In this document: positions 1 to 64,000 of the stretch, piece by piece
How the letters are laid out: every line of letters starts with the position of its first letter
Numbering within the stretch: the first letter of the stretch is position 1
NCBI GenBank assembly: GCA_025331445.1
Contig: JAIWNE010000148.1
Coordinates: 1-64,000 of the forward strand
DNA: 64,000 nt
Reading direction: 5' to 3'
Source of the DNA: Blakeslea trispora
Lineage: Eukaryota; Mucoromycota; Mucoromycetes; Mucorales; Choanephoraceae
The notes under the pieces: generated by a model
What the model was told of the DNA's origin: nothing
Databases searched by the model: none
The model's input: only the letters and a program-made list of their open reading frames with translations
Made by a program: the position numbers and the translations under genes

Positions 1-207
1 CATCGCTTTTTACCAATGCTTGTTAGATGTTTGATTTCAGGATTACCTCTGGTAATATCTGAAATGATTTTAGTTTTCCAACTTTGTGAACATTATTTGA
101 TTTATTGTTATTTTGACATTATCTGTCAAAAATAACCTTTGATGATGATTAATTGAATTTTCCGATTATAAGTCCGTTCTGGCTTCTGTATATGCCCAAA
201 TACGACA
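1..207 (+). repeat. LTR family A, 3' end (copy W, truncated by the window edge)
   Basis: This is the last 207 bp of an 887-bp repeat that recurs at 5438-6324 (minus), 17185-18071 (plus) and 44502-45560 (plus, longer variant). All copies end in ...CCCAAATACGACA, and complete copies start TGTRATATTTGCAG, so the unit has TG...CA ends and imperfect terminal inverted repeats, as an LTR should. The right flank is TTTGC, inside a Helentron gene; the left flank lies outside the window. Confidence 0.8.
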
Positions 208-1040
208 TTTTGCTTGCTCAAGAGCAGCTACAGCAGCCGGACTAAACGATCATACCCAAGGACAACAAATTCATTGCTCCTGCACCTATTTGGGCTGAAG
301 AACAAAGCGATTTGGTTGAAGAACTACGCAGACAACATTCTGTTCAGCTGGTGCCATCATTCAGGCATTTGTCAACACGCTCGCCCAACAATGATGACAT
401 CCAAGTGATTTCCTACAATGTTTGAGGGTTTAGGCCCTAATTTTAGGCAAATCACATCTGATTCTGTATTTCTTTCTTCGGATGTACTGCTGTTGAATGA
501 GACATGGACAGAATCAACCAACGAATTTGTGCTGCCTGGCTTACAGATGCTTTCTACTGTGGATCGAGAATTGGGCTCAAACCAAAAGATTGGCTCAAGA
601 AGCTATATATCTGACAGGCTCTTGGAAAGATCATCCTTAGCTCCTCAAGCTTACTCTCGTCTTTTCCAGTCAGGCACACGTACGATTAGTGTTGCTGCTG
701 TTAAAGTACAAGATACTTTGTACTGTAGTATCTATGTCTCACTCGGCCGATACTTTTTTTGTTGCTTGAAGCTTTACATTTCATTATAGAAAAAGACTAT
801 AGATATGTTGTGATTGCTGGTGACTTCAACATCGACTTCAATGTAGAATCTAGTTTAAGATCAAGCATACTGTCATTTGTGAATGATGATAGTTTGAGTA
901 GTGCCATTCCTTCATCTGTAACATGAACAACAAGATTGAAAACCAAAATTGACAACATCTTTGTCAATTGCGAAGCCAAGTCTGCTAGTACTTATGTGTC
1001 GTTCACAAGCTACCATGAACCCTTATGGCTAGTGATTTAA
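208..1040 (+). pseudogene. Helentron helicase/endonuclease, C-terminal fragment (copy 1)
   Basis: This encodes the tail of a Helitron-like protein: the very end of the helicase region followed by an apurinic-like endonuclease/exonuclease/phosphatase (EEP) domain. Visible EEP signatures are LLLNETWTES (metal-binding Glu), GDFNID (catalytic Asp/Asn) and KIDNIFVN. It is closely related to the minus-strand copy at 42519-44501. The 5' part is cut off by the LTR ending at 207. Compared with copy 2 there is an extra T at about 421 and a missing base at about 742, both causing frameshifts, so it is not translatable. A C-terminal EEP domain fused to a helicase is typical of Helentrons (Helitron2). Confidence is high for the family and nil for function. 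Confidence 0.8.
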
Positions 1041-1083
1041 CTAAGAAAAAAAAATTGACTTGAATAAATATTTTATCTTTTAT

Positions 1084-1166
1084 TGAGAACTGTTAAGCTT
1101 TAATTCTGATCTACGGCGTATAAAACGCCATGGATTTGGTGCCTCCGGTCAGCAAAAGTTTTTTTT
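1084..1166 (+). mobile_element. Helentron 3' terminus with hairpin
   Basis: Downstream of the EEP stop, about 80 bp are conserved with the other Helentron copy (42406-42490, minus). The block contains a short hairpin GGCGT-ATAAA-ACGCC at 1115-1129, and conservation stops at a T8 tract (1159-1166) in both copies. A 3' subterminal hairpin and insertion in a TT target are known Helentron traits. The exact terminus is inferred from where the homology ends. Confidence 0.6.
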
Positions 1167-1294
1167 AAATAACAATAATGATGATAACAATGCATCTACT
1201 AAGCCTTTAGATACAACTTTATATTTCTAGTTAACACTACAAGAAGCAAGCTACTCGAGCTGCGAGTCTAATTGTTTTATTTATTGAATATCTT

Positions 1295-3438
1295 CTAATC
1301 GATATTCAACGCGGAAATAAGAGGAGCGAGATCATCTTCATTGTCTTCGTTAGAGCTGATTTTGCCTCCATCTACAATATCATCGCTTTCATTAAGAATT
1401 GATTCTGATATAGAGACTTCATCGGCTGAAGGCTCGGAAGGAGCAACGAGAGAAGGAGAAGCAGAAGGAGAGAGAGGAGACGACAAAGAAGGAGTGGATG
1501 GGGGCATGCCGAGGAAGGTATGAGTTAACCTCTGCAGCAAAAGCAATTAGCGCTTTCGTCTTTCTAGTAGAAGAAGATGCTCAGGTTGAGCAGACTGGAT
1601 TCCGAGATTGACTGAGAAAAGTCTCGTCTCAACATTCTGCACAAATCGCATTTCTTCTTCCTATTATAAAGGCTTAATAAACCATAAACGATAAAAGGCT
1701 TACAAGTATAGAATGCGTACTTTCAGCAATTGTAATTCTTCTTCAGCACGACACATCTTGTGCCATGTCATGACATCTTGAGGCAAAGCTAAGGAGCTTT
1801 CCTTGGGAAACTTTTTTACAGCCGCCTCAAGACTGTCAATTCTGTGTTGCTCTTGCTGTTGTTGATCTAATTGGACATTGACATGTTACCTATATGCTCG
1901 ATTGTATATAATCGCTATAAACTTACTGCAGTTCTGCAATAAGTGCTCGTTGAAAAAAGAAATAATTTTTTTTTGCGTTTAAAGCAATATGCTTGAGAGC
2001 CAAGACAAGCTTTGTAGCTTTTTTTGCGCCTACAATGTAACCAGACAATAATGTTTAAAACTGCAAGTGATCAATATATCAAAAAAGAACGTACCAATTT
2101 TCCCGTTTCCAGATAATTGTCTTTCTTTGAAAGACAAAGCAAAAACATAGTTCTTAACAAGTATGACAAAGACGTTAGTGACTTGGGCGTTGATTTGATC
2201 GGTGAGATGAGCTATGCACTCATCCTCAAAGCTTTCGACTGGCTTGAAGTAGGATTCTCTTGATACAAAGACTTCAAAGCAAGCAGTTTCTTGTCTGAGT
2301 CTTTCGATTCGCTTCTTCGTCATGCGATCGGGATTTTGTCTAAAGAGACAGTAAATACGATGATCATATATTTGAAAGACAAAAACTTACATCTGTTGAA
2401 GATAATACATTAGCTTTTTAGCAGCTAAGTATTCCATGAAGGGCTTGCTGTTGATAATGTTCTTTTCAGTTTCTTTGTAAAGAATGTTCTTTACAAACTT
2501 TTTACTGATCTTCATGGATAACAAATCTTTGGCCTTTTGCCATTCTTCTAAAATTTTTTCGGTGTTAACACCTTCTAATTGTTTTTTGTATTTTTCAAGA
2601 TTTTTTTGGTTTTTTTCTTTTTTTGTTTTGATTTGCTTGGCTATGAAGAATTGTTAAATCTGAAATAAAAAGATGTCAGACTGTATATGTAGTAAACTTA
2701 CGCAGTTCAAGCATTTTGTTATATGTGAAATGATCCACTGCATCTGTGACCAACAGTTGTCGATTTCTCTTCGACATACTTCTGGTCATCGACACAAATC
2801 CATCTAATTAGGACCAGAAACTATCACACCCTTCACCGTCGGTATATCCAAAGTTTTGGATATATCTAGGGTTGTAATTGACTTGATAAGCCATAGTATG
2901 AGCATAAGCATGGAATGCTGTTACTCCATACCAGGTGTCATTCATCATCAAGTACGGGAATGTACGCTATCAATTAAATCAATTAAGTTATCAACGCATA
3001 GGTCAATCTAGACTCATGACTCCTTACTTCCAAATGGCTTTTCACTAAACAAATGATATCGTACATGATACCATACTTGGTTCCTTCGCTTTTTTGTTGC
3101 TTCAACATATGGCTAACGCAAGCCAAGGCATATTTATGGCTAATTGATGATGAGGTTAGAATCTAGTTAGAAAACAAACTACTTGGAACTTACCCTTCCC
3201 CACCGTAGATGCTGAGCATACGCTCAGGCACGCCATGTCTAGCACATGACAAAGAAAAAATACCGTTCTCATCGTAACGGCCTGTCGAATTGTTTCGATT
3301 GTTCTCGCCGTTGGCCTTGAAGACACTGTCTTCGACGTGATCAAGGAAACACTATATAGATCTAAGTTACAATTCAGATCAGAGCAATGATCTCAACAAC
3401 TTACATTATAACAAATTTCGGATACCTCTGGAAACATA
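1295..3438 (-). pseudogene. KDZ transposase gene, C-terminal half
   Basis: This is a multi-exon minus-strand reading with several GTAAGT-type introns. The order is a block with GRYDENGIFSLSCARHG, then YGIMYDIICLVKSHLE, then AFHAYAHTMAYQVNYNPRY and FGYTDGEGCDSFWS, which is the KDZ (Kyakuja-Dileera-Zisupton) transposase signature. A charged coiled-coil tail follows, ending in an acidic, Ser/Pro-rich C-terminus (stop at 1295). An in-frame TAA at 2808-2810, directly after DSFWS, breaks it. The N-terminal half of the same gene lies at 14843-16081 on the plus strand. The two halves are separated by a Crypton inserted at a TTATG site and by the inversion described in the findings. A related tail fragment is at 41341-42180. 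Confidence 0.8.
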
Positions 3439-3851
3439 ATGGACACCTTTTATTTTAAAATCCGATAGAGAAAATTGCTGTTATTTTAAATGTCCTCTTA
3501 AATAAAATCTGTTATTTGAAGTTTGGGACACCTACTAATAACTCTGTTTTTTAAAATAATTTAAGGTTTGCATTACTCATTAAATAGCATCTTCCACTAC
3601 CATAGCTAATGATACTGCTATAATTTCTTGTAGGAAGATTATGGGTTATATAAGCTTTGTAGTAGATCCTCTTTTGAGAGATTTTGTATACTTAATTTTG
3701 CTGCAGACTGCCAAACACTCTATTAGGTAAAGAAGCCTGATCTAGTGTAGAATGTAATTTCAAAATGAGATCAAAGGCTAATAGATAGCACAAGTACATA
3801 TGTAGATGAGTTTTGTTTATTCATATAGGTCTTCAAAAAATAGCCATGAGG
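3439..3851 (-). mobile_element. Crypton 3' non-coding end
   Basis: Between the recombinase stop (3852) and the KDZ coding sequence lie about 410 AT-rich bases with no ORF. The last bases before KDZ coding resumes read AAAAGGTGTCCA on the minus strand, and AAAAGGTGTCCA recurs near the opposite Crypton end (about 16122-16135), so this looks like a subterminal repeat. TTATG abuts both ends (3435-3439 minus; 16077-16081 plus). Confidence 0.55.
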
Positions 3852-5437
3852 CTATTCAAAAATATCATTGCAGTTTTTGCCCAAGTGACTCAAACTCTTC
3901 TTGGTTACTTGTCTTCTGTTTTCAGCTATGCGGACTGCATCTGCAACGGTTATACCATTCGAAGCTGCATAATCCTTTATGGTCTTCATGATTCTGTTTC
4001 TCCTCATGTACAACGTCTTCTGCCCATTTCTTGTGTACCATCCCTTTTGGCTGACATTCATGGTCTCAACCGATGGAAGGCCTCCTAGCCCTTCAGTCCA
4101 CTCTCTATACAACTCTTCCAAAGAGTGAAGAGTGACACTAAGAGAGAAAGAGCTGGGACTTGCTGAAGGTGTTTGCTGATCCAAGCTACTTTCAATCGTG
4201 GCCATGTCTTCTTCGGTTCTTGGTTGTGAGGAAGGCATATTTCTTACCGCTGTCTGAGGAGTTTCAGATCCTTCTGGCCAAGAGATGTTGATTTGCAGTG
4301 GGGCCCTGCCGGTAGAGATGTCGGACATGTTCAACAAAAGGCGGTTCACCAGGTGGACAACTTGCTGATTGGACTGTTGGACACTCTCTTCAATGTTTGT
4401 GAGTCTTCGTTCAACTACTGGAATGACACGTTGGAGTAGGATGTTCTCAGGATGTTCTTCTTCATGGGCTTTGAGTAGCAGCTCTCTAAAATAAGGATAT
4501 AGTTAGACTTTTTAGTTGATGCTTTCATGTCTCTAGATCAATTGACATACCGTTTGAATTCCAAGTATTCGGGATGACGGAACAAAGGATTTTTCCACAA
4601 TGAATGTGCTGGATACAGTTGCTGCATGAATACAGAATCTTGTAGAAACGTGATTCTTAATGTCATCATAAGTTGAAGAAAGCCTTCTGCGGAAACTGTT
4701 TGTCTTGCTGTACCATCATGAAGCTTTGAGAGCCAGTGACTTGCTTCAGGAAACACCATTGCCTGTAGATTTTCTGAAGGAGTGATGGTGGCGCGGGGGA
4801 GAAAGAAGGTACCTCGTTCGGTAAACCCAGCCAAGCTACGCATGATGCCACGAGGCAAGTTGGTGAGATAGGCACCATTCAATGAGCTGTTGTTCCATCT
4901 TCCCATTCTTCGAATATCTGATTCCTCAACACCTTGCATATCAGCCATTCGAGCAGCAGCACCTCGACTAACATGCGTTTTCTTTGAAGAAGTGATGTTG
5001 CATGCTTTGAATGCTTTATCGATGGCTGCACAATGACTGTGGTAGGTCCATTGCTCCTTGGGGTCAGCTTTGTGCTTCAAGAGTTGAATGTCAAACCAGT
5101 CAGAAGAGTTTTCAAAACGAGGAAAAGGCTCATTTTCAACATGGAATCTTCCAAAAAAGTAAACACCAAACATCATAAATGGACAGATTTCAACCCGAGC
5201 GTTACGAATACATGCCCCAATTTCCATTCTTCCGAATTTGTTGGTCTTGCCTTGTCTCATTACCAAAATCAAAGCAGGGCATTTTTGAGAGCCTTCGCCT
5301 TCAAGATCGAGAACCTGCAAATCAGGCAATTGGGCTTGGCGAGCAGACTCACCACGAAGGAGACAAAAGTGAGACAAAAGGAACGAAAGAGAGTTGCGCA
5401 AATCCTTGATGGTGTCTTGCTGAAAGTAATAACCAAC
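3852..5437 (-). pseudogene. Crypton tyrosine recombinase, C-terminal part, with GCR1-like DNA-binding tail
   Basis: This is the catalytic part of a Crypton-type tyrosine recombinase. Reading from 5437, LLRGESAR supplies the first catalytic Arg, HVSRGAAAR the HxxR box, GRWNNSS the W position and AYLTNLP the nucleophilic Tyr. After a short intron (about 4488-4549) a second exon (about 3852-4487) ends in a GCR1_C-like DNA-binding region (LEELYREWTEGLGG, WYTRNGQKTLYMRRNR). There is no start codon of its own. The frame opens directly at the LTR boundary and continues in phase with the N-terminal half at 16583-17184 once the LTR and one GTTGG copy are removed. No internal stop was seen, so the gene was intact when the LTR split it. 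Confidence 0.85.
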
Positions 5438-6324
5438 TGTCGTATTTGGGCATATACAGAAGCCAGAACGACTTATAATCGGAAATTCAATTAATCATCA
5501 TCAAAGGTTATTTTGACAGATAATGTCAAAATAACAATAAATCAAATAATGTTCACAAAGTTGGAAAACTAAAATCATTTCAGATATTACCAGAGGTAAT
5601 CCTGAAATCAAACATCTAACAAGCATTGGTAAAAAGCGATGATATGATATATAAAGCGTTCAATGTGCCTAGCTAACACATTGAAAGCATGATCAGATTT
5701 ATATTCATTGACTCTCTTTTCATCAATACTTGAAATGGCTATATGACATGATACATGTGATAGCAGGATGGTTGCATAGGCCTTATAATACCAAGGTAGC
5801 AGCATCTAACAAAACAAGCAATGATTCTAGAGATTTCATTATAAGAAAAGACTAAATCATTACTTGGATAAAGATAGTTCTGAGACATAATTACAAAGGG
5901 CTTGTCTATCGTTATCACCTAATCTAAACTGATCTAAACTGATCTAAACATCCAACGAAACAAGTGAACAAGTATGAAACAGTTATGCCTGATATATTGA
6001 AACACTAATCAAGATTAAACATATCTTGTCGAGCATAATTATTATCTCTCCAAGATATAAATCAAGTAAACAATATATCTCCACCTCATTCAAGGCGGGG
6101 GATAAAATCTGGCTACAGCCATCTTTCCATTAAGGTGACCAGTCATCCTAGTAGGAAAACTGCTCATACAGATAAAATTATAACGGAGTGATTGATTGAA
6201 ACCGAGATAGAAATAATATATAAACACAACATGGACTTGCAGTAGAATTAGTTCCCTCTCTTTCTTTTTAATAAAAAAATCGAGTTCCCTCTCATTGAAT
6301 CTATTTGAGACTGCAAATATTACA
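5438..6324 (-). repeat. LTR family A, complete copy X (887 bp, recombinant flanks)
   Basis: A full-length copy with TGTCGTATTTGGGC at 5438 and TACA at 6324 (minus-strand LTR: TGTAATATTTGCAG to CGACA). On the minus strand the 5' flank is CCCTC and the 3' flank is GTTGG, so its own flanks do not match as a TSD. The missing partners flank copy Y (17185-18071). It contains a 65-codon ORF identical in copy Y, which I treat as incidental. Confidence 0.85.
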
Positions 6325-6889
6325 GAGGGCTTTTAACATCTCAGTGGGTTTACCAATAACCCTCATAAGAGTGAGCTCTTGATCGAGGCACGTTTCACTA
6401 CTGCAGAGGCTCGTGATCGTGCGCTACAGATCGGTTTGACGGTTGATCAAGCCACTTTTCTAGGAACAGCTAGTTCAACAGGAGCTAGCACCAAATCTTT
6501 TGCTCATGTTGCACTGAATTTGATCCACATTCCAAAGAGCGATGAGTTGTTGGTGGGCTTAAAGGAATCGTTGAGACATTACGGCACAGTACATTAGATC
6601 CGCAAGCACACTTGTGAGGGATTCTTTGATGGCAAGATTAGTTTTGTGATTGATACGCAGACAGCCAGTCGTAATGCCGAATGTTTGAATGGCTTTCCCA
6701 TTCAGGATCTTACTCGACGATTGTATCTTAGCTACTGGGATCGCCATGCACCAACCTCGTTTCAAGGAGCTGCTCTCATCTGTTTTTATTGTCGGCAGGC
6801 AGGTCATTTCCGTCGGGATTGCCCTAAACTAAAGGATCAGGTTTGTTTTGGTTGTGGCAAAAATGGTCACACACGTCGTTTTTGTGGTC

Positions 6890-7142
6890 TGTTATAAAAC
6901 GGTCCTAATCTCTTGATTATCTTATATTTAAATATCCCTTTAACCTCCACAAGAGGTGTTCACCCAACGTATTACGAATCTCCTAATTAGGATTCCTCAA
7001 CTATTATCCCTGTAGCAATTAGACGTGTATTATAAATCCTTCTTCTCTCTCTGAAGTTTCAATAAAGCTACTAACAGTCTTAAAAAGTACTTAATAGTCT
7101 TTATTATACAACATCACATCAAAGTATACACATTACATAACA
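6890..7142 (+). repeat. Solo LTR, family B (253 bp), TSD TGGTC
   Basis: TGTTAT...ATAACA ends, flanked on both sides by TGGTC (6885-6889 and 7143-7147). A near-identical 253-bp copy is at 46799-47051 with its own TSD. The plus orientation carries AATAAAG and a downstream AAAGTACTT motif, as other LTRs here do. It interrupts LINE ORF1 just after the second CCHC knuckle. Confidence 0.9.
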
Positions 7143-7188
7143 TGGTCGCCAAAAATCGCACGGTACAGCTTCTCAATCTGATTCTGAG

Positions 7189-7740
7189 TGTTGTATCGAA
7201 CGATGTATCGAACAACACAATAGTTGACATGTAACCTCTGTCTAGACTCAGATCATAAACTACCAAATAAAGAGACGTATTACACAGTCACTTGTAACAG
7301 AGCTATAGAGTTGAGTGTCTAGCCTGACAACCAAATGTCACTGCTATCATTTCAGGATTAACAAATAGAATATCTAGACTCACAATAGTTACAAGATGTC
7401 ATATGATAATGATGGTGATATTAATATCTCAAGTCTTGTAGGACTATGAAGATGTCACTGCTTAATTATTCATGTCTCAATGCAAGAAGTCATAAAAGTT
7501 GGCCTGTTATAAATAGTTGTTCATTAGTAGATAAGATAAGGTGTAACGAAGATAGACATTGTGCATCGAAGACCAAGTCACTCGCCATCATCAATAGAAT
7601 AGTATAAATAGAGATAGATTCTTGACTAGTTAGAAAGCTCATTTAATTTACTTTGAACTTAATCCGGACAAAACAATAAAAGTTGAGTCTTAGTCGTACT
7701 TTGTCTCTTTTGTTACTGCTGAGAACCTACTTATACAACA
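7189..7740 (+). repeat. Solo LTR, family C (552 bp), TSD CTGAG
   Basis: Perfect 8-bp terminal inverted repeat TGTTGTAT/ATACAACA, flanked by CTGAG at 7184-7188 and 7741-7745. It lies in LINE ORF1, and removing it restores the frame. No second copy of this family was seen in the window. Confidence 0.88.
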
Positions 7741-8058
7741 CTGAGTTACTGGAGGAGTATCGTACTATACAAACGGAGGCGATGGAGAGGGTTGCTTCTC
7801 AATGGCAAAAGAATCCAGTTACATCCCAGAGTCATAGTGAATTTTCTGGCATTTCTACCGGTACTTCGGCTTCAAGATTCGCCCTTGATACGGTGGCGGT
7901 GGAGATGAGAGGCATTGAGAGCAGTCTTTCAGAGAATATAGGCGACCAACTTCGGGACAACGATCCTCTAGTCATTGAATTGGATTCTTTACCTGATGAT
8001 AGAGTAGATGAGCCAGAAGTGGCACCATCCCCTCTCCCACTGAAGGCCATCGGCCACA

Positions 8059-10630
8059 ATGAATAGTCACACCATACGAATAGGCTCTTTAAATGTTCGC
8101 AGCATTTTCAAAGAGTCTCAACCTGAACTGCGCAAAAACTTCATCGCTCATTTAAAATCACGTTCCTTATCTCTAGACATCCTATGCCGTCAGGATGTTC
8201 TCCCTACTCAAGCACATGCATTTACAGACACTCACCTTCATAAATTTCGCACCTACCTTTTTCCAAGATCTCACTCTCACGTTACCTGGCATACTGCCAT
8301 AATTTGTTTGAATTCAACCTTATCCATCAGGGATGCCGCATCTTATCTTGACGGTCGCTCTATCTATGCTGTCATCCAAGATGAGAGTGGTAATCAACCT
8401 TGCACTATACTTAACTTGTACATTCCTCCAGCCTACAATGAACGCTTTCTTTTTCTCGAGGAACTCCGTCGCACTGTCCCTTTCTTTTCTGACACGTATG
8501 ACGAGCCTCTCCCTTCATTTGTGTTAGGAGACTTCAACTCCAATCTGAAAGACCCTAAATTTCGCTCTCATCTCTTTGCCCAACCTTGGATAGAATGGTT
8601 AGAGGCACACTTTTTGATTGTTTTCCTGACGCAGTTCACACTTTCTTCCGTCAGTCGGATCCCACAGTTCGAAGGACAATTGACTATATGTTTTTTGATT
8701 CTCATCTACGAGCTCAGCTTCACAATCCCCAAATCCATCACATGCCACCTTACTGGACGGATCACAGCCTTCTCACGGTTGATCTTTTCCTTGGAGGGCC
8801 TCCGTGTGGTCCTGGAGCATGGCGTTTCAACCCTACGCTCCTGACCGATAAGCATTTCTGTCAACTGTTGGATCAAACTGTTATTGCATTCTTGGAACAA
8901 CAGGATCTTGCTCAATTGGGAATTGAGCTGCCACCTCCGCCTCTTCTACCTTCGACACCTCCCTTGTATGACCCGGCTCTCGCATCTAGACGACATCGGG
9001 TTTGGGAGACTTTTAAACTTCTCTTGCGTAACACAGCACAGAATTACTCCCGTCATTCAAAGACTAGAGAACGTCATACACTGTCTAGCCTGCAGGCTGA
9101 GCGCACCATACTCCTTCGACTGATAACTACTTCTGCTTCTCTTTTGAACAATTCTGCCCTTCAAATTCGCTTGGCTACAGTGGATGAGCAGATAACCGCT
9201 CTTATTGAAAAGGAAACACAACAATACCGATTGCGTACCGCGACTCGTTGGCAGGAAAAGGGCGAACGGAACAACCGGTATTTTTTCAACACCTTGCGTG
9301 CAAGAAGGGTTCAACAAACCATCCAGGCTTTACAAGACACGTCCACCGGTCGGCTTCACTCCAATATATCTAGCATGCTGCGAATTGCTCGTGTCTTCTA
9401 TGAGGATCTGTATTCTCCCGACCCAATCGATCAGACTGCGGTGGATACTCTCCTTGAGGCTGTTCCTCCCACTGTTGGGTTATCGCCTTCCGACCAGAAT
9501 TTGTTGATGGACCCTTTTACTCATGAAGACCTTCTTGCTCTCTTGAAGCGTAGTCCTTCCGGCAAAAGCCCGGGATTGGATGGCTTGCCATTCGAAGTGT
9601 ACCAATATATCCTTCCCAGACACAAGGCGGGGCTTCACTTACTTTTAGGTGTATTACAGGATGCACTTTACGGCACCTTCCCACCTTCTTGGCATTTGAC
9701 TCGTATGGTCCTCCTCTTCAAAAAGGGTGACCCGTCTTTCTTGAAGAACTGGCGACCCCTCTCCCTAATAAATGTCGATGCAAAGCTGTTTACCAAGTTG
9801 TTGGCAGATCGGTTCAATCTGATTCTGCCTGATCTGATTAATCCTTACCAAACGGGCTTTATGCCAAGGCGCCTTATTTCTGATAATGGCTGGCTCAACA
9901 ATACTCTGATGACGGCATTACGTGAATCGAATCCCACCTTACCGGCAGCAGCAGTCCTTTTGGATGCGGAAAAGGCTTATGACAGAACTCATCCGGGTTA
10001 CCTTCAGCAAGTCCTTCGGCGCTTTGGGTTCCCTACTCAACTAATCAAAAGTTTGGCAAACCTCTTCCTTGGCACACAGATTCGCATCACGGTCAATGGC
10101 TGGCTCAGTGCTCCTGTCACTCAATCTCGAGGCCTTCGGCAAGGTGATCCACTATCACCCCTTCTCTTCAATTTAGCTTATGAGCCACTCCTTCGCCACA
10201 TTCTTACCAGCCCCCACTTTCAGGGTACTCCTGTCCCTGTCCTGTCCCCTGATAAACGTCTGGCATGCAAACCGATGGCTTTTGAGCGTCGCTTAATACC
10301 AATCCCTCCGGTTCGATTACTGGCATACGCGGATGACCTTGAGGTCTTTTTGAACTCCCCAGACAAGTGGCCAGCTTTGTTGGCGGTTTTGGACCTCTAC
10401 CTCAGGGCATCGAATGCCAAAACAAATCTCTCAAAGACGGTCTTAGTTTCCCTGACGGGATCTCCCTCACCCGCTTGGTCCCAGATATGTACCGCAATGG
10501 GTATAGAATGGCATGACTCTTCGTCTTTAAATTCCGTCCGATCGTTGGGTTATCCTCTGTATTCTACACAGGCGCAACTTGACAGTTTTCTTTCAGCTTT
10601 CAAAGCGAAATTGCTAGGTATCATTCATCA
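8059..10630 (+). pseudogene. LINE ORF2: EEP endonuclease and reverse transcriptase (5' part)
   Basis: The frame begins at ATG 8059 with an APE-like endonuclease: RIGSLNVRS, LGDFNS and, after a frameshift, RRTIDYMFFDSHL and WTDHSLLTVD. The usual catalytic Glu (LQE) reads CRQD here, a conservative but unusual E-to-D change. A frameshift in a T run at about 8612-8616 moves the frame, which then stays open to 10630. Reverse transcriptase motifs follow in order: KKGDPSFLKNWRPLSLIN, LDAEKAYDRT, GLRQGDPLSPLLFN and LAYADDLEVFL (YADD at about 10326-10337). The layout (CCHC ORF1, EEP-RT ORF2) resembles L1/Tx1-like elements. ORF2 continues at 11140 after a solo LTR. Confidence 0.88.
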
Positions 10631-11139
10631 TGTGGTGATTTCACCATATGATAAATAAAAGTAGATACTGAAAATGATATCAAATAAAAGAATCATTTAT
10701 TTAAAATACGATATACAACTCAAACTAATAGAAGCTCAACATAATGTAAAGAGTGAAAGCTAATATACACATAAGACAAAGTGAGCAGTAAATGCTTACT
10801 CAGAAGAAAAAGGACAGAGAAAATTACACAAGTTCCAAATCAAGCCATCCCAGATTTAAAAGTCCTAATCCAACTGTATTCAGGAACGGTAAAAATGCAG
10901 GACAATGGTAGAACACTGGAAGAAGACCTCAACCGTCATATAAAGATTATTTCCCTTATATTTTATGAGAATAAGGATTAGTAAAATCCATTCACATTTG
11001 AGTAGACACAGACTTTAGAAATTGTATAAAAACCACTGTATTATTTAGTTTAGAAACATTATTCCACTTTCTAAGAATAAAGAGATTATTAAAGTACTTT
11101 CTTGTTTTTCCTTTATTTTCATAACCCATAATCATTACA
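10631..11139 (+). repeat. Solo LTR of the chromovirus family (509 bp), TSD CATCA
   Basis: Starts TGTGGTGATTTCACC and ends CATAATCATTACA. The flanks are CATCA at 10626-10630 and 11140-11144. It belongs to the same family as the LTRs of the element at 32725-38918, but with more differences. It is inserted in LINE ORF2, and the reading frame is continuous across it when it is removed. Confidence 0.92.
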
Positions 11140-12548
11140 CATCATCTTCGTACACGGAATCTTTCGGTCAGAGGTTTGTCAGCAGTCGTTAACACGCTGG
11201 TTTTAAGTCGGCTTTGGTTTCTTCTTCGGGTTGTGCCCCTACCAGATGAATGGCTTTCATCCATCCAGACGGCGGTGGCCACTTTGGCTCTTCCTTTTTG
11301 GCCCAAACCGAGCTGGCGAACGATCTGTCTACCTCGCCGACAAGGAGGCTTAGGTATCGTCGATATCCGCGATCAGGCATTGGCTCTTCAGATGGTCTAT
11401 CTCCGGGGCATGACGGACACTTTTGATCCCGCAGACTTCCTGACACCTTGACTTTTGCGGTTTTTTCAGCTCACCATTGGTCACGCTTCTTTCTTGCCTG
11501 CCCTCCTCTGTCCGACCATGTTCAAGCCGTTTTTTAAGAACTGCCCTTCCATGCAGCAACTCTTACGGCTGATCATTAGCCTTCCACGACCTCAGATCTC
11601 CTCCGCTTGGCCAGTCTCTTGGCTACTGGACATTCCCCTGTCGCTTGTGCTTCTCCATCACCCTCCCTTCGCTTTGCCTCCACCGGTCATTCGCAACTAT
11701 TTCTTGGTATCTGATCTTCTATGTTTCAATGAATCTTCAGCTTCTCTCACTGCTGCTCGCGCTTTCATTCGACCAACAAAACGCTCTCTGCTCCAGTTGT
11801 TTGATACAATTTTTTTGACCGACAATCACTGTCATTCAGCCTGCTCCCTACACCCGGCGGTATCAAAACTCTGCCAGTTCACTCCTCCTTCGACAACCGA
11901 TCCCATTGCTTCGCCTTTCCCTCTGTCTCTGAGTTCTCCTCTTCCTCCACTAGAGAATTGGATAATCCATTCTGATGGTCAAAGCTTGTTCCCTGTTTTA
12001 ACTGCACCACTCAAAGTCTTGCACTTATGGTGGGCAGCTTAACACTCAGTAGTCCATCGACATGTGCCCTTTCGTATTCAGTACCCCCTACTACTGCCTC
12101 AAAAATGGTGGAAGGTGTTCTGGAAACTACCTTTACCTCAGTCTGCTTTCACCCCTTGGTGGCGCCTCATTCATGCCAGTGTCGCTAATGGTGCTAAACT
12201 CTACCACTGGAAGATCCCCCGAACAACTACAGCGCTGTGTCCCATATGCCAGATATACGATGAGTCCCTCTTTCATTTCTTTGTAAGCTGCCCCTACAAG
12301 TGGGCCTATTGGGTACACATTTTGGAGATTTCCCAACTAGCAAGCCAATTCCCCACTTTTCTCTCTCTCTCTGGACTGCCTTAGTCAGCTTTGCAGACTC
12401 TCACTTCTGTCTCTTACCTGATTCTACGCTTGTAATATTGGGAAAGGGTTTGAGCGCTCTCTGGCGCTATCATTATACGTGTGTTTTTGATCAGGCTCAT
12501 TGGTACCCCGATGCTCCTGTTCAATTATTTTTGTCCACAAGTGGCTAG
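11140..12548 (+). pseudogene. LINE ORF2, C-terminal part with zinc-binding tail
   Basis: This continues the reverse transcriptase ORF in phase after the solo LTR (GIIHHLRTRNLSVRGLS across the junction). A C-terminal zf-RVT-like zinc-binding region is visible: AKLYHWKIP, CPICQIYDESLFHFFVSC. The frame carries TGA at 11449-11451, TAA at 12040-12042 and a frameshift near 12370, after which it reads to a stop at 12548. The element is dead. Confidence 0.82.
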
Positions 12549-12892
12549 TACACTCTTAACAAAAAATTGAGTGTAGCAAACCTAATGTTTTTCATCGCTG
12601 TTTAAATAAAGTATACACTTTCTACAAAAAAACGGTTCTACAAGCGGGGTAGCAATTGCCTTCCAGGTAAAAGTCAAGCCAATAACCACTTTCTATTTTA
12701 GGAATCTGTCAAAAATCAATGCATTTTATCTAGTAAAATCATTTATTTTCAAGTGTTATGCAACGAGTAGCATGCAAAACCAGCAATATGTTTGTTGAAA
12801 ATGCTGCTAAAAGTAGTTGTATATTATTGTACCTTTTTAGTGTGATATTAGAGTGAGAAAAAATAAAAATATACGTATGAAGTTGTAAATCA
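12549..12892. other. LINE 3' flank, non-coding
   Basis: 344 bp between the LINE ORF2 stop and the hAT element. Nothing coding was seen. It includes AATAAAG at about 12605 and an A7 run at about 12624, compatible with a LINE 3' UTR, and then ordinary AT-rich DNA. The TSD GTAAATCA of the hAT element occupies 12885-12892. Confidence 0.4.
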
Positions 12893-14175
12893 TAGGAATC
12901 GCAATCGGTCGGGTACGGGTCGAGTTTGACTCGACTCGACTTACAAAAAGTCGGGTTTGCCAAAAATCTAAAGTCGAGTCACCCGTCGGGTACCCGACGG
13001 GTTGAGGTATTCGGGTTTACTTTAGTGTTACTGTAGAAGTAGTATAAAGCTCGATTTTGCTTTCGATTAAAAAAAAACTCCTTTTCTTACATCACATTTA
13101 TCATTTTGGTCATTTTGGTTTTCTTTTCATTATTTACTTGCAATATCAATAATACGATGATCTTACCTTCATAAAACGCGGAACTACCGAAAATCTAACA
13201 ATCCAAACCTACAATGAAAAAGAGTAAAGGTTATGCGATTTATCACAATTGTAATCTTATTTGGAAAGTTATTTATTAAGTGATGAGCGATCAATGCTCA
13301 AATATAAAGCCAGCTACTATCAAACAATTTGTATAAAAGTTAAATGTATCAAGAGAAAATGCTAATAATAATTATGTAAGAACAAATTGCGCAGATGCCC
13401 ATGATTCAAATATTCTCACTGCTGCATCATATGTGTTAGCCTTGACTCTTGGATGTTAAACAGGCAAACTTGGTAGATTAAACAGAGGTATGGGGAAAAA
13501 TTTAAATTTAGACAATCTCAATTCAAACCTTTTGCAGATCAGGAAGACCTATTCGTTGCTGAAAATTGAAGGTGGAAAATATCCTGCTCTTTCAGCAATG
13601 GCAAAAAAATTTCTCCCTATACCAGCTACATCAACGCCTTGTGAGTGTCTTTTTTCCCGAACGAAGCGCATCACTACCATTGCAAGAGCTAAGCTTGGGG
13701 AAAAAAACAACCAAGACTTTAGTCCTGTCAAGTTACTGGTCTCAAGATATACAACACCTGCGCAAGATCTAGTTATTTTTTTCTATTTTGCAAATCGCAT
13801 AAGCCGCTTCTATACTTTGTTTAAATGCATACACAATTGTCTTATCTATCTACTATATTCACAATTGTTATTTATTTATTTTTAATTATTTGATTCTTAA
13901 TTTTCTTTTGCATTTATTTTATTTCGATCTTACTTAATAAATTCACAGCATATTTAAAAATTTACTTAACATGCTCATCTCAAACTTGAAAAAGATCCCA
14001 AGTAAATACTTCCTTATTTGAAGCTGACCCGAGTTACACGAACCCGACGGGTCATTCGGTTAGGTCGAGTCGGTTACGAGTCGGTTATATGCTTAAAAAA
14101 ACAAAGTCGAGTCGAGTCGGTTTTTTGACCCGACGGGTTTTAAGTCGAGTTGACTCGACCCGACTGCGATTCCTA
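12893..14175 (+). mobile_element. Non-autonomous hAT element, TSD GTAAATCA
   Basis: Terminal inverted repeats TAGGAATCGCA / TGCGATTCCTA are flanked by an 8-bp duplication GTAAATCA (12885-12892 and 14176-14183), the hAT hallmark. Both ends are packed with degenerate TCGGGT/GAGTCG motifs (12910-13016 and 14030-14165), which look like transposase-binding subterminal repeats. At 1283 bp with only a C-terminal coding remnant it cannot encode a full transposase (usually 600 residues or more). Confidence 0.9.
13490..13885 (+). pseudogene. hAT transposase C-terminal dimerisation domain remnant
   Basis: Only the hATC dimerisation region survives: YPALSAMAKKFLPIPATSTP and CECLFSRTKRI match the family pattern (YP.L...A...L.IPATS...ER.FS). 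The normal Glu-Arg before the Phe-Ser is changed to Glu-Cys-Leu. RNase-H-like catalytic parts are absent, so the element depended on transposase supplied elsewhere. Confidence 0.8.
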
Positions 14176-14842
14176 GTAAATCAAAGAAAAGTCCATAATC
14201 AGGCAAACTTATATCCAGCTTCTCGCGTCAAGAAACCGTCTTGATGAGATTTTTCTTTTTATATAGTGTCAGATATAATTATTGATATTTTTGACAAATT
14301 TTCAGCAGTTTTTTTTGAATAAAATGTAATGTTATAGATGTAGTTACAAAACCTAACAACAAAAGAAGTTAGAAACGATGTCAAAAAAGAATTTTTTTGT
14401 TTTTTCTTCCTTTTTTCTTATTTTTTCTTATTTTATAACGTAAGAAATTAGGGCAATTCTAACGGGCTATTTTTTATAGTATAAGACTAAGTTCTCATGA
14501 AGCAATTGTAATTTACAGTTAAGACTAAATGCTAAATTTTGGTTGTTTGATTTAAAAGCATAAAATGGTTTGATGGACTTTCACTGAACCAACTTTTATT
14601 GATTTTCTTTTAATATTATACTGATAATAAACGAAGTAAACAAGCCTTGTTAAAATCGGGAGCCTTTTTCAGGGATTATTGTATGTAAACAGTAGGATGC
14701 AGCAAATTAAGCAATTAGAATCATGCAGTGAATTCCATTATTTCAGGTTTCCAAGTCAGTCACAAGCTCAATAAATGGAAATAAAAAGCGAAAATAGTTT
14801 TACTTTTTTGACTCTTTTTCGAAAAAAACCAAACACAAAACA
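14176..14842. other. Non-coding, upstream of the KDZ gene
   Basis: About 660 bp of AT-rich DNA between the hAT element and the KDZ start codon, with homopolymer-rich stretches (14390-14440). No ORF of note. It presumably includes the KDZ 5' flank; no clear TATA box stands out. Confidence 0.4.
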
Positions 14843-16081
14843 ATGATGAAGAGATTAATGAAACGTGAAGATTACAACAAAATCAAAATTAGAAACCCTA
14901 AAAGACAAAGAATCAGTAAAACAAGTGTTAGCCAACACGAAAAGGAAAACGAGGATGATCTTGATGAAATACAACAGCGTATGATCAAGGTCCATCAACA
15001 ACAAGAAGAAGAAATGCGCTTTGAAGAAGAAAAGTTGCAACAGCAACGTATCGAAGATGAAAAGGCTTACCAGCAAAGAATGCTGCAAATTGCTGCTGGC
15101 GAAATGAATGATTTCGTGGATGACTACTCTGGGTCATTCATGGATCATGATAATTTTACTGCCCCTGAAATCAGCAGCCATGTTCAAAGCTGGGTTGAAC
15201 ATGCCAAGAAGGTGAGAGATTGGTATTTGAATTCCTTTCTTTTGCATGGTGAGCCTGATCTCTCGAAGAAGTCAGTTCACTTCGAGCCATACGATTGCTC
15301 TTGCCACCATAGAGGCGTTGTGAAAATGACTCTTTATTTCTTGAATGGTATACCAAGTAACATGAGCTGGTTGAATTCTTTCATTTCTAATGTGGTTATT
15401 ATTTTATAGCAATTCAAGAAGTAGAAGTTATGCATTGCAGCTGCAATCCCTTGTTGAAGCAGCTTTTGGAAAACCAGATGATGCCCAACAAGACCAAATC
15501 ACCTCGCTGTGCTATTTATTTTGCCTTGTTCGACTATTTGCACATCTTCAAGATGAGAGGTTATATCTCAAACCATTGCTTTGTAAATATTTGTAATGAC
15601 GTCTATCAAGGAATGCCTGGTTTGAGCTCCAGAGTAAGTCAGTACAACATGATTTAAGACAGTACTTAACAATCCACTTTCACTTTGCTTATCTAGACTG
15701 CTCTCATGACGAATGATGTGCTCAACTCAGCATACTTTCTCTACAGAAAACTTGCCCGCTATGCCCAAGACCATGTAGATTTAAGCTATGGTCTAGAGAG
15801 TATGAGCGTCTGTTCGGGATGTGAGGTAATTTTTTATGCATCACGAATATGATTGTTGCAATCATTAACATATGACAAATTTAACCGGGTGGCAACTGAA
15901 AGCTTGTCTCGATGGACGGCAACTTCCAGATGAAGAGAAGAAGAATTGCCGGCCTTAATGAAGCTGCTGAAGGAGGCTTTTTTGCTCTTTCGATTGGTGA
16001 AGAAGCTCTCTGAGGCACAAAAGAAGAAGTGGACAAATTTGCCACAGAAAAGAAAGATACTAGTGACAATGAAAGGTTATG
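14843..16081 (+). pseudogene. KDZ transposase gene, N-terminal half
   Basis: ATG at 14843 starts a basic, then Glu/Gln-rich coiled-coil leader. The zinc-binding part follows: CSCHHRGVVKMTL (exon 1, to 15347), CSCNPLLKQLL (exon 2, 15410-15633) and SVCSGCE (exon 3, 15697-15825). Exon 4 from 15903 begins VSMDGNFQMKRRR, the DGNF motif of KDZ transposases. An in-frame TGA follows GEEAL at about 16010, and the frame then runs to 16081 where the Crypton begins. The exon boundaries are my reading of GT-AG sites. The catalytic remainder is at 1295-3438 on the other strand. Confidence 0.8.
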
Positions 16082-16582
16082 TTAAAAAATTAAGCGGGGA
16101 CACTGTCCAGGTTTCCCAGCTAAAAGGTGTCCAGAATAAAATAATTGAAATCCAGATTCTTAGCATATCATTGGATATGAGCTTGAAGTGTGTTTGAATT
16201 CTTACATAAGCATTAAGAATTTATAGCATAAGCAGATCATAAATTGAACAATCTACATAGCCTTTGAACATACAGCTTGCAGCTTGCCAATTTATACAAA
16301 TTGTTAGACAGGAAGAGTATATAGTAATAGCTGGAACTTTATATAGGCAACTTTTCTATAGATTTATCGATACTCTTACCAAATATATGTCAGTTTCTCT
16401 ACAATTCTCAAGATATTGTCTAAATCTATTTACTTACAAATAATTTGAGTTCAGAATATACTAGAACAATCAATTACAAATCATACTTCATAAAAAGAAG
16501 TATATAAAGAGTCAAGCTGGACAATGGCTTTAGGAAAAGATAAATTTTACTTTGTACTTTTTATATCATTACTTCAAGAACC
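16082..16582 (+). mobile_element. Crypton 5' non-coding end
   Basis: 500 bp from the insertion site in the KDZ gene to the Crypton start codon. The first part has GGGGACACTGTCCAGG and AAAAGGTGTCC, echoing the opposite end of the element. A TTTATATCATTAC stretch at about 16560-16572 sits just upstream of the ATG. No other coding potential. Confidence 0.5.
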
Positions 16583-17184
16583 ATGCACTCATCAGAAAAT
16601 ACTGCTGCACAAAGCCATTCTGCTCGTATTCAAGCCGAGTTAGCTATGAGACAGTCCATTGATAAGACCAATCAAGACAATATCACTGCACGTCCCCAGA
16701 ATACTAAGAATGCCTATGATCCCAAGATCAAAGAATTTGAAGAGTGGTGTGACATTAAGTTTGCCCATGAGCCTGCTCAATTGCGCAACATTGTTACAGG
16801 CGAAAAAGCTCATTACTTCTTGGATGATGCTGTAAGTAATTAAAATATGTCTTGTTCGTTAGACTAATCTTTTAATGCTTTAAAGGTTGTAAACAGAACA
16901 AGCCGTAGAAAGAGAAAGAGAAATGATAGTGCCGAAGAGCTTCCATTGCCCAAGATCGGATACTCCACTTTGTGCTTGTATGGTGCCGCCATTATGCATT
17001 TGTACCGTTCGCAGCAAATGATGAAGATCAATGCAAACCCCAACCCAAGAAGTACTTTTGCTGCATTGCTTCAAAGAGTCAAAAGAGAAGAAGAGCAAAC
17101 CAAGAAGTTGAACTACGAGGATCGAGGGGTTGGCTCAATCATGGATGGCTACACCACCACTGACCAATTGGCTTCTGTTGTTGG
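16583..17184 (+). pseudogene. Crypton tyrosine recombinase, N-terminal part
   Basis: ATG at 16583; exon 1 to 16831, intron 16832-16885, exon 2 to 17184. It encodes the SAM-like core-binding part (NTKNAYDPKIKEFEEWCD) and a basic linker (SRRKRKRNDS). Exon 2 ends in GYTTTDQLASVV, cut by LTR copy Y. Joining it conceptually across the LTR to the minus-strand half at 5437 keeps the frame open through GYYFQQDT and RNSLSFLLSHF. Each half is open, so disruption is by the LTR and inversion alone. Confidence 0.85.
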
Positions 17185-18071
17185 TGTGATATTTGCAGTC
17201 TCAAATAGATTCAATGAGAGGGAACTCGATTTTTTTATTAAAAAGAAAGAGAGGGAACTAATTCTACTGCAAGTCCATGTTGTGTTTATATATTATTTCT
17301 ATCTCGGTTTCAATCAATCACTCCGTTATAATTTTATCTGTATGAGCAGTTTTCCTACTAGGATGACTGGTCACCTTAATGGAAAGATGGCTGTAGCCAG
17401 ATTTTATCCCCCGCCTTGAATAAGGTGGAGATATATTGTTTACTTGATTTATATCTTGGAGAGATAATAATTATGCTCGACAAGATATGTTTAATCTTGA
17501 TTAGTGTTTCAATATATCAGGCATAACTGTTTCATACTTGTTCACTTGTTTCGTTGGATGTTTAGATCAGTTTAGATCAGTTTAGATTAGGTGATAACGA
17601 TAGACAAGCCCTTTGTAATTATGTCTCAGAACTATCTTTATCCAAGTAATGATTTAGTCTTTTCTTATAATGAAATCTCTAGAATCATTGCTTGTTTTGT
17701 TAGATGCTGCTACCTTGGTATTATAAGGCCTATGCAACCATCCTGCTATCACATGTATCATGTCATATAGCCATTTCAAGTATTGATGAAAAGAGAGTCA
17801 ATGAATATAAATCTGATCATGCTTTCAATGTGTTAGCTAGGCACATTGAACGCTTTATATATCATATCATCGCTTTTTACCAATGCTTGTTAGATGTTTG
17901 ATTTCAGGATTACCTCTGGTAATATCTGAAATGATTTTAGTTTTCCAACTTTGTGAACATTATTTGATTTATTGTTATTTTGACATTATCTGTCAAAATA
18001 ACCTTTGATGATGATTAATTGAATTTCCGATTATAAGTCGTTCTGGCTTCTGTATATGCCCAAATACGACA
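17185..18071 (+). repeat. LTR family A, complete copy Y (887 bp, recombinant flanks)
   Basis: TGTGATATTTGCAG at 17185 to CCCAAATACGACA at 18071, the same length as copy X. The left flank is GTTGG (Crypton) and the right flank is CCCTC (LINE ORF1 on the minus strand). The matching TSD partners are found at copy X in reverse orientation, showing a reciprocal exchange between the two copies. Confidence 0.87.
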
Positions 18072-18360
18072 CCCTCAACAGACCCAATATGTGTCTGAAT
18101 GGCTTTGTATGCTTGAATATGATTGGCGAAGGTGCCTGAAGGAAATGAGAAAAGAACTGATCCTGCTGTCAAAGTCTGGTGTACGATATTGGCTGCCTTA
18201 CGATTCAACAGCTCTGTTTCATAGTCTGAGACTGAAAAATAGCTTCAGGGACATACTTGACTGTAGTGTCCTGATGTCGAGATCGTGGAGTCAAAGGGAT
18301 GCGCATCTGGTTGCCCTTCTCTGCCACTTGTGCCCAAGGGATGCCACTTGGAGCTGACAT
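18072..18360 (-). pseudogene. LINE ORF1, N-terminal part
   Basis: ATG at 18360 (minus) opens MSAPSGIPWAQVAEKGNQ. A frameshift near 18208 moves to a frame reading LNRKAANIVHQTLTAGS and ending in AIQTHIGSVEG at the CCCTC flank. The next codons of ORF1 are at 6325 on the plus strand, where GAGGG (CCCTC reversed) again abuts an LTR. This places the LINE 5' end outside the inverted segment and the rest inside it. Confidence 0.75.
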
Positions 18361-19637
18361 AGGTCCGTGCAAGAAAATAGGACGAAGAAGTAGGTTAAAT
18401 CAATATTAAGCTCAGTAACACACTCAAACTACGAAAAGTGTAGAAAATGCGAAAGAAAGCCTGAACCGTTTTAGGTACCAAAATTTTTTTCTTTTGCTAA
18501 TTAAAGTAGAGCCAATTATATTACTCTATTAAAATCATGACTCACGTTTTTTTAACTCAACCTTTCTTTTCTTTCTTCCCTACCCCGGTCTTGTTCGTTA
18601 GTTCTTCTTTTATACTTCATCTTTGACATCACTATTAATTTATCTGTTAAGTCAAGATGAGTTAAACAAGATTAAAGAGATGGTTTTGTTCAGTGTAGAA
18701 TGAGATTGTCAATATAAATTGAGCTTGGTGACACAAAGTAGAATTGTGTCTTAAATAAGTGTCTTGATTTAATGATGCATCTAGCTTACGATACATCAAT
18801 TATAACTCTTTTGACTCATTTACAATTTCTTTAGACAGGCGTTGGTATCTGCAGTTCAAGCACCACCTTGTGTTAGAGTACCGAATGCGAAACAGTTTGA
18901 AATAAAAAGAAATCAACATCTTGCAAAATTACGCGTTTGTCATTAGCTTTTATGAAATGCTTCTCATCTATACTTTATATGTTTTCATTTCCTCATGACC
19001 ATATGAATATCGTTAACAGATACTTTGCACTGGTTTTGGTTTACTCTCTCGAGCTATAAGTAGGGGCATGCTGACTTGTACAGAATACTCGGATGTACAT
19101 AACGAGCATCGCAGAGATGCTTGTTTGCTTTCGGCTTTCAAGTACTATTACTTAGAGCCTCCACTCTAGATTCGACGTAAAAGTGTCGTTTAATGAGATA
19201 TGTATGAGAACTTATGTGAGAGTTGAATACTTAATCTGTTTATTTGTCCATTTGTTCTAATGAGTTACCTCATGATGTTCTCTTCTGTTTTTATGAGACA
19301 ACAGTATTGAGCATATAAAAAGACTACATTGGCATAAGGACCACGATGCTGTAGTAATATTGATTTACAAATGAAATAGTTTGTTTACAAAAAAAATACT
19401 TTATTCATTTAGAAAACATGGTTACTTTGTATACATAAAGCGTAAAAAGAGAGCACTGCAGGCAGTACATAAAGCCAGAGCATATATGTGCCTGCAATAC
19501 TTCTTGTACCTTTACAGGAGTAAAAGGTTGAGAGCTTCTAAATAGAAGACCATAAACGCATCTGCAGACCAAGAACCAAGCCTGTCAAGTGTCATCTAAA
19601 ACTGCATCTTGCTTCAAAAACAACATTCTTGTTACTA
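18361..19637. other. Non-coding stretch with an orphan LTR-related block
   Basis: 1.28 kb without a supportable gene. The first 150 bp or so may be the LINE 5' UTR (minus strand). At about 18636-18800 a block is homologous to the 172-bp segment found only in LTR copy Z (44530-44701), although no other LTR sequence surrounds it here. The remainder is AT-rich with no clear repeat structure. Confidence 0.5.
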
Positions 19638-22254
19638 GAGTGCATCCATTTTAGAATGTGCAAAATAAAGTCCGAAAATTTACAAAAAGTAGAAACTCTA
19701 TCTGCTCTCTCAAAACTCAACCTTTTTCGATCAAACGAATCATCATATTGTTTATTTTAATGATTAGAATAACACAGTGATCTTCGTTTTTTAAATTAGA
19801 TTAAAAAAAAGTTTTTTTATTAGAGTCGAAAGTTTGTCAACCGCCCAGCCAAAATATAAATATGTCGCTACCAAATTAAGATTTTTATTCAGTTCCATTG
19901 GTGCGGGTTTTAAATAAGGTAGTACGATTCACCATATATGTAAAGTATAGTATTTGATGTCGAGTTTTGTGCCACGCTTTCTATTTCCTTTCCCTTTCTT
20001 TCCATCTTTTTTTTTCCAATATAATATCAAAATGCCTAAAGTCAAAGCCAATATCAAAAGATTACAGAACTTGAGAAAGTCTTCCGCTAAGGCTTCCGGT
20101 GACAATCAGGAGACTGTAGCTGTTGCCGAGCCAATGGAAGTTGATGTCCCTGCCCCTTCTGCTTTTGACGAGTTGAAGTGGAACAAAGCAGCTGAAGAGG
20201 AAGTCAACAAGTATCGCCACGGTTTAACAGTTACCAAGCGCCATGAGCAACGCCAACGTGCTCAAAATCGTGGAGATGCTAAGGGATCAGAAAAAATGAC
20301 AAGAATCTTCACAACATCAACAATTGTCGAAGAACAAAGTAAAGTTGAAGTAGAGAAGCAGTTTACTTTGGATACTCTCCAAAGCGCTTTGGAAAAGGTG
20401 ACCTCTTTGCTCAATCCAGCAATTGGTCAAAATTCATTGCATCAAAAAGCAGGAGCATATGAAAGCATCAGGCTCCTCGCTGTAAAGATGTACTTGAACC
20501 TTCGTGTCAACAGTGGTATGATGATCAGGAAGGCATCAAGTGAGACTTCGAAGTTCTTTTGGCTTAACTCGCCACTGAACTACAGAAGTCAAAAATTAGA
20601 CAGGATGTACATGAGTTCATCGAAAAAGGTAGTCTTGCGCCTTCAATGCAAGGCAAGCATTCAAAGCGTTTTTCCTTGTTGGACGACAACGATGTCAAAA
20701 CACAAGCCATAGATTGGTTTCGCTCTGTACCAATGGCTTTAAGAAACATTCCAGAGTTAAAGAAGCAGTTGACAACTATAATCTTGCCTTCCTTGAACAT
20801 TGATTTCAACTCAGGCTTTATTGACAATGAAGATACTAGTTGTCCTTTGTCTCATGAGAGTTTGAGGTTGAGACTTCATTCTTGGGGTTTTAATTTCAAG
20901 AAGTCAGGAAAAACTCTATACTTTGATGGCCATGAGAGGGAGGATGTTATTGCCTACCGATATGAATGGTCTAAAAGAATGATGACTTACTTCGATCTTT
21001 GTGAAAAGTATAATCATCAGGATGTTTCTAGAATAATTCCTCCTAGCCTTGGTGCTAATGAGAAACAGCATGTCATGGTAACCCATGATGAGAGTACATT
21101 TTACTCAAATGATGGCCAAGCCATGAATTGGCAGTATGAAGGCGAAAGCTACATACACCCTAAGTCAATGGGCAGATCAATTATGATCTCAGAGTTTCAG
21201 TGCCCCTGCTATGGTACAATGAGAGGAACATTGAACGGAAGATATGTTACTTCCAGAGTCAAGTTCTTTCCTGGTGTCAACAATGATGGTTATTGGACAT
21301 CAAAGCACATGCAAGACCAGTTAAGCAATGATGTGATTCCTTTATTTGAGATGCTTCATCCAAATATGGTTGGTGTTTTTCTCTTTGATCAAAGCAGCAA
21401 TCACAAAGCATTCAGTGATGATGCTTTAGTGGCCAACGGAATGCAACAATATCCTGCCATACACAAGCCTGGCAGTGTAAAGTACAAGAAGGGCTACTAT
21501 GTCAACTCTGTGGGTGTACGAGTAGAGCAAGACTTTTATGTCTCAAAAACATTTAACCACAATGCTCTTGTCAAGACCTATTTCAACAATAGTCTTTCGC
21601 TACAACAAAAACGACAGGAATACCAGAAAATTATCGACAAGGGACATGAAGACAAGAAGCATGATTCCAGGGAGTACTTTATTGGTATCAAAAGAATACT
21701 TGCCGATAGAGGGCTCAATCACTCCCTCAATCTTAAATGCATTGAAGACCAAACATCTTCAAGCCAATGTTGCGCAACACACCTCTTGCAAAGCCAGCCA
21801 GACTTTCAAGAGCAACGCTCATTGTTAGAAACAGTGATAGCTAGCTCCGGTCATTTGTTTGAGTTGTATCCAAAGTGCCACTGTGAATGCAACTGGATCG
21901 AACGCTATTGGGGTGATAGCAAACGGGTTGCTCGTCAAAACTGTGATTACAGTTTTGCGGCACTCAAAGAACATATAGATTCTTTTTTAGATAGCGTGTG
22001 TCCCTCTGGCGAGTCTCTATTGAAGATTAGGCACTATCACAATCGCTGTGTGCGTTATATACAAGCATATAGTCAAGGATCGGATGTGCTTGAAGCCAAA
22101 GAAATTGTGGAGTAATTCTCAAAATTGCAAAAGTCTCACAGAAAATTGAGATTAAACCAATAAAATAACAGAAATAGTCGTGGTTATAATCTGAGATTGA
22201 ATGTTAGAAAATGTCGCTTTTTGAGTTTTTGCACATTCTAAAATGGATGCACTC
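19638..22254 (+). mobile_element. DNA transposon DT1 (TA target, 28-bp TIRs)
   Basis: 2617 bp bounded by perfect inverted repeats beginning GAGTGCATCCATTTTAGAAT and extending to TGTGCAAAA. TA dinucleotides flank both ends (19636-19637 and 22255-22256). The TIR start GAGTGC is shared with DT2 (28589-31505), so the two are one family. TA insertion plus a DDE transposase points to the IS630-Tc1-mariner superfamily. Confidence 0.88.
20032..22115 (+). pseudogene. DDE transposase of DT1
   Basis: Start ATG 20032 (MPKVKANIKRLQNLRK); an upstream in-frame ATG at 19954 is less likely given the hydrophobic, poly-T-encoded leader. One frameshift at about 20530-20590 separates the N-terminal region from the long catalytic frame, which is open from about 20590 to 22115. 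Candidate catalytic acids are VMVTHDESTFYSNDG, VFLFDQSSNHKAF and CECNWIERYWG. The first two carry Asp and the last Glu. The protein of DT2 is homologous over its length (HDESTFYANDGKK, FAFDQSQNHRAF, CETNWIERHWA). With the single frameshift it is a recent pseudogene. Confidence 0.8.
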
Positions 22255-22916
22255 TAGCAGTTATAGTTGTTGCGGACATTCACATAATAAAGCAAAATCA
22301 TACTTGAAGTAGTGAAGACAAGGATCTCATTATAGACCTGCTCGCACTGAAAGATAGAAATAGCTAAATAAATGGAGATTCCAATTATTGTCACTCTCAC
22401 ACAATAACTATATCAAAACCATGCTCATAGCACTTAAATCGTATTGCTCCTATATTACAATTATTTTATTTTCTTATTTAAGCTTAGTCGGGATCATAAA
22501 TCGTCAGGTACAGAGAAGTCCTGTCAAAAGAAATTTCTTTTCGATTAAATTACCAGTCCTTCAGCAAGATTAACTGTCCGCTTCATTTAAGTATAAATAG
22601 GCATCAAGTTCATTAGATTATTAGTCCCTTCTTCTATTTTTTTCAAAAATAAAAGTCTATACAAATTCTCACAGAATTTATCCCTTGTTTTTATCAATAA
22701 TAAATTCATATAACAACTACCTTTCCAACAATAGTAATCCGATAGCTATGACAACACGAAGCTTCCATTGAAACAATACCTACACAATTATAAAGACTTA
22801 CCCTAGTCACTAAATTATTTGAATAATAGAAAGGGGAAAGAAAAAGAAAACAAAAGAACAGGGGACCGCAACAAAGTTATAAAAAGATTTGAGCGGTAAA
22901 CCAAAACAAAGATATA
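22255..22916. other. Non-coding AT-rich spacer
   Basis: About 660 bp between two TA-inserting transposons; I see no coding potential or repeat copies in it. Confidence 0.5.
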
Positions 22917-23286
22917 CTGGTTTTTCCGCTAAATATCAAACACTGGAGCAAAGATTCTGAACGTTTTACCAAAAATCAAAGTACGCTGGAGCAAAAAATA
23001 GTGAACGAGGGAGCAAAAATTATCGAACAAATCCTCAGAAATTTTCGCACATTGTAGCAAAAAGATCGAACCGCCAAAATAGGATTTCATAATTAGTTTG
23101 CTTGCTTTCATAGAATTCAACAAGTTGATGACTCCAAGATAATTTAATTGGAGGTTTTTGTTCGAGAAACTACTAAATAATGCTAAAAGCTTTTAGCAAA
23201 AAGTAAAGACAAAACATTGGTAATAAAAAATCTAGCATGAAGTTATTTAAAAGCTTTATTTTTGTTTGGTTCAACTTGGTATGACA

Positions 23287-23595
23287 TGTAGCTGAAGTGT
23301 CTAAGTATAATTGATCCATTTTCATAATCGTTCATAAATATCTTTCCATTCTAAGCTTATAGAGATCAGTAATTTCATTTGTTAATCATGTATCATCTTT
23401 GGATGGCCGCCTGCATACCAATGGATGTGAAAGATTTAAATAAGTCTAATCTGATGTTATAGAGCGAATAATAGAGAAAATTGGAATGATAGTTATTACT
23501 GTAATTACCATAAACAATTTAAGGTTATGCTCAGGGACTATTGGAAATTATATGATCACTCAACTTCAGGTACGTAATAAAATCATATAAATAGT
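23287..23595 (+). promoter_or_regulatory. LTR U3-like promoter segment inside the Tc1-like element
   Basis: From TGTAGCTGAAG at 23287 to TATAAATAGT at 23595 this block is homologous along its length to the solo LTR at 28567-28588 plus 31506-31892. Homology stops just after the TATA box (TATAAATA, 23586-23593). The transposase ATG is 66 bp further on, a normal promoter distance. The segment therefore plausibly drives the transposase gene. Whether the LTR donated it or the reverse cannot be told from two copies. Confidence 0.6.
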
Positions 23596-23658
23596 AAAGA
23601 AAGGCAAATCTTTACATTATTTCAACATCTACTACAAAAACTTCAAACTAATTCAACC

Positions 23659-24845
23659 ATGAGCCAAGAATTCTACGCAACAGCCATTACCAATGAAGAG
23701 CCTGAGCTTTCAGTTAGCAACGGTAAGTGTTCAGCAGTTATTATTTTTACATGTAATAACAGTTTCTTCTGTACTTTGTAGAAATCCAAACAGACAGATC
23801 GGTTACTCGTCAACGAAACAGAAACAAGCAGCTTACTCTTGAAATATGGAATATATTCTTGAACCTTTACGTTGGTGCTGGACGTAGCTTAAGTCAAACT
23901 GCCAAAGTGATTGGCTTCTCAAAATCTACTGTATCCGGTTGGATCAAAAAAGCAAACAGCAATGATTGGAGAATGCTTGTTCCTGAGATACGTGGTAGAC
24001 CTCGAAGTGGCTTCATCCTTGACAAACATCAGCAGTTTTTGGAGACACATTTGGAGACAAGATCTGAGATTACTCTCAAAGAGATTGGCCGCTTGCTTAT
24101 CGAATCATTTCCAGAACAATTTCCAAGTGCCCCTGGTACAACCACCATCCACAATTATGTGCGATCCAAACTGCAATTTACTCTGAAAAAAGCAGAAATC
24201 TATCCAAGAAGAAGAAACAGCGAGGAGATCAGACGCAAGCGAAGAGAATTCTGCTCCAAAATCCTAATGGAGCAGGAGATTAAATACAATGAAAATTGTA
24301 TCTTTGTAGATGAAACAGGCTTTAACCTTCATATCAATCGTGCTCAAGCAAGAGCCAAAAGAGGTCAGCCTGCTCGGATCATGGTCGCCCCTTCATCAAG
24401 AGGAAGAAACGTTACCATTTTTGCGGCAATGAGCCATCGTGGTCTGGAACTTGCCGCCAATCACTACAGAATGGGGAATACTGGGGCAGCCCAATTTGAA
24501 GACTTCGTGGATCTCCTGATAAGACATATGAATACCCGAGGTCTTCAAGGGTACTATGTCATCTTTGACAATGCCCCAATTCATGGATCAGCGGCTATGA
24601 GAAAGTTAGAGGAAGCAGGCTACCATCCAATGAAGCTTCCTCCTTAGTCGCCCTTCCTCAACCCCATCGAAGAGCTCTTCTCCAAGTTGAAGAATGGAGT
24701 CACGAAGCATGAGCTCCAAAACTACGGTGAGTTGCTCTAACGAGTGACTGAATCATCAAGCCTAATAACCGCAGATGATTGCCAAGGGTGGATTAGACAC
24801 TCGGTTAGTTTTTTTGAGGCCTGTCTTCGTGAAGAAGAAATGTTA
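23659..24845 (+). pseudogene. Tc1/mariner-type transposase
   Basis: Exon 1 runs 23659-23722 (MSQEFYATAITNEEPEL), then an intron at 23723-23781 and exon 2. An HTH region (SQTAKVIGFSKSTVSGWIKK) and a second one (TLKEIGRLL) precede the DDE core: FVDETGFNLHI, VIFDNAPIHG and NPIEELFSKLK, with about 33 residues between the second Asp and the Glu. An in-frame TAG at 24645-24647, just before SPFLNPIEE (where this family usually has Tyr), and a TAA at 24738-24740 break it. Otherwise the frame is open to 24845, so inactivation looks recent. The long TIRs fit with it. Confidence 0.85.
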
Positions 24846-25123
24846 TAATAAAAAACATAAAAATTAATTATGAAATCCTATTTTGGCGGTTCGATCTTTT
24901 TGCTACAATGTGCGAAAATTTCTGAGGATTTGTTCGATAATTTTTGCTCCCTCGTTCACTATTTTTTGCTCCAGCGTACTTTGATTTTTGGTAAAACGTT
25001 CAGAATCTTTGCTCCAGTGTTTGATATTTAGCGGAAAAACCAGTACTTTGTTACGAATTCAAGCTCCTTTATGACTAAGCCCTCACCTAATGGTAAGCAA
25101 ATAAGTTGGTTTTCAGTTTTACT

Positions 25124-26376
25124 AATTCTCGTCTAAGATTTTAACAATTCCCTTATGGAGATTACTCGCCAATTCCTTCAATACCTCGAGATCGAGACAT
25201 TGTGGGCGATATCTGTTGTCTATCATATCGCCAGAAACACGAGTCCAAGGATGAAGCTTGATAAAGCTATCAGAGCTAAGCAACAGTGACCAAGGAACAC
25301 TCTTCACCTCATAGGGGCATCGTTGTTCTAGAAGTAGCTTTGTCAATTCTTCCGTTTTTTTTCAAAGTATTTGGAAGGATCAATTGCACTTACGATACAA
25401 CTTTAGCACCTCATCTCGAATGTATTTCTGCAAGTATTTTCTTTTCTCTGTCGCAGTTTTGTAACTGTCAACAAGAGATAGAGAGTCAGAGACAGGTGAA
25501 GCAGAAGTAGAAGCAAAGCCAGTGGGAGCAATAGAGGAATTGTTGATAGAGGCAGCAGTAACAGAAGCAGGGGATGTCTCCCAGAAAGCTTATTTCACAA
25601 TAAATGTTAAACATCAATGTATTCGAAGTACTTAAAACACTAGTATTACCTTAAATTCGGCACTTCAGCTCTGTCCCTTCAAACAGAATGATATCATGAA
25701 AGGCCAACTCAACCGCCTGTCCTATTTTCCCGGACAGTTGATTCATAAAGCGCGTTCCTAGTGCTATACATAGTACATTAGAAAATACATCATTTAGCAA
25801 TGCGCAATGTTAGGTTAGTCTATTTACCGCTGTTGCGATAGCTGCCCGTTCGCTTGACCAACTCTTTAGTTTCAGATGAAAAAAAGAAGACAATGTAAGT
25901 CTTGTACTCCTTTAGGAACCAGTCGTACAGCTTTTGCAAGACTGCCATCTGTTTTTCATACATTGCAATGCGAATGGGCACAGCCACTGAAGCAGCCTAT
26001 GCATTGAATTTATCAGTTTGCTTGATGAGCTCTTGAAAGCCTTGCTCATTCGCTTCAATATCATTGTACTGAGCCTTGATAAGAGATTGGTGCTCAGGGT
26101 TGCGAATGAGCTAGTTGTCAGCCTTTCTGTTGCTGACAAACTGATCCAGCAGTTTCTTCTTCTTTTGAGGTTTAAATTGACAAAACTTTCTCTGAATTCA
26201 GCAACAAGAGGTCGTCCCAGTTGACCGACCTCGAAGAAACAGACTTCATCGTGATCTTCTTCTGGATGATCGCGAAAGAATTGCTGTTGAAGCTCTTTCA
26301 GCTGCAAAAGATGAGCGCGAAGGTGAGGTTTTTCTTCTAGTTGTTTGTCGGTAGGAAAGAAGCTGTGTTGAGACAT
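25124..26376 (-). pseudogene. Unrecognised, decayed gene
   Basis: From ATG 26376 on the minus strand, MSQHSFFPTDKQLEEKPHLR opens a charged, helix-rich protein (RDHPEEDHDEVCFFEVGQLG). It then needs several frame changes and an in-frame stop to continue through DWFLKEYKTYIV, a Ser/Ala-rich linker (ASTSASPVSDSLS) and a C-terminal block ending WTRVSGDMIDNRYRPQCLD and a stop at 25124. Introns with GT-AG ends are possible at about 25650 and 25830. I do not recognise the family. The surroundings suggest a transposon-associated gene, but that is inference only. Confidence 0.4.
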
Positions 26377-27068
26377 ACTTTTTAGCTATGATAGTATAGG
26401 ATTATGTTATTGAAAAGAAAAAAAAAAGAAAGCGAGTTTGTGATCGGGCACCTGAGTTAGGATAAGCAAAAGATTCAACTCTATTGCCTTTTCGAAGCGA
26501 AAGAGCTCTATGGCGAATAACACATTCACCAAGGGTAGTTTTAACGTATTAGGAGTAGTATTAACAAATTGAAGCCTCAAATGATAAGTTTGGTGAAAAG
26601 CTGATAGCTAAGAAAGTAAAGATTCGAAAGAGATCAACTTGCTGACGCAGAAGCGCATAAAGTGAATCCTAATCTCCTAGTTCATAATCCAGGTTGCATG
26701 CGAAAACTGCATTTGTTAGAATCGAAATCAATCAGGAGATGAGAGCCATCTGATTTACATAAAAACCATATAATAAATAAAACGCCAGCTCCAATCAATG
26801 TGACGATTGTTATATATGAAATAGACCAACTAATTTCATTGCTTGCAGAGCATCTAACCTACAAACGACCTGTAACAAGCATTCGGTCAACTAAAGTGCA
26901 ATAAACTAATGATTTAAGCTAGCAAAAGCATGTTAGATATTTTTTAAATACAGATCTGGGAAGAAAAACCCGTTGCAGAGAAAAAAATTTTTTTGATATT
27001 CTGACAGATTGAAAAATTGTTTCCCGTGCTCTTTTTTATTTTAATTATCATGGTAAAAACAAAGAAGC
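26377..27068. other. Non-coding spacer left of MULE-A
   Basis: About 690 bp, AT-rich, ending at the MULE terminal repeat. I see no gene and no obvious 9-bp duplication matching the other side of the MULE. Confidence 0.45.
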
Positions 27069-27534
27069 GGTGACACTCCGTCCACTCCAATGTCCACTCC
27101 CTTCAGACACCCCACTTTTGTTTTGTCCACTCCCTAGAGACACTCCGTCTTTTTTTAGTAATTCTCTGTTTAATCTTGATAGTATTGACCCCCCATTATT
27201 TACTTTTGAAATCCAATCTGGTAGTTTAGAGTTCACTTCTCAAAAAGGAAAAAGCATAGTAATCTAGGAGAAAGCTTTATAGAAACTAGAAAAAATTAAC
27301 ATACGCTCTTATAACTGTGAATTTTATCTATTTATTCTTGTACCGAGAGATTATCCTGATTCAATTAAAAAATAAATATAAAAGGGGATGAATAATGTAC
27401 CTTTTTTATTTCTCTTTGTTGGCTCTCAATGGTCATGTCAACTCTAAACATTAACTCAAATATTTTTTCATCAGAAAATAGACATATTTCGACACCAACT
27501 GTAAAAAAAACTTTTTCTTCCCTCTATTAACAAA

Positions 27535-28566
27535 ATGACCCAAAATATTCAAACTCATTCGACTTTCTTCAACACTATTGTAAGCAAGAAATACAGCAAC
27601 AAAAGCGAAATCTACGATGATATTCGTCGATTCGGAAAGGAATTCAACGTTGTCATGAGTATCAAGACATCCAAGCCAACAGCCATCAACTACATATGTA
27701 AGCATGGTGGCAAGAAGCGCATCAGATCCGACAGAAATGATCCCTTTAAAGATACCAAAAGCCAGAAAATGTTTTGCGGTGTTTTCATCAACTTTCGTTT
27801 TGATGCAATGATTCAGAAATGGATTGTCAGCAACTCTCAAGGTCAGCACAATCACAGTATTTCAGAAGACCCAACCAACTACAGCATCAACAGAAAAATG
27901 TCTGCTGAACTTGAAGAGAAGATTTATGGCTACTTCAAGACTGGACTGAATGCTAGCAGCGTTTATCAAAACTTGATTTCTGATAAAGTGCTCAACGTCA
28001 CTAAAAAATATTTAGAAAATCTTCAGTATCGCTACTTCAACACCCAGCGTAGTAAGATGATGTATGAATATGTCATCGGCCTACAGAACAAAGGATACGA
28101 AGTATTCTACAACGTTGACAATGACAAAAGAATCAGTGCTGTTTTCTTTGCACTTAAGTCAAACATTGAGGGTGCTAAGAATATGCTTGAAAACTTGGTC
28201 ATTGATGCTACTTACAAGATCAATGCTCACAAGTTGACATTTGTCAACATTGTTGGCACTAGTAGTGTCGAAGGCATTAAGCCTAATACCCTCGTAACTT
28301 TTGAGGTTGCTGGTGCATTTATCAGCGAAGAGGACAACACCCAGTACAAATGGGTGCTTGACTGCCTCAAAAAATCACTTGGCCTGAAGAGAACCAAGGA
28401 CCTCAGACGATTACCACCGACAATGAGCAAGCATTGAAAAATGCCATTTCCAGTGTCTTTCCTCAAACACATAACGTTTTATGTTATGTGCATATGCAAA
28501 AAAGACTTGAGGCGAAGCTAATGGAGTGTGTTGTTGAAAAAGACAAAGACCGAAGAGATAGCATTC
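27535..28566 (+). pseudogene. MULE-A transposase, part 1 (FAR1-like DNA-binding and MULE catalytic core)
   Basis: ATG 27535 starts a protein with a FAR1/WRKY-GCM1-like zinc region (YICKHGGKKRIRSD, WIVSNSQGQHNHSIS) and then the MULE core: VIDATYKINAHK (first Asp) and TITTDNEQALK (second Asp), followed by NVLCYVHMQKRLEAK. One frameshift at about 28375-28385 precedes the second Asp. Coding ends at ...DRRDSI where solo LTR V enters. It resumes in phase at 31893-31897 (CATTC) with RQEIQMRYQE, so the gene was uninterrupted before the LTR landed. Confidence 0.85.
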
Positions 28567-28588
28567 TGTAGCAGAATGCCTAAATATA

Positions 28589-31505
28589 GAGTGCGTCCAG
28601 TTTGTAATCGCCAATAATTTTTTAGAGGAACTTTTGACCCCTTTCGTCGCCGATTAAAATCGCACCTTAAAATTTGTCTATACTGGATTTTTTTTTATTT
28701 ATATGAGCTTTCTATGACTTTTGTATGTTTTAGAAAAATTTTTGACAAGCTCATTTGTCTCGATGGCATCATGACCTTGGCTATATGCTTCTATATACCG
28801 ATAAGCAAGGTTTTGCCATTTTCTAATTGTCTTTGTACCATTGGTAACCTGATTACTGTCTAGGAACTTATGGATGTTATCCTTAAGCCCCTTAAACGTG
28901 TAGTCACACTCAAGACGAGCAATGCGTTTGGACTCGGCCCAGTGTCGCTCAATCCAATTGGTTTCGCAATGATACTTTGGATAGAGTGCCATCATATGGC
29001 CATTGTTGATGATTGTTTCTTCTAGGATTGACTTTTGGTTAACAAAATCATCTTGTGCCGACAGTATTTTCTATAGACAACATTTGTCACCAGTATGCTC
29101 ATCATTACATTTTTTCAAGAGCGAACAGTCTTTTTGAATGAGCCGTCTTTCCAAAAGGATTTGGAAAGTGCCTTTAAAGTACTCAACCTAGGATGATGAG
29201 TTAAAAGTTATCGGAGAGTTGATTTTTTGTAATTGCAAAAAAAAAAAAAACTTACGGGTCTAGGGAACTGTAGCTTTTGTACTAAAAAAGTTCTCAAAGC
29301 ATTTTCTGTTCCAAAACGCTTTCTTGGTCCTACTTGGGGCTTGAGTCTTTTAAATTCAGTCTTGAATTTCCTAAAATCAATATTGCGCATGAAGTACATG
29401 CTTTGTATCATGGCTTGATCTGATTCTGGATCTCTGTAGAAGCCGTCTCGAAAGCGATAGGGTGATTCTGCTTTGTAGGGGATTTCCCCAGAAGACATTC
29501 TACTCGCAAGTAAGGCATCATTGCCAAATGCACGATGATTTTGACTTTGATCAAAAGCAAACAAACCAATACAGTCAGGATGCAACAACTCAAAGAGCGG
29601 AAGTACATCCTCCTTGAGTTGTGCATTGAGGTCATCACATTTCCACCAGTTGTCTCCCCCTGGATAGAAAATCGTTCTTGATGACCTCTCTTCCCCGTTG
29701 ACCAAAGCCTTCATAGTACCATGGCAAGCGCACATGAATTCTGACACCATGACAGACTTGCCCTGGCCTTTAGGCAATATAGCCGATTCGGTAGGTAATT
29801 GCCAGCGAGTCTTCTTTCCATCGTTGGCATAGAAGGTGCTCTCATCATGAGTGACAAGAACTACCTTCTTTTCTTCATCTAGAAGGGTTGGTTGAACAAC
29901 CTCTTCTTCATTACCATATGGATAAAACTCCATCCTCTTCTTCCACTCCATCATCTGTCTTGCCCATTGAAGACGATATTCCTTTACATCTTGTTTTTCA
30001 TGACCATCGATGTACATAAAGTCTTTGCCAGTACTCTTGTAGTCAAAGCCCCACAGTTTCAGGTATTTTGAAACTGTGGTTTGGCTCAGAGACTTAAGCT
30101 TGTTTCCTAGCTCTTCACTTATTATGCTTGTGCTCAAAACATCAGGCAATATCACCTTTCTCACATGGTCAACTAAGCCTCTTGTTGATCGCTGATTGGG
30201 CTTTGTTTCTCTTAACCAGTCAAGGCATCTCTGCTTGATGTCCTCATCTAAAAACAGCGACACTCGCTTAGCGAACTTGCCTTGTCTTAAGACAGGGATA
30301 TCTCCAGTCTTAAGAAGAGCCTTAGTCCACATGCGAATACTCTTTGCGTGATAAGACTCGGATGGGGACAACCAGGTTGTAGCTGCTGCTTCTTGGCTTG
30401 CCTCCATGGCACCTTTTCCATCTTTGATGCGCTTGAGGTAGGCAAGAACAGCTTGATAGCGAAAGGTATCATAATGGCCATGCAAAGTTTGGACAACTCG
30501 GGAGTTTGCTACTGACTTCAGCAACTCACTAAGCTTACTGATAGCACTGGAGATATCCAAGACGTCAGCTTCTTCTACTTCCTCTTCTTCTTCATCGGCT
30601 CTGACTTCAGCAGACTGTTCCTTAGAAATCTGAAAATAATCAGATATTTTTGATGAGCCTTCTGCCATCATCCTATTTTTTTGCTTTCTTTTTCTGATCG
30701 CTCTGTCGGTCAATTGAAAAGTTCTTGCATGTTTTCTTTTCTTGTTGATTTCTGGGTTGTTGTTGTCCCATTTCAAAGTGTCATGCAAACACTTTGTATT
30801 CTGATCTTCAATGTTGTCTAACATTTCTAATTCAATCTCTAAACTTTCTTCACCATCACTCTCTGAAATAAATTCAAAGTCGAAACATGATTCAATAGTA
30901 GGATACTCAAAGTTACTGTTGTCTTCATAATCGAACGAAGTATCGTCGATAGAAGAGACGCCTTCATTTTCGATCTTATTGTTCTATCTTTAAATTAAAT
31001 TGCACAACTCAAAAGACACTTGATTCCATACCAATGCTTTTTCAGCTTCAACTTTTTGATTATGTCTGTCTTGGTTGAACTTTTTAAGCTTCTGAAGGTT
31101 TTTGCTTGGACGACCCATATTAAACTTTGCGAAAAAGGAACAGACAAAAAGTTCTGTTAAACAATTTTAATAGACTAGGATTCTGACTGACAATGTAGCA
31201 CAAACTACCATTTTAATATATCGGAGTTTGTTCTTGTAACACCGATTACTATATTATTGGTTGAAACTTATGTGTGCCTATAATTAGACATCAGAGGAAC
31301 TTTTAGGTCGAAGTGAAAAAAAAATAACTCGAGATAGAGACAAGATATAAAGAAAAGGAGGCCGAGGATCGATAGAGAATTAAATTTTGAACAGATTGTC
31401 GGCCTCGCTTTTTAATTTTGTCTGCAAAAAAAAGTTGCTATTTTGCTCCAAAAGTGCCAAAAATTTTCACCACCAAACTGTGGCGATTACAAACTGGACG
31501 CACTC
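28589..31505 (-). mobile_element. DNA transposon DT2 (TA target, 26-bp TIRs)
   Basis: 2917 bp, inverted repeats GAGTGCGTCCAGTTTGTAATCGCC at both ends, flanked by TA (28587-28588 and 31506-31507). Same family as DT1 by TIR start and transposase. It is nested in solo LTR V, which is nested in the MULE-A gene. Confidence 0.88.
28699..31119 (-). pseudogene. DDE transposase of DT2
   Basis: Start at about 31119 (MGRPSKNLQKLKKFNQDR), an intron near 30985-31030, then a long open exon (about 30824-29270) with basic and acidic N-terminal regions. The catalytic parts are VLVTHDESTFYANDG and LFAFDQSQNHRAF. After a probable intron (about 29190-29262, containing a long A/T run) the last exon carries CETNWIERHWAESK, the Glu box, ending at 28699. 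One TAG at about 29068 interrupts it. Compared with DT1 it is better preserved. The introns and the stop are my reading and could be adjusted. Confidence 0.78.
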
Positions 31506-31892
31506 TAATTGATCTATTACTACATATACCCATACATACCTTTCAGATTTAAACCTATAGAAATCAGTTATTCCATTACTGAGTCATATACCATCTTTAG
31601 ATAGCTATTTACATACCAATGGATATAGAACACTTAGATAAGCTTAACATGATATTATAGAGAGAATAGCAGAGACAATAGGAATGATATTTATTACTGT
31701 AATTACTATAAACAATATAAGATTATGCTCAGGAACTATCGGAAATAATATGATCACTCAACATCAGGAACGTAACAAAATCATATAAATAGTCTTTAGT
31801 GAATTAAGATAGAAGCTTTAGACTACTTTGGAAATAAAGACCATTCTAGTCGACTTAGTGTTTTCTTTTTAATATTTTTTTATTTTATTACA

Positions 31893-31918
31893 CATTCGAC
31901 AAGAGATCCAGATGCGAT
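31893..31918 (+). pseudogene. MULE-A transposase, part 2 (26-bp exon fragment)
   Basis: CATTC plus GACAAGAGATCCAGATGCGAT bridges solo LTR V and solo LTR S. It encodes RQEIQ and the start of MRYQE, in phase with part 1, and it continues on the minus strand of 32428-32724 after the local inversion is accounted for. Confidence 0.75.
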
Positions 31919-32427
31919 TGTAATGATTATGGGCTATGAAAATAAAGAAAGAAACAAGAAAGTACTTTGATAATCTCTTTATTCTTTAAAAGTGGAATAA
32001 TGTTTCTAAACTAAATAATACAGTGGTTTTTATACAATTTCTAAAGTCTGTGTCTACTCGAATGTGAATGGATTTTACTAATCCTTATTCTCATAAAATA
32101 AAAGGGAAATAATCTTTATATGACGGTTGAGGTCTTCTTCCAGTGTTCTACCATTGTCCTGTATTTTTACCGTTCCTGAATACAGTTGGATTAGGACTTT
32201 AAATCTGGGATGGCTTGATTTGGAACTTGTGTAATTTTCTCTGTCCTTTTTCTTCTGAGTAAGCATTTACTGCTCACTTTGTCTTATGTGTATATTAGCT
32301 TTCACTCTTTATATTATGTTGAGCTTCTAGTAGTTTGGGTTGTATATCGTATTTTAAATAAGCGATTCTTTTATTTGATATCATTTTCAGTATCTACTTT
32401 TATTTATCATATGGTGAAATCACCACA
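31919..32427 (-). repeat. Solo LTR S of the chromovirus family (509 bp, recombinant flanks)
   Basis: Minus-strand copy TGTGGTGATTTCACC...CATAATCATTACA. The left flank is GCGAT and the right flank TTAGT, so there is no direct TSD. GCGAT is matched in inverted form (ATCGC) left of the chromovirus 5' LTR, and TTAGT by ACTAA right of its 3' LTR. Confidence 0.88.
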
Positions 32428-32724
32428 TTAGTGACTTTAACTTGATAGAAAGTAGATTTACCTTTCAATGAAATCAATTGCTTTTTTCTTGCCTTCTTCA
32501 CTCACATAAACCAATGGAGCTTGGCTGCCGTCATCAAGCTGCTCCAGGTTTTTCTTAAATATTTAAAACCTCGTTTAGACATTATTCAACTTATTTACTG
32601 ATCGCTTACCTTTTCTCTCTCAGAAAAAATATCTGGCCGATTGACAAAAAGTTCCTTCAGTGAGTAAACTGCAACTATCATTTCTTTACGAGTAATCGCT
32701 TTCAATGCAACTTCTTGATATCGC
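32428..32724 (-). pseudogene. MULE-A transposase, part 3 (inverted exon pair)
   Basis: Read on the minus strand this is coding. An exon RYQEVALKAITRKEMIVAVY to DIFSEREK is followed by a GTAAGC...AAG intron (about 32545-32600), then NLEQLDDGSQAPLVYVSEEG to KAIDFIE and a donor GTAAATC. Flanking exons of the same gene lie on the plus strand on both sides (31893-31918 and 38941 onwards), so this 297-bp block is inverted relative to its gene. When it is flipped, the exons join in phase on the left and the donor pairs with the acceptor at 38940. Confidence 0.85.
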
Positions 32725-33231
32725 TATGGTGATTTCACCATATGATAAATAAAAGTAGATACTGAAAATGATATCAAATAAAAGAATTGTTTATTTAAAA
32801 TACGATATACAACTCAAACTAATAGAAGCCCAACATAATGTAAAGAGTGAAAGCTCATATACACATAAGACACAGTAAGCAGTAAATGCTTACTCAGAAG
32901 AAAAAGGACAGAGAAAATTACACAAGTTCCAAATCAAGCCATCCCAGATTTAAAGTCCTAATCCAACTGTATTCAGGAACGGTAAAAATACAGGACAATG
33001 GTAGAACACTGGAAGAAGACCTCAACCGTCATATAAAGATTATTTCCCTTTTATTTTATGAGAATAAGGATTAGTAAAATCCATTCACATTCGAGTAGAC
33101 ACAGACTTTAGAAATTGTATAAAAACCACTGTATTATTTAGTTTAGAAACATTATTCCACTTTTAAAGAATAAAGAGATTATCAAAGTACTTTCTTGTTT
33201 TTCCTTTATTCACTAACCCATAATCATTACA
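32725..33231 (+). repeat. Chromovirus 5' LTR
   Basis: 507 bp. It has a short palindrome GGTGATTTCACC at its start, a TATAAAA box at about 33118, AATAAAG at about 33168 and a CAAAGTACTTTC motif downstream of that. The left flank is ATCGC. Its first bases read TATGG instead of TGTGG. Confidence 0.92.
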
Positions 33232-33275
33232 TTTTTTACTTTGAATCATCTGTTTATTCCTACTCTACTCCAACA

Positions 33276-36200
33276 ATGTCTACTCACTCTGATACTCAAG
33301 GTTCTGGTCCTATCCGCATTCAAGATGCCGTCGCAATGGTTACCCCTCAACCAGCTCAAGTTGCAAGCTCGATGGAAGACACTCATATGGTTGACCTGGA
33401 CTTTGATATGAATGACTTGTCCACCTTAGAAGATCCAGGAAGCAAGGCTGTAATGGAGGTCCAACTGGTATTAGCTAATCTAAACGAACAAGCGCTCAAC
33501 GTAGCCCTGAAATTCAACGAAGCTTGGGTGAAGAAAGACGAAGAAAAATTAGCTAAGTATCAAAAGCTCGCCGATATAATCAATGATCAAATCCGTACCT
33601 TTAACCAAACTCTTCATAGGGTCAAAACAATCAACACTAAGACTAGCCCTATGAAGAGTGAGGTAGACGCTGAAGCTACTGATTCATTCCTCCGTTTGAA
33701 TTACAAAGATTTACCACACTTCCAGCTTGAATCCTGGTCGACTAAGCCTTATCCTACTGAGCATGCATACCAGTCGGTGGACTCTTACCTTTGGGACTTG
33801 GAGAAGCTTGTTAATATGAGTTCAAATATATCTTTGATCAAGCATTGGAAGCACATATTACCTCTTGTTGTTGATGATAAACATGCCCGCTGGATCCAAG
33901 ACACTGTTCACACCGCTATCACCTGGGACGAAGCCAAGGAGGCGTTCAAGTTAAAGTTCAAGTCCACCCGTGCCACTGTAAATGCAACTACTGAAGCTCT
34001 CACCATGACAATGACCAAAAGAGAGACTATCGCTGATTACACCACCCGGTTTATCAACAAGTGCGAGCAAGCGGAACTTGCTTTAGATGAAAAAGGTGTT
34101 GTCGAAAGATTCGTTGCTTCTTTAACCCCAGAGGTTCATCATCAAGTTGCTGCTTCCTGGTTGCCTTTGCGCCGTACAAATGATCCTAAGAAATGGAATG
34201 TGAATGAAGCTGCAACTGTGGCTAGGGAACTCCTAGGTGACTGTGTAGATGACTACTATAGTTTTTACAACGGTGGTAAATTTGGCACAACAAAAGCAAG
34301 AACTGGTACTGATGGCGCAAGTGATCAAAGAAGTAGTCAAGGTAGTCACTCATCTATGTCGCCAAGCTACAATTCAAGAAACGGTGCCTATTATTGCAAA
34401 TATCATGGTAAAAACAGTAGCCATACTACTGTAGACTGTGAACAAAGAAGAAGACAAATTAAAAATGTTTTCTATGGTGAAAGAAATCTCCCTCGTACTA
34501 CCAGCACTATGAATTCTGGAGCCGCTCAGTCCCGCTGGGCCCAACAAGGCTCTGATATGTGTCGCTATTGTAAAAAGACCTGGACTAAAGGTCATCGTTG
34601 TCCGGAATACTTTGAAAGCGAGGACTATAAAAGACGCTTACAAAATAAGCAGGTTAACATGTTGAGAGCATGTCGAGACAACAGACCAAATGAAGATAAC
34701 AAGAAAGACAACGATGATGACGAGGACATGAATGAGTTCTTGGGTGACGTTGAAGCTTGTAAGTTATCTGATCAATCCACCATAAAAAGTAATAACTTTA
34801 AAATTAACACTCCTATTTTAATAGAAGGAGAAGAGCTATGGGCCCAAGTAGATACTGGTAGCGAATTAACTATCATGAACAAGCAGACTTTTTTGAAATT
34901 AATACCTATTTTGAATAAACACTATCCATCATTGCACAAAAAATTCATAAAGCCTATAAACGGATATTTAAACTTTGCAGGAGCCAATAACAATAAGAAA
35001 AGAATTGGTCAAACCATTCCATTAAAAATTACTTATGGTGATATAAATACAGAATTCCCTTTTGAAATCATGCAATTCAATGAAAACATGAAATACGATA
35101 TTCTCTTGGGTACAGACATACTGGCTAAGTTAAATGTGGGACTATTCGGGGTACAATATGATTGGATTCCTAACCATATCAGAAATAAGGCAATGAATAT
35201 AAACATCTACCAAGACGATGTTATTCCAAACAAGTGCCCATACGGTACGGAAGAAGAACAAATGAAATACAAAGAGGCGATTAAGGACGCATTACAAAAA
35301 AATGCAGCAATCCCGCCACATTCTTTCTGTAACTTGCCTGAAGCTATAATTCGACTCCCCATGAAAGAAGACGTGGTCATCAAACTGCGCCAATATCCAA
35401 TCCCATATCAACTTAGACCTCTACTAGACGTTGAAATTAAGAAATGGCTCGATAATGGTATCATTAAAAAGGCTCCAATTAATACCCGCTTTAACAGCCC
35501 ACTGACATTGGCGGGTAAAAAGGATGCTAACGGAAATAAGACCAAACAACGACCCTGTCTTGATGTCAGACAATTAAATCAATACTTACCTAACGATGGA
35601 TTCCAATTACCGTTAGTAAAAGAGATATTCGAAAGTCTTACAGGATGTATTATCTTCAGTACCTTAGATTTAAAAGGTGCCTATAATCAATTTATGATCC
35701 ACCCTGATGACCAAGAAAAAACCGCATTCACACATAACTTGCAACAATATGTATTTGTAGGAGCACCCTTTGGGTTGCGTAACATGCCCGGTAACTTTGC
35801 AAGAGTAATGACCAACATTATTCAGGGTATGCCATTCGTACATGCGTTTTTAGATGACTTGGTGATTGCGAGTAAAACAGTGGATGAACATATTATCCAT
35901 GTAAACCGCATTCTCGAAAGATTGACACAAGTCAATCTAATTCTTAACCCGGAAAAATGCTTCTTCATGAAAGAAGTGTACTTATTGGGCTTCTCAGTAT
36001 CTGCAACGGGTACAAGAGTGGATCAAAGAAAATTGACAAATATTGAAGAATGGAAAAAGCCTGAAAACAGTAAACAGGTCATGTCACTCATGGGTACTAT
36101 CAACTACTTCCACGACTACATCCCAATGGTATCACAAATAAGTGCGCCAATTGATGCATTAAGAAATGAAAAGGATGTCGCCAGTAAATGGGGTCCAGCA

Positions 36201-38348
36201 CAGGACCGAAGCTTCCTACTACTCAAAAAGGTACTGCAATCCAACAATATCCTGCATCATGCGGATCTATCCCAACCATTCTATCTTCATACTGATGCAT
36301 CCAAATATGGCATCGCTGCAGTTCTCACTCAACGAGATCGATATCAAAGAATCAAACATATTGGTTTCGTCTCTCGAAGTCTCTCTCAATCCGAACGCTT
36401 ATACAATACTAGTAAACGCGAGCTCTTAGCTATTGTATTCGGTATCAAAAAATTCCATCAATTCCTCTATGGAAGAGAATTTATCATCTTCACGGATCAT
36501 CAAGCACTGACATCTCTGCATACGCAAAAGGTACTGTCGCCACTCATGTATACTTGGCTCGAAACACTACTCGCGTATCAATATCAATGCGTGCATATCC
36601 CTGGTATCCTTAACGTGTTGCCAGATTGCTTAAGTCGACTCTACGAACCGTCTTTCAGACTGGAGGGGGAGGATGATTTTTTGACCAAGATCGAAAAAGA
36701 TCGGTTAAGCGAAGAACGGAGAAAAAAGAATAAGGAAAAGCGAGATGAAAAAGATTTGATCAAAAAGTCTTTAGTACAGCAGTCACGACTACCTGAAAAT
36801 AAGCAAAAACTGTTTATGGGAAATGTGCGTAATGTACACAAAGTAATAGCACAAAAGAAATTGGATGAATTAGAACAATTTAAACAAGCCTATCCAAGAA
36901 AGATAGGAACAACAGAAATGTATGAAAATAAAAATGTTTATATAACATCCGCCATTCAAATAGACTACATTACACCAGAAGAAGAAGAAAGAAAACAAAT
37001 TCTTAAAGACGTACACAATTTCGGACACTTTGGAAGTGAAAGCATGGTTAAAGAAATTTATGCCAAAGGATACCATTGGCCAAAGCTAGTGGATGAAGCA
37101 AAAGATATTGTCAAACAATGTCCACCTTGTCAAAAGTATAATATTGCAAAAACAGGCTATAACCCATTAAAGCCCATTTTGGCCATGATGCCAGGTGATC
37201 ATTGGTCTATTGATATGATAGGACCATTTATTCCTTCCGGAGAAGAACAATACACAGCAATTTTAATCTGTGTAGATATATGTACAAAATATGTCATCAT
37301 CAGACCTGTGAAAAATAAGATGTCAAGTACTATAGCCAATGAACTCGTTAAAATAATGGGCGACTTTGGTCTCATGAAAACATTGAGTAGTGACAACGGA
37401 AGAGAATTCCGAAACTCGGTGATGAACCATATTAGTAGCGCACTAGGCATTGATAGAAGATACTCTATACCCTATCATGCTAGATCAAGAGGTGCTGTAG
37501 AAAACTCAGTAAAAACAGTCTTACAAGTCTTGCGAAAATATGTCAATTATGAATATGAAGCATGGGCAGAATATGTACCTGTTGTACAACTTAGTATCAA
37601 TTATAAGATACGAGAGCGCACCTTATCTTCAGCATTCTCATTGATGTTTGCAAGAAGATTAAATGACTTCAAAGACTACACTGAAAAAGACAGTGACGGC
37701 AATTATAGAGTTCTATCTCATGAAGAACTCGAAGAAAGAATTGAGAAAATGGCAAATATTGTCTTACCAGCAATTCAAGAACGTACAAAGAAAATTACGG
37801 AAATGCAAGCCAAGAACTTTGATGATAAAAATAACTTGGTTCATATCGAAAATGGTACTGCTGTTATGTGTAAAATACAACAACCTCATAGAGCACACAA
37901 GTTAGCTCCAATTTATCAAGGACCCTATATAGTAGTACGAAAGACAGCAGCCAACAACTACGTTCTTAAAGATGAACAAGGCGAACTCTTACACAGAGAT
38001 TATACCCCATCAGAACTTAAAGTAGTTGCTATAGATGAAACTCTAATTGAAGATGAAACATACGAAATTGAAGAAATTAGAGATCATAGAGGGCCAGCAT
38101 CCAATCGAGAATATCTTGTTAGATGGGCTGGTTATGGTGATAGAGCTAATACATGGGAACCTGTATCTTCATTTACAAATCCAGAAGTAGTCATTCCCCA
38201 ATATTGGGCAAAAGTAAAAAAGCTTAAAGAATTAGAAAAGAAAGCACAGACCCATAGTACAAACGACCAAACTGATAAAAAAGTCGGAAAAAGATCGACG
38301 AGTACAACACCCCAGAAACTACGTCAGAATAAAAGACTTAGACAATAA
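33276..38348 (+). CDS. Gag-Pol polyprotein of the chromovirus
   Basis: ATG 33276 follows the LTR by 44 bp; an in-frame codon upstream would lie inside the LTR. The 1690-residue single frame contains, by approximate residue, gag capsid-like (150-330), a zinc knuckle CRYCKKTWTKGHRC (about 428), aspartic protease WAQVDTGSEL (about 523), reverse transcriptase with LDLKGAYNQF and FLDDLVIA (about 858), and RNase H LHTDASKYG (about 1004). Integrase follows, with an HHCC zinc site (HNFGHFG...CPPCQ, about 1245-1290) and the DDE acids in WSIDMIG, SSDNGREF and GAVENS. A chromodomain (YEIEEIRDH, YLVRWAGYGD, NTWEPVSSF; about 1595-1640) ends the protein. No stop or frameshift, so it may be functional. The single fused frame and chromodomain resemble Tf1/sushi-type chromoviruses. 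Confidence 0.95.
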   Translation: MSTHSDTQGSGPIRIQDAVAMVTPQPAQVASSMEDTHMVDLDFDMNDLSTLEDPGSKAVMEVQLVLANLNEQALNVALKFNEAWVKKDEEKLAKYQKLADIINDQIRTFNQTLHRVKTINTKTSPMKSEVDAEATDSFLRLNYKDLPHFQLESWSTKPYPTEHAYQSVDSYLWDLEKLVNMSSNISLIKHWKHILPLVVDDKHARWIQDTVHTAITWDEAKEAFKLKFKSTRATVNATTEALTMTMTKRETIADYTTRFINKCEQAELALDEKGVVERFVASLTPEVHHQVAASWLPLRRTNDPKKWNVNEAATVARELLGDCVDDYYSFYNGGKFGTTKARTGTDGASDQRSSQGSHSSMSPSYNSRNGAYYCKYHGKNSSHTTVDCEQRRRQIKNVFYGERNLPRTTSTMNSGAAQSRWAQQGSDMCRYCKKTWTKGHRCPEYFESEDYKRRLQNKQVNMLRACRDNRPNEDNKKDNDDDEDMNEFLGDVEACKLSDQSTIKSNNFKINTPILIEGEELWAQVDTGSELTIMNKQTFLKLIPILNKHYPSLHKKFIKPINGYLNFAGANNNKKRIGQTIPLKITYGDINTEFPFEIMQFNENMKYDILLGTDILAKLNVGLFGVQYDWIPNHIRNKAMNINIYQDDVIPNKCPYGTEEEQMKYKEAIKDALQKNAAIPPHSFCNLPEAIIRLPMKEDVVIKLRQYPIPYQLRPLLDVEIKKWLDNGIIKKAPINTRFNSPLTLAGKKDANGNKTKQRPCLDVRQLNQYLPNDGFQLPLVKEIFESLTGCIIFSTLDLKGAYNQFMIHPDDQEKTAFTHNLQQYVFVGAPFGLRNMPGNFARVMTNIIQGMPFVHAFLDDLVIASKTVDEHIIHVNRILERLTQVNLILNPEKCFFMKEVYLLGFSVSATGTRVDQRKLTNIEEWKKPENSKQVMSLMGTINYFHDYIPMVSQISAPIDALRNEKDVASKWGPAQDRSFLLLKKVLQSNNILHHADLSQPFYLHTDASKYGIAAVLTQRDRYQRIKHIGFVSRSLSQSERLYNTSKRELLAIVFGIKKFHQFLYGREFIIFTDHQALTSLHTQKVLSPLMYTWLETLLAYQYQCVHIPGILNVLPDCLSRLYEPSFRLEGEDDFLTKIEKDRLSEERRKKNKEKRDEKDLIKKSLVQQSRLPENKQKLFMGNVRNVHKVIAQKKLDELEQFKQAYPRKIGTTEMYENKNVYITSAIQIDYITPEEEERKQILKDVHNFGHFGSESMVKEIYAKGYHWPKLVDEAKDIVKQCPPCQKYNIAKTGYNPLKPILAMMPGDHWSIDMIGPFIPSGEEQYTAILICVDICTKYVIIRPVKNKMSSTIANELVKIMGDFGLMKTLSSDNGREFRNSVMNHISSALGIDRRYSIPYHARSRGAVENSVKTVLQVLRKYVNYEYEAWAEYVPVVQLSINYKIRERTLSSAFSLMFARRLNDFKDYTEKDSDGNYRVLSHEELEERIEKMANIVLPAIQERTKKITEMQAKNFDDKNNLVHIENGTAVMCKIQQPHRAHKLAPIYQGPYIVVRKTAANNYVLKDEQGELLHRDYTPSELKVVAIDETLIEDETYEIEEIRDHRGPASNREYLVRWAGYGDRANTWEPVSSFTNPEVVIPQYWAKVKKLKELEKKAQTHSTNDQTDKKVGKRSTSTTPQKLRQNKRLRQ

Positions 38349-38411
38349 GATCCTAATAGAGAATAGAGATCATGTACAACCCCAATTGTGGTTGACATTG
38401 GAGGGGGAGAA

Positions 38412-38918
38412 TGTGGTGATTTCACCATATGATAAATAAAAGTAGATACTGAAAATGATATCAAATAAAAGAATTGTTTATTTAAAATACGATATACAAC
38501 TCAAACTAATAGAAGCCCAACATAATGTAAAGAGTGAAAGCTCATATACACATAAGACACAGTAAGCAGTAAATGCTTACTCAGAAGAAAAAGGACAGAG
38601 AAAATTACACAAGTTCCAAATCAAGCCATCCCAGATTTAAAGTCCTAATCCAACTGTATTCAGGAACGGTAAAAATACAGGACAATGGTAGAACACTGGA
38701 AGAAGACCTCAACCGTCATATAAAGATTATTTCCCTTTTATTTTATGAGAATAAGGATTAGTAAAATCCATTCACATTCGAGTAGACACAGACTTTAGAA
38801 ATTGTATAAAAACCACTGTATTATTTAGTTTAGAAACATTATTCCACTTTTAAAGAATAAAGAGATTATCAAAGTACTTTCTTGTTTTTCCTTTATTCAC
38901 TAACCCATAATAATTACA
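38412..38918 (+). repeat. Chromovirus 3' LTR
   Basis: 507 bp, TGTGGTGATTTCACC to CATAATAATTACA. Right flank ACTAA, which continues as a MULE-A intron. Confidence 0.93.
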
Positions 38919-40886
38919 ACTAACTTTGATTTAAATAGCAAAATGGAAGAAACTGAAAAATGGACAGCCTTCCATACTTACAAACTCCCTCATTTTGGAA
39001 ACCGCTCTTCAAACAGAGTAGAAGGCAGCCACTCTTCTTTAAAGAGATTTATTAAGTCTTCATCTGGTACCATTGTGATGGTCACTGAAAAAATTGATCA
39101 ATGGTACAAACAAAGGGTACCTATTTTTAATCTGCTGGTAATGCTTTCTTTTACTAATTCATTACATTTAGGCAAGAGAAGCTGAAAGCAAGAAAGGCCG
39201 AGAAATGTTCTCGTACAGAGGATATTACTGTCAGGAAGAAGACCTGTTTAAGATGTTGCTCCCTTTGGTCCAAAAGGTTCATTCCTTTGCTATTGGGAAA
39301 GTTTTTAACGAACTCGTTAAAATTCGTTCAGCTGAGACCCCATTCAGCTATAAAGCTTGCTTGTGCTCGGTTAGGTTGCAATATAACCTTCCTTGCAAGC
39401 ACATTTTGAGCTTGGAAAAGAACCAAGTTCCTTTAAGTATGTTTCCGCGTAGATGGCGATTCAATTTTGATGAAGGTGAAGAAGGTAAGTTTAAATCTAC
39501 AAATGTATAAACATGTATCTAATATCTTTTAGATTATTTAGATTCCAAAATGCATACACAAGATAACTTGGAAGAACTAGAAGATGGGATTTGTTCGAAG
39601 ACGAAAGGTAAATGAAGACTGACGCATAATAACAATACAAAATAACACTTTTTCATTAGAAGCAATTATTGATGAAGATGAAGAGAATGACGATGACGAC
39701 TGTGCAGTTATTGATGCTGCCAATGACAGTGACAGAGTCACTCGTAGTGATGAATCGAAGACGGGAGTCGTGGTCGGTGCTTCAAGAAAGGCCATCATCA
39801 TGAACTCGGCTAACGAGCTTATTGATCTTCACAGTCCTTTGGAATCTATCCAAGATCAAAGAAGATTGGAAGAAAGTGGTGAAAAGTGCATGAGAAGCAT
39901 TGAAGAAAGAGGAATAGAGAAAGTGCTTCCTCCTCGAAGAAAAGTCAGTGTTAGAGGACGACCAAAGAATATGAAAAGAAGAAAAACTCAATATGAGTTC
40001 TCTTTGGAAAAAGAAAAAGAAGAATTGAAAGAAGTCGCCAAACGAGAAAAAAACAACAGGCGAAGAAAGATGAAGGTAATGCTCAAATATAATCATTTCT
40101 ATTCTAAAACTAAATAGTAATTGCGCTTCAAAAATAGAAGCCAAGGGCAAAAAAAGAAAAGCCTCAGAGGCAAGCTATGGTAAAGATGATTTTGTTTACG
40201 AAAAACTTTTACCTCAAAACAAGCGCTCGCGAGGAAATCTTCCGCCTTTAATCACTAACAACCTAAGTCCATCAATCAAGGAATCCGAAGTTACTGGTTA
40301 CCTCAATCCCTTAGGGGATGGTAACTGTGGTTTTAGAGCAGTTGCCTTCTCGGTGGACAGAAGCGGCTCTAAATACGTGGATGGGGACCAGTATGTAGAA
40401 GTCAGATCCGAAATGTTGAAGACTTTGGAAAACCTCAAAGACAGTTACAGGAAGTACTTTCCAAACTTTGATGTTGAAAGACTTCGGACAGTTGTTGCAA
40501 CAGGGCTAGATAAGAAAGAAATGCCTGAGTGGTTCTACGAGCCTGACTGTGCTCAACTGGTTGCAGACACCTCTTCTATTCCTGTTTGTAGTTACCCTTT
40601 TGCTGAACAAGAGCATCCAGGAATTAATCCTGCTATCACCTACCTGTCACTAAATGTTCCCAAATCAAAATCCAAGCCTGTTGCCATTTATATCCAAAAC
40701 GGTCCTAATGTCCATTGGTATGCAATCAGGCTTGGTATTAACCAATGAAACCTCCCACCAGTATATAATTACTACCTCAGAATTGAGGAAAAACTTAAAG
40801 AATACGAAACCTACTGGAACAAGTGGCGCCAGTTCTCTAAGCAACAAAAAAAAGTAGAAGCGCCCACTTATATTAACTTAGAATAA
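38919..40886 (+). pseudogene. MULE-A transposase, part 4: SWIM zinc finger, AT-hook-like linker and OTU-type protease domain
   Basis: After an intron acceptor at 38940, exon 38941-39116 reads KLPHFGNRSSNRVEGSHSSL, the post-catalytic MULE signature. Exon 39172-39484 has the SWIM finger (CLCSVRLQYNLPCKH). Exons 39533-39607 and 39660-40075 give an acidic stretch and a basic VRGRPKNMKRRK AT-hook-like motif. From 40138 an OTU-like cysteine protease domain follows: NPLGDGNCGFRAVA (Asp and Cys) and NVHWYAI (His). One phase mismatch at the 40076-40137 intron and a TGA at 40746-40748 suggest decay; the frame otherwise runs to TAA at 40884-40886. OTU domains are known passengers of MULE proteins. Whether it is one fused protein or was a second gene is not settled here. 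Confidence 0.82.
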
Positions 40887-41340
40887 AATTATAAAGATAT
40901 CTTTCAGATTTATTAAGGCGTATTTGACATTTAAAAAAGATGGGGGGGAGAAAAATAATTACTATGCTGACAAGAAATGTCAACAAGAAAAAGAAAGTGG
41001 GGTGTCTGAAGGGACTGGACAAAAGAAAAAAATGAGTGGGGTGTCTGAAGGGAGTGAACATTGGAGTGGACGGAGTGTCACCTAGGATGCAAATATTTTA
41101 CGTTAACTCAGCGGTTTTTTCTCCGCTAAAAAAATAAAATATTTTGCTAATCAAGCATGAGCGGCCTCCTCCACTCCCCTCGACCTCCCCTAAGTTCATC
41201 TCCGATAGAGAATTTTCACCTTCCCCCCCTTCTTTTCATGTCTTATTTAATTGGAGCTCAGCTTAAGCAGTAAAAAAAAGCATATAAAAACTGACAAAAG
41301 TAATGATTATCATAATATGTATTTAACAAAATAATGTTTT

Positions 41341-42180
41341 ATTTTAATCTTCGTCACTCTCGAAAGAAAGTGACTCTCTGTCTTCCTCAGAAGAGTCAGA
41401 CTCGTGGTCAGAGCCATAGTCGCTTTTGTCTCCATCTACTACATCTTGCGATGAAGAGATTTCATCGACACGAAGAGGGAGAGAGGGAGGGAGAGGACAA
41501 GGAGAAGGAGAGGGAGAAAGGAAAATGCCGAACTCAGCAAAAGCTATGCTTTGCAGCATTGTTATTGTTTTTTTTTGTTGCATGAGCAAGGCATGGTGAC
41601 CAGGCTCAGCGTTTTTTAATGCTCTTTCGAGCTTAGAGAGCTTTTGCTCTAAATTTGACAAGAGTCTTTGCTCTTCTTCCTATGATAGAGAATTAGTAAA
41701 TCATTCGTTGCAAGACATCATGATTCCAACTTACTTCCAACAAAACTAGTTCTTGTTTTGTTTTGCACAATTGGTGCCAAATTGTTACAAAATCAGAGGA
41801 CGCAATGTCTTGATTTTTAAATTTTTTGATAGCTATTTCTAGACTATCGATTTTCATTTTGTTGTAGTTTTCAAAACCTAATTGAAGCAAAAACAGTCTA
41901 GCATAGACTTACTACAGGTATCACTCAGATGTTTGTTGAGGATATCAAAAATTTGCTTGAATTTTTTTTAAGCTATAGATGGTCAAGATAAGCTTTGTAG
42001 CTTTCTTGAAACCTACACGAGAGAACAATATGTGTCATTTAGTTCAATTGTATTAGGTTGGTTTTCACACAGACTTACCACTTTTGCCGCTTTTTGACAA
42101 AAGCTTCTTGTCGATTGCAAGAGCAAGTAAGTAATTCTTCAACAAGGCAAATAAAAAACTAGTGACTTCTAAGGCCTAAC
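41341..42180 (-). pseudogene. KDZ transposase C-terminal tail, second copy
   Basis: Minus-strand exons match the tail of the KDZ gene at 1295-2100: LKNYLLALAIDKK (compare LVKNYVFALSFKE), IDSLEIAIKKFKNQ followed by IWHQLCKTKQELVLLE, then a coiled coil and an acidic Ser-rich end with stop at about 41344. The catalytic region is absent; the fragment stops near 42180-42217. The two tails are clearly related but diverged, so they come from different KDZ elements. Confidence 0.7.
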
Positions 42181-42217
42181 ATATGCACAAAGATATTGGG
42201 ACAAGCATGATAAGCAA

Positions 42218-42403
42218 ATGAACTCTACTTTGGAGCAAACTCAGAATAAGACATTGCAGAGAAAAAAGATTGATGCTTCAAAAAATAACACTGTCATTGA
42301 CAAAAGAAGTTCAACAGGCTGGAACAAACGAAAAGCTCCTAGTGTTACAACTAGAGAGGACAGATTGCTGAAAAGACGTGCTGTTGAAGAAAATTTTCAA
42401 TGA
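42218..42403 (+). pseudogene. Small basic ORF, possibly a transposase HTH remnant
   Basis: A 61-codon frame from ATG 42218, basic, with STGWNKRKAPSVTTREDRLL, which resembles the linker and second helix-turn-helix of Tc1-like transposases (RK..VTTREDR.L.R). No catalytic part follows because the Helentron 3' end begins at 42406. It may be the N-terminal stump of a Tc1-type gene; confidence is low. Confidence 0.35.
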
Positions 42404-42518
42404 AGAAAAAAAACTTTTGCTGACAGGAGGCACCAAATCAATGGCGTTTTATACGGCGTAGATCAGAATTAAAGTTCAACAGTTCTCAATATAAGAAAAA
42501 AGTCATTTTTTTTCTCAG

Positions 42519-44501
42519 TTAAATCACTAACCATAAGGGTTCATGATAGCTTGTGAACGACACATAAGTACCAGCAGACTTGGCTTCACAATTGACAAAG
42601 ATGTTGTCAATTTTGGTTTTCAATCTTGTTGTTGATGTTACAGACGAAGGAATGGCACTACTCAAACTATTATCATTCATAAATGACAGTATGTTTGATC
42701 TTAAACTAAATTCTACATTGAAGTCGATGTTGAAGTCACCAGCAATCACAACATACCTATAGTCTTTTTCTATAATGAAATGTAAAGCTTCAAGCAACAA
42801 AGAAAGTATCGGCCGAGGTGAGACATAGATACTACAGTACAAATTATCTTGTACTTTAACAGCAGCAACACTAATTATACGTGTGCCTGACTGGAAAAGA
42901 CGAGACTAGCCTTGAGGAGCTAAGCATGGTTTTTCCAAGAGTCTGTTAGATATATAGCATCTTGAGCCAATCTTTTGGTTTAAGCCCAATTCTCGATCCA
43001 CAGTAGAAAGCATCTGTAAGCCAGGCAGCACCAATTCGTTGGTTGATTCTGTCCATGTCTCATTCAACAGCAGTACATCCGAAGAAAGAAATACAAAATC
43101 AGATGTGATTTGCCTAAAATTAGGGCCTAAACCCTCAACATTGTAGGAGATCACTTGGATGTCATCATTGTTGGGCGACCGTGTTGATAAATGCTTGAAT
43201 GATGGCACTAGCTGAACAGAATGTTTTCTACGTAGTTCTTCAAACAAATCGCTTTGTTCTTCAGCCCAAATAGATGCAGGAGCAATGAATTTGTTGTCCT
43301 TTGTTTTTATCTTTAGTCCGGCTGCTGTAATTGCTCTTGGGCAAGCAACATACAATGCAGATCTAGCTCTTCTTCTTTTACTAATATCGTAGACAACTAC
43401 AGAGTCGGAAGTGCCACTTTGAGACTTGTGAACAGTCATGGCTTCAGCAGGCACAATGGGGAACTGTTTTCTTTGAAGACTTAGAGAGCCATTCTTCTTC
43501 TTGCTGATGGTACCGACTATGGGCTCAATCATAGTCCAGGTGTCATCACTTATACTTGCAAGTCTTCTGATTCTTTCTTGTCTTCTTCTTAGTTTTAAAC
43601 CAGCTCTGTTCTCTTCAAACTTGACCCACAATCTCATTGGTTTTGCTGGTCCGGAATCTTGTTGATTCGAGCCTTCAGCATTGGTTCCGACAGTGGATCT
43701 TGTCTTATACAGACATAGTTACACAGGCTCAAATTACAATTATAAATAATTATGTCCCAATTTCAATGTTGACACATCCATATTTGGACAAATGTACACA
43801 TACAAAATCATGCGTATGGTTTCTAATGAATCAAAGCATGACAATAGGCATTGTCTTGTCAATAAAAGGATAAAAACACATACATACACAAATAACCATG
43901 ATTCAAATACATGTAAATTTCCTTTCCATCACACTTAACCACTTTCATTACAATTCTCATCAGCATTAACTAGAAATATTCGAATTAGTATAAATACATC
44001 AGATTATTACATACTATAAAGAGTTAACTTTTTATCTCACAATTTTTTTGCTATAATTTTTACATGATTAAACAAATCTTCTTCCATAATCTATCTTCAT
44101 AAGATAGCCTGTTACGCCGTTTACAAGACCATCGCTTGTATCAATGTTTTTGGTCATCATGTACCTAGCACTTATCTTGAGCATCAATTTTTTGATGAGA
44201 CCACCATTCTTCAAATTGCCACAGTTTTCGCTATCGGCACTTTGGATTAGATGATCAACAGCAGACTGACTCGACATCATGCCAGTAACTCTATCAAAAG
44301 CAACAGAAACTGCACCTTCTGTATTCATAGGCATGAGAATGCTGTTATTGGCTTTGTGGACTTCTTCATTGGTCTTAAATAGGCATATACCCCTCATGTT
44401 GCTATCGGTGCTTGCATCTACAGAAAAGCTGGTCGTATTTTGGGCCTCAGTAGTGCGAGTGCGGTCGAGATGAGGAAGAGGATGACTAGGTAGATCAATA
44501 T
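42519..44501 (-). pseudogene. Helentron helicase plus EEP endonuclease, copy 2
   Basis: The frame opens at the LTR Z junction (about 44500) and reads a PIF1-like helicase: VDHLIQSADS, ARYMMTKNIDTSDGLVNGVT and FPIVPAEAMTVHKSQSGTS (motif V) followed by SALYVACPRAI (motif VI). It then passes directly into an EEP domain: VISYNVEGLG, LLLNETWTES, VIAGDFNID and KIDNIFVNC. A solo LTR splits it between 43701 and 44074. A stop at about 42906 (after CLAPQG) separates two parts of the EEP domain. The coding otherwise ends at 42519. The helicase-EEP fusion identifies a Helentron. Confidence 0.82.
43701..44074 (+). repeat. Solo LTR in the Helentron helicase (374 bp), imperfect TSD
   Basis: TGTCTTAT...ATTAAACA ends with flanks GATCT (43696-43700) and AATCT (44075-44079), a 4 of 5 match. 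Removing it with one flank joins KIDYGRR to STVGTNAEGS in the same frame, which supports an insertion whose TSD has since mutated. Strand is uncertain. Confidence 0.6.
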
Positions 44502-45560
44502 TGTAATATTTGCAGTCTCAAATAGATTCTAATTTATCTGTTAAGTCAAGAGATTAAACAAGATTAAAGAGAGTATTTTATTCAGTGCAAGGATGGGATG
44601 TCAATATAAATTATGTTTGGTAACACAGAACAAGATCTGTATTTGATTTAGTGATATATCGAATATTATATGATGTATGTTCAACACGATACATCAGATT
44701 CAATGAGAGGGAACTCGATTTTTTTATTAAAAAGAAAGAGAGGGAACTAATTCTACTGCAGGTCCATGTTGTGTTTATATATTATTTCTATCTCGGTTTC
44801 AATCAATCACTCCGTTATAATTTTACCTGTATGAGCAGTTTTCCTACTAGGATGACTGGTCACCTTAATGGAAAGATGGCTGTAGCCAGATTTCATCCCC
44901 CGCCTTGAATGAGGTGGAGATATATTGTTTACTTGATTTATATCTTGGAGAGATAATAATTATGCTCAACAAGATATGTTTAATCTTGATTAGTGTTTCA
45001 ATATATCAGGCATAACTGTTTCATACTTGTTCACTTGTTTCGTTGGATGTTTAGATCAGTTTAGATCAGTTTAGATTAGGTGATAACGATAGACAAGCCC
45101 TTTGTGATTATGTCTCAGAACTATCTTCATCCAAGTAATGATTTAGTCTTTTCTTATAATGAAATCTCTAGAATCATTGCTTGTTTTGTTAGATGCTGCT
45201 ACCTTGGTATTATAAGGCCTATGCAACCATCCTGCTATCACATGTATCATGTCATATAGCCATTTCAAGTATTGATGAGAAGAGAGTCAATGAATATAAA
45301 TCTGATCATGCTTTCAATGTGTTAGCTAGGCACATTGAACGCTTTATATAACATGTCGTCGCTTTTTACCAATGCTTGTTAGATGTTTAGTTTCAGGATT
45401 ATTTCTGGTAATATCTGAAAGGATTTTAGTTTTCCAACTTTGTGAACATTATTTGATTTATTGTTATTTTGACATTATTTGTCAAAATAACCTTTGGTAA
45501 TGATTAATCGAATTTCCGATTATAAGTCGTTCTGGCTTCTGTATATGCCCAAATACGACA
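44502..45560 (+). repeat. LTR family A, long copy Z (1059 bp) at a chimeric junction
   Basis: 887 bp shared with copies X and Y plus a 172-bp segment (44530-44701) bounded by AGATTC direct repeats. The left flank AATAT is in a Helentron and the right flank CCTGG is in a gag gene; they do not match as a TSD. Its own partner flanks are not in this window. Confidence 0.85.
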
Positions 45561-46774
45561 CCTGGGTCCAGGGCTTGCCAGAATAACGGCACCTTTGAGG
45601 TTCAGGTGCCTTGCCCTTCCCCTTACCGCTGTAGCAATCTTCTTCGTTATGGCTGGCCTTGCTTCCACCATGCTTCGCGCAAAAGAAGCGTCGTCCAGAA
45701 CCACCAGAGGGGCGACCACCATCACCGGTCCGTCTTCTCTTCGAAGGGCCAGCAAAAGAACCGGAACCAGAACCACTTGCATCGGCAGATGCCCACTTGG
45801 AAGCAGACGAACCAGCAGCACCGAAAATAAGCCCTCCAGGCTGTCTATCACCAAACATGCTCTGAGCCGCAGTGGCTATGTCCTGGAAGCACCAAGTAGC
45901 ATTACCTTGATGCGTCGGGGCAAGTGCAGTGTTAATTTGTACCTGCTAGGACTCGGGAAAACCACAGAGGAACATATCCCCTAAAATACTCTCCATGCGG
46001 TCGTAGGCGGCATCGGCCACAGCACCCCCAAAATGCAACCCAAACTCACTTACTGTCTCGTTCAATCTCATTCTCATGGTTATCACATTGCGGCGGGCCT
46101 GCAGGCGGAGAAGAGAGTTGCCAAAGGTCTTGACAAATTTGGCCTTGGCCTCAACCCCCGAAGCACAAGGCAAGAGTTCGGTACCCAACCAGGCGTCGAA
46201 GTCCAAGGAGAGAGAAAGAGGTATTTACTTGCGCCATACAAGGTTGACATCGTTGTCAGTAGATGCCATTACCTTCTCGAAGGCCCGGAGAAACTGCTCA
46301 ACCGTGCCAAAGGTTTCTTCACCAGGGAAAGGAGTGTTACTTTGAGCCTTAAGCTGGAACTTGGGCACATCTCTCTTGGTGAGACGTACACCGGGAATCT
46401 TCTTGCTGGAGCCAAGAGTGGTCTCCAAAACAGCGATCTTGTTGTTGAGGGCATGCACCTGCCCCATCAACTCATCGATGATGGATTCATCACCGCCGAT
46501 GATGACCATGTTTGAGAGACGATCAGAGATCGAATCCCTCTTTGAAATCAACACTTGAATGGAAGTGTCGAGCTTACTCGATGAATGTTGTGACGGATGC
46601 GGACTGCTCATCAATGTCCATCTTGTCGAGATTTAGGTCCTCAAGAACAGAAGCCAAAGGGGGAAGTACAGGAGCAGGAAAAACAGGAACAGAATTTTCT
46701 GACACTTGGGTCGTCTCTTGACTACCAGTAGCAGCAGGTTATTGAGCAGGAATGTTCTCGGTAGGAATAGTCAT
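45561..46774 (-). pseudogene. Gag of an LTR retrotransposon (element 3)
   Basis: ATG at 46774 (MTIPTENIPAQ, then an in-frame TAA). Other frames carry a gag-like region: SDRLSNMVIIGGDESI, DVPKFQLKAQSNTPFPGEE, FDAWLGTELLPC and NETVSEFGLHFG. A Gly/Ser-rich, basic stretch ends in a damaged zinc knuckle (QRCRYSGKPWTQ) cut by LTR Z. At least three frame breaks. Its 5' LTR is probably 47060-47878 (minus), with a family B solo LTR in the leader. Pol is absent. Confidence 0.75.
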
Positions 46775-46798
46775 ATCGTTTAAATCTAAAAAAAAATA

Positions 46799-47051
46799 TG
46801 TTATAGAACGGTCCTAATCTCTTGATTATCTTATATTTAAATATCCCTTTAACCTCCACAAGAGGTGTTCACCCAATGTATTACGAATCTCCTAATTAGG
46901 AATCCTGAACTATTATCCCTGTAACAATTAGACGTGTATTATAAATCCTGCTTCCCTCTCTGAAGTTTTAATAAAGCTACTAACAGTCTCAAAAAGTACT
47001 TAATAGTCTTTATTATACAACATCACATCAAAGTATACACGTTACATAACA
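46799..47051 (+). repeat. Solo LTR, family B, second copy (253 bp), TSD AAATA
   Basis: Same 253-bp unit as 6890-7142, with TGTTAT...ATAACA ends and AAATA on both sides (46794-46798 and 47052-47056). It is inserted in the leader between the gag start and the presumed 5' LTR of element 3. Confidence 0.9.
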
Positions 47052-47059
47052 AAATATAC

Positions 47060-47878
47060 TGTTTGACAGCTAAAAAAAAAATAACAAAAGAAACACAAGT
47101 AGATTTAAAGGGGTTTATTCCAATACAAAAGTAAAGTGAATCTGATCTAGTCGTTGTGATATTTAGGTATGAAAATAGATAAAGGTTTTAGGAGGAAAAA
47201 TATAGTAAGTAGTTTGAGACTGTTTTACGTATGCCTTTATTATGAACAAAATAAATGAGAGTATTTATACCAATTGCTATCTACTATTGCTATTACGTCT
47301 TTGACTTCCTTTAGTCTTTACTCTTTACTAAATCTGGATATTCAAGAGAACAATGTCATAGACTAGTTTGTGTCACCTTTAATGACATATTGACATTTTA
47401 CTTTCTTTAGCAAGACTTATTGCTTATCATCTTCTTTAGTCCAGATTCATAGCACTTGCTTATGAAATCATTCTAGACTGACATAACGTTGATAGGATTA
47501 CTTAATCCAATTATGGTGTAGATCTTTATATACAAAAATAGACTTCAATTCTTAAGGAATTCATGTTCAGACAAGCCAAACACGACAGTCGTACTTCTAA
47601 ATGACCTCTCTATTTATACTTTTCGAAGGCTTGGATGATTTATAATATCTAAATTATTGTTGATCGTATATTATCATGGTTCCTTCGATGTCGATATCCA
47701 GAATCTATGATAGTTCAAAGTACGCATCTAAGGTGTGGCGAGAATACTAACTTGGATAACCTTTCGATGTCAGACTCGATATTAGAAGCATAAAGAATAA
47801 TTATTGTTATATTGAAATAAAAGGATTTGATTGGCTGATTTAAGAATAAAGGTGTCTATAGTTATGTAGTTCACTACA
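47060..47878 (-). repeat. Probable 5' LTR of gag element 3 (about 819 bp)
   Basis: On the minus strand it starts TGTAGTGAAC (47878) and ends GCTGTCAAACA (47060), followed by the gag leader. It contains AATAAAGGCATACG near the gag-proximal end and a TATAAATA box just upstream of that (about 47255), a normal LTR order. There is no second copy or TSD, so the ends are tentative. Confidence 0.5.
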
Positions 47879-47881
47879 GGC

Positions 47882-48776
47882 ATGTTATCGAGAAGCCAGC
47901 TCAAGATGATACTGTACGGCATTGGCAAGATTGTTGAGATAGCTGTAGAGGAAACTCAAGCCGAGAGAGCCTTTGTAATACCAACAGCAAACATGATCAT
48001 GAGAGGAGCTGCCAACAAAAAGTTTGATGGTCCTTCTATCATCACAACTACTACTAGCCATACCGTCATGGTGAAGGAGAAAAAACAGGTTAGCACATGC
48101 AGCTCAAACTTACCTTTAGAGCACCTGAAGTTGTCGATGGCAAACCCGGTCATCTGTACAAAGATAAACCGCTCTCCTGATCGAACAAGAAGAGTTTCAA
48201 CAAGCCTGGCAACTGGTGAGAAGTGGAGAATGCATTCCGCATTTCAACCGCCTTGCATTACTAGCAATGGAAAGGACTTTTGGGTTGGAGATGTTGCTCT
48301 GCTACGAGAGACAAATCAGGCTTTCCTTTTCAAGTCTTTTTTTCAACAAGATAACCAAGATTTCGCAGATAGGTATTTTGTGATGACTTCAAATGGATTT
48401 TCTGGTATCATACCTCAAGTCAACAATGTACAACAGAATGCTTTGATTGGTACGGTTGACAAGAGAAGCTTTACCCGTTCTAACTCCTGTACGCTGGGCC
48501 TTGGTTCTAACTCATTGTCCAAGGAGCATGAAGATTTGTTGTGGAAGCAAGACTCTACAAAGAGGGAAAAGCAAAACGAACCAGGTCAATAATTGTTCCA
48601 ATCATTCTGTTTACGGATGACACTTCAGGAGTATCGTCAAAGCAACATGTACCCTACGAAAGCTGGTCGATGACTTACGCCGCACTACCTTTGAGGAGCG
48701 TGGTTCTCGTGAAAAGACAATGTTTGTGGGCTGTGCACCCAAGAGTGATGGTGTAAATGCGATGAACTTCATCCCA
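47882..48776 (+). pseudogene. Broken gene with a DDTSG-type motif, unrecognised function
   Basis: A 236-codon frame (47882-48592) reads DFWVGDVALLRETNQAF and DFADRYFVMTSNGFSGI. It overlaps another frame (48541-48756) reading IIVPIILFTDDTSGVSSKQH and ESWSMTYAALP. A VP-hydrophobic-DDTSG-S-K block followed by an aromatic-rich stretch recalls a large family of transposon-linked fungal proteins of unknown role. That comparison is from memory and should be searched. It is cut at 48777 by the 5' LTR of element 2. Confidence 0.4.
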
Positions 48777-49210
48777 TGTGGTGATCTGAGCACATTTAAG
48801 TCTCAACAATGACAATAAGGTAACATATAAACCAAATAAGTCATAAAGATAATAACATCAGACATAATGAAATCAATCCCTGTAAATCCTTACTAAATAA
48901 CGCATCTGTAGTAAAGTCAATAAGGTTCTCAATATACAGAATCCGACTCAATCACTCCATAACATCATTCATCTAATTAAGTTATATAAAGACAAGTAAA
49001 TGACGAGAGTGATGCAATCATATAAACTAAGTACACTAATTTAGTACAAGCTGTAAATAACTGTGACATATATAAATAATAGTTGTAGTGATAACTTATG
49101 AAACTTTTCTTCCAATCTTAACAAGAAATAAAACACTACAAACATTCTCAAAGTACTTTCTTTGTCTTAGTCTATTTTTCTTCTATATCACTACAATCCC
49201 AAACACCACA
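48777..49210 (+). repeat. 5' LTR of gag element 2 (434 bp)
   Basis: Perfect TGTGGTG/CACCACA ends. A TATATAAATA box at about 49070, AATAAAA at about 49127 and CTCAAAGTACTTTC after it. The next bases TTTTTTACCTTGAATTT closely match those after the chromovirus LTR (TTTTTTACTTTGAATC), so the two elements are related. Left flank TCCCA. No 3' LTR was seen. Confidence 0.8.
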
Positions 49211-50569
49211 TTTTTTACCTTGAATTTTGATTTGTACGATGTCTGTTAACCAATCTAACACCTCTTCTCCTCTCTCTGCTCCTTCTCCTTTGTCTGCTCC
49301 CTCTCATGAGCTTGAAGATAAGGTAATGCAAGATGCTACTCCAATGGAGGAAATGCAAGAAGATGTTGCTATCAACATCAACGACGCTCAAGCAAGTGAA
49401 AACTTGAACAAGACTGCTGAGGCCAACTTGTCAAAGCTTAAACCGATTTCAAAATCAAGTATGGTCATTATCTCACCTGCCAACAAGTCCACCCACATGC
49501 CGAGAACACTGCTAGGGCTTATAAAATTTTTAAACAAGCGGAAAAGGCTTATACTGAAGCCAAGAATGCGTATGCCATGTTTTGTTTGTTAGATGCCCCT
49601 CCGGTCATGCAAGATGTCAAGAAAAGTACTCTCGTCCCTTCTTCTTTGCCTTTCTTGCAGTTGAGAACAGATCTGGCGGTGTACAAGAAGAACGCAGAAA
49701 TATTTGACTCTGTCTACGATTTCTGCACGCAATTTGAAACAGTCCTAGAGGCTCATTCTCTGAGTCTCGATGACAACTGGGAACGTCATTTGCCTCTCTC
49801 ATTGAACAAGGAAGAAAAGTCGTGGTTTGAAGAGAAATTGCGCAACAAGACGCTTAACTAGAATGATGCCAAGTCTATGATCTTAGATCATTACGTTACA
49901 CCCTATCGCAAGTTTTTTCTGATGGTCAAGGTTTGGTCTATGAAACAATCTTCTGGTGAAACTGCTCGCGCTTTTGCTGCAAAATTTCAAAAGTTGCGTA
50001 GACAAGCTGGTCTTCCTGACGGTTTACCTTTGGTATTGAGTTTCTGGTGTGCCCTGAGGGAACCTGTCCGCCGTGTCGCTTTTGTTGCTGTGTCTTCACA
50101 GTACGGAACAAAGCTTCCAACCAAGCTGGAAAATATGATTGGTCTTGTTGTAGCTGCAACGAACGATGTGGATCTTTTCTCTTCCTCTGTGTGTGATGCT
50201 GGTTCTTCTTCTTCTGGCTCTTCTTCTGGTCCTCATAAGGCACAACATGAGCGTTTGAGAAAGCGTAGTGTGCAACATTTTGCTGGTAAAGATTCGTATG
50301 AGTCTGGCAAGATCTCGTCCCACAATAAAAAGCCCTGCACATATTGTAATAAGCCATGGTTTCATGGTCACAAGTGTGATGATTTTCGTGAGGCGAAGAA
50401 ATAAAAGGTCTCTCGTATGGCTATCCGTAGTGGTGTTGATTCACGTGAAGTTGACTCTCCTACAAGCAAGGATGGTAATGGTGATAACGAAATCACGTTA
50501 GCTCAGTTAGCTCTTGACTGTAAATCTAAAAAAGAAAAAGACGTCATTAAAAGAGATTTTAAAAATATA

Positions 50570-51364
50570 CAGTCAGACCTCGATTTTGTCATACTTGATT
50601 TTGTCATAACCTCGATTTTATCATACGATTTGGCTCCACCAACTCTCGGTAGTATTTAAATATGACTAAATTTTGATTCTGTCATAGTCATAAAAATTAC
50701 AGAAACCGTATGACAGAATTTTAACTTTTAAAAAGATATTATTGGATATTTTATATTTTTAATTCAGTAGAATAGCAAAAAATCTTTGATTATACTTTGT
50801 ACTTTAAGACATTCTTGCTCTGGTCTTACTTTTTTGTCTAATCCAACAAACTTGAAACATTTATGTGGCTATGCACAACATATCAAACGCTTCACCTCTT
50901 GATCTTGTCAATGCTTGGCAAACGCCTGAAAAGAATAAGCATGATAAGTTTAATCAGAAACAGCGCTTGAAAATTCGTTTTATGGCCGCTTATGGACCCA
51001 AAAAGACTCAAGAGTAGATATGCTGTTGGGTAAAGCGCCCATTCAACATGGACTGCTTGTCTAGTCAAAGCGCTATTAGTAAGATTACAAAAAAAATTTG
51101 AAGACCTGTCTGAGATGTCAGTTCAGAGATTGAGTGTTAGGAACAACAAGAAAACTCATTGTCCTAAAGTGAAAGACGAGTTTATCGAATTCGTACTCAA
51201 ATGAGCAATGATAATATTGCTATTAAACCAATTGTGCATTAATGATTCAGGAACACTATGTGACTGCTAAAATTTATACAGTCACATCATTTTATTTTGT
51301 CATAATTTGATTTTGTCATAGAATTTGCCTCCATCCACCGTATGACTAAATCGAGGTTTGACTG
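50570..51364 (+). mobile_element. Truncated pogo/Tigger-like DNA transposon (795 bp)
   Basis: Inverted ends CAGTCAGACCTCGATTT / AAATCGAGGTTTGACTG, flanked by TA (50568-50569 and 51365-51366). The CAGT start and TA target are pogo-like. It interrupts the gag-protease region of LTR element 2, and the host frame is restored when it is removed with one TA. Near both ends TTTTGTCATA and its complement recur as subterminal repeats. Confidence 0.82.
50871..51205 (+). pseudogene. Pogo-like transposase N-terminal stump
   Basis: ATG 50871 opens KHDKFNQKQRLKIRFMAAYG, a CENP-B/pogo-like first helix-turn-helix, stopped by TAG at 51014-51016. Decayed continuation (NMDCLSSQSAISKI, then CPKVKDEFIEFVLK) ends near 51205. 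No DDE core, so the element was non-autonomous. Confidence 0.6.
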
Positions 51365-51706
51365 TAAGTGCTAACCAAACTTTTCCTATTCTCGTAAATA
51401 ACTCCATTCGAACGAAATCTTTGCTGGACATTGGTGCCCTCTTTTCCTCCATGGATAAAAAGTTTTGTTTGGAGAACAACATAGAAATCAGTTATATCAA
51501 TCATATAAATAAAAAAATGGAGAATTACTCGCGCGCCTTAGTGGCTTAGATATAAGTGAGATGGCTTATGAGGACATCCTCTTCTTTGGTCATGTTAACA
51601 AAGATGAAGGTCCTGTGTAACTCGTACCTGAGTAGAATAAATGCATAGCATCTAAAAGCAATTAAAGAAAGCCTCCTCTTTTATTTTGCTTTAACCATTC
51701 ACAAAA

Positions 51707-53727
51707 TGAGTCAAGAAAATTTGTTGTTAATTGATGTTGTAGAGTCTAGTGACGATATCAGCGATATTAATATTGAGTCATACGACATTGAGGAAGTTAA
51801 AGCTGAAAATGATTTCAGCTTCGAGATGTCAAACGGAGTCATTGTTTTATACATTGTCCTTTTCAGGAACAATAACAAATTATAAAGTCAGATTAGCCAT
51901 CACGTCGTTAACATATATGGACATATTGATTAACGGTGAGATACGTTCTTATACAAATAAACAGAAAGTACGTTGTGATCCAACGTAAGGTAAACACTCA
52001 GCTAAGATGCGGGATCCATCATTAGTATAAATAGAGCTAGAAAATGTATATTGAATAAAGACAACTTTCTTTTGGGTCTGATTGATTTATTATTGTTATC
52101 AATTGTACCGTGAATATCACAGTCATCACAATCGACTCATCAGATTCTGAAATTGACACTGAGAGTGCTTCTGTTAAAGTTGAAGCTAGTGAGTGTGAAA
52201 TTTCTATATGTAATTTCCAACTTTAAGCGTATTGATTTACATCGTGTTTAGCAAATGATGTACCGGAGTTGATCATGAGCAAGACTCTTGAGGACAAGGA
52301 GAAGGAAAGCTCTGATGAAGACGACGAGCTCGATGAAGAATGTCTTTTTCAAAGCGTTGACGAAAATTCAAGAAAAGTTGCTGCTATGAAAAAGGAAATG
52401 GAAGAAGTTTTTTCTGTTGGTAGCGAATTTTCCGATATTGATGAGCTTAGAATTCATGCTCAAGAATTGGGTAAAAAGCATAATTGCCCAATTACAACCG
52501 ACAAATCGGATCAAAAGCGTCAAGTTATTACTCTGATCTGTAGACATGGCAAGCAGTTCAGAAAATCTCGTAAGGTTGTTGATTCGTCTTTGAACAAAGA
52601 TGACAACAATCTTAAGAAGGGCAAGAAAAGAGAAAGTACCAAAAAGGGCTGTCCATGTGTGATTGAAGCTCGTTTGTGCCCAGCAAGGAAGATGGTAACT
52701 GTGCGAAGAGTAGATGGTAATCACAACCATCATTTCGCCAATGATGCTAGAACCTATAAGGTTAATCGAAAACCAAATGCTGAGGTTTTTGAAGAAGATG
52801 TTGCTTCCCTACAATACAATACACCAGCCAAGGTTGTTGAGGTATGCTTTCAATATTTTATTCAAATTGTGACAGTAATTAATTGAGCAATCTATGAACA
52901 GTTTATGCAATTAAAAGGCATAAATTATGTAACTAAGCGAGACATGGAAAATATGCAACAAATGCATCGCGCTGACTCTGATATGACTTCGTTCATTACC
53001 AATCTGCAGCGCAAGCAATACAACGTGCGCTTCACCAAGAACCAAGAAGGCCGTGTAAATGCTGTATTCTTTATCAGCAATCATGCAAATTCAGGAGCTC
53101 CGTAGATTTCCTAAATCAATCGTAGTAGACGCAACCTACAAAAGCAACTGCCATTTGTATGCCTTGCTCAATTTTGTAGTTGCTGGTACCGTTTCGAGCA
53201 GAGAAAGACCAGATCAATTGGCTGCAATTCCCGTTGCAAGCGTCTGGATGGAAAGAGAGACAAGATCTGTCTACAAGTGGGTCTTGCAACAGTTGAGAGA
53301 AGTGGTTTGGCCAAGAAACTTGAGTCCTGAGCAGCTCGAGCTTCTAAGTGTCTTGACGACTGACAACGACGCTGCTCTGAAGGGAGCTCTTCAGGATGTA
53401 TTCCCTGAATCGGCTCACTTACTGTGTTATATACACATTGAGAGACATTTTAGAGAGCGATTTCTAAAAGAAATCAATCCTAAGTTTGAAGGTAAAGGAA
53501 ACTCTAGATATTCTTGAGAGCCAAAATCAAGTAACTGGTCTTGTATTTTACTATATAGTGCATGAACGCGAACATTATGAAGCTGAACACAAAAGCTTGA
53601 TATTTGATATTGCTCGTGGATGCACCACCAAGGAGGAGTACGACGATGCCAAGAAGTCATACGTCAACTTCCTTAACCGTGACGGACTTCTTGTTAACAA
53701 GAATACATGTATTGAGTATTTCCAACT
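51707..53727 (+). pseudogene. MULE-B transposase (5' part and catalytic core)
   Basis: ATG 51707 (MSQENLLLIDVVESSDDISD) begins exon 1, which is interrupted by a solo LTR (51843-52121) and continues in phase through GVITIDSSDSEIDTES to 52188. Exon 2 is 52252-52841 with a FAR1-like zinc region (LICRHGKQF, CPCVIEARLCPARK, NHNHHF). Exon 3 (52902-53491) has one frameshift at about 53085 and holds the MULE core: VVDATYKSNCHL, VLTTDNDAALKG and HLLCYIHIERHFRE. Exon 4 runs 53559-53727, ending CIEYFQ before a donor site. The SWIM region found in MULE-A is missing, so the copy is truncated. No terminal repeats were identified. Confidence 0.8.
51843..52121 (+). repeat. Solo LTR in MULE-B exon 1 (279 bp), TSD GTCAT
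   Basis: TGTTTTATAC...GAATATCACA, flanked by GTCAT at 51838-51842 and 52122-52126. It contains TATAAATAG at about 52027 and GAATAAAGACAACTTTC near 52062. The flanking coding sequence joins in frame without it. Confidence 0.85.
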
Positions 53728-53810
53728 GTAAGTTTGGTATTTGGCTTGATTATGACTACACCACAGCGCAGAGGAGTTCTAAAAAACCCAGCATTTGAGT
53801 CTAGGATAAA

Positions 53811-56800
53811 ATAAGTGAGTTTAGACTCACTTTGCTTTTGAAGGTTAGCTATACAGAGAGAATAAATGATGAAAGGGAAGGTTTTTTTTGTCGAAGTGTG
53901 ATATAAAGGGTAATGGGAGGTTAATTTTCGAGTTTGAAGCTGATCCGAGGAGATGAGTTGATCACGGTTTATTTACATGTCAAAGACCATAAAATAAGTA
54001 AAAACACTAAGAAAAATAATCTGTGGGAAAGAGATTTGGCTAAAAAGAGAAAAAAAATAGCAGTAAAGATGAAGAGATAATAAGATGGGGGGATCGATTT
54101 CAGATTTTATGCAGAAAATATGACAAAAATGGTAAATGGGGGATAGGCCAAGTGAGGTGAAACAATCTGTGTAAAAAATGGCGAAGATGTATGCAAATTT
54201 ATTTAAAAGGTGAAGAAGAAGTATTTGGAAGGCAATTTCTTTGGGTAAACTCATACTAATTATAAAAAAATGATGGCAGGCTAAAAGAGAAGAAAAAGAA
54301 GCATAGGCCATTAAAATTATACAGCTAAAGGTCAAAGAGCCAATTTTTAATTTTTTGTGTAATCATAACAATGAGTGAAAAGCTAAAGAAGTGTATATAA
54401 GGTAGTAAAATAAAATAATAAGGTTGAGAGAAGGTGTTTGCTATTCATAATTTTAATTTCTAAGATAGTGGTACAAGAAAGTTACGATCGTGACTGAATG
54501 TCGATCTTGAGATCTCTCATCACCATCACCGAAGCAACATGAGCACATGGAGAAGGACCCGTTATTGCTGTAAGTATCTATAAGGCAAACAATATTTGGT
54601 AAAATGAATAACAGACATTCCAGCAGCTAAATAAATAAAAAAACTACTATCATTTCTACATAAAGTGAGATTATATAGGATGGACTAAGTCAAGTTGCCA
54701 TTCATGGGCGAAAATGAAGCATAAATAAGATGGAAAAGTCTGATGTAGGTGTGAGACTAGAAACGGCAAGTTAGAGAGACGTCTGAAAAGGAAGAAAGAA
54801 TTATATGTAAACTAAAAGGTAGTCAAAAGGAAAAAATAAAATAAAAAGTGAACTGATTCCAATTCCTATCAAATCGCTATTTTATCTTCAGCTAAGGACT
54901 CTCACTAAATAAGGATGAAATGTTTGATAGCTTTTTTAAGAACTGTTGGTGTCATGTATTAGAATTCAATTTGAGACTAAGCGAAATCAACAGTATAAAC
55001 AAACAGTTACAAAGCCTTTGAAATAGATATTGGACTTAATGGTGAAATAGAATCACTTGTTGAGAAGTCATAAGAAGGAATAGAGAGATTAATTGTAGAC
55101 TCTAAAAGAGTAATCCATTTTCTTCTTTTATCAAGACAATCGATAGTTGTACATTTTTATCGTAATAAAGTATCAGCAACAATCATCAACATTTTCGGTC
55201 AATGCTAGCAACAATCCAACACTCGCTTTTCAGATAGATCCATCATAATACGTTTTTATTTCCAAAATGATAAAAAAATAGTCCAACTAGCTTTCAATGC
55301 AATCCGCCTCATAGATGCTTACCTTTCAGAAAATATGATACTCTCTGAAGAACCTTTGATCATCCAAAGTGCAGTTGATATGTAACTTGAATTGATTCTT
55401 TTAACGGAAATGATGTTGACAATGATGGCATCTTTCTTTGAATAAAACTTCCAACTTTTACTAATAACTTTACCTCTTGATTCCATTTTGTCATTTATAA
55501 GATTGATCTCTAGTAAATCAGATGTAAATTCGGCTAAGTATTGTTATTTGGAGAGTGAAAGTATTGTCTTCAATAAACTGAAGTGATAAAAGCAGTTACC
55601 ATAAGTTGAAGGTGCATTCCGAATGTTTAGGTTGATTCAATCAGAAATGATAATGACTCCATACTACCTTCAAAAGTTTATATGTGAGTCAGGTAATCAA
55701 TCGTAGAATGGAACAATACCTTACCATGCTTCAAAGATCCATTGAGCTTCATTATAAAATAATCATTTAACAGTGAGACTAATACATTATATACTTTCAT
55801 AAAATGTTAGATTATAAAGCCATATATAATGCCATCGAGTTGCCTACCTTTGCTTCATATTAAACGCGATTAAAAGAAGTCTCATGTTAGTGTAATCATC
55901 TCCATTACTGATAATTTCGAAAATGGTGTAATTTTATCCTTTTCAAGTGATTTAGTCATGCGTGTTTAAAAAACTGCAATTGTCTGCTTTGTGATGGTAA
56001 GATGAGTGACTGTATAATAAAGACTTGAGCTGCCCAAATTGATCGAGAACAAACCTAAAAAACAAGCCTCTTTCTAGACAGATAAAAGAACGGATAAGTT
56101 AGCGATCATGTTGAATGACTAGAATAAATCACCTTAAGCTAGAAAGAAAATATCGTCGAGATTCAGGAAAAAAAAAAGGGTGTAGTAATCAATAGAGTGA
56201 AGAAAAAAAAAGGCTAGAAAAAAGAAGAGATGAAAAAAAAAGAGAGAGTAATGTCACCCCCATAAATAACGCGGAATTTTGGGGGATAATTTACTTTTAA
56301 GTATGTCAGCTATCTTAATATAGGTAAAGAGAGAAAAGTCTGGAACCTTCTTAAAATTGGCCAATTAGGAGCACTGGATTTTCCATTACTAAGAAAAAGA
56401 AATAAGGTAAATGTTGATGATTTGGTTCATATTTCTCTTTGAATCATACGCTTCAACCAAGAAAAAAAGAGTTTTTGTGATAGTAATGAACTCAATTATT
56501 CACTTAAAAAGAATGAAATATAGTTAAAAAAGAATTACATTTGAATTGTGAGAAAAAAAGACATAATCCTTAGATTTCAATAATAACATCGTTTATGAAG
56601 CATTGATTTCATATACTCTGAATTGCTTTTGCATACCAAAGACTGTTTAGAAAAGTCATAGCTTGTATGAAATACATATTCCTTTAGCTAAAAAAGTTGA
56701 TTCTATGAGCACATGTTAGCTTTCTCGCTGCTCATCAGTTCTGCATGTCGACATCTCAAACTTACATGAGCATGCAAGATGGTAAGCTATCTCGGAAAAG

Positions 56801-58172
56801 GTTGAAGAAAAATAAATTAAAAAAAAAAGCATCTACAAATACCATAGAAAGCGATTGCTTATATGATAAAGTTGAAAATCTGAAATGGTATTGACCAATT
56901 TCTCAAAGAGATACTAAAAAGGGATACCTCTAAATTTAAAAGATAGATGTATGATGGTAAATTTTGCGACACAAGACGATATACAATGTAGATGAAAGTT
57001 TGATGGTATTGAGCTGCTTATGAAAAAACATCTATTTGCGAAGAAAGTTACTTGATACTCTCATAATGGAATAAACAAATATTCCTTGCTCTGATTATAA
57101 TTTATAGAAACTATTGTTTGAAGTAATCAAATTTTCCTATTTATTTCTTTAAACAATTGTATTTGAAGTAAAGTTGACAATCTCATAAAGTAGTATTGTA
57201 ACAATCAAAATGTTCGTAAAACTTGCAATGATGCCAAATTATAAACAAGTTGCTTGCAATTGCATTTGGTCTTCAGCCAAAGAGATCAATTAAATGATCA
57301 TCAACATCTATACTTATTTATTGATCTAATGCGATAAGTCACATATACATCACTCCCAAACAAGATACATATCTGAGTCGCTTTAGCGAATAAGTATGTT
57401 TGCTTCAGAAATAAATTTACGATATCCGTTAGAGGTTCGATAAAAAGAAGATTGATTATTGCAAAATCATGATGGACAGTTCTTTTTAAATTAAAGGGAT
57501 TCATCACCATTTTTTTGCATCTGAATGATCTATTTGAATACTTCTTCTTGATGTTTCTGATATCCACCATCCTACGATATATTGAGGAACATGAAACTGT
57601 CATAAAATGACAGCATGTTCTAACTGAAACTTGTATTCTTCAATGTTTAGTATTTAGATGGATCTAAAGGGTGCGACGCTGATACTATATATGTATGAGC
57701 GATTACACTAAATGAATAATTATATTATATTTGCCTCATAATGTACCATCCTATAATTATAATTGATTGAATCATGATCAAAAGCGACACTATGTAAGGA
57801 GTTGCTTTTGATACATTATGATTTTTAACTTATCACTTTTATGTTTAAAATTGCTTCACTCAAATTTGTTTAACATGAAACAGCTCGACGCTTTACTATC
57901 AGCTTTCTTCATAGATTCTGTTTGAAGTGCTTCTTTAAGATCCCCTTTCGCAAAGCGTTCCTTTAATTGATCACTAATAAGATCTGTTTATGCAAATCCA
58001 AGACATTTTCCTTTTCAGTATGATTTTAGCTTAAATCTGTCAATAAAATCATACTTTCTTCCCATCACTGCCATATTTCTCATATATACTGGCCATTTTT
58101 TTTCAATCCCCCATTTTCTTTTTTCTCTCTTTTTTTTTCAGTAAATGCACAGCAAATGGTAAGCACTTTTAT

Positions 58173-58212
<40 letters not shown>

Positions 58213-60249
58213 TCATATAATCCATCAACATCACTGACTCTTTTATTTCACAATAGCTACATGTGTATCACCTTATGATGACAACATCTCAATAACTCGA
58301 TTACGATCCTCTTCTTATTTCCTACCATTTTTCAATTCACCATCCGTATTTATTTGCTTATCATTAACTTTATATACACTTATATAAATACTCATCATGA
58401 GCTCTGATTGACAATCCTTTATCCATGTCACCTTCTTCTGTAATACTTTTCACCATCTCATCCATAGCTTTTTGATTCAAACTGCTTGCTCTCTACCATG
58501 TTTCTCAAACTTATACTTCTTTGACTGTTATCTTAATACCATCTCTATTTATGCTGCCTATCTGGATTGATGCGTCTTTTTCAAGTTACTCTTGCCTAAG
58601 GTCCTTTGATTTCTCCATTTATATGTTCAAATGCTACTGTATACATTGCATCGACTAACTTGCTCTATTTGTAGTCATTGCCTTGAAACCCTTTGACAAT
58701 CGTATATCCAATCGCCTACCATGCTTCCATCCTATGTCAGATTTATTCATGTCTATTGTCTTTCTTGTGTGCTCATTTGGTCTGCCTGTTCCATCATTGT
58801 CACTGATCATTATCCAAGCTTCAAGAAATACTTTTCCTCTCTGATATACCGTCGTTCAGGATACTTGGTCTCTTCTCATGCCGCCATCTCTCTACCTCAT
58901 CTTCAAGAAATGCTCTTTATCCGCCTATTCTCCTTCCACTACTATGGTCTGTGCTTTTGAAGATTGCCGAATCTCTTTTTGGTTGAACTTGGGGTTCCTT
59001 CCAATTTTACTGCTTGTGCTTTTCTTCTTTTTGTGTCTTCTCGCCTTTGCTCATGCTTACATGGGTGCTCCATCTCAGATGAGCTTGCCTCATCGCTTTG
59101 AATCTCTTTCCTGACAAGTGAAATACCGCTTCCAGATTATTTTGACTTGACTGTCTTTCCGAATGAACTTCTCTTTATCAACTTTTTACTTCTGACTGTT
59201 GCTCTCACCGCTGGCTGGACTCATGAGGTACCTAATCGCAACTAACGGAATCAACATGCTCTTGACAAAGTACATGTGTAAAGGATCGCGTCTCATCTTT
59301 ATTTTTTTTTTGTTTTTTAGACTTTCTATGCTATTCACTGTCTTCCTCTATTGTTTCTGACTCTTGTGTATACTGGTTACTAGTGATCTCTCAGTTGGTG
59401 TTGCTCATGACCTTGCATGTTGCTTCAAGATGGCTGTCAAGAAAAAAAATTAATTTCGAAAAAATTACTCTCGGTTAAGGCTGTATATCTTTTCAAGCGC
59501 AGCTACTGCAAAGCGATTAAGGTGCGAATTGAAAGCTCTAATCATGGAAATTAATTCATTTCTGCTTCCTATACTGCTTCTTATGATCCCAAAAGGTACC
59601 TTTATCAAAGCCAAGCACGCCAATCAATCTGAATACACCTGATGCAACATTTCTATTGCCAAAAAGAACATCTGAGCTACAAATGAGCCTAAAGAAGAAC
59701 CCATATATAGCATTTATTTGATTCAAATTAATAAAAATAAACAAGCTTGATTTGCCATAATACCTAAATAATCCAATCATATGCCAAGCTCATTCAATAA
59801 TTAAAGCGATACGATTAGCCCATTTATTGCTTATACTTCTAAAACTTGTTAAATCATTATTACTAAATACTCTAAAGGCCATTTGTCACTATAACTCCCC
59901 TTTGAGACCTAAGCTAGATATGATTCGACTATAAAGCACTCCTATTCAAAGTAAGCTCGTATAATACTTTACCCACGGCCCAATTCTTGTGTTTCTGCAT
60001 CGGTTCTCATTGTGTTTCTGCCTATTTTTCGTTGAAACCGCATATGAAAAAAACAAATATTTCGCAAGGTTATTTCACAATTATTTGAGTCACTATATAC
60101 ACCCTCTACGCCGTGGTGATTGTTTTACCAGAAGACAGTATTCAGTAGACTTAAGTCACAAGAGAAGAATTGGTTAATCTTCTTATCAAATATTTTTTAA
60201 AGAGAATGAAAGATGATGTTTATTAAAATGTAGAGAGCATGATTTCTTA
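53811..60249. other. TE-poor AT-rich stretch with no convincing gene
   Basis: 6.4 kb in which I find no recognisable protein, RNA gene or repeat copy. The plus strand is markedly purine-rich from about 53.8 to 56.6 kb (runs of GA and A) and pyrimidine-rich from about 57.9 to 59.5 kb (runs of CT and T), including a T30 homopolymer at 58176-58205. Small hydrophobic frames occur on both strands (for example 53973-54335 minus and 58878-59114 plus), but they have no family signature. A possible start and donor (ATGAGCACATGG ... GTAAGT) lie at 54538-54575 without a credible second exon. Confidence 0.5.
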
Positions 60250-60469
60250 TTATTCGTTTTCAGACTCAGATCCAAATTTGTTTGATCTGCTAGATTTAGT
60301 TGGCGCTGGGCCTGCTTGAGTCTTTCTTTTCTTGATGTCTCGTTTTATTGTCTTTGGCTTAAAGACTTTCTTCTTTGACTTATTCCACCTTGAGATGAAC
60401 TGAGGAACTTCATCGTTCGCATTACTATGGGCATGACTACTCCCAGACCCGACACTTTTATCCTCTTGT
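60250..60469 (-). pseudogene. Orphan C-terminal coding tail, unrecognised
   Basis: The minus-strand frame is open for 72 codons to TAA, with a polar, basic composition: NDEVPQFISRWNKSKKKVFK, KRDIKKRKTQ, then a Ser-rich end SNKFGSESENE. No start codon; it begins after a stop. It looks like the last exon of a lost gene or transposon protein. I do not recognise it. Confidence 0.35.
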
Positions 60470-60493
60470 TATTTACTTAGGATGTTTAACGCA

Positions 60494-60885
60494 GGTCGCG
60501 TGACTCACTACAGAAAATTGGGTTTTCCGGCCCGTAACTCACGCCCGAAAACATGAATTATAGGGGTTGTTATAGAGGGTTATTTTGCAGCAAATTCATA
60601 ACCCGGTGAAAAATGGTCAGAATGAGCTGAGACTTGGTATGAGTACATCTTTAACTATCTGATTTATGAACCGCCAATTTTATACATATTTCAACTTCCT
60701 CTACAATTTCAAGCCAATAATTTACATTGTAAATTGTATCAAATCTGAATTCAACTGAATTTCCACCATAAATTCAGTCTCCAAATTACCAATATTTCAG
60801 ATACTTTTCTTTTTCTTATTTTTCATAATTATATCAAAACATATATTACTGAAATTTGAGAAAAATTAGTTGCAGTCACGTGACC
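60494..60885. mobile_element. Candidate MITE with GTCACGTGACC-type ends
   Basis: GGTCGCGTGAC at 60494 and GTCACGTGACC ending at 60885 are inverted repeats with one mismatch, 392 bp apart. The interior has no ORF. No target duplication was seen, so this may be coincidence or an old element. Confidence 0.35.
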
Positions 60886-61030
60886 CTCGCCTTTTAGAAT
60901 AAGCAATAATTGTGGAAACTCATGGAAAAGAAATAAATGGCCATCCTCGCTTAACTATCCTTCTTTTTGCTTTTTTTTTTATACTTCGTTATTAGACAAA
61001 TTTTTGAGTTTGCAAATTTAGATCATTGGT

Positions 61031-64000
61031 ATGCCTGCTGAAGTTCGATTTTGCTCTAGGTGTGGTCAACAAAAGACATTTTCAAATTCCAAATACAAGA
61101 CGTGTGATGAATGCAGAGTAAGTTTAGATAATATACGTACATTCAACGTCATGTTGACTAAATTGCCTGATCAATATTTAGGAACGTAATTGGAATTCAA
61201 TAAGAGCCATCAGAGACACTATTAGATCAGAAAACGAAGCCGATGACTCTCGAAGAAGAGGACGTAAGAAGCAATTACCAGCAGCTTACACTTCTCAACT
61301 TCATCGCATGAAGCCATTGGAGTTAGGAAAGATGGATAAAATCTGCCGTCACTGCAAAGCCAAGCATTGGTTAGCCGAGTTGCCCTCTGAGTGCAAGAAA
61401 GGCGAAGAGTTTTGGACTTCATGCTGCAGAGATGGAAGGGTCCAACTTGAGTTTATTAAGAGACCGCCTGAGTATTTACAGCATCTCTTAACAGACACCG
61501 GAGCTGAAGGAACTGAGTATCGCGAGAATGTTCGACAATACAACTCTGCTCTTGCATTTACTTCGGTTCGTTGTGAACAATTGAACCTTAAAGATACAAT
61601 TGGAGGTTCAACCTATTTCATGCCATTTCAGATTCAAGGTGGTCTATATCATGTTCAGGGTCCATTAGTGAATGAATCAGTCAGCGATTCAAAGTATGCG
61701 CAACTGTATATTTATGACCCTTTATTTGCTGCACAATTGAGAAAGTTCCAGAACAGCAACCTCAGTCAATCTATTTTAGAGAGACTGACGGCTGTCATTC
61801 ATGAATGCAACCCATATGTTGCCATGTACAAGTCTGCATATGAGCTTCTGAGTAATGCTGATTCGAATCAGCATGTAGTTAGTGTCTCTGACAATTGCAC
61901 GCTTCAATTAATTGCTGGTTCAGACCGTAGAACTGAGAACTTGCCTACTTCAGATGAAGTTGCTGCAATTATTCCCAATAGCAATGATTATAGTTGGCCT
62001 GAAAGAGACATTCGTATTTCTTTGCGAGAAGATGGTGGTTACACGAGAATCTCTCAGAACCATTCATTGTACATGCCTCTCCATTATGTTCTGTTGTTTT
62101 CCATGGGCGACCTTGGATGGAATTGGAGTCTGAGAACTGAGACTGCAGAAGGAAAGGAAACAAGACTGCATCAAAGAGTCTACTATCGCTTTCGCCTTCA
62201 CATACGGCCAACTGAAATCGAATTTCCTACTCTCTTTCTGTCGCAAAGACTTTTTCAGCAGTATGTTGTTGATTGTTGGGCAATCTGCGACCAAAACAAA
62301 CTAGACTGGATTAAGCAGCACCAAGATGAGATAAGAGCCGACTACTACAAAAGTGTTGAAGATGCACTCATTCGTGAAGATATCGACAGGAACTCAATTG
62401 GTCGTCGCGTAATACTCCCAAGCAGTTACTTAGGTGGCCCACGCTTTATGGCAAAGTCGTATCAGAATGCTGTGGCAATCGTTCGATACTTTGGAAAACC
62501 TTCTCTTTTTATTACTTTCACAGCTAACCCACGTTGGAAGGAAATCACTGACGAATTACTTCCTGGACAAACAGCAAGAGATTGACCTGATTTGGTGGCC
62601 CGAGTATTCCATATAAAGATAAAAGAGTTTTTACATGAAATTAAATACAAAAACATCTTTGGTAAATACAAGGGTTTAGTGAGAACCATCGAGTACCAGA
62701 AAAAAGGATTGCCCCATCTTCATCTTTTGGTGTTCTTAGATAAAAAAGATCAACCTGAAACAAGCAATCAAGTTGATAACATCATAAGTGCATGTATCCC
62801 TTCAAAAGAAGAGGACAAAGAACTCTATGATGTAGTGACTTCTTGCATGATTCATGGTCCATGTGGGAAAGATATCAACCCCAAAGCGCCATGTCTGACC
62901 AGGAACAAGGATGGCGAGCTGGTGTGTTCAAAGAAGTATCCCAAGGAGTTCAACGACGTAACAAAGATGTTGCCCAACGGATATCCTTCCTACAAACGTA
63001 CACAAACAAGCAATGACGCTCATCGCTATTCTTTCCGCCACCCTACAAGGAAGAACGAGGTTTTTGAAGCAACAAATGAATGGGTTGTGCCCTACAATCC
63101 CTATTTACTCAAAAGATATAAAGCCCACATCAATGTTGAGTGCTGCGCATCAATAGATGCAATCAAATACATAAACAAGTATATTTATAAAGGCCAAGAC
63201 CGTACTACATTAAAAATAAGTGACAGCAATAACGAGGTAGAAAAATATCTTCAGGCACGATACATAGGGCCTTTAGAAGCTGTATGGCGCCTTTTTGAAT
63301 TTCCTATTCATGAAGAAGATCCAACGGTTGTTCTTTTGCCTGTCCATTTACCAGACAAACATACTGTTTACTTTGATCCTCAAGCCAGTGATAATGAGAT
63401 CAGAGAAAAACTGAATAATAGCAAGACAATGTTGATGGCATGGTTCGAATATAACCAGCAAAATGAAGATGGTCGATGCTATCTCTATCAAGAGTTCCCT
63501 GAACATTTTGTTTTCAATAACAAAGACAAGACTTGGAAGCCAAGACAAAAAGGATTTGCAATTGGTCGAATGCTTTACATTAGTCCTGTGTGTGGCGAAG
63601 CGTATTATCTTAGACTACTCTTAGCAACCAGAAAGGGAATGTGCTCTTTTGGTCAACTAAGAACGGTGGATGGTGAATTATGCTCAACTTTTAAGGAGGC
63701 CTGTTTGCAACTCCACCTTATCGAGGCTGACGATGGGTGGTCTAACTGTTTCAGAGAAGCTGCTCTCTTTACTACTGGGTCAAGCCTGCGATCTCTTTTT
63801 GTCATTGCTTTAGTATATGATCAACTATCTCAGCCAAGCTCAATTTGGAACAAATTCTGCTACGAGATATGTGATGACTTGGATCATAAGCTCCATCAGC
63901 TTTTGCCCAATCAAATCAATTATCTGTATAGCGAAACTGCAAAATTTCATTTGGGTGAGCCAGCCTTAGACTATGGTCTGATTTTGATTCACCAAGAACT
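61031..64000 (+). pseudogene. Helitron/Helentron Rep-helicase gene, N-terminal part (runs off window)
   Basis: ATG 61031 with a zinc-finger leader (CSRCGQQKTF...CDEC), intron 61118-61181, then a second cysteine-rich block (CRHCKAKHW...CCRDG). The Helitron-specific N-terminal domain follows (MPLHYVLLFSMGDLGWNW, YYRFRLHIR, RVILPSSYLGGPRFM, LFITFTANPRW). After this the HUH nuclease reads GLPHLHLLVFLD (about 62707-62740) and KYINKYIYKG (about 63165-63195, the Tyr pair). A TGA at 62583-62585 falls where the family reads DRPDLVAR, so a CGA to TGA change is likely. From 62586 the frame is open to the window end, where helicase should begin. Apart from that stop it looks well preserved. Confidence 0.85.

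Follow-up and report, generated by a model that had tools for sequence, protein, structure and literature searches.

Exchanged target duplications at oppositely oriented LTR copies point to LTR-LTR inversions in a transposon-rich region of Blakeslea trispora

In plants and primates, recombinant solo LTRs are found whose target duplications do not match, and such unlike flanks are taken as a mark of recombination between elements. The reciprocal partner is usually not at hand in those cases, whereas both partners are present at the locus described here. The part of the Galileo report available to us describes inversions of Drosophila buzzatii that have opposite copies of the element at the breakpoints, exchanged target duplications and chimeric copies, from which ectopic recombination was inferred (PMC2775673). 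The two LTRs of this study, X and Y, are likewise opposite copies with exchanged duplications and lead to the same inference. However, that account concerns a DNA transposon, Galileo, whose duplications are 7 bp long, and it includes sequences of non-inverted chromosomes (PMC2775673), whereas here LTRs with 5-bp duplications are found at a kilobase scale and the uninverted order comes from related element copies. Fungal inversions between inverted repeats have also been described in Candida albicans, where the available portion of the study reports inversions between long inverted repeats with both orders as alleles at CEN4 and, elsewhere, a reference orientation unconfirmed by PCR; two inversions were PCR-checked (PMC6591007). 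The Candida repeats carry ORFs at 8 of 9 inversions and that portion mentions no swap of target duplications, in contrast to the LTRs with swapped duplications seen here (PMC6591007). Another paper, as far as its available text goes, offers no closer parallel (PMC4806543), and a literature search on LTR retrotransposon inversions or rearrangement in Mucor or Mucorales gave no match and nothing that names this locus. We consider the X/Y inversion a new example of the known kind represented by Galileo and the Candida inverted repeats.

The window is the whole stretch of 64,000 nucleotides that was analysed (G000:C55:1-64000; C-numbers are contigs of the same assembly). Opposite-orientation copies of one LTR family sit at both breakpoints:

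5438-6324, minus strand: LTR X, 887 bp, TG...CA, with flanks CCCTC and GTTGG in LTR orientation
17185-18071, plus strand: LTR Y, 887 bp, TG...CA, with flanks GTTGG and CCCTC in LTR orientation

The first-pass annotation had proposed that the 5-bp target duplications of these two copies were exchanged, and the coordinates, the flanking 5-mers, each of which finds its match at the other LTR, and the alignment of X and Y as inverted copies with 885 of 887 bases identical bear this out. Its placing and flanks of Y are also correct, but the plus label does not give the sense of the element, since plus is antisense to it and gag lies on the other strand. Among the 40 copies of the family examined, 27 have a perfect 5-bp target duplication. 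By the 5-mer frequencies of the 64-kb window, swapped flanks would arise by chance in one LTR pair with a probability of about 2e-6, and about 1.4e-4 swaps are expected over the 66 pairs of the 12 non-matching copies, against two observed. The second reciprocal flank swap lies in the middle of a contig, at C19:66701/68029 with a 451-bp spacer, and its uninverted order is found in all four relatives compared, taken from 39 listed. Exact pattern searches for partners of the unmatched solo LTRs on C176 and C222 found none. A copy on C246, a 41st outside the 40 counted, was considered as the partner of the unmatched solo LTR on C247 and rejected, as it has a perfect duplication of its own.

Typing of the two mismatches between X and Y, at LTR positions 4 and 238, covered 30 of the 40 copies. 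X and LTR1 to LTR3 of another contig, C225, have G at position 238, Y and 25 others have A there, and an A at position 4 occurs in X alone. With one informative site (238) and one flank-linked site (4), these data are consistent with both X and Y being chimeric, a polarity that presupposes correct LTR sequences in C225. In the alignment proposed earlier for finding a crossover point, marker 238 would place the crossover within LTR positions 5-237. The one point in favour of a reading with no inversion at all, in which unrelated insertions have flanks that match by chance or a hybrid element transposed aberrantly, is that just two sites distinguish X from Y, which leaves chimerism with few sites to rest on. 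This reading is extremely improbable in view of the chance level given above and of the contiguous relatives that exist for every broken element, and to our knowledge hybrid-end cut-and-paste is not used by LTR elements.

These relatives concern a Crypton, the KDZ gene around it and a LINE, whose parts lie in three blocks, A (208-5437), B (6325-17184) and C (from 18072):

3408-5437, minus strand: Crypton recombinase gene, C-terminal half, with NDC10_II and GCR1_C; right end of block A, ending in CCAAC
16066-17184, plus strand: Crypton recombinase gene, N-terminal half; right end of block B, ending in GTTGG
1167-3407, minus strand: KDZ gene, 3' part, in the middle of block A; the CATT at 3404-3407 is common to the Crypton insertion site
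14394-16075, plus strand: KDZ gene, 5' part, its CxC2 cluster known from the relative on C19
6325-6895, plus strand: LINE ORF1, distal part, at the left end of block B, starting with GAGGG
18072-18360, minus strand: LINE ORF1, proximal part, block C, placed by comparison with relatives
8559-10655, plus strand: LINE reverse transcriptase ORF within block B

Reversing 6325-17184 unites the N half of the Crypton (to 17184) with its C half (from 5437) in phase, as claimed before, and all seven Crypton relatives examined in the same assembly are unbroken at the X/Y site. Six of six relatives match a short empty-site probe straight through the site; the seventh, on C54, has the site intact and a small deletion just past it. 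The join had been described correctly, but the coding halves given for it (16583-17184 and 3852-5437) were too narrow for the Crypton, which extends over 3408-5437 and from 17184 to about 16066. In the uninverted order a CATT direct repeat stands at both Crypton ends, and CATT is present once in both of the empty KDZ sites read out. A profile search found the recombinase domains NDC10_II and GCR1_C, which together we take to be the mark of fungal Cryptons. The KDZ halves, also said to become contiguous after the flip, indeed join with an 8-bp overlap in the four of four relatives that reach the Crypton insertion site, as judged from where the halves lie and from two sites read out. A domain scan recognized a KDZ transposase and a CxC cluster in the relative on C19, while a Pfam scan of two pieces of the window's own KDZ copy gave no match.

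The same claim for LINE ORF1 agrees with four of five relatives in this assembly, which are unbroken (identity to the probe 82% for C33 and C235, 74% for C16 and 67% for C214); in the fifth, C146, the two parts lie next to each other and about 240 bp around the site itself are absent. A zinc knuckle was recognized in ORF1 of a LINE relative. C33 and C235 are 99.96% alike to each other. Their reading as haplotype contigs is not supported: in the 6-kb stretches compared they have a single common block of 2.76 kb that begins abruptly near the LINE end, as from two recent insertions. The uninverted order is thus observed at related element copies in the assembly, not at the locus itself.

The left end of the window and contig C225 add a third LTR and two further elements:

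1-207, plus strand: LTR Z, the final 207 bp of another, third LTR copy, inside which contig C55 starts; 3 single-base insertions relative to C225
208-1166, plus strand: Helentron-like element, C-terminal (endonuclease end) part, left end of block A
C225, LTR2-interior-LTR3: 5-kb retroelement with a 3.2-kb interior and a gag match

The other part of the Helentron-like element runs from C225:12108 onwards, and its joint with the left end of block A is unbroken in nine of nine relatives examined. Helitron_like_N and PIF1 helicase scored above cut-off in C225 and PIF1 also in the relative on C275, where the endonuclease reached 18.6 bits, under the cut-off of 24.5; an endonuclease domain scan of window 409-786 gave no match. 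A second LINE had been considered for 208-1166 and was dropped in favour of a Helentron-like element after the domain scan. In the 5-kb element, Retrotrans_gag scored 24.9 bits (cut-off 24.1) and Ty3_capsid fell below cut-off; the interior is apparently not long enough to hold a complete pol, and the one 136-aa ORF scanned in its second half had no match. The two copies of the element's target duplication differ at one of the 5 bases.

C225 repeats block 208-5437, flipped between the Crypton LTR and an LTR of the 5-kb element, and its positions 1-996 repeat window 16189-17184; GTTGG adjoins one side of LTR1 and of LTR2. This order of block A and the end of block B is incompatible with that of C55, which leaves two coexisting arrangements or a misjoin at an LTR in one or both contigs. 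Recombination between opposite LTRs remains the best account of the locus in the light of the unbroken relatives and the chimera marker, but the earlier description of a single proven event does not stand with this conflict, and "proven" is too strong because misjoining at the common LTR retains some probability.

It is unlikely, though worth serious consideration, that there is one true arrangement and that the contigs were misjoined through the 887-bp LTR. A single order with both blocks flipped (D-L2-A right, A left-L1-B left, B right-LY-C) fits the outer joints of both contigs and requires that C55 and C225 are each misjoined once at the Crypton LTR. Besides the conflict itself, this is favoured by the ends of both contigs near the conflicting region, C55 beginning inside an LTR and C225 996 bp beyond one, and by the apparently thin coverage of the C55 end, where 7 single-base indels relative to C225 in the first 1.05 kb are as expected of such an end. 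However, eight single-base differences between C55 and C225 lie beside the joints that would need to be shared (4 in block A right, 2 in block B right, LTR 238 and LTR 856), and at six of them one contig has a base that no typed relative or LTR copy shares, so that the junctions seem to derive from different source molecules. Moreover, in C225 three near-identical LTRs stand unbroken in the space of 12 kb, which suggests reads longer than the LTR. Even with misjoins block B would be flipped at Y, and hence the LTR exchange stays; the C19 swap is unaffected by the argument.

A true segmental duplication, with block A and the end of block B present twice per nucleus in different orders, is also quite improbable. 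The two copies of block A do each have private substitutions, but they have one LTR insertion in common, at an identical target site, and we could conceive no simple duplication that yields both orders. At near identity, block A occurs in C55 and C225 and block B right in C55 and C225:1-996, whereas block B left, block B right before 16189 and block C were each found once, in C55. For the block B counts all candidates were scored (7/7 and 19/19), and a search with the 10.9-kb block B (39 of 302 candidates scored, the window's own copy unlisted) was left out. None of the three ancestral joints was found among near-identical copies in the assembly, which counts against the preferred account below.

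The preferred account is that repeated homologous recombination between LTRs gave both the C55 and the C225 orders, which probably coexist. The swaps, the restored joins, the unbroken relatives, the conflicting contigs and the C19 swap are observed; from them we infer how the blocks were flipped, in which order the events took place and that the arrangements coexist. A young Ty3-type LTR family would have inserted repeatedly into a transposon-rich region: a 5-kb element into the Helentron-like element, one solo LTR into the Crypton, itself nested in the KDZ gene, and another into LINE ORF1. Nearby copies in opposite orientation may then have crossed over by homologous, non-allelic recombination. 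A crossover of the Crypton LTR with the LINE LTR, within LTR positions 5-237, would have flipped 6325-17184 and produced the C55 order, and one with an LTR of the 5-kb element would have flipped 208-5437 and produced the C225 order, each being one step from a common ancestral order. The sequenced DNA probably contains both orders, carried by different nuclei or by different haplotypes.

The substitutions that distinguish block A of C55 from that of C225 are confined to the 675 bp next to the Crypton LTR, with none in 208-4762, a clustering not expected of two haplotypes that separated long ago and a point against the preferred account. A source of the C225-specific bases in gene conversion from some other Crypton is unsupported, these bases being absent from 7 relatives at 4827 and 4851, 6 at 5325 and 3 at 16241; the T of C55 at 16841 occurs also in C21. 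More speculatively, it is possible, if doubtful, that the LTRs act as inversion switches. Blocks A and B would flip independently and repeatedly by mitotic recombination, different nuclei of one culture would carry different isomers, and break repair would have left the private substitutions that cluster next to the Crypton LTR as its mutational trace.

The nested insertions of several element types reveal the order of events and let the breakpoints be read at single-base precision with no need of a sister strain. Should the two arrangements coexist, LTR-LTR inversions in a fungus could be counted directly at this locus. It also cautions that transposon annotation at contig ends can conceal alternative orders. 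The genes recognized in the breakpoint pieces scanned are all transposon genes, so nothing here suggests that the host is directly affected. Organism names among the 34 relatives found for one piece of the Crypton protein come from five sequences, of Rhizopus delemar, Mucor saturninus (2) and Blakeslea trispora (2), and make Mucorales likely.

The proposed inversion under study is bounded by two LTR copies of one young, probably Ty3-type family on contig C55 (69,046 bp, the window being its first 64,000 bases) of an assembly of 37.2 Mb in 285 contigs.

208-5437, block A
5438-6324, minus strand, LTR X, 887 bp, inverted relative to LTR Y
6325-17184, block B, the segment proposed to be inverted
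17185-18071, plus strand, LTR Y, 887 bp, inverted relative to LTR X
18072 onwards, block C

The two LTRs mismatch at LTR positions 4 and 238. Read in LTR orientation, X is flanked by CCCTC and GTTGG and Y by GTTGG and CCCTC, a reciprocal swap with a chance of about 2e-6 per pair, which bears out the exchanged target-site duplications claimed in the first-pass annotation. The present order also divides a Crypton recombinase gene between the right ends of A and B, LINE ORF1 between the left end of B and C, and the KDZ gene that surrounds the Crypton. The Crypton site is uninterrupted, with the five bases present once, in all six relatives probed (two on C112, the others on C21, C153, C205 and C168), and it is crossed in a seventh, on C54, after which about 25 probe bases are missing; more distant matches (about 70-76%) on C11 and at a second place on C21 are left out of this count. 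The reading frames of the Crypton halves meet at the restored join, and the Crypton ends become direct CATT once the order is uninverted. LINE ORF1 is intact across the site in C33 and C235 (82%), C16 (74%) and C214 (67%), C33 and C235 being nearly one witness rather than two because they are 99.96% identical over 2.76 kb; in the fifth LINE relative, C146, the two parts adjoin with about 240 bp around the site absent. The KDZ halves adjoin in all four relatives that reach the site (C19, C221, C168 and C257). The present order thus splits three unrelated elements that a single reversal of 6325-17184 would rejoin, as had been proposed, and the case is at its strongest in this simultaneous rejoining.

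The idea of a single inversion held only in part, because contig C225 (237 kb) carries a conflicting order: a copy of 16189-17184, LTR, block A, LTR, a 3.2-kb interior, LTR, and that part of a Helentron-like element which holds the helicase. The other part of this element is the left end of A, and the two parts are joined in 9 of 9 relatives examined; the window itself starts with 207 bp inside a third LTR copy. The interior carries a gag gene and forms, with its two LTRs, one of two 5-kb elements.

C225:7112-12107 (L031/L032), 5-kb element, same LTR family as X and Y, target duplication TGTTG/TTTTG (4 of 5 bases matching)
C266:97958-102932, second 5-kb element, same family, likewise one mismatch (CGAGA/CGGGA)

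The first 2 kb of the C225 interior have their only other place on C266, and in both elements the interior looks too small to hold a complete pol. Because the C225 element interrupts a Helentron-like element whose parts are joined in relatives, the ancestral order would be D-LTR-A-LTR-B reversed-LTR-C, where D is the interior. C55 would then represent this order with B flipped, and C225 the same order with A flipped instead; the two are incompatible, and no single order fits both. If both contigs are real, two arrangements coexist. C55 and C225 differ by four substitutions in the right part of A (4763-5325), two in that of B (16241 and 16841) and two within LTRs, at position 238 (Y against LTR1 of C225) and 856 (X against LTR2). 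At six of these eight single-base differences, all but 238 and 16841, one contig has a base seen in none of the other sequences typed, and we read the differences as a sign of two sets of source molecules and as speaking against one true order with contigs misjoined at an LTR. The latter is rather unlikely. Two observations weigh against two sets of molecules: all six non-LTR substitutions lie within 1 kb of the solo LTR in the Crypton, 208-4437 having no such change (Fisher p 0.001, the limit being picked after the data were seen), and seven indels fall within the first 1.05 kb of C55. A segmental duplication, with block A and the end of B present twice in one nucleus, is very improbable, given a complete candidate list for the right end of B.

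Comparison of X and Y with other copies points to a crossover interval, on a single informative site. In the 30 of 40 LTR copies that were typed, only X and the three C225 copies have G at position 238, Y and 25 others having A; at position 4, A is confined to X. Both LTR1 and LTR2 have G at 238, so either route of recombination implies an original G in the Crypton LTR and, in turn, an A in the LTR of LINE ORF1. X and Y would be reciprocal recombinants with an exchange within LTR positions 5-237, provided that C225 is correct at that one site.

Our survey of the family covered 40 copies (40 of 162 first-look candidates scored). A perfect 5-bp duplication is present in 27, including L020, where a 2-base variant end was allowed, and C26, judged by eye; two of the 27, both on C51, have identical flanks. 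The other 13 are X, Y, three on C225, two on C266, two on C19, one each on C176, C222 and C247, and a truncated copy at window position 44696. The solo LTRs at C176:4467, C222:28349 and C247:161950 have unlike flanks, and a search found no reciprocal partners for them. Twelve non-matching copies make 66 pairs, among which about 1.4e-4 reciprocal swaps are expected by chance and two were observed. The second is an inverted, reciprocally swapped pair on C19 (66701 and 68029) around a 451-bp spacer.

C19:65201-69077 (L021), LTRs at 1501-2377 and 2829-3705 of this stretch, duplications ATATC/TAAAT

This swap sits mid-contig. The uninverted order is found in all four relatives fetched, out of 39 further places in a listing that scored 40 of 68 candidates; in these four the flanks join opposite spacer ends with 5-bp overlaps. 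None of the other matches listed is a near-identical copy of the spacer; they stand at 97-98% identity. This pair makes it likely that LTR-LTR inversion occurs in the B. trispora genome, and would still do so if the clash between C55 and C225 proved to be artificial.

Inversions of this kind are already known. The Galileo inversion of Drosophila was recognised by three marks, namely swapped target duplications, copies in opposite orientation and chimerism of those copies (PMC2775673); X and Y have the first two and may have the third. In Candida albicans, inverted repeats are also sites of inversion, and at CEN4 the two orders exist as alleles (PMC6591007). It is the possible coexistence of isomers that deserves follow-up.

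The window also contains other transposon sequences.

12894-14174, repeat within block B, with a 10-bp inverted repeat at its ends, AGGAATCGCA, found by eye
23760-24644, DDE_3 domain
27505-28434, weak MULE domain
32727-38897, Ty3-type element between direct repeats, whose gag and pol share one 1724-aa frame (33174-38345) with a chromodomain
61182-62582, Helitron_like_N domain

The three separate domains indicate a region dense in varied transposons. Repeats related to the Ty3-type element lie at 10633-11117 and, inverted, at 31952-32429, and the repeat in block B has many relatives at 84-96% identity.
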